Origin: a virus
Reading direction: 5' to 3' (one strand)
IMG/VR virus record: IMGVR_UViG_3300022929_002834
Location: 1-40,065 of that record
DNA length: 40,065 bases
A program made the translations under genes and the position numbers. Of the stretch, positions 1-40,065 are shown piece after piece; the first letter of the stretch is position 1, and each line of letters opens with the position of its first letter. Below the pieces are notes generated by a model. That model did not search any database and was not told the DNA's origin. It saw nothing but the letters and a program-made list of their open reading frames with translations.

Positions 1-671
1 CCATTACGAATATATTCAAAACATTCATGTGTGTGTTCTAAAGAAATGTTCCAGAGAATACATTCTGCTGGTCGTTTAAGAAGATCATTAATAAACGAAG
101 CACTTTCTAGGTCTGTGGTCAGATTAGTAATCATACTAATACGAGTGTTTTCAGGCAACTGTTTGAACAATACATGATTAGGTTTCATTAACAGCGGTTC
201 TCCGCCTACTAATAATATTTCTCTAACTGTATCAGCTCGATCAAGAATAAACTCTAATAGTTCATCGTTATATTCTCGTTTAACCGAAGCATTGTCTACT
301 CCAGCAACTTTGGCCCATTTAGAACTAAATCTCGGATCGCAGTATACACAGGACAAATTACAAGTATTATTCCAACGTATATCCAGCATACTTAAATTAT
401 CAACATCAATAGCTGGATAATACTCTAAATAGTACTGTCTAATACTACTAAATCCTTGCTGTTCAGCATGTTCGCATCCTGCACAATTTGAATGTACATG
501 ACCGTCAAGCAAAGACTGTTTTATTTCTTCTAGTTTGTTGTTTGCTAAAATATCTTGGAGAGATTGTTTATTTAGATTTCCTAATGAGGTTCGTCCAATA
601 CAGCAGGTTCTAACGTTGCCATCTTCACGTACAGTTAGACCGTTCCATGGTGCTGAACAGTAGACATCCAT
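1..671 (-). CDS. Radical SAM protein, twitch/SPASM type (partial, C-terminus beyond window)
   Basis: I translated this reading frame directly; it runs off the left edge, so about 223 N-terminal residues are present. It starts with ATG at 671, 2 nt past the helicase stop. The N-terminus reads CSAPWNGLTVREDGNVRTCC, a cysteine segment typical of twitch-domain radical SAM proteins that bind an auxiliary cluster. It is followed by a C-X2-C (NCAGCEH) and then the radical SAM motif CNLSCVYC (CX3CX2C) that binds the 4Fe-4S cluster and S-adenosylmethionine. A GGEPLL segment downstream matches the usual GGEP SAM-binding loop. The family is certain from these motifs. The substrate is not visible; relatives modify peptides or act in sugar and cofactor pathways. 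It is the last gene seen in the helicase transcription unit. Confidence 0.85.
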   Translation of the reverse strand, partial: MDVYCSAPWNGLTVREDGNVRTCCIGRTSLGNLNKQSLQDILANNKLEEIKQSLLDGHVHSNCAGCEHAEQQGFSSIRQYYLEYYPAIDVDNLSMLDIRWNNTCNLSCVYCDPRFSSKWAKVAGVDNASVKREYNDELLEFILDRADTVREILLVGGEPLLMKPNHVLFKQLPENTRISMITNLTTDLESASFINDLLKRPAECILWNISLEHTHECFEYIRN

Positions 672-673
672 TA

Positions 674-2071
674 CTAATTCTTTAAGCCAGCCAGCATGTT
701 CTTTAGTTTACTACTATCCATTTGCCCGCCTACCTTAGGAGTATCTTCTACTTTAGTTGTAGATGAAGTTGTTTTGATCTTGTCAAGAATGCCCGAGCCT
801 GCGCCTTCCACAGGACCACGTTCTTGTCCTTCTTCACCAGGATCAGTAATACGCAAACTTTCTAAGTTAAACTCTAAGTCTACTTTTTGTCCAACTCCAC
901 TTGAACTACGTGTTTTCATCAACTGTATTTGATAGCGTCCACGCTCACGCATTGCTCTACTTGTAAAGATACCAAACACATTATCTGCTGTATTAATCTT
1001 ACTCAACCCGCCTGCAATATGCGAATGGTCAAATTCAATTTCTTCAACTGCACTACGGTTCAACTGCGATGCTGTAATCATTAATATATGAAACTCTTTT
1101 GCTAAGTTACGTAGTTCTTCCGACACATATTTGTCTTTAACAAACAAATCATTAGGACTTACTTTAGCACTAACTGGCATAACCAAATCCAAATAGTCAA
1201 CCATAACAAAGTCAATTTTCATACCTGTTTGAACCTGTAGCTCTTTCAAGTAACTACGAAGCTGGTTAACATTGCTTTGTGCTGGCATGTATTTGATTCT
1301 AAACTTGCCGCTTTTCTTGCCTGCAAGTTTAATCTTCATTTCCAGTGTGTCCATGTCTTTGAAGATTTCTTTAGTGCTGGTGTTTGCTACCATTGCATCC
1401 ATACGCATTGCACAGAGTTCTTCACTAAGTTCTAGTGTAATAAACACACCATTCAACCCTTGTTGTACCCAGTTAATGCTGATGTTTTGCATAAACAAAC
1501 TCTTACCACTACCTGAACCGCCTGCAAATATATTAAGCTCGCCTCTGTTCATACCACCAAACAAACGCTTGTCTAGTGTGGGCCACCCGGTACTTACCTG
1601 TCCGTTGTTTGATCTAATACTTTCTAACCTTCCACGAGGATCCTCAAAATAGTCTGTACCCATGTCCTTGGTTAAACTTATCTGCACTGCGTCTTTGATT
1701 AGTTTTTCTACAGGATCATATTCACCTTTTTCAAGTAGGTCTGCACTTCTTAAAATCGCACGTTCTAGCTCTTGTCTACGTGTAAACGATTCAAACTCTT
1801 GCATGAACCAATCATAGTGTTCTTCATGTAAGTCTGTGTGCGACTTTAAATCCACACCTGTTGTAGCACGAATCTGATCTGCGGTGGGCATTGCTTTGTG
1901 TTCGTCTGTGTGCTTTTGCATAAACTCAGCCGCTTCACGCAAACTACGATCAAAGTTAGTGGCATTAAAGATGTTTTGCACCCGCACAAATGTCTGAGCA
2001 TCGGCCAACATCATTTCCAAAAACAACTTTTGCAGTTCTGTTGTATATTCTTTAGTCGAAGAATTCGTCAT
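674..2071 (-). CDS. 41: Replicative DNA helicase, T4 gp41/DnaB family
   Basis: 465 aa, the length expected for gp41-type hexameric helicases. It unwinds the phage fork 5'-3' and works with the primase encoded upstream at 3594-4604. The N-terminal 150 residues are the helical primase-interacting region. The RecA-like motor carries Walker A GGSGSGKS at about 184-191 and Walker B VMVDYLD at about 289-295. Further conserved blocks follow, including an ITASQLNRSA segment and a C-terminal arginine-rich stretch (SRAMRERGR). The C-terminal 50 residues are low-complexity and Gly/Lys/Ser-rich. The start overlaps the end of the next upstream gene by 20 nt, indicating co-translation in one minus-strand operon. 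The assignment is secure; the symbol is by analogy with T4. Confidence 0.93.
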   Translation of the reverse strand: MTNSSTKEYTTELQKLFLEMMLADAQTFVRVQNIFNATNFDRSLREAAEFMQKHTDEHKAMPTADQIRATTGVDLKSHTDLHEEHYDWFMQEFESFTRRQELERAILRSADLLEKGEYDPVEKLIKDAVQISLTKDMGTDYFEDPRGRLESIRSNNGQVSTGWPTLDKRLFGGMNRGELNIFAGGSGSGKSLFMQNISINWVQQGLNGVFITLELSEELCAMRMDAMVANTSTKEIFKDMDTLEMKIKLAGKKSGKFRIKYMPAQSNVNQLRSYLKELQVQTGMKIDFVMVDYLDLVMPVSAKVSPNDLFVKDKYVSEELRNLAKEFHILMITASQLNRSAVEEIEFDHSHIAGGLSKINTADNVFGIFTSRAMRERGRYQIQLMKTRSSSGVGQKVDLEFNLESLRITDPGEEGQERGPVEGAGSGILDKIKTTSSTTKVEDTPKVGGQMDSSKLKNMLAGLKN

Positions 2072-2936
2072 AGTATTCCTTTAACTCTAAAACACGGGTT
2101 GGGAAATCATCTAGTCCATAACAAACCAAATCAACTTCTTTAATTCTCAAGTGTCTTTGTATTATAGCTTCATATACCACACTTCGTAAAGAAAAATTTA
2201 GAGTAGAATCTTCATTATCTTCGTCAATTGCTTTTATGAAGTTGCTAACTTTGTCATAGTCTTTGAGTAGTGTGTCGTTATTTGTATTCCATTCTGTCAC
2301 AAGATAATCAAATGCTTGTTGATTTATAATGTTTAATCCTAATGTAGCGAATATCTGTTCTGCAACTGCTCGAGTATCAACAAACAAGTTGTATGCATCA
2401 AAACAAGGAACATCTCGATCTTCTAGAAAACTCTTTTGCCAAACAGTTTTGTCATAGAAATAGTCAATATATTGACTGAGATATTCACGCTTTTGCCATT
2501 GTACCAGATCGTCAAATCCTTGTGCTTGCACATTCCATCTTTTAATATCTTTAGTAGGCGAAAAAATCTCTCGAGCATTTCTGTCAGTAACACTGTTAAC
2601 GATTGTAAAGTTTGGATCAACTGCACTAACGTATATACAGGTTTCTTTTTCTAGTAAATCATACAAGTCAGTGATCTCTGCATCCTGCGAAGGACATATT
2701 GCTTGCACTACCACAGGACCTGTACGTGATAATGACTTTTTAACTTCAGATAAATTTACACATGGCAGTTGTGGACTCATTGATACTCGTAATCCGCCAC
2801 GTTGACTGCGATTGTATACATCCATATAAAACTGTTCGCCATAGTCAACGCCAAAGTCAGAAGCATAACGAATCAATGCTTCTACCAACAACAAAGAACT
2901 ACTAGGAAAACCAATTATATAGATGCGTTTATTCAT
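2052..2936 (-). CDS. Conserved phage-type protein of unknown function, 294 aa
   Basis: Not recognised with certainty. The N-terminus reads as a beta strand, a turn and a helix (IYIIGFPSSSLLLVEALIRY), which superficially resembles the P-loop start of sulfotransferases. The C-terminal half (DAYNLFVDTRAVAEQIFATL and the helices after it) also has that helical look. The glycine/lysine signature that would prove nucleotide binding is missing, so this is only a hint. No membrane segment or signal peptide is seen. Its ATG overlaps the stop of the upstream SGNH-like gene by one base (TAATG), so the two are probably translationally coupled. Placement between primase and helicase is unlike T4, where those two genes are close neighbours. 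Confidence 0.7.
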   Translation of the reverse strand: MNKRIYIIGFPSSSLLLVEALIRYASDFGVDYGEQFYMDVYNRSQRGGLRVSMSPQLPCVNLSEVKKSLSRTGPVVVQAICPSQDAEITDLYDLLEKETCIYVSAVDPNFTIVNSVTDRNAREIFSPTKDIKRWNVQAQGFDDLVQWQKREYLSQYIDYFYDKTVWQKSFLEDRDVPCFDAYNLFVDTRAVAEQIFATLGLNIINQQAFDYLVTEWNTNNDTLLKDYDKVSNFIKAIDEDNEDSTLNFSLRSVVYEAIIQRHLRIKEVDLVCYGLDDFPTRVLELKEYYDEFFD

Positions 2937-3601
2937 TAGCTAATCATCTCCAAAACACAATCTGCAACCCAACGGTGTGCTTCTTTTGACACCATGTTAT
3001 CTCCAAACTGTTGTTCTAAGTTAGTGGTTAGGTTTAACCAATCACTTTGACGTATGGTCAACAACAGTGTGCGAATACTATTTAATGCCGCACGAGCTTC
3101 AGTGAGTGTAGTTTGTTCTGTGGGCCAAATAACTGCTTTAGCGGCGTCACTGAGTCCTGAAATATCTTCTGTGTTGTTAGGTGGAAGAGGAATATCTAAG
3201 AACGCAGGATCAATCAGTAGATCGCTGGTCAAGTGAATAACACGCTTACGCATATGAAATGCCATGCTGTCCAACAGTGGCAAAAACTGACTTAGTTTAT
3301 AGTACTGATTGAACAGTGTGTCCTTGGGATTGGTTTCGATGTGCGTTACTGTGTGATCTGGATAGTACCGCTGATTGCCAGCACCACACCATTCAACAAT
3401 GATTAGGTCTGCGTCTGCATCTAGCAAGCTAACTGCCGCACGTAAAAATGTGTCTTCGTTTGAGCTTCGATGAAAGCCTTGGTTGACTCCAGGAATGCCC
3501 AAGTCCAAATGCAATAGCCATCCGTAGTTGTCAACATTCTGATCTGGTAGATAACGCCCACAGGTAAAGGTACTGCCGTGGGCATGAATCTTTTTATACA
3601 T
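2936..3601 (-). CDS. SGNH-hydrolase-like protein (divergent)
   Basis: 221 aa with the layout of the small SGNH-fold proteins found several times in this window. There is an N-terminal strand then HGSTFTCG in the place of block I (usually GDS/GCS), an ADADLIIVEWCGAGNQ segment resembling the central strand and block III, and a C-terminal KEAHRWVADCVLEMI resembling the histidine block. The nucleophile serine may be present (S10 of HGSTF) but the classical Asp-X-His near the C-terminus is not obvious, so catalysis is uncertain. It overlaps the primase stop by 8 nt and the next gene by 1 nt. The family is inferred by analogy with the clearer copies at 9313, 12085, 13794 and 36096. Confidence 0.5.
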   Translation of the reverse strand: MYKKIHAHGSTFTCGRYLPDQNVDNYGWLLHLDLGIPGVNQGFHRSSNEDTFLRAAVSLLDADADLIIVEWCGAGNQRYYPDHTVTHIETNPKDTLFNQYYKLSQFLPLLDSMAFHMRKRVIHLTSDLLIDPAFLDIPLPPNNTEDISGLSDAAKAVIWPTEQTTLTEARAALNSIRTLLLTIRQSDWLNLTTNLEQQFGDNMVSKEAHRWVADCVLEMIS

Positions 3602-4604
3602 TGATTTTTCTCCTTAATTTTATCTTCAGTGGATTAGATTCTACACCACTAATAATACTTCGTAGTACAAATAGTTTTCCTAGATTACAAACTGCATCGT
3701 TGATATCTTTATAGTCGTTTTGCCACACAGGAAAGCTAACATTCCAACCATAATTGAGTGCGGCACGTACAAGTCCTTGTCCTGCATCATCTTGATCAGG
3801 TACTACAATAACCTGCTTGTCTAAACTTTCTATTAGATCTGCTTGTACATCGCTGATGTTGTTGCCCAGTGTAGCAACACCGTCAATGGCGATAGCATCA
3901 AACGGACCTTCGCATACAATAACAATACGACTGGTGTGTAGTTGTTTATCTAAGTTAAACACCAGCTTGTTTTCATAGTTGTTATGGTACTTGGGTTTGA
4001 CCTTAGGATCAAATGCACGGGCTGTATAGCCCATTGTGCGATTGCGCCATGTGATAGGAACTATCACACGACGATGTAGATTATAGGATTCTTCTGGTGT
4101 CCACAATAAATCATATGTAGACAAGTCAACACCTCGATCCTGTGCATAGTCTATTGCATGTTGCATTTCATGTGGAAGCTCGTTGTACAAATTAACGCAT
4201 TCACTGAGATTGATTGTGTCTTTGGGAAGGTCCCGTGGCTTGATAACGATTTCTTCTTTGGGCTCTTCCGCAATGTCTTCAGGTGCAATAAGATCCTTAA
4301 TACGCATAGCTTCAATGACTAAACGTTTAACAGTGTTTTCGTCTGCGCCCATCCAAGACAGTAACTTTTTAAACTTGTAGTTTAGATGCCGTCCTGGAGT
4401 GTAGTTTGATTTGAACGAACAGTTAAAACAGTGATAGTTTACTACACCTTGCCCATTGAAGATTAGTCCACCGCGACCTCTAGTGTCGGGTGTTTCGCCG
4501 TTGTGTACACAACAGGGTGCGTTAAAACTGATCCAGCCAGTTCCAGATGTTTTGCGTTTTGCAGGTAATAGGCTGGTTATTGCGTCTTGTACTTCTGTCC
4601 ACAT
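3594..4604 (-). CDS. 61: DNA primase, T4 gp61/DnaG-like
   Basis: 336 aa, close to T4 gp61 in size. It makes RNA primers for lagging-strand synthesis on the gp41 helicase. An N-terminal zinc-binding domain is visible (C31/C32, H34, then C59 and C62 in NYHCFNC). The TOPRIM catalytic core follows, with the acidic motif IVCEGPFDAIAI (Glu232) and PDQDDAG at 269-275 (Asp270 and Asp272) for metal binding. The ATG at 4604 has no Shine-Dalgarno sequence and is preceded by TATATT and TATAA-like stretches, so it could be translated from a very short leader. The downstream SGNH-like gene overlaps it by 8 nt. Confidence 0.9.
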   Translation of the reverse strand: MWTEVQDAITSLLPAKRKTSGTGWISFNAPCCVHNGETPDTRGRGGLIFNGQGVVNYHCFNCSFKSNYTPGRHLNYKFKKLLSWMGADENTVKRLVIEAMRIKDLIAPEDIAEEPKEEIVIKPRDLPKDTINLSECVNLYNELPHEMQHAIDYAQDRGVDLSTYDLLWTPEESYNLHRRVIVPITWRNRTMGYTARAFDPKVKPKYHNNYENKLVFNLDKQLHTSRIVIVCEGPFDAIAIDGVATLGNNISDVQADLIESLDKQVIVVPDQDDAGQGLVRAALNYGWNVSFPVWQNDYKDINDAVCNLGKLFVLRSIISGVESNPLKIKLRRKINV

Positions 4605-4628
4605 TATAGTAATATAGCACGGTTTATA

Positions 4629-6092
4629 CTAAAGAGCAAGTAGTTTTTCAATGTATGTTTCCAATTTATTTGCTCTGGCATTTTGAATAGCAACTTGATC
4701 CTTGTCAACATTGCGAATAAAATTGTGTTTTCTAGGATCTAAATCGCAATAGTTTGCTTCTTCTATTAGTCCGAAAGATGTTGGAACTTGATATTTTTGT
4801 TTAAGTGCTTCTAATTCAGAATAATATTCTACTGAGTCTCTCCAAGTCATACCAGTTTCTTCGTATTTCCAAATTGGCATGCCGTTCTCAGTGACCCAAG
4901 TATATCCATATTTTTCAGCATCTCTATCTATACTACTGGTATACGATGCTGTACCTAGATTTCTCTGTAAAGTCAAAGGATGCCAACTCCAATTCGGAAT
5001 TTCGTTGTCTACATACCAACGATGCCAATTTAAGTAATCTTTTCTAGTGTCTCCTGGTAGACCACAAATCATACTGCATCTAAAACTAACATGTTTTTTC
5101 CAAATGTCATGACGTAACTTAACAAGGTAATCTTGAGCATGTTTAAAACTCCAAGGCTTGCCTACAAACATTGCCGCACGTTCATTGAATGATTCGATTC
5201 CAAAGTAAGCCGCAACAAAACCAGATTCAGCCATTAGTTCTGGAGTTTCTGGATGAGCCCAGAGTAGATCAGCTCTTGTAAATGAAGTTACGTTAATTTG
5301 AAAAGGTAAGCGTTGTGTCATTTCATAGAATGCACGTACCTTGTCTGGATCGTCGTTAAATGTATCATCTGTTAAGTTATAGTTAATGATTTTATATTTT
5401 TCATAGTTGTCAAGTAATTCTTCTTCTACTAGTTCCATACTACGCACATATTCATTCTTTTTCTTACCAATATTAGGAAATGCACAAAATTTACATTTAA
5501 AAATGCATCCACGAGCAATTTCAATAGGAAGACTTTCTCCGGGAAGTATACAATCACGTTCGTGCCAACGATGAGTATTTTTCTTAATGTCATATTCTTC
5601 TTGCGTTTGCTCTCTGACAATTATGTTGCCATTCCTTTTTTCAAATTTAGGTGCTGGACCTTTTCTAAAAATAAAATTTAAGAAATTTGCAAACGTATTT
5701 TCAGAATATCCGTAAAAAACATAATCAAATACTGATCTATTTGGATACCTTTTTGTTACAAAACTACTAGCGGCGCCGCCTCCAACAACTTGTATCCTAG
5801 GTGATATCTTTCGTATATAAGGCAATATTTTTTCAACAAATCGTCTGGTTTCTCCAGCTGTGTGCTGTTCTTGTCCCATTGTCGAGTATCCAACTACTCT
5901 AGTAGATTTAGAGATAAATTTATCTAACAGTTTGAATACTTGTGCGTCAGTCATCTGAGGCACAAAGTCAACAACCTGTACTTGATAGTCTAGTGTTCTT
6001 AGATGATAGGCTAGTTGACCCAAACTCATTGACCTTAGGACTCGTTTAGTGCCGTTAACACTGCCTAATAGCAAGACTTCGGTTTCTATCAT
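4629..6092 (-). CDS. Cobalamin-binding-domain radical SAM protein (B12-rSAM)
   Basis: 487 aa. Residues 1-145 form a Rossmann-like cobalamin-binding domain (GYSTMGQEQHTAGETRRF, then VVGGGAASSF and an FYGYSE segment). The radical SAM core begins at EIARGCIFKCKFC with cluster ligands C196, C200 and C203. Downstream strands (NLTDDTFNDD, YFGIESFNE) match the TIM-barrel pattern of the B12-rSAM superfamily, members of which methylate unreactive carbons or rearrange rings. The C-terminal 150 residues are Trp/Tyr-rich and unfamiliar. It overlaps the DUF3050 gene by 4 nt (ATGA), so the two are probably coupled and could act in one pathway. The substrate is unknown. The family is well supported. Confidence 0.88.
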   Translation of the reverse strand: MIETEVLLLGSVNGTKRVLRSMSLGQLAYHLRTLDYQVQVVDFVPQMTDAQVFKLLDKFISKSTRVVGYSTMGQEQHTAGETRRFVEKILPYIRKISPRIQVVGGGAASSFVTKRYPNRSVFDYVFYGYSENTFANFLNFIFRKGPAPKFEKRNGNIIVREQTQEEYDIKKNTHRWHERDCILPGESLPIEIARGCIFKCKFCAFPNIGKKKNEYVRSMELVEEELLDNYEKYKIINYNLTDDTFNDDPDKVRAFYEMTQRLPFQINVTSFTRADLLWAHPETPELMAESGFVAAYFGIESFNERAAMFVGKPWSFKHAQDYLVKLRHDIWKKHVSFRCSMICGLPGDTRKDYLNWHRWYVDNEIPNWSWHPLTLQRNLGTASYTSSIDRDAEKYGYTWVTENGMPIWKYEETGMTWRDSVEYYSELEALKQKYQVPTSFGLIEEANYCDLDPRKHNFIRNVDKDQVAIQNARANKLETYIEKLLAL

Positions 6093-6910
6093 CCTTGTAC
6101 ACCTGCCTGCAGAAATAACTCTGAATATAAAACCATTTCATCAGGATCTGTGATAATATCGTGTACACGATCCCATAAACGTATGCGAGCATCTAAGGAC
6201 ATAAGTGCGGCTTGTTCTGCTTCGTGTATTTTAACAGGGTCATGCTCACACAGTGTTTCTACCATATATATTGCGGCAGGTCCATGTTCGTCTCCATCCA
6301 GGTCAATGTGACGTTTTAGATAGTAGTGAAATTTGGGTGCATCGTGTGCAGTAATCTGCATTTGATCTAATATACTTTGAAACATTCCTGGTATTAGTGT
6401 TTCACGACCAAACGCAAATGCACCTGCAATCTTCCAAGGTTCTCGACTGTCAATGATACTAAATGTTGTACGCATAAAACTAGCACTTGCAGGAGGAACA
6501 TGCGAGTTTTCCATTGCGTCATCAAATCCGCTCGATCTTACCAGTTCAATAAAAGATTCAAAGTTACGTCCGTTTGCACCAATTTCTAGCATTGCCTGTG
6601 CGTACAAATCATGATGTGTTATAGATCCATGACCTCCCATGTCAATATCACTTTCTTCGCCCAGTACTATTTCATTAATAATACGAGCAAGTCCTGCACG
6701 AGTCCATGGTGTAGGCACCCAACATTCTGTGCTTGGGCATACATGGTGTTGTAAGGATTTAATGAGACTCATAAAGTCCCAAACTGCATACACGTGATGT
6801 TCCATAAAAACGTGTAGCTCGTCTAATGTTTTCAAACAGTCACCAGTAAATAACGGGTGAGAACTAAGACGAGCTTGACGCTCGTGAATACGATCAAGAT
6901 TTAATTTCAT
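6089..6910 (-). CDS. DUF3050 family protein, haem-oxygenase-like fold (possible di-metal oxidase)
   Basis: 273 aa. The N-terminus carries the family's recognisable pattern: HPLF, FMEHHVYAVWDFMSLIKSLQ and then VPTPW. Haem-oxygenase-like di-iron proteins bind metal through Glu and His/Asp residues on core helices. Here E37 (in MEHH), E80 and the segment H201-IDLDGDE-H209 fit such ligands. Members of this wider fold oxidise or cleave small amines, fatty acids and amino acids, but the DUF3050 reaction is not known to me. It is the first gene of the unit and overlaps the B12 radical SAM gene by 4 nt, so joint action on one substrate is a reasonable inference. No clear promoter was found in the 56 bp upstream. 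Confidence 0.8.
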   Translation of the reverse strand: MKLNLDRIHERQARLSSHPLFTGDCLKTLDELHVFMEHHVYAVWDFMSLIKSLQHHVCPSTECWVPTPWTRAGLARIINEIVLGEESDIDMGGHGSITHHDLYAQAMLEIGANGRNFESFIELVRSSGFDDAMENSHVPPASASFMRTTFSIIDSREPWKIAGAFAFGRETLIPGMFQSILDQMQITAHDAPKFHYYLKRHIDLDGDEHGPAAIYMVETLCEHDPVKIHEAEQAALMSLDARIRLWDRVHDIITDPDEMVLYSELFLQAGVQG

Positions 6911-6966
6911 TGGGATACCTATAACTTGCTTAGGTATTTAAGTGCAAATTTTAATGCTTTAAAATT

Positions 6967-7350
6967 TTACGCCTGTGGTAAGAAACCTTCATTAACATGT
7001 AGATCCAGACTCATGTTAAAGTTGTCATCGCTGTAAACAGGAGCCTCTACACCGTTGACTGTGCCTTTGATAGCCAACGTATATCGCATTGCGTCTAAAG
7101 ACGCAAGTTCTTCTTCTGTAAATGTGACTGTTCCTTGTCCATTTACAGCATCATTCACTGTTAGTGTTGGATTAAAAATCGTTTGTCCTTGATCAGGGTT
7201 CATAACAGCAACCACAAACGTGTAGTTGGTTACGTCTACTTTCTTCTGATCTTGGTTTAAGAATCTCACCTGCACAGGATTATCCGTACCCTTGTACAGT
7301 TCAATTACGTGGTTATACACTCGGCGCTCCTGTCTGTTTGTTATGCTCAT
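6967..7350 (-). CDS. Probable virion protein (small beta-rich, baseplate/tail-like)
   Basis: 127 aa from the ATG at 7350. Alternating beta-strand patterns, an NPVQVRFLNQDQKKVDVTNY segment and a C-terminal NMSLDLHVNEGFLPQA resemble the small N-terminal domains of phage baseplate or fibre-attachment proteins (BppU-like). No catalytic motif is visible. A frame extension starts at 7407 (146 aa), but it would put the plus-strand late promoter inside this gene, so the internal ATG is preferred. A T4-type late promoter on the minus strand at 7434-7441 points straight into the gene, which supports a late structural role. The product remains an inference. Confidence 0.6.
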   Translation of the reverse strand: MSITNRQERRVYNHVIELYKGTDNPVQVRFLNQDQKKVDVTNYTFVVAVMNPDQGQTIFNPTLTVNDAVNGQGTVTFTEEELASLDAMRYTLAIKGTVNGVEAPVYSDDNFNMSLDLHVNEGFLPQA

Positions 7351-7381
7351 ATCCGAAATAATAATTCGAATTTTTGGCGTA

Positions 7382-7389
7382 TATAAATA
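7382..7389 (+). promoter_or_regulatory. T4-type late promoter (TATAAATA), plus strand
   Basis: Exact TATAAATA octamer, the -10-like element recognised by gp55-type late sigma factors in T4-like phages. It would start transcription near 7396 and read rightward into the plus-strand gene at 7448. It faces the minus-strand late promoter at 7434-7441, so the two transcripts would overlap at their 5' ends. Confidence 0.75.
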
Positions 7390-7433
7390 ACTGTGAATTA
7401 CTTGCATGGGCTTTTTTATCGCTCTGTTTTAAC

Positions 7434-7441
7434 TATTTATA
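7434..7441 (-). promoter_or_regulatory. T4-type late promoter (TATAAATA), minus strand
   Basis: The plus strand reads TATTTATA, so the minus strand has the exact late octamer. Initiation near 7428 would give a leader of about 78 nt to the ATG at 7350. It lies in the same 97-bp spacer as the opposing late promoter. Confidence 0.75.
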
Positions 7442-7447
7442 AGAAAA

Positions 7448-7828
7448 TTGTATACGCAACAAAACATCACTGAGCTCTTAGAGCAATATCCATTTTTAAC
7501 ATACCTAGTATACGGCGGGTTGGAGTATATCGGTGTGATCCAAAACTCAGACGAGCAGATCACAACAATGTACGACTATGGTAAGCTAAGAACTAGAGAA
7601 GATAAGATGCATTTCTTAGATCTAGCAGAAATTTGGTGGTGGGAATCAAATCGTATGATTCCTATTAATATTTTCTTAAAACAAGACTGGGAAAAGTTTA
7701 AATCTATTATTCAAACTATGAACAGCAAAGACGTAGACATACGCTTTGGTCCCACAACAAACATGAAAACACTAGGTCAGAAACGTACTAAACGTCGCAG
7801 TATTACGCTAGTTCGCAAGACTGATTAA
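7448..7828 (+). CDS. Conserved marine-myovirus-type protein of unknown function (late gene)
   Basis: 126 aa starting from TTG at 7448, since no upstream ATG is in frame. A mid-protein LAEIWWWESNRMIPINIFLK block is striking and fits the pattern of a short conserved protein I associate with marine T4-like phages; its function is unknown to me. The C-terminus is basic (KRTKRRSITLVRK). No signal peptide, membrane helix or catalytic motif is visible. It is alone on the plus strand here, downstream of an exact late promoter, and its end overlaps the convergent DnaE-like gene by about 21 nt. A late, possibly virion or assembly role is inferred from the promoter alone. Confidence 0.7.
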   Translation: MYTQQNITELLEQYPFLTYLVYGGLEYIGVIQNSDEQITTMYDYGKLRTREDKMHFLDLAEIWWWESNRMIPINIFLKQDWEKFKSIIQTMNSKDVDIRFGPTTNMKTLGQKRTKRRSITLVRKTD

Positions 7829-8389
7829 GTTCATATTCACTACAACTAGATTCGCATATGCTACACTGTGCGACTTTTTAAAATAATACCCATCATCTGT
7901 GGGCTTGTCCCAAACAGTTTCAGCAACTTCACACCAACGTTTGCCTATTAAATGTCGTTTGCTTGGGCGTATCACTGCCAGCAACATTGCTAGTCGTGGC
8001 ACAGTGTCTACCATTTCAGGCATACGAATCATTGTATCATAGTGATCGCTTATATGAATTAACTGCTCACAGAACTCACGTTCGTAGAGTCGTTCCCACT
8101 GTGGAGGAGTGGTCAACAGTTCTGTTAGGTGTGCTTCGTCTCTAACTTGATTGTACACATGCACGTTGAGTAGGTCTAGTTTAATATAACCACGATCTTC
8201 GCTGGCTTTGTGATCTATAGAGCAAAGTCCGCTAAAAGGATCCACAGGAACGGTTTGAAAGTAAACACCGGTGTTATGTTTTACAATCTCGCCGTTTCTG
8301 TGTATACTAGCTGGTGTGTGCTTGAGTATGTCTAGTACTCGAGTACGATCACCAAAGTCAATATCAATATCACTTTTAAATTTGTTCAT
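7808..8389 (-). CDS. Miniature DnaE-like (C-family DNA polymerase alpha) protein
   Basis: 193 aa from the ATG at 8389; a GTG at 8410 would add 7 residues. Despite its size it shows, in order, the conserved blocks of the DnaE catalytic core: FKSDIDIDFGDR (compare LPDFDVDF in E. coli; Asp7 and Asp9 align with catalytic D401 and D403), VKHNTGVYF (compare KHAGGVVI), GYIKLDLLNVHV (compare GLVKFDFLGLRT; Lys70, Asp72 aligns with D555), LAVIRPSK (compare ALFRPG) and FKKSHSVAYANLV (compare FNKSHSAAYALVS). DnaE proteins are about 1,100 aa; PHP, OB-fold and most thumb/finger sequence is missing. All three catalytic aspartates are kept, so activity is possible but unproven. It ends the long minus-strand train and overlaps the 66-aa gene by 14 nt. 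Confidence 0.8.
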   Translation of the reverse strand: MNKFKSDIDIDFGDRTRVLDILKHTPASIHRNGEIVKHNTGVYFQTVPVDPFSGLCSIDHKASEDRGYIKLDLLNVHVYNQVRDEAHLTELLTTPPQWERLYEREFCEQLIHISDHYDTMIRMPEMVDTVPRLAMLLAVIRPSKRHLIGKRWCEVAETVWDKPTDDGYYFKKSHSVAYANLVVVNMNLISLAN

Positions 8390-8576
8390 TTTTATGTTTT
8401 GTTTCGTCACCGGTTAAACTTACTGAATTACCTTGTTGTATATTAGTAACATAATCTTGTAACCATGTCAATGCTGTTTCGGTAGATAATGTTTTCGGAT
8501 ATACCCAATTATTAATAATATTTTTAACTACCTGTATTGTAACTAAATCAGTACTACTCAAATGATGTTTGCCCAC
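8376..8576 (-). CDS. Small hypothetical protein, 66 aa
   Basis: Not recognised. It starts with GTG at 8576, overlapping the stop of the upstream zinc-finger gene by one base (TAGTG), and its end overlaps the DnaE-like gene. The sequence is probably helical (TDLVTIQVVKNIINNWVYP) with a hydrophilic tail. Coupled placement between the zinc-finger and mini-DnaE genes suggests it is real and might partner one of them, but nothing in the sequence shows a function. Confidence 0.6.
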   Translation of the reverse strand: MGKHHLSSTDLVTIQVVKNIINNWVYPKTLSTETALTWLQDYVTNIQQGNSVSLTGDETKHKNEQI

Positions 8577-9316
8577 TAGAATCCCCCTTGCTTTAAAATC
8601 TCTCTAACCCATTCTCGGTCAGCGAGATAGTCTTGAAACTTACGTTGCCAAAACTCAGGATCAATCCATGGAAGCACAACTTTGAGCTGGTCTTCATTGA
8701 GCCGTTCTAAAAACTCAATGCCCGAGTCACAATTGAATACTACCCATGCACTGACTCTACCATTACTTATATGATAACATATTTTATTAGCGTTGCCATA
8801 TCTAAAATAGTCTACATCTTGGAGACTATCAGTTTCATCTGCGTAACGCTGTATTTCACGGATGCTACGTTCTAGCGCATCCTGTACACTTTCGTTACGC
8901 AAGTACTGGCTTAACCATTCTACATAGTGATCCTCCTTGCACCAATGATCCAGCTTCTTGTTATTTTTGAGAAGCCAATCGGTGTAACTTTTAAAGTTAA
9001 CACACCGAACCGACTGGCAGTGTCTACCATACTTGACGAATGCATTATAGTATGGGCTTTCTACCAGATGTGTGTATGTTTTTAAATTTGCACTACCTTG
9101 TGTAAGCTCATAGAATCTTAGATATGCCTGAAAACCCATTTGCACACCTTGTTCTTTTTCCTGCTGATACCTGCGTTTGGGCTCGCATAGATGTGCCGCA
9201 AGAGTACTTTCCTTGCGATAAGATTTATCACAATATTTGCAAACATAACGCTGTGTTTCGGTATCAGTCATGTCGCTTGAATTCTCTTGCCAAGTCTTTA
9301 AGATCTCCTGTATCAT
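8576..9316 (-). CDS. C2H2-type zinc-finger protein, conserved phage type
   Basis: 246 aa. A single zinc-finger-like motif lies near the N-terminus: YVCKYCDKSYRKESTLAAHLC, with Cys-X2-Cys then His and a nearby Cys/His. The remaining 200 residues are Trp/Tyr-rich and mostly helical, without a motif I can name. The ATG overlaps the stop of the upstream SGNH gene by 4 nt (ATGA), a sign of coupling. A perfect-looking sigma70 promoter at 9320-9348 lies just upstream; transcription from it would begin at or inside this ATG, so a shorter form from the ATG at 9271 is possible. Role unknown; nucleic-acid binding is an inference from the finger. Confidence 0.75.
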   Translation of the reverse strand: MIQEILKTWQENSSDMTDTETQRYVCKYCDKSYRKESTLAAHLCEPKRRYQQEKEQGVQMGFQAYLRFYELTQGSANLKTYTHLVESPYYNAFVKYGRHCQSVRCVNFKSYTDWLLKNNKKLDHWCKEDHYVEWLSQYLRNESVQDALERSIREIQRYADETDSLQDVDYFRYGNANKICYHISNGRVSAWVVFNCDSGIEFLERLNEDQLKVVLPWIDPEFWQRKFQDYLADREWVREILKQGGF

Positions 9317-10047
9317 TCTAGTATATTATCCTTTATATACTCTGTCAAGAAATCATTAAGTATTTTGTGTTCGCCTAGTTTTCGATGTTTTAGTTCTTCC
9401 GGTGTTTTACCATATTTGTTGACCCCAGCATAGTCTTGACTAGGAACGCCCTGTTCGTGTTGCCAAGGTATAGCACACCATTTAAGTCCTTGAATAAAAT
9501 TTGGGTATGCATCAAAAAGTTTTAATCTTGGATTTGATGCATGAAAGTCTTTAAAAATAGAATCAGCTTGCTGGAACATCAATACTGTATGACCTCTAGA
9601 TATTAGGTCCGATTTCAGACTGATTAATCTATACATTAAATCTTCTAACTTGTCTATATCGCTATAAACTTCTTTTGTTCTCAATGCAACAAATTGATCT
9701 GTATCTTTTTCAGACCAAAAATGATCCCATCTATTAGAAAACTTTTGGTTTTGTGGATTAGTCCAACGTCCTTCGAATGATGTGTGTTCTGTTTCATTAT
9801 CTTCAAGTTTTAAAATAGGAAGTTCATACCTAGATACAAATGTTATTCCTAACACATACAATGTTGGTTTATCTGTTAGGTAACTATCTTTAAGAGTTGT
9901 TCGGATGATTCTATCATTTGCACAACCAGACTGTGCAAGGTTAACAGCGTCAGCTATGTTTAGTCTGGTAGCTAAATCTATATGACCGCCGCCTCGGTTG
10001 TATGCATGCATATAACTGCAACCATTAGAAACCAAACGTTGTATCAC
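9313..10047 (-). CDS. SGNH-hydrolase-like protein
   Basis: 244 aa. Block I is VSNGCSYMHAY (the GCS variant of GDS, Ser nucleophile), block II is the NLAQSGCANDRIIR segment (Gly/Asn oxyanion), and the C-terminal LGEHKILNDFL supplies a plausible catalytic histidine. The fold normally hydrolyses or transfers acyl esters on sugars and lipids. No signal peptide, so it probably acts in the cytoplasm. It is one of five related proteins in the window, interspersed with sugar-modifying genes. It overlaps gp62 and the zinc-finger gene by 4 nt each. Confidence 0.7.
   Translation of the reverse strand: MIQRLVSNGCSYMHAYNRGGGHIDLATRLNIADAVNLAQSGCANDRIIRTTLKDSYLTDKPTLYVLGITFVSRYELPILKLEDNETEHTSFEGRWTNPQNQKFSNRWDHFWSEKDTDQFVALRTKEVYSDIDKLEDLMYRLISLKSDLISRGHTVLMFQQADSIFKDFHASNPRLKLFDAYPNFIQGLKWCAIPWQHEQGVPSQDYAGVNKYGKTPEELKHRKLGEHKILNDFLTEYIKDNILE
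9320..9348 (-). promoter_or_regulatory. Sigma70-like promoter, internal to the gene train
   Basis: On the minus strand TTGACA (9348-9343), a 17-nt spacer and TATACT (9325-9320). The -10 ends 3 nt before the ATG at 9316, so the transcript would start at about 9313 and could not carry a normal ribosome site for that ATG. It may be fortuitous or may express a form starting at 9271. Confidence 0.45.
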
Positions 10048-10517
10048 CCCAATTCCTTTTTAATTTCCTGAGTAGACATTCCAGCTTGTTTGGCTAGTTC
10101 TTTAAGTTCTTTTTTATCATTTATTTTTGCTAATAGCTCTAAATCTTCTTCACTGCGCTCTGGATAAATGCTACGCAAAAACTTAATCGCTTTATTGTTG
10201 TTAGTCTTCTTCTTAGGACTAATCCATTTGTGATAACAGTTGCCCATACCTGGACTTATTGTTGTACTCAATAACCATAAAAACTTTTTGTGTTTACTGG
10301 CACTGAGATCAAAGAAGTGCTTGTTTAAACGCTCGTTACAACTCGCCAAATAATACTGTTGCAGGATCGGGTCGCCTGTTACACTGCTACCCCAGCGAAT
10401 CATAAGGAACGGAGCAAACTTTTTTTGCTCCTCATTGGTCATTTCATCAAAGTACTCTCGTCTCTTTGAATCTAATGCACTCATTTCATTTCGTATGTTT
10501 AGTCGATCCATGGTCAT
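10044..10517 (-). CDS. 62: Clamp-loader small subunit, T4 gp62-like
   Basis: 157 aa. In T4, gp62 binds the gp44 AAA+ ring and loads the gp45 sliding clamp. The pattern seen is typical of gp62 from marine T4-like phages: an N-terminal FAPFLMIRWGSS, a CNERLNKHFFDL helix, KHKKFLWLLS, then a basic HKWISPKKK and a helical C-terminal tail. gp44, gp45 and gp43 are not in the window. The ATGs at 10517 and 10511 are both possible; the first overlaps the upstream gene by 32 nt. A TGC-TATAAT promoter lies just upstream at 10538-10566. Assignment is by pattern, fairly confident. Confidence 0.75.
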   Translation of the reverse strand: MTMDRLNIRNEMSALDSKRREYFDEMTNEEQKKFAPFLMIRWGSSVTGDPILQQYYLASCNERLNKHFFDLSASKHKKFLWLLSTTISPGMGNCYHKWISPKKKTNNNKAIKFLRSIYPERSEEDLELLAKINDKKELKELAKQAGMSTQEIKKELG

Positions 10518-10761
10518 TCTTTATCAAGTTATAAATCATTATAGCATGGTCTAGTGCTTTACGCAAGCCCTTGTTTGAGCGAGCTAGCTCAAACATACCA
10601 CGTGCTAGTACTTGTTCGTTATGCAATCTAGTCTGCTCTCTTTGATATGGCGTGTCAGGTAGTTTCAAACGGTCTGCTGAATCTGCTCCAATGGGTCTTG
10701 CATACACAGTTGTGCCGCCGTCGGGTGATTCATAGATATATTTGGGCTTGTTCTGAGACAT
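10486..10761 (-). CDS. Small hypothetical protein, 91 aa
   Basis: Not recognised. The ATG at 10761 is chosen because GGAAG lies about 7 nt upstream; a TTG four codons earlier would destroy that ribosome site. The N-terminus (YIYESPDGGTTVYARPIG) looks beta-rich and the C-terminal half helical (ARSNKGLRKALDHAIMIY). It overlaps the PIG-L gene by 32 nt and gp62 by 32 nt, unusually deep overlaps even for this train. It has no membrane or catalytic signature. The position before gp62 might indicate a replication accessory role, but this is a guess. Confidence 0.65.
   Translation of the reverse strand: MSQNKPKYIYESPDGGTTVYARPIGADSADRLKLPDTPYQREQTRLHNEQVLARGMFELARSNKGLRKALDHAIMIYNLIKNDHGSTKHTK
10538..10566 (-). 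promoter_or_regulatory. Extended -10 promoter for gp62
   Basis: Minus strand TTGCGT (10566-10561), 17 nt, then TGC immediately before a consensus TATAAT (10543-10538). Predicted start is about 10531, giving a leader of about 14 nt to gp62. It sits inside the upstream 91-aa gene. Confidence 0.5.
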
Positions 10762-11257
10762 AATATCTTCCAATGTTGCAATTTTGAAAGCCTTCGATTA
10801 CTTCTCTATGTATGGGCCAGTGTGCTAGGTCTACAGGTTCTGCAACCAACTCATAGTTGTTGTTAAATGTACTAGCAAAATATACTTTAGGTGCTTTGGT
10901 TTTGTTAGCACACTCATTAACAAACTTATGATGTATGTGTCCGTAATCTCCGTCTTCGTTGTGTGTTAATATGAGATCCGCTGAACGTATATTACGTGTT
11001 AATGATTCTTCAGCTAGACCTACATCAAATGTAAGCAACTCATTTGCTTCTAAATCTCGATAGTGATCCTGGAATCCTAAAAACTTTGTTTTAATATCGT
11101 ACAGATTCCAAAAGGCAGCGGCTTCTTGTGCCCGATCATCTTTTAGGTCATAGGTCAAATAAACAATAGACCAATCCCAATCTTTAAACTTTTGTATAAA
11201 GGGCCATGCAAATATTACACAGTCATCTGGATGCGCTACTGCCGCTATTGCCTTCAA
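10730..11257 (-). CDS. PIG-L/LmbE family deacetylase
   Basis: 175 aa, a little shorter than typical members. The diagnostic N-terminal AHPDD (8-12) supplies the zinc ligands His and Asp and the catalytic Asp, and GHIHH (106-110) gives the third zinc ligand. These enzymes remove acetyl groups from N-acetylglucosamine-linked substrates. Its neighbours are a cupin gene (4-nt overlap) and SGNH, epimerase and methyltransferase genes, so it probably acts on an amino sugar made or modified by this cassette. The exact substrate is not visible. Confidence 0.88.
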   Translation of the reverse strand: MKAIAAVAHPDDCVIFAWPFIQKFKDWDWSIVYLTYDLKDDRAQEAAAFWNLYDIKTKFLGFQDHYRDLEANELLTFDVGLAEESLTRNIRSADLILTHNEDGDYGHIHHKFVNECANKTKAPKVYFASTFNNNYELVAEPVDLAHWPIHREVIEGFQNCNIGRYYVSEQAQIYL

Positions 11258-11604
11258 TGGTTTCTCCTACCATCAAACACACATATAAATTCTAAAAAAT
11301 AATCGCCTGTGTTGTGTACTTTATGAAATACGTTGTCCTCTACTAGAACAATATCTCCTGGTTTTACATCAAACTCACGATAGTCTAGTTCCATTTTACC
11401 TGTGCCGTTAATAAAATAATAGACTTCTTCTTGTCCAGCATGACGATGTCCAGTGGTGCATTGGTTTGCACGTAGTCTAGTTTTGCTGAGTACAAGATTT
11501 TTTAATAGTTTATTATCATACAGCTCGTACTTTTCATTGTCTTTGATTAGCTCGCCGCCAATCCATTCTTCGTTTACTAGATTCGGGTTACCAGATTTTT
11601 CCAT
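11254..11604 (-). CDS. Cupin-fold protein (possible sugar isomerase/epimerase)
   Basis: 116 aa, a single small cupin. The metal-binding motif is complete: GHRHAGQEEVYYFINGTG (H53, H55, E59/E60), the second motif has KPGDIVLV, then FHKVHN supplies the last histidine (H94). Such single-domain cupins act on sugars or are phosphomannose-isomerase-like, but many other reactions are possible. The ATG at 11604 has GAGG 9 nt upstream; a TTG two codons earlier is disfavoured. It overlaps the PIG-L gene by 4 nt and the upstream gene by 17 nt. Neighbours suggest sugar metabolism. Confidence 0.83.
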   Translation of the reverse strand: MEKSGNPNLVNEEWIGGELIKDNEKYELYDNKLLKNLVLSKTRLRANQCTTGHRHAGQEEVYYFINGTGKMELDYREFDVKPGDIVLVEDNVFHKVHNTGDYFLEFICVFDGRRNH

Positions 11605-12088
11605 AGTCAACTACCTCACTTTGTCTGCTGATATCGTTTACAAAATACACACAACGTGGTTTTTCGCCTTCCTCTATCGGAACTGCTAACAGTTGTCCGG
11701 GTCTGAGTTTAGGGAAATACCATTTAACATCCTGAAATATATCTTCAATTTCGATTTCTAAAAACTCTGGTCTAAAGCTACTCAATGAATTGAAACTAAA
11801 TGCTTTGAATCCTCTATCATTGATACTAGTTAGTGGAACAACTTCAAGGTCACCGAACTCAGCCTCACCAATCAATATTTGCCAATCCAACGGCATACGA
11901 ATTTGTTTGCCTGCAATACGCAAAACCAATGCGCTACTGTTAAAACTTTCTAGAAAAATCAACGGAATAAAAAAGAAGTCAGGGTTTTTTGCATCGCTGT
12001 TGTCTAATACTGAAAATCGAAGATCTTCAATCTCTTCAGGCAGTTCAGTCATATCAAATGGCTGGTTTTCTAATGTTAGTATTCTCAT
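11588..12088 (-). CDS. Conserved phage-type protein of unknown function, 166 aa
   Basis: Not assigned. The ATG at 12088 overlaps the upstream SGNH stop by 4 nt (ATGA), which fixes the start; a TTG three codons earlier is less likely. The sequence is beta-rich with repeated hydrophobic blocks (FFFIPLIFLESFNSSALVL, VKWYFPKLRPGQLLAVPI) and a C-terminal CVYFVNDISRQSEVVDYGK. No catalytic motif, signal or membrane span is evident. Pattern memory says similar proteins occur in marine T4-like phages near replication genes, but no function is known to me. Confidence 0.65.
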   Translation of the reverse strand: MRILTLENQPFDMTELPEEIEDLRFSVLDNSDAKNPDFFFIPLIFLESFNSSALVLRIAGKQIRMPLDWQILIGEAEFGDLEVVPLTSINDRGFKAFSFNSLSSFRPEFLEIEIEDIFQDVKWYFPKLRPGQLLAVPIEEGEKPRCVYFVNDISRQSEVVDYGKIW

Positions 12089-12900
12089 ATTTTCCAATAT
12101 TCCTTAATTATTTTATAATATACATCAGCAAGGTACTCCTGGCTTTTTGGATCTCCGTGGTAACCAGGATCAAAGCCTAGTGTTTTATCAAAGAACCATT
12201 TGTTAGTAGCATATGCTGGAGTTTCTTCAAAGTCAAGTGTAAAACAACGATCAGGAACTACTTCAGGAAAATACTCTCGAACATCATTGCTGGTCCAAAG
12301 ATTACAAGCAACAACCAAGAAAGGAATTTTAGCATAGTGCAGTTGCATTATACCGTCACGAATAATCCAACGGTCCATTTGCAATTTCCATTCCGAATCA
12401 TACATAAAGTTAATATATTGTTTAACTGCGGCTTGTGTGCCTTTATCAATTTTACTAGCACGATAAGGATGATTATAATTTTCTGCAAGACTAAAAATAG
12501 TTTCACAAATCATTGTATAAGGATTGTTGCCGTAATTAACATTGTTAATCCCTGCTTCGATATTGTAACCATTTAAGTGTGCTTTTTGTAGGTGTTGTTG
12601 TAGATCACTATTCCAGCCTTTATTTTCATCCTTAGGAGGAACATAAGGAGCCGCACTAGCTGGTATTTCCATACGATCATGAAATGTAGGAGCAATAATA
12701 GCAAAGGCAGGACGCTGACGAAGCACTTCATCAATTTGAATTCTAATGCCACCGTTAGAGCATCCTTGGCGTGCTAGAATTTCTAAATCCCAGCCTAGCT
12801 TCTTAGCTAGTACTTCGCCATATGCAGTACCTGCTAGCTCTTTATATTCTGCGTTTGCTGGAGCACTAAAACTGCATCCACATACCATTAACTTATTCAT
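12085..12900 (-). CDS. SGNH-hydrolase-like protein
   Basis: 271 aa from the ATG at 12900. Block I is VCGCSFSAPA (Ser nucleophile), block II is ILARQGCSNGGIRIQ, and the C-terminal PGYHGDPKSQEYLADVYYKI holds a His/Asp pair in the right region. An acyl transfer or hydrolysis role is likely if active. It overlaps the PRMT-like gene by 8 nt and the next gene by 4 nt. Together with the 13794 copy it flanks the PRMT gene, so the three may act together on one target. Cytoplasmic, as no signal peptide is seen. Confidence 0.7.
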   Translation of the reverse strand: MNKLMVCGCSFSAPANAEYKELAGTAYGEVLAKKLGWDLEILARQGCSNGGIRIQIDEVLRQRPAFAIIAPTFHDRMEIPASAAPYVPPKDENKGWNSDLQQHLQKAHLNGYNIEAGINNVNYGNNPYTMICETIFSLAENYNHPYRASKIDKGTQAAVKQYINFMYDSEWKLQMDRWIIRDGIMQLHYAKIPFLVVACNLWTSNDVREYFPEVVPDRCFTLDFEETPAYATNKWFFDKTLGFDPGYHGDPKSQEYLADVYYKIIKEYWKI

Positions 12901-13804
12901 AAGCAAAATACCAATTCCTGTTTAGTGTATTATACGATGTTCTTAATCTTTCCGATCCTTGTGGTATTACTTTACACATTGTACCAAAGATTGTGTCATG
13001 TACATGTAGTTGTATATTGTCTGTAACTGCACGCCATAGTACTACTATACAACACCAATGCATATCAGTCAAGCCTTTTAGGTTAATTTCATGATTAAAA
13101 CGTTCGTAATCAACATGCCCTTTTTTATTTAAATCCACTGAATGCCATTCTGTTTCGTGTACAACTCTAAAGTGTTCCATAATCTCTGGCATACCTTGTG
13201 TGCCTTGGTGTGCCTGATTAAAAAGATTAAAGATTGTGTTTTGTTTAAACTGGTCTGCGGATTGAATAGCTTCTCGATTAATAGCCTCTTCAAACTTTGG
13301 ATCTATTTCAATCTCAGGTTCGAAACCATATGCTTCACTAGCACTTTGACAAATAGCAAACATAGGATGATGCTCGTAGATTCTAAACTGATATTCTATA
13401 CGACCTGGAATAAACTCTCCGCCTCTAGCAATAGCATGCTCGCTGATCTCTAATAAATTTTCGTTCCATATGTTGGTGCATAAAACTTCACTAACATAAA
13501 CATCTCCTGCAACCTCGATATCCATCCAGTTTGCGTTCAGCACTGTAGCACGATCACTGAGCTCACATAGTTCTAGATTCTTGCGTGTTAATTCGGCACG
13601 TTCCGGATCCATTTCAACGCATGTAACATGTGTTGCACCTGCCTTTAGTGCTAGTATGCTCAACAAGCCTGTGCCTGATCCAATATCTACCACATGCTTG
13701 CCCGGCGCTTTTAGCTCTAGTGCGCTTTTGTAAAATCTATTGCGTCCGCCATCGTTAATCATTGGCAAGAACACGCCATTATCACTACGCCATTCAACTG
13801 CCAT
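12893..13804 (-). CDS. PRMT-like protein arginine methyltransferase
   Basis: 303 aa. Class I SAM methyltransferase core: motif I VVDIGSGTGLLS (38-49) and the post-I acidic end VTCVEMD. The key feature is SEVLCTNIWNENLL with E106 and E115 nine residues apart, exactly the spacing of the PRMT double-E loop (compare SEWMGYCLFYESML in eukaryotic PRMT1). A later DMHWCC segment resembles the THW loop, and the C-terminal barrel region is present. PRMTs methylate arginine side chains on proteins; phage examples are rare in my knowledge. An alternative is a divergent small-molecule methyltransferase. It overlaps SGNH genes at both ends. Confidence 0.78.
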   Translation of the reverse strand: MAVEWRSDNGVFLPMINDGGRNRFYKSALELKAPGKHVVDIGSGTGLLSILALKAGATHVTCVEMDPERAELTRKNLELCELSDRATVLNANWMDIEVAGDVYVSEVLCTNIWNENLLEISEHAIARGGEFIPGRIEYQFRIYEHHPMFAICQSASEAYGFEPEIEIDPKFEEAINREAIQSADQFKQNTIFNLFNQAHQGTQGMPEIMEHFRVVHETEWHSVDLNKKGHVDYERFNHEINLKGLTDMHWCCIVVLWRAVTDNIQLHVHDTIFGTMCKVIPQGSERLRTSYNTLNRNWYFAYE

Positions 13805-14453
13805 TGATAATCTCCTGTAATGTTTGTGCTACTAACTTTTGTGTTTCAGCATCTGTATGAAAACTGCTAGAAAACTTACCTTGATAAGTCCATGCATGTT
13901 CGTATAAAAATTTACATTCATCGTGCAATGATATTGTTGCTATTTTTTGAAGTTTTGCTCTAGCACAATATCCATGATACATTTCTCTGTCGAACCAATC
14001 CTGTGCGTCATGATCAAACAAGTAAGCATGATATTGCTTTATTGCATCTACAACTTCACGTGAACCTTCCAAGACTTGTCGATTGGTTACCAGTGTATCT
14101 ATAGTATGACTAATAAAAGGCGCACGTTCATCGCCGGCATATTTGTTTTCGTTATATGTTGGAAATCCATCGTCATTGCCATAACGTATATTCTTTAGCA
14201 CATTAGGTGTAGTCCACTGTGGTGCCTTAAGGACAGGATTTGGTGCTAGCATACGACTAGGATCAGTCATACCGTACACGATAATATCTGGATACATCCT
14301 TAGTGCTTCATTAAACTGACAGAAGATTGCACTGTTGCTAGCACCTTGTCGTGCTAGGTTTATAACATCACCGTCTAATAGTTCACTAAAATGATAACCT
14401 GGGTAGTCCTGAGATGGAGCACAAAAACTATCGCCGCATACTACAACTTTCAT
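13794..14453 (-). CDS. SGNH-hydrolase-like protein
   Basis: 219 aa. Block I is the classical VVCGDSFCAPS (GDS), block II is NLARQGASNSAIFCQ, and the C-terminus has SSFHTDAETQKLVAQTL with a candidate His and Asp. This is the copy closest to the textbook SGNH signature. It overlaps the PRMT-like gene by 11 nt and the glycosyltransferase-like gene by 4 nt. It may O-acylate or de-acylate the sugar produced by the upstream epimerase and methyltransferase; that is inference from position. Confidence 0.74.
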   Translation of the reverse strand: MKVVVCGDSFCAPSQDYPGYHFSELLDGDVINLARQGASNSAIFCQFNEALRMYPDIIVYGMTDPSRMLAPNPVLKAPQWTTPNVLKNIRYGNDDGFPTYNENKYAGDERAPFISHTIDTLVTNRQVLEGSREVVDAIKQYHAYLFDHDAQDWFDREMYHGYCARAKLQKIATISLHDECKFLYEHAWTYQGKFSSSFHTDAETQKLVAQTLQEIINGS

Positions 14454-15889
14454 TGTTTGCCTCTCAGTGCTAATTCAATAGCACTGTCAATTTTTGCATC
14501 AAAACTAGCCGACTTTAAACGCTGAAAGTTTTCTTCAACTTTGTCCATTACACGAATATAATCTTTGCGAATTTCCTCTATGGGTCTGTTTACAAATTGC
14601 CATACACTTTTTGTAAACTCTGTGATACGTTCTTGAGGATCGCCTATATTATCATAGTTTAAATTAAACAGTTCTTCAAATACATGGTACCCTTTGTCTC
14701 TAAGTACACGCAAACTGTTTGGAGCGGCTGTGTATAAGAATAACTGTCGATGTGCAATAGCATTAAAAATCTTTTCGCTAAAAAATGGTCTTGGTGCCAA
14801 CCCACGAAAATGTGTATCAACAATTACATTCAAGTAACTGTCATTGAATAAGTCATGTGGTAGAGCATCAAAATCTACACGGTTGCCTATAGTTTCAGTC
14901 GGAATTCCTGGTAAGTTAGCAACGTCAGACAAGAATTCGTCTGAAAAATAGTTAAACACATCCGTACCTTTGCCACTATCGCGTGTCCATGTGTAATCAA
15001 AGTTTGTTTCCAAACAAGAATAATATAATATTGTTGGACTAATATCTACATTTTGTAGAGTTTTCAGTAAATGTCTACGCCAAGGATAGTCTTTGGTGCT
15101 GGTGTACATAACACTGTGTTTACGATAGTGTCTAGTAATGTCTTCAAAACTTTCCGGTCTATCAAAGGTCCAAAAGTGTGTAGCATGTTCATGAAATAGA
15201 TCACAGTATACTGGAAAACGCACTCCATCTTTGTGCGTATCCCAACGACTGGTCAAAAATACAAAAGGATTAGTTGTGGTTTCAGCAAAATGATTTAGGT
15301 ATTCAACCAATGGCTGTTGTAGGTGTGAATCCATATATGGATTCTCAAGTACTAGAATATCATCTGGTGCATAGTTTGAGCGATCATTTAAAAATTTAAC
15401 ATATTGATATTCAAAATTTGGAGCTCCTGTTGAATCGTAGTCGTCTGCAAAATCAATGTGTCGAATATAACGATCTTGCCAAGGCTTTTCATGATAGTAA
15501 TAGCTGTTGTGAAAATCTGTTACACGAAAAAACTTTTCACCTGCATAGCTTTTCTTTTCTCGCAGAGCAATACCCAACACATTTGCAATGTTGTTTTTGA
15601 TCTCTACTCTATATCCATTCATGTCACGAATATCAAGAGCACGTTGACCAATAACTTCTAAAGGCTCGTTGTCTATGCGACCTTTTTTGAAGTCATCTTC
15701 CATACTCCAAATAGTACGATGTACTTTGACTAAATCCTGTATCATATGCTGGATTTTTTCGAGATCGTAATCTTGTTTCAGTTGCTGTTCGTAAAACTCA
15801 ACTTCTTCTCTATTGCCTTCTGTAAACTTCTCATCTTTTAGCAAAGCAATAGCATAACGATCCACTAGTTCATATACAGGAAACTTCAA
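14450..15889 (-). CDS. Glycosyltransferase-like protein with DUF6165-like N-terminal helices
   Basis: 479 aa. Residues 1-110 are helical (YELVDRYAIALLKDEK and a later IRDMNGYRVEIKNNI) and resemble the helical DUF6165-type domain found beside sugar-nucleotide genes. The C-terminal half carries DSYLNVIVDTHF, then RPFFSEKIFNAIAHRQLFLY and a GYHVFEELFN segment. That pattern is shared by the genes at 37139, 38232 and 39265. The FSEK block recalls the donor-binding YITEK of alpha-1,3-fucosyltransferases. A role in adding a sugar made by the epimerase/methyltransferase pair is likely but unproven. Overlaps of 4 nt on both sides fix it in the cassette. Confidence 0.6.
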   Translation of the reverse strand: MKFPVYELVDRYAIALLKDEKFTEGNREEVEFYEQQLKQDYDLEKIQHMIQDLVKVHRTIWSMEDDFKKGRIDNEPLEVIGQRALDIRDMNGYRVEIKNNIANVLGIALREKKSYAGEKFFRVTDFHNSYYYHEKPWQDRYIRHIDFADDYDSTGAPNFEYQYVKFLNDRSNYAPDDILVLENPYMDSHLQQPLVEYLNHFAETTTNPFVFLTSRWDTHKDGVRFPVYCDLFHEHATHFWTFDRPESFEDITRHYRKHSVMYTSTKDYPWRRHLLKTLQNVDISPTILYYSCLETNFDYTWTRDSGKGTDVFNYFSDEFLSDVANLPGIPTETIGNRVDFDALPHDLFNDSYLNVIVDTHFRGLAPRPFFSEKIFNAIAHRQLFLYTAAPNSLRVLRDKGYHVFEELFNLNYDNIGDPQERITEFTKSVWQFVNRPIEEIRKDYIRVMDKVEENFQRLKSASFDAKIDSAIELALRGKQ

Positions 15890-17094
15890 TTGACTACTCC
15901 AACCTTGGGAAAATAACGAATAAACTCTACTGGAGTATTTAAATGTGTTTGCAGACGTGTCCTAATTTCTTCAAAGAAGTTCCATGCTAGTGGCATGTAC
16001 ACACACCGAGTTGGGTCCACATAGTCTGCGAGTTGATCTACACTAATAATAGGTATATGTCTGCCTGGAGTATACAATCCTTGCTTTAGAGGACTGTCGT
16101 CGATGATGCATGCTAGTGGCACCTTTGTGTAGTTTAACAGTGTGTTTCCTTTAGCCGCGGCGCCATAACCAACAACTTTTATACCCTCAGATGCTTTAAG
16201 ATTAATAAGAGCTACTAATTCCTTACAAAGTGCTTGTACGTTCTCACTCCACGCAAAATACGTGTCTTTTGTTTGCAATCCTTGTGCGGCTTCTACAGTA
16301 AGTATATTATCAACATGTTCTTGGTTAACTGCTTCGTGTCGTAGCTCAAACACATAGCTGGTGCCGTGTATAGGTGTTTTAACAACGTCTGTTAGATGCA
16401 AGCCTGCACGTCGAGCTAGCTTGTACATACTGTAAGCATTGTAGAAACTGATATGCTCGTGATAAATGGTATCAAATTCATTGTTTAACACCATGTTGGC
16501 TTGGCTAGTACTGAGGTATATGCGTCCTTCTGGGATTAGATGTCTACGAGCAACACGCAGAAAGTCCATTGGATCTGCTAAATGACTGAATGCATTTTGA
16601 TTGTTGATAACATCAAAGCTCAACACGCCCAATTCTTGTATTGCGTTCTCGCTAAAGAAACCAGTAACACATTGATGCTTGCTGTTTCTAAACTCCGCTA
16701 GGTTAGCGGCTGGGTCAATGCCATATGTGGTTTGCTTGCTGAAACTGTCCAGTTGTGTCCCATCATTACAGCCCACATCTAGCACACTATATTCTTCTTT
16801 GCCTATGCGCTCAGTTACCCAACGTGCAAACCAATCGCTGTAGTCTTTGATTGTTTGGTTGGTGCCTGTGCGATACAAATAGTCTGTGTAGATAATAGTA
16901 GGATCAACAGTATGCGTTAACTGTAGATGATAACAGTTAGTGCATAAGTCCAACGCTAATGGATATTCTGTGCTGACTGTGCTTTCAGTTTCATAGTTGT
17001 TAGCAAGTGGCTGTTTGCCTAGGTCTAGAACTGTTTCTAGTTCTTCGCTACCACATGCTAAACATTTTGTGTTTTCAGTTAAAGCTTCAGCCAT
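15886..17094 (-). CDS. SAM-dependent C-methyltransferase (sugar 3-C-methyltransferase type)
   Basis: 402 aa in the three-part arrangement of TylCIII-type sugar C-methyltransferases. First is an N-terminal zinc module (C11-X2-C14, C51-X2-C54). The methyltransferase core follows with motif I VLDVGCNDGTQL (104-115) and a YHEHISFYNAYSM segment that matches the family's catalytic His/Glu-His block. A C-terminal Rossmann-like domain comes last (VVGYGAAAKGNTLLNY, then a CIIDDSPLKQG). These enzymes methylate carbon on dTDP-keto-sugars. It overlaps the RmlB-like gene by 16 nt, consistent with consecutive steps in deoxysugar synthesis. High confidence in family, moderate in substrate. Confidence 0.87.
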   Translation of the reverse strand: MAEALTENTKCLACGSEELETVLDLGKQPLANNYETESTVSTEYPLALDLCTNCYHLQLTHTVDPTIIYTDYLYRTGTNQTIKDYSDWFARWVTERIGKEEYSVLDVGCNDGTQLDSFSKQTTYGIDPAANLAEFRNSKHQCVTGFFSENAIQELGVLSFDVINNQNAFSHLADPMDFLRVARRHLIPEGRIYLSTSQANMVLNNEFDTIYHEHISFYNAYSMYKLARRAGLHLTDVVKTPIHGTSYVFELRHEAVNQEHVDNILTVEAAQGLQTKDTYFAWSENVQALCKELVALINLKASEGIKVVGYGAAAKGNTLLNYTKVPLACIIDDSPLKQGLYTPGRHIPIISVDQLADYVDPTRCVYMPLAWNFFEEIRTRLQTHLNTPVEFIRYFPKVGVVN

Positions 17095-18122
17095 CTTGAA
17101 TTCTTTAATGTCCAGTTAACCATTTGTGTTAACCTTGTTTCAAAGTCTTGGCTAGGAACCCAACCAAGGCTTTTCATATACGCTCCACTGAGTGCATATC
17201 TGAAATCATGTCCAGGACGTTGTGAATCATAGCCGACCATTTCAGTTTTAATTTTGCGTCCCATAATTTTAGCGACATGTTCTGCTACTTCTAGATTGCT
17301 GTATTCACGATCACCAACAATATTAAACTTAGGACAGGTGCCGCCACCTTCGTCGTGTGCAATAGGAAACTCGCCATGAGGTAAGTTAATAATAAACATA
17401 GTAGCGTCTGCAACATCCGCCGCATGTATCCAATGACGCAAGCCTGAGCGTGTGCCTGTTTCTGCATCGCAATGTATTACTACAGGTTTATCATCCAAGA
17501 GCTGACGCATAACAATGCCCAAAAACTTTTCTGGTAACTGACGTTCACCAAACACGTTCATGGTGTGTGTAACATAGATAGGCATCTTGTAGGTATTTTC
17601 ATACGCAATGCAGAGCTCTTCTGCTCCTGCTTTAGTAGCTGAGTATGGACTACGGCTATTGTAACGTGACCATTCGTGATACTCTATATCGTCTGGAGCA
17701 TCACCAAACACTTCATCAGTACCAAAGTTAATAAACTTCTTTAGGTTGGGCTGATGGTGTCGTGCAAACTCCAATAAGTTTGCTGTACCCACTACGTTGT
17801 CCTGCACAAACTGTAGAGGGTTTGCAATACTACGATTAACATGACTACCGGCTGCCATATGTACAATGTAATCTAGCTCGCCAATTTGTTTAGATATTTG
17901 ATCGTTAAGCTCTGCACGTAGGTCATGGAATATAACACGTAGTCTACGCATCTCTTCTGGACCGAACTCTTGTGCTAGTTCCGCAATACGATTTAAATTA
18001 CCTGAAAAGTCTAATCTATCCAAGCTAATGATTTCGTATTCAGGATGCTTGAGCAATCTGCGTAAAAGATGGTGACCAATAAACCCGGCACCTCCGGTAA
18101 CTAAAATTCTTTTCACTTCCAT
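17079..18122 (-). CDS. NAD-dependent epimerase/dehydratase, dTDP-glucose 4,6-dehydratase-like
   Basis: 347 aa, normal for the extended short-chain dehydrogenase family. It has the NAD-binding GGAGFIGHH (10-18), a catalytic triad of Thr/Asp/Glu in TDEVFG (135-140) as in RmlB dehydratases, and YSATK (Tyr160, Lys164). It would convert an NDP-hexose to its 4-keto-6-deoxy form, feeding the C-methyltransferase next door. It overlaps UvsW by 10 nt and the methyltransferase by 16 nt. RmlA, RmlC and RmlD are not in this window, so the host may supply the activated sugar. The RmlB name is by similarity; a related dehydratase is possible. Confidence 0.85.
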   Translation of the reverse strand: MEVKRILVTGGAGFIGHHLLRRLLKHPEYEIISLDRLDFSGNLNRIAELAQEFGPEEMRRLRVIFHDLRAELNDQISKQIGELDYIVHMAAGSHVNRSIANPLQFVQDNVVGTANLLEFARHHQPNLKKFINFGTDEVFGDAPDDIEYHEWSRYNSRSPYSATKAGAEELCIAYENTYKMPIYVTHTMNVFGERQLPEKFLGIVMRQLLDDKPVVIHCDAETGTRSGLRHWIHAADVADATMFIINLPHGEFPIAHDEGGGTCPKFNIVGDREYSNLEVAEHVAKIMGRKIKTEMVGYDSQRPGHDFRYALSGAYMKSLGWVPSQDFETRLTQMVNWTLKNSRWLKL

Positions 18123-19570
18123 TCCACCTTTTCCAATTCAAACGGATAGTTTGCATCTCGATAAAATTGCTTCCTTTTTGTAAGGTGGCGTTTTGCAAAC
18201 TTACATGTAGATGTAATATCCCATATCTCTACGTGATCTTTATCTTCTGCTTTACGAATGCCTCGCCCTATAGATTGTATAACTCTAACGAAGCTCTTAC
18301 CAGGTTCCAAAAGTACGAGATTGAAAATGCGAGGGATATTAATACCCACAGCGGCAACACCATAAGTGGCCACAATAACCTTATCGCTAGAGTCTGCGAT
18401 TTCGTCATATTCTTGTTTACGATCCTGTGCCTTTGTTCCACCGCTGACAAAAACGGCGCCCTGAATCCTCTCTGTGAGTTTTGTTCCTGCATGTATCCTA
18501 TCCACTAATATTAATGTGTTTCCACTAGTTCTAATCTGTTCAATCATACCAGCAATATAGTCCAACCTGTCAGGTTGTTCTAACAAGTATTTAAGCTCGC
18601 TTTGATAGTTGGAATATTCTGAATGATCGACGAGCTGTACAATGTTCACTTTACATTGTGCAAGATGTCCTGCTTCTTGCAGTTCGCTGGCACTGAGCTT
18701 GCCCATTACGTTTCCAATGCTACAATACAAACTCGCTTGTTCAAATTCTTCTTTAGGAATAGTTCCAGTTAGTCCCCAACGTATAGGTACGTGAGCAAAT
18801 ACACTAGTCAGCAGAGTTTTTAGTGCGTCTGCTTTAGCCATGTGTACTTCATCTACCATTACACACACAACATCTTCGATAAACTCGCCAATGGAGATAT
18901 CAGCAACTTGGTTGCGTGTGTTCTTTAGCAGTACATTCAAACTCTGCCAAGTGCAGATAGTATGCTGTCTACCAAACTCTTTACGATCACCAAAGAATAC
19001 ACCTACGTCTAATCCCATGTTGATATAGTCTGCTTCTGTTTGTGTAACCAAACTTTTGTTAGGCACAATAACAATGCTACGCCCGTAGGCTTCTACACTC
19101 TTGCTCAGTGCCGCAGTCATAATAGTTTTGCCTGCGCCTGTTGCTACTTCTTGTATGCACTGTGGATTGTCTAAGAAGTTATTGATGATCTCGACTTGAT
19201 AGTCACGTAGTTGTATGGGTTGCCCTGCGGCTGGATGACCTTTGGGCCACAATGTATCGCTATAGGAGTTTTCATCTACTTTTGTGAATTCAAAATTAGT
19301 AGAATAATCCCTAGCATCGTGTAATTCAATATCATACCCGCCACGTTCCAGCTCAGGTAAAATCTGAGGAAGTAGATTGATATAAGTTGAGCCTCCCAAT
19401 TGGAAGAAGCTAACCGTACCATCCCACCGTCCTAGTCGTACTGCTGGCATATAACGTGCGCCAGGTATCTCATACTTAAACAAGTTCATGAGTCGACGAC
19501 GCATGTTAAGATCTAAACCTTCAATCTTAACATTCACTTCGTCTTTAATATGTAGTATGCATCTACTCAT
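18113..19570 (-). CDS. uvsW: UvsW-like recombination helicase
   Basis: 485 aa, like T4 UvsW. The N-terminal 110 residues form the small DNA-binding domain of this family (YMPAVRLGRWDGTVSFF). The SF2 motor has LRDYQVEI, Walker A ATGAGKT (143-149), the DEVH box (240-243), GLTGTIPK and motif VI QSIGRGIRKAED. UvsW resolves branched structures and R-loops and helps switch T4 from origin-dependent to recombination-dependent replication. The stop/start overlaps tie it to the zinc ribbon upstream (4 nt) and the epimerase downstream (10 nt). Confidence 0.93.
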   Translation of the reverse strand: MSRCILHIKDEVNVKIEGLDLNMRRRLMNLFKYEIPGARYMPAVRLGRWDGTVSFFQLGGSTYINLLPQILPELERGGYDIELHDARDYSTNFEFTKVDENSYSDTLWPKGHPAAGQPIQLRDYQVEIINNFLDNPQCIQEVATGAGKTIMTAALSKSVEAYGRSIVIVPNKSLVTQTEADYINMGLDVGVFFGDRKEFGRQHTICTWQSLNVLLKNTRNQVADISIGEFIEDVVCVMVDEVHMAKADALKTLLTSVFAHVPIRWGLTGTIPKEEFEQASLYCSIGNVMGKLSASELQEAGHLAQCKVNIVQLVDHSEYSNYQSELKYLLEQPDRLDYIAGMIEQIRTSGNTLILVDRIHAGTKLTERIQGAVFVSGGTKAQDRKQEYDEIADSSDKVIVATYGVAAVGINIPRIFNLVLLEPGKSFVRVIQSIGRGIRKAEDKDHVEIWDITSTCKFAKRHLTKRKQFYRDANYPFELEKVEWK

Positions 19571-19749
19571 TCGGATCCATCTTTTATGACATTGCCGTGA
19601 TATACTTCCACGTATGCATCGCAGTGGTTACATGATAGGTTGGTTAGGATAGTATGTCCACCTTCGTTCCATGATAAATCATGTTCATCTATTTCTATGT
19701 CGTGATCTCCACCCCATATAAGTTCATTATTACATACATAACATTTCAT
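19567..19749 (-). CDS. Small zinc-ribbon protein, 60 aa
   Basis: 60 aa with two Cys-X2-Cys knuckles: MKCYVCNNEL at the start and NLSCNHCDAYVEV near the end, a typical zinc ribbon. The middle is acidic (HDIEIDEHDLSW). It overlaps UvsW and the upstream gene by 4 nt each, so it is co-translated with a recombination helicase. It may be a nucleic-acid or protein adaptor, but no function is demonstrated by sequence. Confidence 0.75.
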   Translation of the reverse strand: MKCYVCNNELIWGGDHDIEIDEHDLSWNEGGHTILTNLSCNHCDAYVEVYHGNVIKDGSE

Positions 19750-20927
19750 ATAGTTTGCTCCTCTAGTGCTTGTTTAAGTACGACTCCAAGTCGTGAAAGA
19801 TTGGGTCTTGCATTACCGTTGCTAACAAAGATTGTTTTTTCTGCTCGTTGGAACATACCTTGGCGTATACTGCCTCCACGAATCAATCCGTTACTAGTAA
19901 TTAGTACGGGATAAGTGTCCAGTGTTTTTTTGTTTAGTTTAGTTCCAACTTCCAATATGTAACGGCGTTTGTCTGGCTGAGGCTCACTGTAAACTTCAAG
20001 CCCAGTAAAATCTTTAAACCAGTCTACCAATCTTTCGCCAGCATTTTGATAGATAGCAATAGGAAAACGATCCACATGTTCAATGTATCGCACAATGTCT
20101 ACTAGCCTATCAGACTCGGATACTTCAGTCCAACTATTGAGCATAAACTCGTGCGACACAGTGTCAGGAACACAAGCCGTAAGCAAACTTTCGTCAACAT
20201 TGTACTTGCAGACACCACTGAGGTCTATCAGTCGTGTGATGTTGGTCATGTCTACAGTACCAACATTCTCTGCAATGTAGTTGGTTAGACTTGAGGGTGC
20301 ATTAACAAACACCATCTCATTATCTCGTAGTGTTAGATGCGGAACATTGTATTCAGAACTATTACATAGCTCAATTAGAGCGTCAAACTCTGAATCGGTT
20401 TCAAACTTGTAGTCCGCCACTAAAGAATTATATGCCCACATAATGTTATAGTCAGTGAGTGCTATTTTCCAATAACGGTCTGTTTGGTTCCAAGCTACTG
20501 TTCCATGACTGGTGTCTCTTGCAAAACTTCTCAAATGTTCAATTATCTTTTGATCAAAAGGAAAGAATACTTTAAGTTCTTCGTTCTCAACTTTTAATCT
20601 GCGTCGGTAATCAATATCTCGTAACGGAAGTTTACAAGTAACAGAACCTTGTTCTACAGGTTCAACACTAATAGCATGCTTGGCTAGTTGGCGACGATAT
20701 TTGGTAACAATCTTAGCGGCTAGATCAACCTGCTTGGGCGTAAAGCCTATACCTTGTACGATTTGATGTGCGAAATTATCCAATACACTAACATCATATC
20801 GTGCTAGCTTTACAATAGCTTGATTAGTATATGCCCAGTTGCCTACTACCCAACGACCTTTTTCGTTTTCTGTGTAGCCTGCAATAGTTAGTATGTAATC
20901 TTCTAAGTGTTTGAATGTTTTCATCAT
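19746..20927 (-). CDS. Conserved protein of unknown function with HARP-like region
   Basis: 393 aa. No Walker motif. Residues about 110-180 (KVFFPFDQKIIEHLRSFARD, then a WKIALTDYNIMWAYNSLV segment) resemble the HARP domain found in annealing helicases of the SMARCAL1 type, where it binds forked DNA. The C-terminal end (KTIFVSNGNARPNLSRLG) is unknown. It is the first gene after the promoter at 20933-20961 and leads the unit containing the zinc ribbon and UvsW. It could be a fork-binding partner of UvsW. The HARP resemblance is only by eye. Confidence 0.6.
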   Translation of the reverse strand: MMKTFKHLEDYILTIAGYTENEKGRWVVGNWAYTNQAIVKLARYDVSVLDNFAHQIVQGIGFTPKQVDLAAKIVTKYRRQLAKHAISVEPVEQGSVTCKLPLRDIDYRRRLKVENEELKVFFPFDQKIIEHLRSFARDTSHGTVAWNQTDRYWKIALTDYNIMWAYNSLVADYKFETDSEFDALIELCNSSEYNVPHLTLRDNEMVFVNAPSSLTNYIAENVGTVDMTNITRLIDLSGVCKYNVDESLLTACVPDTVSHEFMLNSWTEVSESDRLVDIVRYIEHVDRFPIAIYQNAGERLVDWFKDFTGLEVYSEPQPDKRRYILEVGTKLNKKTLDTYPVLITSNGLIRGGSIRQGMFQRAEKTIFVSNGNARPNLSRLGVVLKQALEEQTI

Positions 20928-20932
20928 ATCAC

Positions 20933-20961
20933 ACTATAGCATCCTGAATAAGTTTTGTCTA
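20933..20961 (-). promoter_or_regulatory. Sigma70-like promoter for the UvsW/sugar-cassette train
   Basis: Minus strand TAGACA (20961-20956), 17 nt, then TGC directly before TATAGT (20938-20933). The extended -10 TGC is shared with several promoters at 22-24 kb. Predicted start is very close to the ATG at 20927 (about 20926), so the leader is minimal. Confidence 0.6.
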
Positions 20962-20963
20962 TT

Positions 20964-21002
20964 AAAAAAATGGGCTTGTGAATCCGAAAACTCACAAGCC
21001 CA
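20964..21002 (-). terminator. Rho-independent terminator after the AAA+ gene
   Basis: Perfect 11-bp stem TGGGCTTGTGA/TCACAAGCCCA (20971-20981 with 20992-21002) and a 10-nt loop, followed on the minus strand by seven T residues (20970-20964). This is a strong intrinsic terminator separating the AAA+ unit from the next promoter. Confidence 0.9.
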
Positions 21003-21007
21003 AAGGT

Positions 21008-21050
21008 ATGCCGCTAGTTTTTAGGAGCTAGGAGGAGTAACTACCGGCAT
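21008..21050 (-). other. Second stem-loop in the AAA+ 3' untranslated region
   Basis: ATGCCGCTAGTT (21008-21019) pairs with AACTACCGGCAT (21039-21050), 12 positions with one mismatch, across a 19-nt loop containing CTAGGAGGAG. It lies 3 nt past the AAA+ stop codon and just before the terminator. It may protect the 3' end or be part of a small RNA; no function is shown. Confidence 0.6.
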
Positions 21051-21053
21051 TCT

Positions 21054-22085
21054 CTAGCTACCTGCTTTAGCGCAGGTAACCAAAGCCATTGATTCCCAAC
21101 GGTCAGGAAAACTCTTTACTAGGTCTGCGATCTTGAGCGCCATACGCAGACTCATTTCACGCAAATTATTCTTATTCTTTTCCATGAAGTTTAGGATTGA
21201 ATCCTGTTGTTCTTGATTAAAATTGTATCCTTCAAACAACGCACCATCGCCTGCAATCTGTCGGATACGAAGCATTTTATCTCGCATCGTGTCCAAGGTC
21301 AAGTCTAGGTAGTGACAACGTGATTGAAGTGCATCCAAATGGTCCCTCATCTTTTGAGAACGAACATTCTCAAACTTAAGGTTGGTGATAAACACCACGG
21401 AACCTTTGAACTCAAAACTGTCTGGAACGCCTTCTCGACGCAATAGGTTACTGTCTGCAAGCCAGCTAATCTTACGTTTCTTGCCAGAGTCTAATGCACC
21501 CTTCAGAAGGTTTAGACAAACATCGTCCATCAGCACACTGTCACAGTCATCAAACACCAACATAGAATTAGCATCGCTATATTTGTAGAGTGTGGTGTAG
21601 AGACCAATAGCACTGGTGCTACCTTTAACAACATCTGCCTTTAGAGGACGACCTGCAATCTGATCAAACAGTGTAGCTTTTTCAACTTCTTGTTCGACAC
21701 CGTAAGATTTACCAACACCTGGAGGGCCACTAACAATCATTGCACGAATGTCACCACTAACACAAGCCTTAGTCATATCAGTGAGGATATCAAAACGCTC
21801 ACGGATTTCTTCAATACGTTGTTCGTCGGATTTGCTATCGTTGTCTTCTACTTCAACAACTTCTGCATCGGTAGCATCTGCACTCACAAACTCATAATGC
21901 TTCATGCTAGTAATTTTGATGCGAAGTTTGTCGGGACAACCATGAAACTTGTTGTCATTATAAACTGTAACTTGACCACCTTTAGCGGTGTGCTTGTATT
22001 GTTCTGCAAGACGGAACACCTGACCACTAACATCTGCGTTACGGTAAGTGCCTTCTGCGATACGGATAAAACTTGATTCTGACAT
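21054..22085 (-). CDS. AAA+ ATPase
   Basis: 343 aa. Walker A is SGPPGVGKSYG in the middle of the protein, Walker B is SMLVFDDCDSVL, and a later VVFITNLKFE segment is sensor I. The N-terminal 90 residues look like a small beta/acidic region that may bind a partner, and the C-terminal lid is helical (EKNKNNLREMSLRMALKIAD). The substrate is not visible; AAA+ proteins of this general size are common in marine phages. AGGAG lies about 10 nt before the ATG. The gene has its own promoter (22131-22158) and terminator (20964-21002), so it is a single-gene unit. Confidence 0.85.
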   Translation of the reverse strand: MSESSFIRIAEGTYRNADVSGQVFRLAEQYKHTAKGGQVTVYNDNKFHGCPDKLRIKITSMKHYEFVSADATDAEVVEVEDNDSKSDEQRIEEIRERFDILTDMTKACVSGDIRAMIVSGPPGVGKSYGVEQEVEKATLFDQIAGRPLKADVVKGSTSAIGLYTTLYKYSDANSMLVFDDCDSVLMDDVCLNLLKGALDSGKKRKISWLADSNLLRREGVPDSFEFKGSVVFITNLKFENVRSQKMRDHLDALQSRCHYLDLTLDTMRDKMLRIRQIAGDGALFEGYNFNQEQQDSILNFMEKNKNNLREMSLRMALKIADLVKSFPDRWESMALVTCAKAGS

Positions 22086-22130
22086 TCCTATTGCTCCTAT
22101 GTCGTTTTCGTTGTTCCTAACTATACACTT

Positions 22131-22158
22131 AGTATAGCACCTATTACGGGTTTGTCAA
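22131..22158 (-). promoter_or_regulatory. Sigma70-like promoter for the AAA+ gene
   Basis: Minus strand TTGACA (22158-22153), 16 nt, then TGC plus TATACT (22136-22131). Consensus -35 and near-consensus extended -10. The predicted leader is about 40 nt. Confidence 0.88.
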
Positions 22159-22162
22159 CCTC

Positions 22163-22360
22163 TTATTTGGTCCAAACATGATAAAACTTAGTAGGGAGAT
22201 TTTCGCATGAATATGCAGTAGAAGCATAGTTCACCACCTTAACACACTCATTGGTGCTGTAACTAACATGCACATCAGGAAGGCTCAGTGCTGAATTCAT
22301 GCTATAGACTAAGCCTGCTCCTAGTGCGCCAACTGCTAAAAAACTGAAAATCTTTGTCAT
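22163..22360 (-). CDS. Small secreted or membrane-anchored protein, 65 aa
   Basis: 65 aa. The N-terminal MTKIFSFLAVGALGAGLVYS is a hydrophobic signal or anchor segment. The rest is a short extracytoplasmic domain with two cysteines (ECVKVV and YSCENLPTKFYHVW) that could form a disulfide. I recognise the general pattern from marine T4-like phages; its role is unknown but cell-envelope placement is likely. The gene has its own strong promoter (22392-22419) and a GAGGAG ribosome site. Confidence 0.75.
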   Translation of the reverse strand: MTKIFSFLAVGALGAGLVYSMNSALSLPDVHVSYSTNECVKVVNYASTAYSCENLPTKFYHVWTK

Positions 22361-22391
22361 TCCCTACTCCTCTTTCCTAACTGTTATATAC

Positions 22392-22419
22392 AGTATAGCA
22401 TCACTGTCCAAAATGTCAA
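22392..22419 (-). promoter_or_regulatory. Sigma70-like promoter for the 65-aa gene
   Basis: Minus strand TTGACA (22419-22414), 16 nt, TGC plus TATACT (22397-22392). Same design and spacing as the AAA+ promoter. Confidence 0.88.
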
Positions 22420-22433
22420 CTATTTTGTGCTAG

Positions 22434-22459
22434 AAAAAAGTGTTGTATTTCAACGACTT
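22434..22459 (-). terminator. Probable intrinsic terminator after the small-gene unit
   Basis: Minus strand stem AAGT-(C bulge)-GTTG / CAAC-ACTT with a 5-nt loop (22459-22438), overlapping the stop codon and running into T residues at 22439-22434. The stem is short and AT-rich, so strength is uncertain, but it sits just before the next promoter. Confidence 0.5.
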
Positions 22460-22703
22460 AGGAATTTTCTGGAAATTCTACATCGGCAAATGGCACCACC
22501 ATACGCCAATCGTTCTCGGCATCGTAGATCTCATAGACCTCTTGATCCCTGTCACGGGCCGTAGCATAGCCCTCACGAACTAGAACTTTGTGTCCAGCAA
22601 TAGGCAAATCAGCCATGCTATAAAAGCCGCCGGGACGGTCAAACCTGTCCACAGGAAACTTGTACTTGTAGGTGCAAAGCACCCCTTCACGATCTTCAAC
22701 CAT
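22458..22703 (-). CDS. Small hypothetical protein, 81 aa
   Basis: 81 aa from the ATG at 22703, chosen because GGAGAG lies about 8 nt upstream; the longer frame starting at 22760 lacks support. The sequence has alternating charge and strands (YKYKFPVDRFDRPGGFYSM, then ATARDRDQEVYEIYDA) suggesting a small beta-fold. It overlaps the preceding gene's stop by 8 nt. No known motif is seen. Confidence 0.65.
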   Translation of the reverse strand: MVEDREGVLCTYKYKFPVDRFDRPGGFYSMADLPIAGHKVLVREGYATARDRDQEVYEIYDAENDWRMVVPFADVEFPENS

Positions 22704-22872
22704 CAATACTCTCCATCCAGTTATCGAGAATAGCCTCAACTTTTTCTTCGTTGTAACCAAGTCTTGTTAGATCAGTAACAAACTCACGGGTATCTCCCGT
22801 ATACTGAAAACGCATAAACACGTTGTCTACTTTACGTTCCCAAAACTCACGAACTTCAACTACTTCACCCAT
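22696..22872 (-). CDS. Small hypothetical protein, 58 aa
   Basis: 58 aa from the ATG at 22872, which has AAGGAAA upstream; a longer start at 22908 is less likely. Helical and amphipathic (FWERKVDNVFMRFQY, NEEKVEAILDNWMESIDG). Overlaps both neighbours by 8 nt. Typical of early host-takeover proteins in size and placement; function unknown. Confidence 0.62.
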   Translation of the reverse strand: MGEVVEVREFWERKVDNVFMRFQYTGDTREFVTDLTRLGYNEEKVEAILDNWMESIDG

Positions 22873-23050
22873 TAACTGTTTCCTTTTGTTTAGCGATGTA
22901 CTTAACACGCCCGTTGCAGGCGTTATCCACAGTTATCGAATAATCTGCGGAATACTGTTGATGAAAATCAAACACCTTTTTCATGAATAGATCAAAATGT
23001 TCGTTTATCCACGGTTGTGTAAATTCTATTTCAATTTGTGCTGGTTGCAT
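22865..23050 (-). CDS. Small hypothetical protein, 61 aa
   Basis: 61 aa. An amphipathic start (EIEFTQPWINEHFDLFMKKV) is followed by a strand-rich end (YSITVDNACNGRVKYIAK). It overlaps the upstream 115-aa gene by 20 nt and the downstream 58-aa gene by 8 nt. No recognised domain. Part of the five-gene unit read from the promoter at 23830-23858. Confidence 0.6.
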   Translation of the reverse strand: MQPAQIEIEFTQPWINEHFDLFMKKVFDFHQQYSADYSITVDNACNGRVKYIAKQKETVNG

Positions 23051-23378
23051 GCTTCTGCTCCAGTAAATAGTCTTCTAGTGTGTAGAGTGCATCGGGACCA
23101 TGTCCACCAACGTGCCATTCGTAGCTACCCATTGGAGTTTCTTTTTCTTTCCAATCGTAGATGGTAGTGATCACATAGTCTTGTGTTTCATTTTCCAAGT
23201 CTTCAACAAAAAACTCAATATTCCAAGAGCTATTAACTTTACCATCGCCAGATGATGCTTCGGGCTCACCAAACAAAGCTACCAGCTCATCGTATGTGGC
23301 TTTGATTAAACCGCTGTAGCTGGTTCCAACTATATCAACGCCAACTCCGGTTTCACTAAGGCTAATAGTCTTGCTCAT
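23031..23378 (-). CDS. Conserved small phage protein, 115 aa
   Basis: 115 aa. The central pattern ATYDELVALFGEP, an NIEFFVEDL strand, TTIYDWKEKETP, then YEWHVGGHGPDALYTLEDYL matches a type of small protein I have seen in many phages and plasmids, of unknown function. It appears to be a compact alpha/beta fold. It overlaps the upstream gene by 4 nt. No catalytic residues can be named. Confidence 0.68.
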   Translation of the reverse strand: MSKTISLSETGVGVDIVGTSYSGLIKATYDELVALFGEPEASSGDGKVNSSWNIEFFVEDLENETQDYVITTIYDWKEKETPMGSYEWHVGGHGPDALYTLEDYLLEQKHATSTN

Positions 23379-23797
23379 GCCGCATCCTCATACTCTTCAT
23401 AAACAACAACAGCCTCGAGCTCTTTAACAAGCTCACGTCCGTAATCGGTAAACAGAACACCTTGATTCCAAACCCAATGCTCAACGTCTTGGCTGTGATA
23501 GAAACGTTCATCCTCAGTCAACCAACGTAGAGCCGTTGCACGGTCGCCAGCACCTAAATTTATAGTGTTGTTGATGAGGTTTTCACACTCAGTAACAGCC
23601 TCTTGGGCTCGTCGGGCTTCTTCCTTAGCCACCCGATCACATGCATCTGCAATGTACTCAGCTTCTGCACGAAGCTCTTCCATGCTCATGCTAGCAAAGT
23701 TGTAATGACGACCTTTGGTACCAAAAGCAGTTTTATGCTCTTCGTAAATGAACATCTCAAGGTCTTGACGGGCAATATCTTTAAGTTCTACTTGCAT
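23375..23797 (-). CDS. Small hypothetical protein, 140 aa
   Basis: 140 aa from the ATG at 23797, supported by AGGAGA about 9 nt upstream; a longer start at 23842 would lie inside the promoter. The middle is a long acidic helix (EELRAEAEYIADACDRVAKE and beyond) and the C-terminus is acidic. First gene of the unit from the promoter at 23830-23858. No recognised family. Confidence 0.65.
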   Translation of the reverse strand: MQVELKDIARQDLEMFIYEEHKTAFGTKGRHYNFASMSMEELRAEAEYIADACDRVAKEEARRAQEAVTECENLINNTINLGAGDRATALRWLTEDERFYHSQDVEHWVWNQGVLFTDYGRELVKELEAVVVYEEYEDAA

Positions 23798-23829
23798 CGA
23801 CGAGTCTCCTAATTCCTTATTGTCTATAT

Positions 23830-23858
23830 AATATAGCACCAAGGTATCAAAATGTCAA
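23830..23858 (-). promoter_or_regulatory. Sigma70-like promoter for the five-small-gene unit
   Basis: Minus strand TTGACA (23858-23853), 17 nt, TGC plus TATATT (23835-23830). Predicted start about 23823; leader about 26 nt to the ATG at 23797 with AGGAGA inside it. Confidence 0.85.
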
Positions 23859-23871
23859 CCAAAAAAGACGT

Positions 23872-24198
23872 TTAATCTGCGTAATAACCTTGACTCTCAC
23901 AACGTTCTACCCATTTTTTAAAGTATTTTCCGTGGTTTACAGGCTTGTTATTCACAATCTGATGTAAGTGGATCATCTCGTGGGCAAGTGTATCTGTGAA
24001 TGAATGTACACACGGAAACTCTGCCATAACACCAAAATAAACGTTGCCGTCATCTTCAGGTACACACCATCCAGCTTCGCTGTCAGAATCTTCTATTTCC
24101 AACACATCAATTGCAGAAAACTCTAGTTCACCGTCAAACACTGTGCGACTGATTTTCGCAAACTCATGACGTAGACGCTTTTCCGTAACTTTGTACAT
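23872..24198 (-). CDS. SprT-like zinc metallopeptidase
   Basis: 108 aa, a minimal SprT-like domain. The metal motif is HEMIHLHQ at 73-80 (HExxH with catalytic Glu) and the third ligand is probably H89 in VNHGKYFKKW. The typical downstream zinc ribbon of SprT is absent. SprT/Spartan-type proteases cut DNA-bound proteins; some phage versions may act similarly or as toxins against host factors. It is a single-gene unit behind the promoter at 24234-24262. Confidence 0.82.
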   Translation of the reverse strand: MYKVTEKRLRHEFAKISRTVFDGELEFSAIDVLEIEDSDSEAGWCVPEDDGNVYFGVMAEFPCVHSFTDTLAHEMIHLHQIVNNKPVNHGKYFKKWVERCESQGYYAD

Positions 24199-24233
24199 TA
24201 GGCAAAACTCTGCTTGTTGTTTAAGTGTGTCCT

Positions 24234-24262
24234 ATACTAGCACTGAAATTAGGTTGTGTCAA
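24234..24262 (-). promoter_or_regulatory. Sigma70-like promoter for the SprT-like gene
   Basis: Minus strand TTGACA (24262-24257), 17 nt, TGC plus TAGTAT (24239-24234). The -35 sits in the centre of a perfect palindrome (24246-24270), so binding of a regulator there would occlude RNA polymerase. Confidence 0.8.
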
Positions 24263-24270
24263 CCTAATTT
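24246..24270. repeat. Perfect 11-bp inverted repeat over the -35 element
   Basis: AAATTAGGTTG (24246-24256), TGT, CAACCTAATTT (24260-24270). Both arms match exactly. It overlaps the last codons and stop of the 226-aa gene and the -35 of the SprT promoter. No T-run follows on either strand, so an operator is as plausible as an attenuating hairpin. Confidence 0.85.
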
Positions 24271-24944
24271 TCAAACAGTTCGTGATACATAGCTTTGCCT
24301 GTTGTGCCGTCTCCGCCGTTATCCTCAACGTTAATACTTTCATTGACGGACCCATCTTCGTTAACAAAGTAAAGATCATAAAAGAGTGTATCGCCGTTAG
24401 GATATATTGCAGTATCATAGCGCAACAAGTTCCACCGTGGAGGCACTGAAGATTCAAAACTGTATGTATGAAAATGTCCTTTTTCTACGCTCATACCAAA
24501 ATAAACATAAGGAGCATCGTCGGGCAGTTCTTCATTGTCAACTTCTTCTACGGCTTCAACGCCATATCTTCCAGCAAAATCTTCCCACGCTCCATCAAAA
24601 ACTTCTTCTTTATTGCCTTGAGGATCTTCGCTTTCAACTTGCACCCATGCACCGGATACAGCACAAACGTTTTCGTGTAGTATATCACTCATGTCATGCC
24701 ACTCGCCTTCGATTTGAGCATGTGCTGGGACGTCAGCCCATTCTTTCATTTCTGGGAAATTCCTTTCCCAATCACACATATACTCTTCAAAATCTTCTTC
24801 ACGTTCTTTCCAGTATGTAAACTGCTCTTTGGTCAAACGCCCATAGACCATTTCTCCACCATAGCCTCCGAGGGAGATGAAATAGGTTCTGGGTCCGTGT
24901 TTAAGAGTTTCAACGGTGCGTTCTTGCTCTTCCAACGAAGCCAT
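24264..24944 (-). CDS. Acidic protein of unknown function, 226 aa
   Basis: 226 aa and markedly acidic (many EE, DD pairs; for example REEDFEEYMCDWE and EEVDNEELPDD). The N-terminal GPRTYFISLGGYGGEMVYGR looks like a small beta sheet with Gly turns; no catalytic motif is seen. Such acidity is common in DNA-mimic or inhibitor proteins of phages, but that is only a possibility. The ATG overlaps the stop of the 58-aa gene by one base (TAATG), so both are co-translated from the promoter at 25158-25186. Confidence 0.68.
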   Translation of the reverse strand: MASLEEQERTVETLKHGPRTYFISLGGYGGEMVYGRLTKEQFTYWKEREEDFEEYMCDWERNFPEMKEWADVPAHAQIEGEWHDMSDILHENVCAVSGAWVQVESEDPQGNKEEVFDGAWEDFAGRYGVEAVEEVDNEELPDDAPYVYFGMSVEKGHFHTYSFESSVPPRWNLLRYDTAIYPNGDTLFYDLYFVNEDGSVNESINVEDNGGDGTTGKAMYHELFEN

Positions 24945-25120
24945 TACACTGGCTCCAGTTTTGAGTTCTTGCGCCCTTCAAGTATAGGCTTGAGCATACG
25001 CATTAGTTTACGACTGGTGTCATAGACATACTCACGTGCATCGTCATCTTCGTCGCTAACGATTAAAATAAACCCGTTCGCGGCTTTACGAATTTCGATG
25101 TTTTCAAATGTATCTGGCAT
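24944..25120 (-). CDS. Small protein, 58 aa (short gene found in spacer)
   Basis: Read directly from the minus strand. ATG at 25120 with AGAGGA about 7 nt upstream, stop at 24944-24946 overlapping the next ATG by one base. The protein starts MPDTFENIEIRKAANG, continues with FILIVSDEDDDAREYVYDTS and ends in a basic helix (RKLMRMLKPILEGRK). It is acidic in the middle, basic at the end. No known domain; the clear ribosome site, promoter and coupling show it is expressed. Confidence 0.78.
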   Translation of the reverse strand: MPDTFENIEIRKAANGFILIVSDEDDDAREYVYDTSRKLMRMLKPILEGRKNSKLEPV

Positions 25121-25157
25121 TATAATATCCTCTACTTACAGATTGTTGTATTATGTT

Positions 25158-25186
25158 AATATAACGTCTATAGTATAGAAAGTCAA
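25158..25186 (-). promoter_or_regulatory. Sigma70-like promoter for the 58-aa/226-aa unit
   Basis: Minus strand TTGACT (25186-25181), 17 nt, TATATT (25163-25158). One mismatch in each hexamer; no TGC extension. Leader about 31 nt to the ATG at 25120. Confidence 0.78.
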
Positions 25187-25196
25187 GCCATTTTGA

Positions 25197-26423
25197 TTAG
25201 ATTTTTCCAGTAACCAATGTAGTATCAACAACATCTTCTTTTGGACTACTATATATAACATAGTTTTGGCTTATAGCATTCTTCAATCCGTTTTCGATCT
25301 GCTTGCCGTTGTTCATCCACATATGGTAATGACTGTATAAACTGCTGTTAAGGCTTGAATACATGTCATAGTGATCAAGAGCACCTTCGTGGTTACTGTC
25401 AAAGTACCATTGATCTCGGTTACCAAAAATATACTTTTGATTTTTTTCGATAAAGTATGTTTCGCCAAAGTCAAACAATCGCGGATAGATAGTTTGTACG
25501 AACTCAGGACTCATACTATCTACTTCCCAACCATAACTCGGGTTGTGTGGTTTAGCACCAGGAATTTTACTAAAGTCTTGTTTAGCACGTTCGTGATAAT
25601 TATTAACTAATAAGTGACATTGTTTACGTATAATCTTTTGGCAAATATCAGTGGGACTCCAGTAAAAATATTCGTAACTGCCTTTTGTGCCATCATCGTA
25701 TAACTGACGCAATGGAGTCATACGAGCTTGCACAAATGCATCATGAAAATTAAATATCCAATTGTTGTCTAGGTAACGGATCATAGGTTTGTCTGATCCA
25801 AAAACCCATGCTAAATTCTTACCCTTTTCCAGTAACTTATTCCAGTCTGGGATAGTTAAGTAAAACTCGTCGGCAATAATTCGGTTAATACTAAGCATGC
25901 TACCAAATACATCAAACAGATTATCTCCGAAACCGTACTTGCAAATAATATCTTTCCAGTTCTTGAACATATCACCATAGTCGATTATACGCACATTCAA
26001 TGAAGGATATTTAGTTTTTAGCCATTTGATTTTGTTCCAAGTTAGTGCAGTTAACTCTTTGTATTGATTACTGACTTTGTCATATTTGCTATAGTAAACA
26101 CACACTTCGTCAATTGGAATATTGTTGTCTAAGAAGGCATATAGCATATTGGCACTATCGTGTCCACCGCTGTAATATAATATTAGATAATCGTAACTGC
26201 GTCGAAGTTCTAACGCACGTTGTTTGTATATTTCTCGAATGTCTTCTTTGGGCTCTTGACTCCAATCAAATTGCCCAAAGAAGTCATCGTTATAATTCCA
26301 TTTCCATTCTTGTGGCATATGATGGTGCCAGTCCATCAGTTCGGTTTTAAGATAAGTCTTACGATTACCGATCTGATAAAAGCCGTTACGGTCACCGATA
26401 CTAGATGGACTGACTACCTTCAT
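25197..26423 (-). CDS. PP-loop (adenine nucleotide alpha-hydrolase-like) ATPase
   Basis: 408 aa from the ATG at 26423; a longer frame from 26492 would overlap the upstream gene by 65 nt and is rejected. The diagnostic PP-loop is LILYYSGGHDSANM (SGGHDS at about 85-90), which binds ATP for adenylation of a substrate as in QueC, asparagine synthase and tRNA thiolases. The region after it (KYPSLNVRIIDYGD) is the usual second strand. The C-terminal half (about residues 180-408) is Tyr/Trp-rich and unfamiliar, so the substrate is open. A YhhQ-type transporter at 32503 makes a deazaguanine link thinkable, but there is no direct evidence. Confidence 0.8.
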   Translation of the reverse strand: MKVVSPSSIGDRNGFYQIGNRKTYLKTELMDWHHHMPQEWKWNYNDDFFGQFDWSQEPKEDIREIYKQRALELRRSYDYLILYYSGGHDSANMLYAFLDNNIPIDEVCVYYSKYDKVSNQYKELTALTWNKIKWLKTKYPSLNVRIIDYGDMFKNWKDIICKYGFGDNLFDVFGSMLSINRIIADEFYLTIPDWNKLLEKGKNLAWVFGSDKPMIRYLDNNWIFNFHDAFVQARMTPLRQLYDDGTKGSYEYFYWSPTDICQKIIRKQCHLLVNNYHERAKQDFSKIPGAKPHNPSYGWEVDSMSPEFVQTIYPRLFDFGETYFIEKNQKYIFGNRDQWYFDSNHEGALDHYDMYSSLNSSLYSHYHMWMNNGKQIENGLKNAISQNYVIYSSPKEDVVDTTLVTGKI

Positions 26424-26427
26424 AATA

Positions 26428-27282
26428 TTATTTCCAGTTAAGTTGGATTTTAGCACCTTCGATGTATTCATCGAGTGTTGCAGAGTCAACACCTACTTTA
26501 GTGTTAACCATGTTTTGCGGCTCAAGTCTTAGACCTAAGTCACTTAATGACTTTTCTAGTGTAGCTAGATCTTTGTCTGACATGTTGCGAACAAAGAGCA
26601 TCATACCAAGGCTGTATTCACTAAGTGGATTGTCACCAGTTAAGTCGCTCATTGGGCTTTGACCATAACGTGTTGAACCAGTTGAGTACAGACAATCGAT
26701 TGTGCCTGCTTTAATTCCGCTACTAGCAACTGAAGTAGCAATCATTGCAACATCAACTTCGCCATTGACCAAACCTGTTAGAGCTGGACCACTGCCGCCG
26801 TATGTAACATTCTTAAAAGTAATGTTCATGTTATTGGCATTAATATGCTCAATTTGACTAGCCTGTGGGTTAAACTTATTGTTACCAAACAAAAGGTTGC
26901 TACCTGGTTTAAGTGTAACGCCTTTTCTAACGCAGATGTCGTATGGTGCATATGTAACAGCAATTGGCTTTGCTTTTGCAAAATCTATTACGCAGTTTTG
27001 ATTTTTCTTTTTGCTGTTACGATACATGCTATTTGACCAAATAATACCTACTGGATCCGTAGCAGATTCAAAGTAACTAACTGACTCACCACAACCGCCA
27101 GTCTGTTTAGCGGAAATATTAAAGTCTGACTTTTTACCAAGTTCAGCAATGTTATTAATTAACACGCCTTGTGGGCCTTTGAGAGTTGAAGTAGCAACTA
27201 CTTCGAACGCACTTGCAGAAGTAGCAACTGCAATAGACAGAACCGCACCCAGTACGGAAGTCTTTAAGATTTTATTTAACAT
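26428..27282 (-). CDS. TctC-like periplasmic substrate-binding protein (copy 1)
   Basis: 284 aa. A clear Sec signal peptide ends at ASA (23-25). The fold matches tripartite tricarboxylate receptor (Bug/TctC) proteins: the GGSGPALTGLVNGEVDVAMI block is the usual domain-2 loop. Four cysteines (GGCGES, NQNCVID, YDICVRKG, TIDCLYSTG) align with four in the second copy at 33183, suggesting two conserved disulfides. It would capture a carboxylate in the periplasm and hand it to the permease encoded immediately upstream. AAGGAGA lies before the ATG, 19 nt after the TctA stop. The ligand is unknown. Confidence 0.82.
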   Translation of the reverse strand: MLNKILKTSVLGAVLSIAVATSASAFEVVATSTLKGPQGVLINNIAELGKKSDFNISAKQTGGCGESVSYFESATDPVGIIWSNSMYRNSKKKNQNCVIDFAKAKPIAVTYAPYDICVRKGVTLKPGSNLLFGNNKFNPQASQIEHINANNMNITFKNVTYGGSGPALTGLVNGEVDVAMIATSVASSGIKAGTIDCLYSTGSTRYGQSPMSDLTGDNPLSEYSLGMMLFVRNMSDKDLATLEKSLSDLGLRLEPQNMVNTKVGVDSATLDEYIEGAKIQLNWK

Positions 27283-27301
27283 TCTGTTTTCTCCTTATGG
27301 T

Positions 27302-28573
27302 TTAGAATATGTAAATTTGGAACACTCGATAACCTGTTTGTAAGATCTGTCCTGTTAACAAGAATCCAATTACTATCGGTAAAAGGTTTACTTTTAATTT
27401 TGCTACAATATAACTGATTGGTAAAAACACAGCAAGATGAACTAGTATATACTGAAACGTATAGCTGTTAGCATAAAAGAACATCGAAATACTAATTGTT
27501 GCTATGATTACACCAAACCAGCGTGTAGTTAAAATTAGCGCAATCCAATTATAAAAATACTTATTTGTAGTCAATGCCAGCGCCGAAAACGTAAAAGTGG
27601 CAAAGACTAACACACCTAGTAGAGTAAGTTGGTTTGATGTTTCTTTCATAAACTCAAACCCAAACCCCAATTGATTAAAATACTGTACAAAAAACACTTC
27701 AGTTGCAGTAATAGGAATTCCAAATACTAACAAAGGTAACCATGCTGTTATGATAGCAGAGTTATTAGCAGTTTCGCTAGCGGCTACACGTGCCAGTGGC
27801 GAATGCCCTCTGAATTTTTGATAGAGGTAACAACAATAACTTGAAAGTGAAGCTCCTAACTGTGGTACAAACCCAAAGAGCGATCCTAGTAGGCTGTATA
27901 TGGAAAATGGTCCAATCCATTTTCTTACAGGAAAAGGTTGCTTATCTGTTTTATCGACCAAGTCGTAATTGATTTCTTCAGGATCTTTAAAAGTCATCTG
28001 CATTGATACTATAATAATCAATGCTAATAAACTGTTGAAATAATATGTTGGTGTACCAACATAAGGAGCTAGATCTTCATAGAACGAAATAAAAGAGCAA
28101 AATACTATTGTTAATGTGTTGATTATCCAGCGTCTATCGCTAGTGATAGACACTACTATCAAAAATACAAATATTGCAAATTTTGCCAGTATTGGAAGAG
28201 TGAGACCTTGTAGTAATCCAGCCATCAAAGTTAATGTCAGTATACCACTGGCAAACAAACTAGCTACTAAACTGCCATAGGTAGTTGTTTGCACCGCTTG
28301 ATAAATCTCACCAGGTGTTTTAAAGTTTTTTAGTTCAAATAGAATCGGAAAGGAACTTGATTCGCCAGGAATACGATAATACAAAGCGGCTTGACTACCA
28401 AAGAACTGAGTACCCATCAGTGCTACCATTGCATAACACAACAAAGGCAAAGGGGTAGGATCAATAATTGGTAAGAACAGAAAATATCCTAGTAAGATAG
28501 GGATACCAGGAGCGAGTCCAGTTAGCACCCCAGAAATTATACCAACAAATCCTGCTGTCGCTATTTCAAGCAT
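27302..28573 (-). CDS. TctA-like large permease subunit (copy 1)
   Basis: 423 aa, shorter than typical TctA (about 500). Many hydrophobic membrane segments. The family signatures are present: GVLTGLAPGIPILLGYFL near the N-terminus, GTQFFGSQAALYYRIPGES, and ASETANNSAIITAWLPLLVF (the AETANN block). The TctA family transports carboxylates using an ion gradient with a TctC receptor and a small TctB subunit. No TctB-like gene is seen here, so TctB must come from the host or be dispensable. The gene has its own promoter at 28625-28654. Confidence 0.85.
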   Translation of the reverse strand: MLEIATAGFVGIISGVLTGLAPGIPILLGYFLFLPIIDPTPLPLLCYAMVALMGTQFFGSQAALYYRIPGESSSFPILFELKNFKTPGEIYQAVQTTTYGSLVASLFASGILTLTLMAGLLQGLTLPILAKFAIFVFLIVVSITSDRRWIINTLTIVFCSFISFYEDLAPYVGTPTYYFNSLLALIIIVSMQMTFKDPEEINYDLVDKTDKQPFPVRKWIGPFSIYSLLGSLFGFVPQLGASLSSYCCYLYQKFRGHSPLARVAASETANNSAIITAWLPLLVFGIPITATEVFFVQYFNQLGFGFEFMKETSNQLTLLGVLVFATFTFSALALTTNKYFYNWIALILTTRWFGVIIATISISMFFYANSYTFQYILVHLAVFLPISYIVAKLKVNLLPIVIGFLLTGQILQTGYRVFQIYIF

Positions 28574-28624
28574 TTGTGTAGATTGTTCCTTAACTTATTA
28601 TTTTGCTAATAGATGTATCTACAC

Positions 28625-28654
28625 ACTATACACGGAAGGGCGTTACAATGTCAA
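28625..28654 (-). promoter_or_regulatory. Sigma70-like promoter for TctA-TctC copy 1
   Basis: Minus strand TTGACA (28654-28649), 18 nt, TATAGT (28630-28625). Leader about 45 nt with AAGGAAC before the ATG at 28573. It probably drives TctA, TctC and perhaps the PP-loop gene. Confidence 0.78.
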
Positions 28655-28695
28655 CATTGATAAATGGTTAATTCAACCAAAGCGTCCAAATAATT

Positions 28696-28722
28696 CCGAC
28701 GTCGGCGTTGCACCGGCGTTGC
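28696..28722. repeat. GC-rich direct and inverted repeats in the spacer
   Basis: CCGACGTCGG at 28696-28705 is a perfect 10-bp palindrome and CGGCGTTGC occurs twice (28703-28711 and 28714-28722). It is conspicuously GC-rich in AT-rich DNA. It follows the stop of the GNAT-like gene on the minus strand and precedes the TctA promoter. It might be part of a terminator or a protein site; no T-run is present. Confidence 0.55.
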
Positions 28723-28730
28723 AAAAATAT

Positions 28731-29396
28731 TTAGTCTTCGGGCCACCAATGTTTGACTTTTTTCCAGTCTGGACGGTATTCGTTTTTAAGGGTAAAGCGT
28801 CTAATAACAACAGGAACCTTTTGCAGTTTTCTTCCCATCACCAACGAATACAAAAAAGAATTAGCAGGCGTTTCATCAGGTTCTAATACAGATTCTACAA
28901 ACTTGTGCCATTTATATGTCTGTTTTTCGTCATCATACCATTCACGGCAGTAACGCATAGCATCTTTACCAGATCTCCAATGTTTTTGTATAGCTGGACG
29001 GTTGGGTTGCATCGAATATGCATCATAAATGTTATTTTCTATCATATACTCGGCGGCAGTATCTAATGCAGATTTCCACGGATGTGGTTTAGACCAATCT
29101 AATAGGTTTTGATAAACAAAGTTAATACTAGTAAAACAAACGACGTTGGTCTCTCCGGTGTTTAATACTTTTAATAACATAAAACCAAGAAACTTATCTT
29201 GATCATATACAGCAATGTAACATTTAACAAAGGCAGGTGCATTGGCTAATAAACTTTTAAATTCCGTAAATGTTGCTAGTTTGTCATGAACTATTCCCAT
29301 GTCTTTACTTTTAGAAAGCATAACATCTAAGAATTGTTTTTGTAAGTTTTTGTCTTGTTGTAGATCTTCAGCAGTGTATATTCGAGTAGTAAACAT
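28731..29396 (-). CDS. GNAT-like acetyltransferase (weak)
   Basis: 221 aa from the ATG at 29396, which has AAGG upstream; a longer frame from 29432 is rejected because it overlaps the desaturase. The centre (FVKCYIAVYDQDKFLGFMLL, NTGETNVVCFTSINFVY) resembles strands 2-4 of the GNAT fold, and AAEYMIENNIYDAYSMQPNR resembles the later helix, but the acetyl-CoA Gly motif is not clear. It is 1 nt from the desaturase block and may act with it, for example as an acyltransferase. Confidence 0.5.
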   Translation of the reverse strand: MFTTRIYTAEDLQQDKNLQKQFLDVMLSKSKDMGIVHDKLATFTEFKSLLANAPAFVKCYIAVYDQDKFLGFMLLKVLNTGETNVVCFTSINFVYQNLLDWSKPHPWKSALDTAAEYMIENNIYDAYSMQPNRPAIQKHWRSGKDAMRYCREWYDDEKQTYKWHKFVESVLEPDETPANSFLYSLVMGRKLQKVPVVIRRFTLKNEYRPDWKKVKHWWPED

Positions 29397-29397
29397 T

Positions 29398-30282
29398 CTA
29401 AGCCTTTTTAGGGTCCGGTAAATGTACATCAACTACGCTGGTTGCCATAAAGTTTTTAACAAACCAACCAGTCAGATCTGGTTCATACCAACGTCTGTAC
29501 ACATTGTATGTGTAGCTCTTATCATGTGCATGATGATTATTATGCAATGCTCCACCACACATAAAAATATTTAAAATAGCTGAGTTCAAACTGTCGTCTT
29601 GAGTATCGAAGTTACGATAACTACCTATAGGCTTCCAGTTCTTTTTCTTGGCTCTGTGAAAATGAGCATTTAAGAATCCAGCTAAGTTGAAGTTACTTAT
29701 AACCGGAATACTCCAGGCTGCCAAAATAGGATACCAAGATTGAAAGTACAAGCTCAATGCTCCCCAGAACAACACATAAGCAATTTCAAGTTTGAAATAG
29801 TTTCTATGGAAAAATCTTTGCATTGGGTCATGCAACAGGTCTTTGATATGCCTTGGGCCGGAGCTCCAATCATCACCAAAGTCTGTTAGCCATAATTGCC
29901 AACGTTTGTGAGTGTGCGGATTTTGTGGATCACCGGGTCTGTCTGCCTTCTGATGATGAACACGATGCATTGCAACCCAAGTAATACAGCTACCAGCATT
30001 ACTTACTACACCTAAGATCATAAGCAACCACTCTACCCATTTGTATGTAGTAAAACTTCTGTGGCACCATAGTCTATGATAGCCTACTTCCATACCCATC
30101 TTACCAACAAAGAACCAAAGAAACGGTGTAGCAATCAACAAGAATGTCCAGCTGAATTCATCTGAGAAACACCATGCAAAAAATACAACATGTGCTAAGA
30201 ACATGCCTACTTTAATTTTATTGCCTGTCGCTGTGGGACGCCATCTATCTGGGTCTATTGTGTGTAATAATGATTTACTCAT
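29398..30282 (-). CDS. Membrane fatty-acid desaturase (copy 1 of 3)
   Basis: 294 aa. All three histidine boxes of delta-9-type acyl desaturases are intact: HRLWCH (69-74), HRVHH (106-110) and HNNHH near the C-terminus. Hydrophobic stretches correspond to the usual four membrane spans. These di-iron enzymes insert a double bond into a fatty acyl chain and would sit in the host membrane. It overlaps the next desaturase by 4 nt. Chain specificity cannot be read from sequence. Confidence 0.9.
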   Translation of the reverse strand: MSKSLLHTIDPDRWRPTATGNKIKVGMFLAHVVFFAWCFSDEFSWTFLLIATPFLWFFVGKMGMEVGYHRLWCHRSFTTYKWVEWLLMILGVVSNAGSCITWVAMHRVHHQKADRPGDPQNPHTHKRWQLWLTDFGDDWSSGPRHIKDLLHDPMQRFFHRNYFKLEIAYVLFWGALSLYFQSWYPILAAWSIPVISNFNLAGFLNAHFHRAKKKNWKPIGSYRNFDTQDDSLNSAILNIFMCGGALHNNHHAHDKSYTYNVYRRWYEPDLTGWFVKNFMATSVVDVHLPDPKKA

Positions 30283-31061
30283 TTTTTTGCTCCTCTAGGT
30301 ACTGCAAGTGTATTAGCAAATACTTTTTCTATTAGTAAACCAATCCAGTCTTTTTCAGACTCGTCAAGTGCATAGGTATAACTCCTAGGACGTTTGTGAT
30401 GGTTATTGTGATTTCCAATACTAGTTAGTAATTGTAAAAATAAACTGTTGTTAGCAACTGCTTCGGGATACTTTTTATATCCTACTAGATGCTTGTGTGC
30501 AAGAATGTTTACTACACTGGTAGCAAAGTACCACATAGCACTGCCGCTAACAATAAAGAAAAAGAACAATGGATGAATTGCATAGCTCACAATCCATGTT
30601 GCTGTCCATAACAACCAGTAATATTTGTTTTCAAATATAAAATATTTTCTGTCACGATGTCTAATCAAATCCATGATTAGATTTTTTTGGTAACCTTCTT
30701 TGGGGAATAGTCCTAGATAGATTTTCCACCAAGGAAAAAAGTATGGACTATGTGGATCACCCGGTTTGTCTTCGTGAGCATGATGATGTCGATGTACTGT
30801 AACCCAACTTAGTATTGCACCTTGTCCTGTTAGGAATGCAAATAACTTTAACACATGTTCCTTAAAACGTGACCCTACTGTGTAAGCTCGATGTGTGAAG
30901 TACCTGTGTATACTTGCTTCACTAAAGAATGCAAATATGTGCAGGTTAACAAACATAAATGCTAACAGCCACCATTCAAAATTTAGTGTTAAAAATACTA
31001 CGGTTAATATGTGGTTGCCCCATACTGCCCATAGTGTTTGATAGTATGGATTCATGTTCAT
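30279..31061 (-). CDS. Membrane fatty-acid desaturase (copy 2 of 3)
   Basis: 260 aa from the ATG at 31061, which overlaps the stop of copy 3 by 4 nt; a longer start at 31091 is unlikely. Histidine boxes are HRYFTH (52-57), HRHHH (90-94) and HNNHH. It is more divergent than the other two: box II is HRHHH and an AHEDKPGDPHSP follows. All metal ligands appear intact. Substrate may differ from copy 1. Same membrane topology expected. Confidence 0.88.
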   Translation of the reverse strand: MNMNPYYQTLWAVWGNHILTVVFLTLNFEWWLLAFMFVNLHIFAFFSEASIHRYFTHRAYTVGSRFKEHVLKLFAFLTGQGAILSWVTVHRHHHAHEDKPGDPHSPYFFPWWKIYLGLFPKEGYQKNLIMDLIRHRDRKYFIFENKYYWLLWTATWIVSYAIHPLFFFFIVSGSAMWYFATSVVNILAHKHLVGYKKYPEAVANNSLFLQLLTSIGNHNNHHKRPRSYTYALDESEKDWIGLLIEKVFANTLAVPRGAKK

Positions 31062-31885
31062 GCTTTTGCTTTTTCTTTCTTGTTGTCCCAATCTTCGCCT
31101 TCTTTATCCATTAGAAAATTTCTAATTAGCCAGCCACCTAAATCAATTTCATACCATTTTGGATTTTCAGGCAATGTGGTATAACTCCAAGGTTTGGCAT
31201 GATGATTATTGTGTAGCCCTACTCCAGAGAATTGACTATATAAGTTCACCCAAAAATTGTTTCTACTATAATCGTCAATGTCATAAGTTTTGTAACCCCA
31301 TTTGTGACAAACAACGTTTACTAGTCCGCCACTAAGTTGTGCTAGTGCTCCAGGAACAATAAACATGTAAAGTGTGAACTTAGGTGAAACCAATACTGCT
31401 GATACTATTAATGTAACTGCCCAAATATGGAAATAATAGTCACGCATCCATTTATGGAAAGGATCTTTAACTAAATCTTTAACTACTGTTGGACTAATCA
31501 CAACATTTTTTTCTGTGTCAACCCAAAACCATGTAGTAAACCAGTTCTTACTTGGATGTGGATCATTGTGCTTGTCTGCATTTTTATGATGCACACGATG
31601 ATTAGCACACCAACCTAGACTACTGCCGTAGCAACCATAGATGCTGAGCCATAATAAAATACGTTCTTTCCATTTTGCCATATTAAAACTTCTATGTGCT
31701 AGATAACGATGTAGACCAATTTCTACTCCAATACTATAGAATAGTATTTTTCCTAGTAACGTCCATAATAGGTAGATAGGATCCCAATAGTAGATTAATC
31801 CAGCTATAGCTAATAAATGCAAGCTATAGACTAGTATTAGAAGTCTATGATGGAAACTGTTTAGATTTATATTTAAAAATGTCAT
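31058..31885 (-). CDS. Membrane fatty-acid desaturase (copy 3 of 3)
   Basis: 275 aa. Boxes HRYLAH (59-64), HRVHH (96-100) and HNNHH are intact. The ATG at 31885 has GGGAAG about 9 nt upstream. It is the first gene of the desaturase run, overlapping copy 2 by 4 nt. No convincing sigma70 promoter was found in the 83-bp spacer upstream; read-through from the dCMP deaminase unit is possible. Paralogue spread suggests the copies act on different positions or acyl carriers. Confidence 0.9.
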   Translation of the reverse strand: MTFLNINLNSFHHRLLILVYSLHLLAIAGLIYYWDPIYLLWTLLGKILFYSIGVEIGLHRYLAHRSFNMAKWKERILLWLSIYGCYGSSLGWCANHRVHHKNADKHNDPHPSKNWFTTWFWVDTEKNVVISPTVVKDLVKDPFHKWMRDYYFHIWAVTLIVSAVLVSPKFTLYMFIVPGALAQLSGGLVNVVCHKWGYKTYDIDDYSRNNFWVNLYSQFSGVGLHNNHHAKPWSYTTLPENPKWYEIDLGGWLIRNFLMDKEGEDWDNKKEKAKA

Positions 31886-31968
31886 TGGTGAGAACTTCCC
31901 GGCTATCTTTGTTACTAAGCTCTCGATGAGCTCGTAAACATATTTAAAGTTTGTTGAGGGTTATAAAA

Positions 31969-32415
31969 CTATTTATCAACTTGGGTCACTTCAATGTTAG
32001 ATTTTCTCAAAAAATCTAACCCAACACTATTGCGATAGTCTTCAGCATAAAAAACTCTTTTTATTCCACTTTGAAATATCAACTTTGCACATTCCATGCA
32101 AGGACTATGTGTAATAAAAATATCGGCATTTAACCCACTATTATTCGAACGTGCTAGTTTAGCAATAGCATTAGACTCTGCGTGTAACACTTCTGGTCTA
32201 GTAATTAACTCCTTTGTTACCTCAATCTCAGATACTTTAGAATAGACCTCATCTTCACAATCGTTATCCCAACCAGCAGGCATGCCATTATAACCATAGC
32301 TGATAACTGTGTCGTCTTTGACTACAACTGCACCTACCTGCAACCGTCTTGCATGGCTAAGTTTTGCGGCTTCACATGCCCAGTTCATATAAAGTTGAAT
32401 AAACTTTTCTTTCAT
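31969..32415 (-). CDS. dCMP deaminase-like protein
   Basis: 148 aa, usual length. The zinc site is HAESNAIAKL (H78, E80) and PCMECA (C106, C109), with the family's QVGAVVV start and GYNGMP substrate loop. It makes dUMP from dCMP for thymidylate synthesis, a common phage nucleotide-supply enzyme, as T4 cd. AAAGGA lies upstream of the ATG. A strong bidirectional-looking hairpin (32436-32465) lies just before it, so expression may rely on read-through from the YhhQ gene. Confidence 0.9.
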   Translation of the reverse strand: MKEKFIQLYMNWACEAAKLSHARRLQVGAVVVKDDTVISYGYNGMPAGWDNDCEDEVYSKVSEIEVTKELITRPEVLHAESNAIAKLARSNNSGLNADIFITHSPCMECAKLIFQSGIKRVFYAEDYRNSVGLDFLRKSNIEVTQVDK

Positions 32416-32435
32416 TGTGCGTTCCTTTGCATAAA

Positions 32436-32465
32436 AGAAAAGCGAGTCTTGAAACTCGCTTTTCT
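32436..32465 (-). terminator. Intrinsic terminator (bidirectional type) after the YhhQ-like gene
   Basis: AGAAAAGCGAGT (32436-32447) pairs perfectly with ACTCGCTTTTCT (32454-32465), loop of 6. The minus strand continues CTTTTCTTTT, so it can stop transcription leaving the YhhQ gene; the plus strand is also T-rich. Confidence 0.85.
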
Positions 32466-32502
32466 TAGTACATACTATATAAAATATGTTTCGTCCTAAG
32501 TT

Positions 32503-33156
32503 TTACTTTGTCTCCATACGCTTGCGTAGCTCACGTAATAGTACTCCATAAGCTGGTAGGAACACAATAAGACCAACAACGATCTTGGTAAGTGTATTGT
32601 TCTGTGCAACAATGTGCCAGTTCTCACCAATCCATGTTAGTTTACCGTCTGGTCCCATTTGTCCTGCGAATGCAGTAGCAAAGAAAACATAGGTGTCTAT
32701 AACATTAGCGGCAACTGTACTAATTGCTGGTGCCGCCCACCATGCTTCACTCCAACGGTCACGAATGTGTTGGAAGACATAAACGTCAAGCATTGTGCCA
32801 ACGCCATATGCTACACCGGATGCGGCGCCAATGCGTAGTGCCTTTTCCCATGGTGCACCACCTAGACCAATGACTAGGATACTTGCAATAATAGCAGGAA
32901 TAACAGCCATTGCTACAACTGCTCGTCCAGATTCTTTTCCAAGCATACGAACAGTTAAATCAGTAGCAACAACTACTAGTGGAAAAGTAAACGCTGCCGC
33001 CGCCAGTGGAAACTCACCAAAGAATGGTAAATTAGCACCTGGGAACAGGTTAAACTTGAATTGCACCAAGTAGTTACTGACTGCAATTACCAATGTGTGT
33101 AGAATTACTAGTTTATATACTAGTCCTCTATCTACACTATCTAATTTCGCAAACAT
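32503..33156 (-). CDS. Queuosine precursor transporter, YhhQ/VUT family
   Basis: 217 aa with about six hydrophobic segments. Family marks: FPLVVVATDLTVRMLGKE, YGVGTMLDVYVFQHIRDRW and WWAAPAISTVAANVIDTYVF. The E. coli relative imports preQ0/preQ1, the 7-deazaguanine precursors. In phages these transporters have been linked to deazaguanine DNA modification or to tRNA queuosine. No TGT, QueC or DpdA gene is recognised in the window. AAGGGAGG precedes the ATG. Inner-membrane location expected. Confidence 0.87.
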   Translation of the reverse strand: MFAKLDSVDRGLVYKLVILHTLVIAVSNYLVQFKFNLFPGANLPFFGEFPLAAAAFTFPLVVVATDLTVRMLGKESGRAVVAMAVIPAIIASILVIGLGGAPWEKALRIGAASGVAYGVGTMLDVYVFQHIRDRWSEAWWAAPAISTVAANVIDTYVFFATAFAGQMGPDGKLTWIGENWHIVAQNNTLTKIVVGLIVFLPAYGVLLRELRKRMETK

Positions 33157-33182
33157 TAAAAACCTCCCTTGTTAACTATGGT

Positions 33183-34067
33183 TTAGTCTGCCCATGTATT
33201 ATACATGCGTTGAACGTATTGGTCAACTGAGTTAGCATCCAATACGCTTTCAACTTTGTTTTTACTGCTAGAGATATACTTCTGAAATGTAGAACTATTC
33301 TGAAGTGTTTCTCTTAAACGCTCAATATTTGCAGTATTACTATATACCACGACATTGATTCTAAAGTCAGGAATTACTAAATTTGGAGCTGTTTTACCTA
33401 AAAAGCGTGTACTTAATGGATCTGTGCTGTATTCGCACTTGAGTTTGTCGCCTTGCTTGAGTGCTAGGCTTTGTCCCATCCAACCCCAGTTGATATCGCC
33501 AGCCATCAGTGCTTGTAATACTGTCTTTGATCCTGAATAAGGAACAATCTTTACAGCAGAACCACTGGCATTCCATTGTGCTTCATGCTTTGGAACAGCA
33601 TACATGCTTGCCATACCCAGTGTTAGATTTTCTTCTGCACGACTAGGATCGCCAAACAAGTCTGTGTTGGCATCTGCACGTTGACAAATCAACATACGAC
33701 TACTTGAGATCAACGCAACCTTTGCATTGCTTTTGGCAATTTCGTCAAGTTGACAGTTTGCAAGTTTCTTGTTTAGTGCCGCAAAGGCTACACTTGAGTT
33801 GTAAACCATAACAGCGTCTTTGGTACTTCTAAATTTGTCTGTAGCATCTGTACAGTTGCTACTCTGATGCCATTTTCCGTCTACCGCTTTACGTACTGCC
33901 TGAGCAAATACGCCTGCAGGAGATGCTTTTGAACTCTGGTTAATAACTGTATACTCTACTGGTGAAGAGTCTTGTTTAACAGTGTCAATTGAAGCATCTT
34001 GTTTAAAGTTGTATGCGACGACTGAAACAGCGCCAATCGCCACCAGGGCAATTAATAATTTTTTCAT
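33183..34067 (-). CDS. TctC-like substrate-binding protein (copy 2)
   Basis: 294 aa from the ATG at 34067, which has CGGAG upstream; a longer frame from 34121 is rejected. The N-terminal MKKLLIALVAIGAVSVVAYN is a signal or uncleaved anchor; no AXA site is obvious, so it may stay membrane-tethered. The KIVPYSGSKTVLQALMAGDI block matches the TctC loop. Four cysteines (SSNCTDA, LANCQLD, MLICQRAD, KLKCEYSTD) match those in copy 1. The pair are clear paralogues. It follows the second TctA by 17 nt. Confidence 0.78.
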   Translation of the reverse strand: MKKLLIALVAIGAVSVVAYNFKQDASIDTVKQDSSPVEYTVINQSSKASPAGVFAQAVRKAVDGKWHQSSNCTDATDKFRSTKDAVMVYNSSVAFAALNKKLANCQLDEIAKSNAKVALISSSRMLICQRADANTDLFGDPSRAEENLTLGMASMYAVPKHEAQWNASGSAVKIVPYSGSKTVLQALMAGDINWGWMGQSLALKQGDKLKCEYSTDPLSTRFLGKTAPNLVIPDFRINVVVYSNTANIERLRETLQNSSTFQKYISSSKNKVESVLDANSVDQYVQRMYNTWAD

Positions 34068-34084
34068 TTTTAATCTCCGATATG

Positions 34085-35383
34085 TTAGAAATATATAGTC
34101 GAGGCTTGAACGCCTAACCAAATAATTTTATCAGCTAATATAATAGCAAACAAGAATGGGATCGCACTTACTTTGATTTTGCGTAACCAAAATCCTAAAA
34201 CAGTAAAACTGGCTAATAACATTAGATATCGTCCTAGTCCAATTTCAGCGTACTGTAGATCTACCGCTATCAGTGCTAATAATATTAATGCTACAACCCA
34301 TCTCATATGATGGTGTAAACGTTGAACTAGACCTGCATAGAAGTCTATTAGATGTGTACTTAACCAAAAATAGATGACCATAACACATAATGATATTGCA
34401 ATAACTAGATCAAATATTGTCCATCCAAACATACCAGTTTCTTGTATTACAGAAACAATGTCCAAACTTTGTACATCCATAATGTTGCTCATCAGCAATG
34501 TATTTTGATTAATAGGTATCCCTAACAAAAAGAATGGCAATGCACAGGTTACTACTGCTGAGTTGTTAGCTGTTTCTGCATTTAGAATTCTGCGATAACT
34601 ACTAGATCCGCCAGTGCGATATGCAAAAGCTGTAGCTACACTTGCACTAGGTCCAGGAATTAATCCTGCCACTGCACCAATTAATGTACTACGCAATCCA
34701 GCTAGTATGCTATATCCTCTATTACGTACTCGCCCAAAATGTTCTACTTCTGTAATTCGTTTGACGGGATCTATTAGTGCAGGAAATATAATAGTACCTA
34801 ATACAACCATGTACAAAGTATAACCATTATAAAGCTGTTGGATGTCATACCATAGATTAGGTAATGCGTAATTTTGTCGAGGACCTATTAATAATCCTAC
34901 TGAAATAAGCACAAGAGTTACAAGCCATTTGCTGGGCTGTATTAAAAAGAACAACAGTATTGCAACTGAGTAAACTGCAATTTGTACAGGCATACTCATA
35001 AGTTCTGGAAACATGCCTATGCCAAAGTAGGTTACTACAATCCATACAAACACAAGACTTAGTGTTGCCGCAATATAACTACCCATGGCGGTATCATATA
35101 ATAAATTGCGCTTTTGTGCTGTGGTTAAATTGTCGATATCATTTAAGTAAATTGCCGCACTTTCTTCACCCGGTATACGTGTAGTAATAGTAGCAATGCT
35201 ACCAAAGAACTGTGTACCGCTGTAACTGGCTAACCAAAACACCAAAAGATATTCAACAGGATAATAGTCCTGTACGAAATAGTACAAGATCAATGGGCCT
35301 GTAAATACAGGTAGTGCTGGTAATAATCCAGCAAGCATGCCTACCAAGATGCCCGCGAAGGACACAAAAACTAAATCAAACAT
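34085..35383 (-). CDS. TctA-like large permease subunit (copy 2)
   Basis: 432 aa, again shorter than usual TctA. Signatures GMLAGLLPALPVFTGPLIL, SGTQFFGSIATITTRIPGEE, LIPGPSASVATAFAYR and ILNAETANNSAVVTCALPF are present, with many membrane segments. GTQFFGS and RIPGE blocks are shared with copy 1. No TctB gene is adjacent. The start is 6 nt from the stop of the Cys-rich gene, suggesting coupling. Substrate likely a small carboxylate or similar, not determinable. Confidence 0.83.
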   Translation of the reverse strand: MFDLVFVSFAGILVGMLAGLLPALPVFTGPLILYYFVQDYYPVEYLLVFWLASYSGTQFFGSIATITTRIPGEESAAIYLNDIDNLTTAQKRNLLYDTAMGSYIAATLSLVFVWIVVTYFGIGMFPELMSMPVQIAVYSVAILLFFLIQPSKWLVTLVLISVGLLIGPRQNYALPNLWYDIQQLYNGYTLYMVVLGTIIFPALIDPVKRITEVEHFGRVRNRGYSILAGLRSTLIGAVAGLIPGPSASVATAFAYRTGGSSSYRRILNAETANNSAVVTCALPFFLLGIPINQNTLLMSNIMDVQSLDIVSVIQETGMFGWTIFDLVIAISLCVMVIYFWLSTHLIDFYAGLVQRLHHHMRWVVALILLALIAVDLQYAEIGLGRYLMLLASFTVLGFWLRKIKVSAIPFLFAIILADKIIWLGVQASTIYF

Positions 35384-35389
35384 TATAAA

Positions 35390-35563
35390 TTATAGAATTT
35401 TCCAAAATTCTTTGAAATCTTCGTCGGTCGCTTTAGAACAACGAGCACAACGACACTGATTACAAACTCGAGTCATCTCTTCAGGTTCGCGAACATCAAG
35501 TGCTTTTTCTAAAGCAATACCACAGTGACTTTCATGTCCACAATTTTGACAACTTGGTGTCAT
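35390..35563 (-). CDS. Small Cys-rich (zinc-binding) protein, 57 aa
   Basis: Short gene read from the minus strand; ATG at 35563, GAGG about 9 nt upstream, stop TAA at 35390-35392. Cysteines at 5, 8, 14, 34, 37, 39 and 42 (SCQNCGHESHC and VCNQCRCARC) form at least one zinc knuckle. The C-terminus is a short helix (DEDFKEFWKIL). It directly precedes TctA copy 2, so may be its co-expressed regulator or simply a small phage metal protein. No function assigned. Confidence 0.75.
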   Translation of the reverse strand: MTPSCQNCGHESHCGIALEKALDVREPEEMTRVCNQCRCARCSKATDEDFKEFWKIL

Positions 35564-35610
35564 TATTAATTTCCTCAGATTGTTTCATTGATATTTAGTA
35601 TAGTATTTCT

Positions 35611-35618
35611 TATAAATA
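35611..35618 (+). promoter_or_regulatory. T4-type late promoter for the MscS-like gene
   Basis: Exact TATAAATA, 31 nt before the ATG at 35642, with AGGAGG at 35631-35636 as ribosome site. The octamer lies in an 8-bp inverted repeat TAGTATTT/AAATACTA (35601-35608 and 35614-35621). Confidence 0.85.
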
Positions 35619-35641
35619 CTAAAATAACCTAGGAGGTTGTA

Positions 35642-36094
35642 ATGGATCCAAATGTTCTTTCAGCCAATGCCGTTGGCTTTGAAATAGCTGAAATGCTAAC
35701 ACCATTTGCAGTTGTATTAATTGCATTAGTTGTTACAATGATGTTTAAAGACTTTGCTACCAGTCTGGCAAAAGGTTTAAAGTTTAAAATGAACGGTGCG
35801 TTCAACGAAGGCGACAAAGTAATACTAGATGGCAATGATTCTGTTATTGTGAAAATTGGTGTAACAGAAACTGTGTTTGGTGTTTATGGAGAACGAGGCT
35901 ATACCTGGCGTTATGTTCCCAACGAACGCATTGCTTTCCTAAAGCTAGAAAAGGTTATTAATCCTAACCTACATCTGGATAGCCGAGAAGAAAAAGGTCG
36001 TAAACTACAAGCATTAATCGACAGTGTTCAGAATGAAGGCATTCAAAAAAATGCGGCTGAGATCGAAAATATCAAAAACGGAAAACAAAAATAA
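35642..36094 (+). CDS. Small MscS-like mechanosensitive-channel protein
   Basis: 150 aa. One membrane helix (about 18-36, LTPFAVVLIALVVTMMF), then KDFATSLAKGLKFKMNG corresponding to the pore-helix to beta-domain linker, FNEGDKVILDG and YVPNERIAFL matching the MscS beta-domain signature (f..GD.V and PN). The usual TM1-TM2 and the C-terminal alpha/beta cage are missing, replaced by a helical tail rich in E/K. Late promoter and AGGAGG give strong late expression. It may open the host membrane at the end of infection or act structurally; both are inference. Confidence 0.72.
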   Translation: MDPNVLSANAVGFEIAEMLTPFAVVLIALVVTMMFKDFATSLAKGLKFKMNGAFNEGDKVILDGNDSVIVKIGVTETVFGVYGERGYTWRYVPNERIAFLKLEKVINPNLHLDSREEKGRKLQALIDSVQNEGIQKNAAEIENIKNGKQK

Positions 36095-36095
36095 A

Positions 36096-36911
36096 TTAAA
36101 ATCTACGTGGGGCAGAATGATGGTGGCTATGAACTATGTACTCGCCCTGTAATAGTAACTGATTTTGTTGCTCAACCCACATTCGTGTAGAATCACTAAC
36201 AGTATACTCAGGAATAACTTTTGTTATGTAGTCTAAGTGCTCTTGCGGGAATGGATGCATATCTCTTCGCAAGGGCTTACGGATTGCCCAGTGTTGGTCG
36301 GGTCTATGAACCTGACTACAATACAGATCTGTTTGTCTCGCAGGTGGATTAGTTTTAAGATACTTGTCAAAATCACCATCATATACTACATCAATTACAC
36401 TAGGTCTAACATAGGATTGAGGTTTATATAATTGTTGTACTCTTGGCTCAGTTGATTTAGCACTTCGATATTGCTCTAACTGCAAAAAATCTGCCATCGA
36501 CATAAAATAATATTCTATACCCAGACTTTCTAATATTGTTTTTATACCGTATATTAACGCATAATCTCGCATCTGATGCCATTTAAAATCAGACCAATAT
36601 TTTTTAACAAGATCTTTTGGTATTTTAGGTTGTGAAAATATGTTTCCAGGAGTAACCCAGAATCCATCTTGATACCAAGACATTCTTGTAACTCCTGTCC
36701 ACATTATACAATAAACGTCATTGCCCTCAGGAGGATTACGATGTATACATTCAACGACACTATTGTATATAAATGAATTACATCCTCCAGATTGTGCCCA
36801 ATTCTGGAAGTTCGCAAATTCCTTAGCTAAAATGTCAGCCCAAGTAATCCAATCGTAATGAGTAAAACTACAACCGAATGTGTATAGTTTTTTATTCTCA
36901 TATAGTTTCAT
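36096..36911 (-). CDS. SGNH-hydrolase-like protein (complete triad motifs)
   Basis: 271 aa. Block I is YTFGCSFTHYD (Ser nucleophile), block II is NWAQSGGCNSFIY, and the C-terminal RRDMHPFPQEHLDYI has the Asp-X-His of the SGNH triad. It ends 2 nt from the convergent MscS-like gene with no terminator between. It is related in style to the four copies at 2.9-14.5 kb but separated from them, next to the plus-strand glycosyltransferase-like cluster. Probable sugar O-acyl esterase or transferase. Confidence 0.75.
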   Translation of the reverse strand: MKLYENKKLYTFGCSFTHYDWITWADILAKEFANFQNWAQSGGCNSFIYNSVVECIHRNPPEGNDVYCIMWTGVTRMSWYQDGFWVTPGNIFSQPKIPKDLVKKYWSDFKWHQMRDYALIYGIKTILESLGIEYYFMSMADFLQLEQYRSAKSTEPRVQQLYKPQSYVRPSVIDVVYDGDFDKYLKTNPPARQTDLYCSQVHRPDQHWAIRKPLRRDMHPFPQEHLDYITKVIPEYTVSDSTRMWVEQQNQLLLQGEYIVHSHHHSAPRRF

Positions 36912-36919
36912 ACTATTAA

Positions 36920-37081
36920 TTATCTAGACTTGCCTTGGCCTCGATATAGTTTATGATTTGCTCGGGTGTGTTTATTTTTAGGTCTTGATAGATTGCTAGA
37001 ACCAATACTGGTACGCTTTTTGGTTCCCATTCTGTTTAGTGTCATTTTTGTGTTTGCGCTGCCGCCCGGACGTTTTGCCAT
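36920..37081 (-). CDS. Very basic small protein, 53 aa
   Basis: Short gene read directly. ATG at 37081 with AAGGAG about 9 nt upstream, stop at 36920. It begins MAKRPGGSANTKMTLNRMG and is rich in Lys/Arg (KKRTSIGSSNLSRPKNKHTR, NHKLYRGQGKSR) with no acidic residues. Likely binds RNA, DNA or ribosomes; composition resembles small ribosomal-type proteins. It lies 8 nt upstream of the SGNH gene, so it leads that unit. No family assigned. Confidence 0.72.
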   Translation of the reverse strand: MAKRPGGSANTKMTLNRMGTKKRTSIGSSNLSRPKNKHTRANHKLYRGQGKSR

Positions 37082-37099
37082 AGCACTTACTCCTTGTTA

Positions 37100-37107
37100 T
37101 ATAAGTA
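37100..37107 (+). promoter_or_regulatory. Probable T4-type late promoter (TATAAGTA variant)
   Basis: One mismatch from TATAAATA, 32 nt before the preferred ATG at 37139, and in the right direction for the plus-strand cluster. Position fits; the mismatch lowers confidence. Confidence 0.5.
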
Positions 37108-37138
37108 CATTATTAATGGAATATTTAGCGAGATACTG

Positions 37139-38227
37139 ATGATTTTTTGTAATGACCTAGTATTTAATATAGTAGATAAAAGATTTACATGGGTCAATGA
37201 CCACACAATACCAGACAACACCAAAGTTTGGGGAGAATGGATATGGACTGGCAACATTAACATCATTAAGGACAAAGTTAATAAACTGCTAAACACAAAT
37301 ATCCCTCACATCTTTGTTATGATAAACGAATCCAATCATCCAGAGCTAGTAGATGTTATTAAAGAATATCAAGACGAACCTAGACTAATGTTTTTTGGAG
37401 ACTTTCTCCCAACAATGACTGATTTAACAAACCACCGACCTTCTATTAGTTGGTTTGTTGAGCCAACCAACTATTATTCATCAAACAGCAATGGCTGGAA
37501 AAAGAATTCTCATCAATGGGCCATAGATCTTAGAAAGAATTTGATCAATGATTATAGTCCCAACCGTCCTAAGCTATTTGATGCACTGCTGGGTATGCAA
37601 AAACACAATAGAACTTTTGTTTACGATGCTATCAATAACAATACTAGATTAAAAGACCTAACATTTCTAAGTTACTTCAGAGAAAAAGACGGAGAATTAG
37701 AAAAGGGTACGTGGAAAGCTCTAAACATGCCACAATACCATGCCTGGCCTGACGGGGATAATTTCTGGATTACACATTCCAGTAGCAAAGTTCCAGGACC
37801 TAGTCTAGGTTTTAGAGCAGTGTCTCGATATAGTGTAGTTCCTTGGGACTTGTACAATCAAAGTTATTATTCCATTGTTGCTGAAACCAGTGACCATAGC
37901 ACATATTCTCAATTTACTGAAAAAGTTGCAAAGCCAATCATTGGGCGTCGACCTTTTGTTGTGTTTGGTGGATATCGATATCTAAGAAATTTACGTAGAC
38001 TAGGATTTAAAACCTTTAACGGAATTATTGATGAAAGCTATGACGAAATTGAAGTTTACGAAGATCGCTGGCAGTGTGCAGTGGATGCACTAACAGCATT
38101 GAGTTTTGAAGATCCTGAACAAATATATCACAAGACTGAAAAAATAAGAATACATAATTACAAGCATTTCTTGAATACCAACTGGCATCAGCATGTGTCA
38201 GACGAGCTCAATAATATCTTAGGATAA
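37139..38227 (+). CDS. Glycosyltransferase-like protein (paralogue 1)
   Basis: 362 aa from the ATG at 37139; a longer TTG start at 37094 would cover the late-promoter-like octamer and is rejected. The C-terminal half holds the family core: YYSIVAETSDHSTYSQFTEK, then RRPFVVFGGYRYLRNLRRLG and FKTFNGIIDESYDEIEVYED. This matches in layout the genes at 14450, 38232 and 39265 and recalls the YITEK donor block of GT10 fucosyltransferases. No signal peptide. It is 4 nt from the next gene. Sugar transfer to phage or host glycan is inferred. Confidence 0.62.
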   Translation: MIFCNDLVFNIVDKRFTWVNDHTIPDNTKVWGEWIWTGNINIIKDKVNKLLNTNIPHIFVMINESNHPELVDVIKEYQDEPRLMFFGDFLPTMTDLTNHRPSISWFVEPTNYYSSNSNGWKKNSHQWAIDLRKNLINDYSPNRPKLFDALLGMQKHNRTFVYDAINNNTRLKDLTFLSYFREKDGELEKGTWKALNMPQYHAWPDGDNFWITHSSSKVPGPSLGFRAVSRYSVVPWDLYNQSYYSIVAETSDHSTYSQFTEKVAKPIIGRRPFVVFGGYRYLRNLRRLGFKTFNGIIDESYDEIEVYEDRWQCAVDALTALSFEDPEQIYHKTEKIRIHNYKHFLNTNWHQHVSDELNNILG

Positions 38228-38231
38228 CTCG

Positions 38232-39272
38232 ATGATCAACTATGATTTACATCCAGAACTTCCCAAGTTCTGTGTGCCTTATATCAGCAAAACCTATCTA
38301 TCCATTGCTGAACCTGGGTTTATAACTGCTATTGCAAAACACAATTTGCAAAAACAAATAGAATATTATAAACGATTGCTTCCAGAGCATGCTCAACTAG
38401 TACTTGATGGTAGTCATGATGGTTTTTCAACAACTGAAATGCGTTTGTTGTTTGATAAGTTTAGACAGACTGTGGTAAACTACACAGGACAGGTTAATGT
38501 ACTAACCTGCGAACCCAATCACCACGACGACATATTCTTTCCTAGCTGGTTGTATCGATGTAACACAAGATACCAAGGGCAACCATTGCCCACAATAAGC
38601 AAACGTCAGTATCGTGTGAGCAGTTTAAACAGACAACCTGTAACACATAGGATTTATTTGTACTATCTACTCAGTCAACGTGCGTATTTTAATGACATGC
38701 TGTTTAGTTTTGGCGGGCTATTAGACAACTACAATAACGAAACTATAGAATTGAATAATGATAGATTGGAAGATCTGCCTGTTGAAGTATTCGAATGGGT
38801 TAAAACTAAACCTCCTATGATACCTATTGAAAATGACGTAGATACCAGTAATGTTGAAGGTAATCCCGGAGATCATTCATGGCTTCATCCAGCATTCACT
38901 GATAGTTATCTAAATATTGTTACAGAAACACACTGGGGATCAGTTTTCTTCAGTGAAAAAACATTTAAACCTCTGGTAGCAGGGCAACTGTTTATGATGG
39001 CAGGCGGATATAAACAAACAAGATTCTTAAAACAGTTGGGCTTTGAAACTTTTGATGATGTATTTGACGATCATCTATACGAATGGTTTGTACAAATAGC
39101 ACCACGAATGGAGGGTCTGGTACGCACTTTGGACATTCTATATGACAACATTGAAGAAATATACTTTAGTAAAACTCGTGAACTTGCGTACAATCAAGAG
39201 TATGCTGTTAGCGATAGTTTTAGACAGCGTTTAACTCGTGAACTGCGAGATCGAGGATTAGTTGATGATTAA
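38232..39272 (+). CDS. Glycosyltransferase-like protein (paralogue 2)
   Basis: 346 aa. The core reads DSYLNIVTETHWGSVFFSEK, TFKPLVAGQLFMMAGGYKQT, then LGFETFDDVFDDHLYEW, sharing the FSEK block with the other copies. The N-terminal half is variable, as expected for acceptor specificity. It starts 4 nt after paralogue 1 and overlaps paralogue 3 by 8 nt, so the three form one plus-strand operon. The exact donor and acceptor are unknown. Confidence 0.62.
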   Translation: MINYDLHPELPKFCVPYISKTYLSIAEPGFITAIAKHNLQKQIEYYKRLLPEHAQLVLDGSHDGFSTTEMRLLFDKFRQTVVNYTGQVNVLTCEPNHHDDIFFPSWLYRCNTRYQGQPLPTISKRQYRVSSLNRQPVTHRIYLYYLLSQRAYFNDMLFSFGGLLDNYNNETIELNNDRLEDLPVEVFEWVKTKPPMIPIENDVDTSNVEGNPGDHSWLHPAFTDSYLNIVTETHWGSVFFSEKTFKPLVAGQLFMMAGGYKQTRFLKQLGFETFDDVFDDHLYEWFVQIAPRMEGLVRTLDILYDNIEEIYFSKTRELAYNQEYAVSDSFRQRLTRELRDRGLVDD

Positions 39273-40065
39273 GGTTTTTACCTTTTATGCAAATACACTG
39301 GATAATATTTTTGTAGGTTCATTTGAACCAATGAAGCCAGGACTACCAGGCTTTGTTGACTGTTATACTGATTGGTTTGCCTACAGCAAAGAGTTCACAC
39401 CATCAAACAATCTTGAAGAAGTGCTAGCACAGGACATAAAGATCGCTTGTGTTCCTGAATACTTTGATCGCATTGCACCAGACTTTGATCACACACCGTT
39501 TGATTTAATTCTCATCACAGTTACCGATCATACACACTACGAATCACTTAGTGAGTGGATCGAAAACATGAACATCAAACGCTATCTGATTGCATTAGGT
39601 GCAGTTGAAGGTTACGATGTTCCGGACCGTTGCTTTATTAGACCATGGTATGTGTGGGAAATAATGCGTAATAGCGAAGTACGCGATTGCCCTCTTCAAG
39701 AACCTGTGTTTATGTTTGAAAGTTTGTTGGGAACACGAAAAGATCACAGAGACTTCGTGATGAGTAGATTATTTCAAACCAAACTATTAGATCAGAGTAT
39801 TGTCACATATCGAGAAAACTTTAGTCACGGTGAGTTTGTATCAGAAAAATTTCGAAACTATCTACATGGGCAACATATTCCTTATCCGTACGTGAGTCCT
39901 AATTTAGATCCTGCATGGGAAATAGAAAATGACGCACACAGTATGGAGTTTGATAGTTGCCCTTCGCCAATAAAAACATGGACTATCCCTTGGGATATAC
40001 TTGCTCATGCACGTTATAGTATTGTAACTGAAAGTTATTCGCATCGTACATTTTTAATGAGTGAA
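39265..40065 (+). CDS. Glycosyltransferase-like protein (paralogue 3, partial)
   Basis: Open frame from ATG at 39265 to the window end, 267 codons, C-terminus missing. The N-terminal half has the domain-1 look of the family (MIKVFTFYANTLDNIFVGSF), and the last visible residues TIPWDILAHARYSIVTES, then a FLMSE, are the start of the shared core (compare VPWDLYNQSYYSIVAET in paralogue 1). The overlap ATGATTAA with paralogue 2 shows co-translation. Confidence 0.6.
   Translation, partial: MIKVFTFYANTLDNIFVGSFEPMKPGLPGFVDCYTDWFAYSKEFTPSNNLEEVLAQDIKIACVPEYFDRIAPDFDHTPFDLILITVTDHTHYESLSEWIENMNIKRYLIALGAVEGYDVPDRCFIRPWYVWEIMRNSEVRDCPLQEPVFMFESLLGTRKDHRDFVMSRLFQTKLLDQSIVTYRENFSHGEFVSEKFRNYLHGQHIPYPYVSPNLDPAWEIENDAHSMEFDSCPSPIKTWTIPWDILAHARYSIVTESYSHRTFLMSE

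Follow-up and report, generated by a model that had tools for sequence, protein, structure and literature searches.

A HamA-family (DUF3050) protein paired with a predicted B12-type radical SAM enzyme in a virus of aquatic bacteria, and the recurrence of this partnership

HamA, MgoB and PvfA, which belong to the same Pfam family as the DUF3050 protein analysed here, are encoded in the fragin-valdiazen and mangotoxin-leudiazen clusters, where their genes accompany an AurF-type N-oxygenase and an NRPS or NRPS-like protein; the E, H, E, H, D and H residues that are conserved in the family occur in HamA. For HamA and MgoB, both located in natural-product operons, no radical SAM (rSAM) protein has been reported (PMC3298696, PMC11659414, PMC11705231). 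Even in the fragin/valdiazen pathway, the reaction of the DUF3050 protein is only proposed, as a role of HamA in N-N bond formation (PMC11705231), while an mgoB insertion mutant still produces mangotoxin at a lower level (PMC3298696).

More broadly, CADD, UndA, HrmI, PolF and SznF have a fold and a set of two Glu, three His and one Asp like those of the DUF3050 protein of the window. UndA acts on fatty acids and PolF on amino acids. As for the rSAM partner, OxsB, TsrM, MgmA and CysS, like the protein described below, combine an N-terminal B12-binding-like domain with a radical SAM core and a CX3CX2C motif, TsrM acting on tryptophan and OxsB on a deoxyadenosine phosphate. A precedent for an rSAM enzyme and a haem-oxygenase fold together is PQQ maturation, in which PqqE (a SPASM rSAM protein) and PqqC (haem-oxygenase fold, cofactor-less) belong to one pathway. 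Concerning viruses, the aquatic T4-like pelagimyophages carry rSAM cassettes in a host-recognition cluster near tail genes; the passages on these cassettes mention neither a connection with DUF3050 nor a function or a protein substrate (PMC7029224).

The window, i.e. the whole stretch of DNA that was analysed, is a 40,065-base record of a virus of aquatic bacteria. The features considered, all on the minus strand, are the following:

4629..6092, minus strand: predicted B12-type radical SAM protein, 487 aa, ATG start
5028..5525, minus strand: radical SAM core domain of this protein, residues 190-355 (PF04055, 1.9e-16)
5484..5507, minus strand: CX3CX2C motif (C196, C200, C203), invariant in 42 aligned viral and bacterial rSAM proteins
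5682..6014, minus strand: B12-binding-like Rossmann region, residues 27-137 (PF02310, 9.4e-7)
6089..6092, minus strand: 4-nt ATGA start/stop overlap of the two genes, kept or nearly kept in relatives
6089..6910, minus strand: predicted DUF3050/HamA-family haem-oxygenase-like di-metal protein, 273 aa, ATG start
6284..6310, minus strand: H201-X3-D205-X3-H209, predicted metal ligands, invariant in 46 DUF3050 proteins
6401..6403, minus strand: E170 (RE motif), predicted metal ligand, invariant in the 46
6614..6655, minus strand: E86 and H99, predicted metal ligands, invariant in the 46, with the same residues in HamA 9vwb
6722..6739, minus strand: C58-PSTE-C63, part (with H100-D101) of a private signature of rSAM-linked DUF3050 proteins
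6967..7407, minus strand: small beta-sandwich protein of the tail type (phrog_1084, BppU_N), separated from the DUF3050 gene by 56 nt on its upstream side

Unlike the HamA-type clusters, the window thus places a B12-type rSAM gene beside DUF3050 and, within this 40 kb fragment, lacks an NRPS, since its longest ORF is 487 aa; no AurF-type N-oxygenase was matched among the scanned neighbours of the pair.

The DUF3050 protein matched PF11251 over residues 15-249 (4.5e-80, 269.1 bits vs. a curated cut-off of 22.2), and Haem_oxygenas_2 at 9.8e-8. Its AF2 model (pLDDT 90.2) had as top PDB match HamA 9vwb (Z 30.8, rmsd 1.9, 244 residues, 41% identity), followed by CADD, HrmI, UndA, PqqC and PolF, the haem-oxygenase-like diiron oxidases being matched at Z of about 16-21 and 9-18% identity. 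On the profile and the predicted model, the protein can confidently be assigned to the HamA family, with a haem-oxygenase-like fold. The DUF3050 pattern and the HX7H stretch pointed out in the preliminary description were both recovered, the latter being H201-IDLDGDE-H209. The ligand spacing of CADD is E-X6-H and H-X3-D-X2-H, from which the spacing in the window protein (E-X12-H and H-X3-D-X3-H) differs. The predicted six-ligand set (2 Glu, 3 His and 1 Asp) was assigned not from coordinates but through the DUF3050 model of PMC4520260, in which the proposed di-iron ligand positions correspond to E86, H99, E170, H201, D205 and H209. Fold and residues together suggest a di-metal oxidase.

In the rSAM protein, the CX3CX2C motif of the preliminary description was confirmed as C196-X3-C200-X2-C203, inside the PF04055 domain. 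For the cobalamin domain claimed at the same time, a B12-type fold was matched, and the PF02310 match (29.1 bits) lies under the Pfam curated cut-off of 32.1. GG105-106 is nearly invariant in the alignment and M72 is invariant among the DUF3050-linked rSAM proteins. The AF2 model (pLDDT 92.5) matched OxsB, MgmA, TsrM, CysS and AprD4 in the PDB at Z of about 21-22; however, MiaB and RimO were matched about equally well and AprD4 contains no cobalamin, so that the B12-type fold match alone is no proof of cobalamin. Fold and conserved residues are consistent with a B12-type radical SAM enzyme. The protein has only distant B12-rSAM relatives in NCBIfam (PhpK, TIGR04072) and falls outside every named subfamily there, because it scores far under all curated cut-offs, including that of its top match PhpK (75.0 bits vs. 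a cut-off of 600). The profile search gave no SPASM domain; the window therefore differs from the PQQ type on both sides, its rSAM protein having no SPASM match and its DUF3050 protein keeping predicted metal ligands. Neither a PqqA-like peptide nor, as in RiPP systems, a dedicated precursor peptide or protein was found with the pair.

Both proteins of the pair are under strong purifying selection (dN/dS of 0.06-0.07 for each, with L211 as reference). The overlap of 4 nt between the two genes, already reported from the sequence, belongs to a series of short distances in relatives (-4, -1, +1, -14 and -16 nt), and the pair is retained in three near relatives of the window. A profile scan of viral contigs with the rSAM protein gave 78 loci, the highest-scoring of which have an adjacent DUF3050 gene. 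Three arrangements were found: DUF3050 followed by rSAM (the window, L003, L004, L009, L011-L013 and L015), rSAM followed by DUF3050 (L220, L221 and, with a 4-nt overlap, the A2 lineages L231, L232, L251, L257 and L261) and a convergent arrangement (L016, L018, L017 and L224), with DUF3050 between two rSAM genes in L017. The neighbours of the pair differ from those of the window in L015, L016/L018, L017, L220, L221, L224 and L086.

The last of these is a contig of a Bdellovibrionaceae MAG in which the same rSAM gene adjoins DUF3050 on the chromosome, next to a sigma-70 factor, an exonuclease III-type gene and a HAMP protein. When 84,980 species genomes of bacteria and archaea were scanned for DUF3050, at least 80 loci were returned, which is no census; among the 80 loci listed, rSAM genes of these families are present only in L086 and L087, L087 carrying phage tail-type genes. 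The pair, for which the preliminary description had suggested looking in other phages and bacteria, thus occurs in several virus lineages and on one Bdellovibrionaceae chromosome. The two Bdellovibrionota genomes with the closest rSAM proteins (G019 and G233) also both carry a window-type DUF3050, but no evidence was drawn from this genome-level association, DUF3050 being widespread in that group (101 of 369 genomes).

In the trees, the linked rSAM proteins form almost one clade, and the rSAM-linked window-type DUF3050 proteins form one clade with private residues, the signature of which is CPSTxCW...HHD. C63 and H100 occur in 10/10 rSAM-linked vs. 0/36 other aligned DUF3050 sequences, and a partial CPSTxCW-type motif is present in the viral DUF3050 proteins added later. 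Such private residues suggest substrate specificity. Between close relatives, the identity profile showed that the rSAM protein diverges much faster than the DUF3050 protein, hence the pair does not evolve as one block; a co-exchange of both genes as one block, with dS raised in both, was considered and rejected, the identity drop being mainly in the rSAM gene. Across the lineages compared, no conserved third gene stands beside the window-type pair. Antisense reads inside the pair aside, no small ORF near it is shared between lineages: the clusters of small ORFs that crossed lineages either lay antisense within the two genes or belonged to a single lineage, and were discarded.

The adjacency was also counted from the DUF3050 side. 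A profile scan of viral contigs, mostly fragments, gave 79 DUF3050 loci, 57 of which have an rSAM gene of these families nearby, touching DUF3050 in 55; in several of the 22 loci without rSAM (L005, L249, L252, L274 and L278), DUF3050 is at or near the contig end. After collapsing at 70% identity, the two genes touch in 19 of 28 viral lineages and do not in the remaining nine, the background being one of 204 genes located more than 6 kb away in the same loci. For these counts, ORFs were picked in a simple manner and rSAM genes were recognised from six seeds; the contigs are related, and lineages were collapsed by identity alone.

A chance neighbourhood of two independent cargo genes would fit with the bacterial DUF3050 genes, mostly without these rSAM genes, and with the faster divergence of the rSAM protein. 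However, the adjacency recurs in three arrangements and on a chromosome, at a frequency in viral lineages far from the background of 1/204, and the linked DUF3050 subfamily has its private signature, which leaves accidental juxtaposition with very little probability. Strong purifying selection, an overlap or near-overlap that is kept and recurrence in unrelated contexts argue against chance. The coupling of both genes put forward in the preliminary description is therefore upheld: the partnership recurs in many viruses and on one bacterial chromosome, so that the two enzymes very probably work together, and the two genes can be regarded, with a high degree of confidence, as one functional unit.

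As regards the substrate of this unit, the preliminary description had noted the adjoining replication genes and hinted at DNA or nucleotide modification. In the window, the pair is indeed flanked on one side by a TOPRIM primase (3594-4604) and a DnaB helicase (674-2071), and on the other by the phrog_1084 protein and then a DNA-polymerase fragment (phrog_11778, 7808-8410); a dCMP deaminase gene and a 7-cyano-7-deazaguanine transporter-like gene are present elsewhere in the window, and OxsB, one of the fold matches, uses a nucleotide. However, the replication neighbourhood is limited to the phage lineage of the window, the pair sitting elsewhere in the other lineages and in the bacterial contig, and no base-modification gene was found adjoining it. 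The hint is thus not supported, and it appears improbable that the pair modifies nucleotide precursors, RNA or the DNA of the phage; this reading is weaker than the two alternatives, set out below, that arise from the other partners of DUF3050.

The explanation preferred here, with a probability of roughly 0.45, is that both enzymes form a tailoring unit whose shared substrate is a generally available cellular small molecule. The DUF3050 and rSAM proteins would be made from one coupled message and, most likely, act in succession on the same substrate, possibly amino-acid- or nucleotide-like: the rSAM enzyme would methylate or rearrange an unactivated position, and the DUF3050 protein would activate O2 and oxidise or cleave the molecule. 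The architecture of the genes, the families, folds and conserved ligands of the proteins, the recurrence of the pair and the selection on it are shown, whereas we infer the loading with metal and cobalamin, the sharing of a substrate, its class and the reaction. A common cellular metabolite is suggested by the copy on a bacterial chromosome and by the lack of any accompanying gene dedicated to a substrate, a carrier or transport; the free small-molecule substrates of the relatives with known chemistry, i.e. TsrM, OxsB, UndA and PolF, lend further support. Should the pair produce a metabolite, viruses would have here an unusual unit for small-molecule tailoring, which joins O2-dependent and radical chemistry. 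Several findings count against this small-molecule explanation: in cells, DUF3050 usually occurs without these rSAM families; in viruses a different quartet of rSAM proteins, of peptide-maturation-like type, also partners DUF3050, and nine of the 28 lineages have no touching rSAM gene; the rSAM protein diverges faster than its partner; and, as regards cobalamin, the PF02310 match is under the cut-off and the fold is shared with AprD4 and MiaB/RimO.

Viral DUF3050 proteins indeed have partners of two kinds, either B12-type rSAM proteins, which comprise the clade of the window and a second clade (L231, L232, L251, L257 and L261), or a quartet of SPASM-like rSAM proteins. One viral DUF3050 clade (SH-aLRT 97) holds both kinds together with some rSAM-less cases, which indicates that the partner family was switched within the clade; the long-branched quartet cases L279 and L286 lie outside it. 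That DUF3050 is combined with two kinds of rSAM proteins raises two alternatives, namely that it acts on proteins or that it serves rSAM chemistry generally.

In the quartet modules, the order is rSAM E, D, C and B, then DUF3050, which B overlaps. In the clusters with room upstream, rSAM E is preceded by a 63-89 aa protein with the C-terminus ...HxHxFYDDYxTxCxCxCxCxRGT(L/I/V), termed here the Cys-tail protein, the gene of which often overlaps that of rSAM E or is at most 20 nt away, and in some clusters lies about 1-2 kb away. rSAM E resembles the ranthipeptide maturase PapB (125.8 bits, under the cut-off of 340), and many modules have a phrog_1084 protein after DUF3050. The arrangement looks RiPP-like, with the Cys-tail protein as candidate substrate. 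A distant relative of rSAM B is encoded in Achromobacter phage JWF, beside a 240-aa protein without family match and without DUF3050 in the stretch viewed.

By extension, the pair of the window could be a variant of the SPASM module that modifies a phage-encoded protein, probably of the virion or tail, for instance the phrog_1084 protein or one encoded elsewhere. The Cys-tail gene ahead of the quartet and DUF3050, the likeness of the quartet proteins to RiPP maturases and the PqqE and PqqC precedent all favour this reading, as do the phrog_1084-type proteins that adjoin DUF3050 in both module types and make the beta-sandwich protein at 6967-7407 a possible associate of the pair. In the window type, however, this adjacency is confined to one lineage; no Cys-tail protein was found in the window or in the window-type phage records of 116, 228, 94 and 128 kb, no small ORF is conserved near the pair, and DUF3050 is missing from the loci of some SPASM clusters (L304, L306 and L308) that are complete in other respects, with both the quartet and the Cys-tail protein. 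Protein modification by the pair thus appears rather unlikely. If it takes place, the pair would be linked to an apparently undescribed phage tail-region family with Cys-alternating C-termini, encoded beside SPASM rSAM genes. A wider formulation would make viral DUF3050 the mark of a class of phage systems that mature a phage-encoded protein through the joint action of a HamA-type diiron oxidase and between one and four rSAM enzymes, the B12-type pair of the window being a compact variant. It is considered unlikely; were it true, the substrate of the SPASM type would be a small Cys-tailed tail-region protein, and virions would be modified by radical chemistry.

The second alternative makes DUF3050 a general support of rSAM chemistry during the infection of aerobic hosts, instead of an enzyme for one substrate: a diiron protein that would remove O2 or H2O2, or protect or assist O2-sensitive [4Fe-4S] enzymes in another way. 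The switches between B12-type and SPASM quartet partners inside the viral clade would agree with such a role. So would the surroundings of DUF3050 in Bacteroidota, which often include genes that, judged by sequence, resemble those of Mrp/ApbC, 2Fe-2S ferredoxin and ferredoxin reductase, and DtpC, another HDO-fold protein, which limits peroxide damage in Acinetobacter (PMC13232832). On the other hand, many phage rSAM proteins of the same families occur without DUF3050, the operons of HamA and MgoB have no reported rSAM protein, and the private residues point to a specific substrate; this supporting role is accordingly regarded as quite unlikely.

Both protein families are known, whereas the viral partnership of HamA-type and rSAM proteins appears to be undescribed in open-licence papers, as do the two types of module: no description of the pair or of the Cys-tail modules was found there. 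BLAST of both proteins of the pair, and of the SPASM-type DUF3050, rSAM C and Cys-tail proteins, gave no match in named phages. The repeated viral coupling to rSAM proteins provides an independent handle on the role of DUF3050 and names pairs that can be tested. In a 543-kb phage record, a Cys-tail-like protein and rSAM proteins are encoded about 12 kb from DUF3050.

In the phage locus L240 (2653-8756), DUF3050 closes an operon that opens with a small protein ending in a C-terminal CxCxCxCxRGT(L/I/V)-type tail, followed by the four SPASM-like rSAM genes E, D, C and B. The same type of operon was found in L236, L239, L241-L245, L250, L253, L255, L264-L266, L269, L273, L275, L277 and L279, and it is often followed by a phrog_1084 tail protein. 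As a whole, it looks like a phage-encoded RiPP-like module within a tail-gene region; no description of it was found in the open-licence literature searched. L087 also carries the module and, although this contig is binned in an Alteromonadales MAG, it is phage-like, since the module lies there among tail-type genes. In the 543-kb phage record L294, about 12 kb separates DUF3050 from the Cys-tail-like protein and its rSAM run.

Quartet-type modules and Cys-alternating proteins in the compared loci
L087 2509-9226: L240-type quartet operon
L294 1-6033: Cys-tail-like protein plus rSAM run (four genes or more)
L294 18037-18876: DUF3050
L359 8392-8793; L333 6456-6938; L335 6226-6810; L314 680-1273; L362 8418-8939; L353 8319-8801; L372 5978-7828: proteins with Cys-alternating stretches near distant SPASM-type rSAMs

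Phage proteins with Cys-alternating stretches were also found near more distant SPASM-type rSAM genes, several of them with (NC)n or (AC)n C-termini; an example is CNCNCNCNCNCNC in L359, whose protein lies 18 nt upstream of the rSAM. An ORF with such a stretch occurs within 5 kb of the rSAM in 39 of 80 loci, as a raw count.

Concerning DUF3050 outside the rSAM pairing, the recurrent neighbours at Bacteroidota loci, among the 80 matches listed (L086-L165) and as named from sequence, are acyl-CoA dehydrogenase-like (23/80), Mrp/ApbC-like (18/80), 2Fe-2S ferredoxin-like (15/80) and ferredoxin reductase-like (12/80), which hints at an electron supply for DUF3050. In the viral contigs L234 (8001-9286) and L247 (6349-7604), read by eye, an rSAM-less DUF3050 shares a 4-nt overlap with a dCMP deaminase-looking gene, beyond which lies a QueD-like gene. 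For the rSAM-less DUF3050 phages L252, L254, L258, L259, L262, L263 and L268, the neighbours weakly resemble 2-oxoglutarate/Fe(II) or Asp/Asn hydroxylase-type proteins (Pfam 0.056).

As for the window rSAM gene, it is a divergence island relative to the related contigs L211 and L213: nucleotide identity is 55-85% over 4600-6100 vs. mostly 80-95% in the flanks, with an abrupt step near 6.1-6.2 kb against L213. A more distant chromosomal member of its family adjoins two fatty-acid desaturase-looking genes in a Bdellovibrionota genome (L208 7986-12710).

Elsewhere in the window, an auxiliary block (25197-35383) includes three fatty-acid-desaturase-type genes, a dCMP deaminase, a 7-cyano-7-deazaguanine/queuosine-precursor transporter-like gene, and a TctA-type transporter with TctC-like binding proteins. 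Sugar-type genes at 10730-18122 encode PIG-L deacetylase, cupin, NDP-sugar methyltransferase-like and dTDP-glucose 4,6-dehydratase-like proteins.
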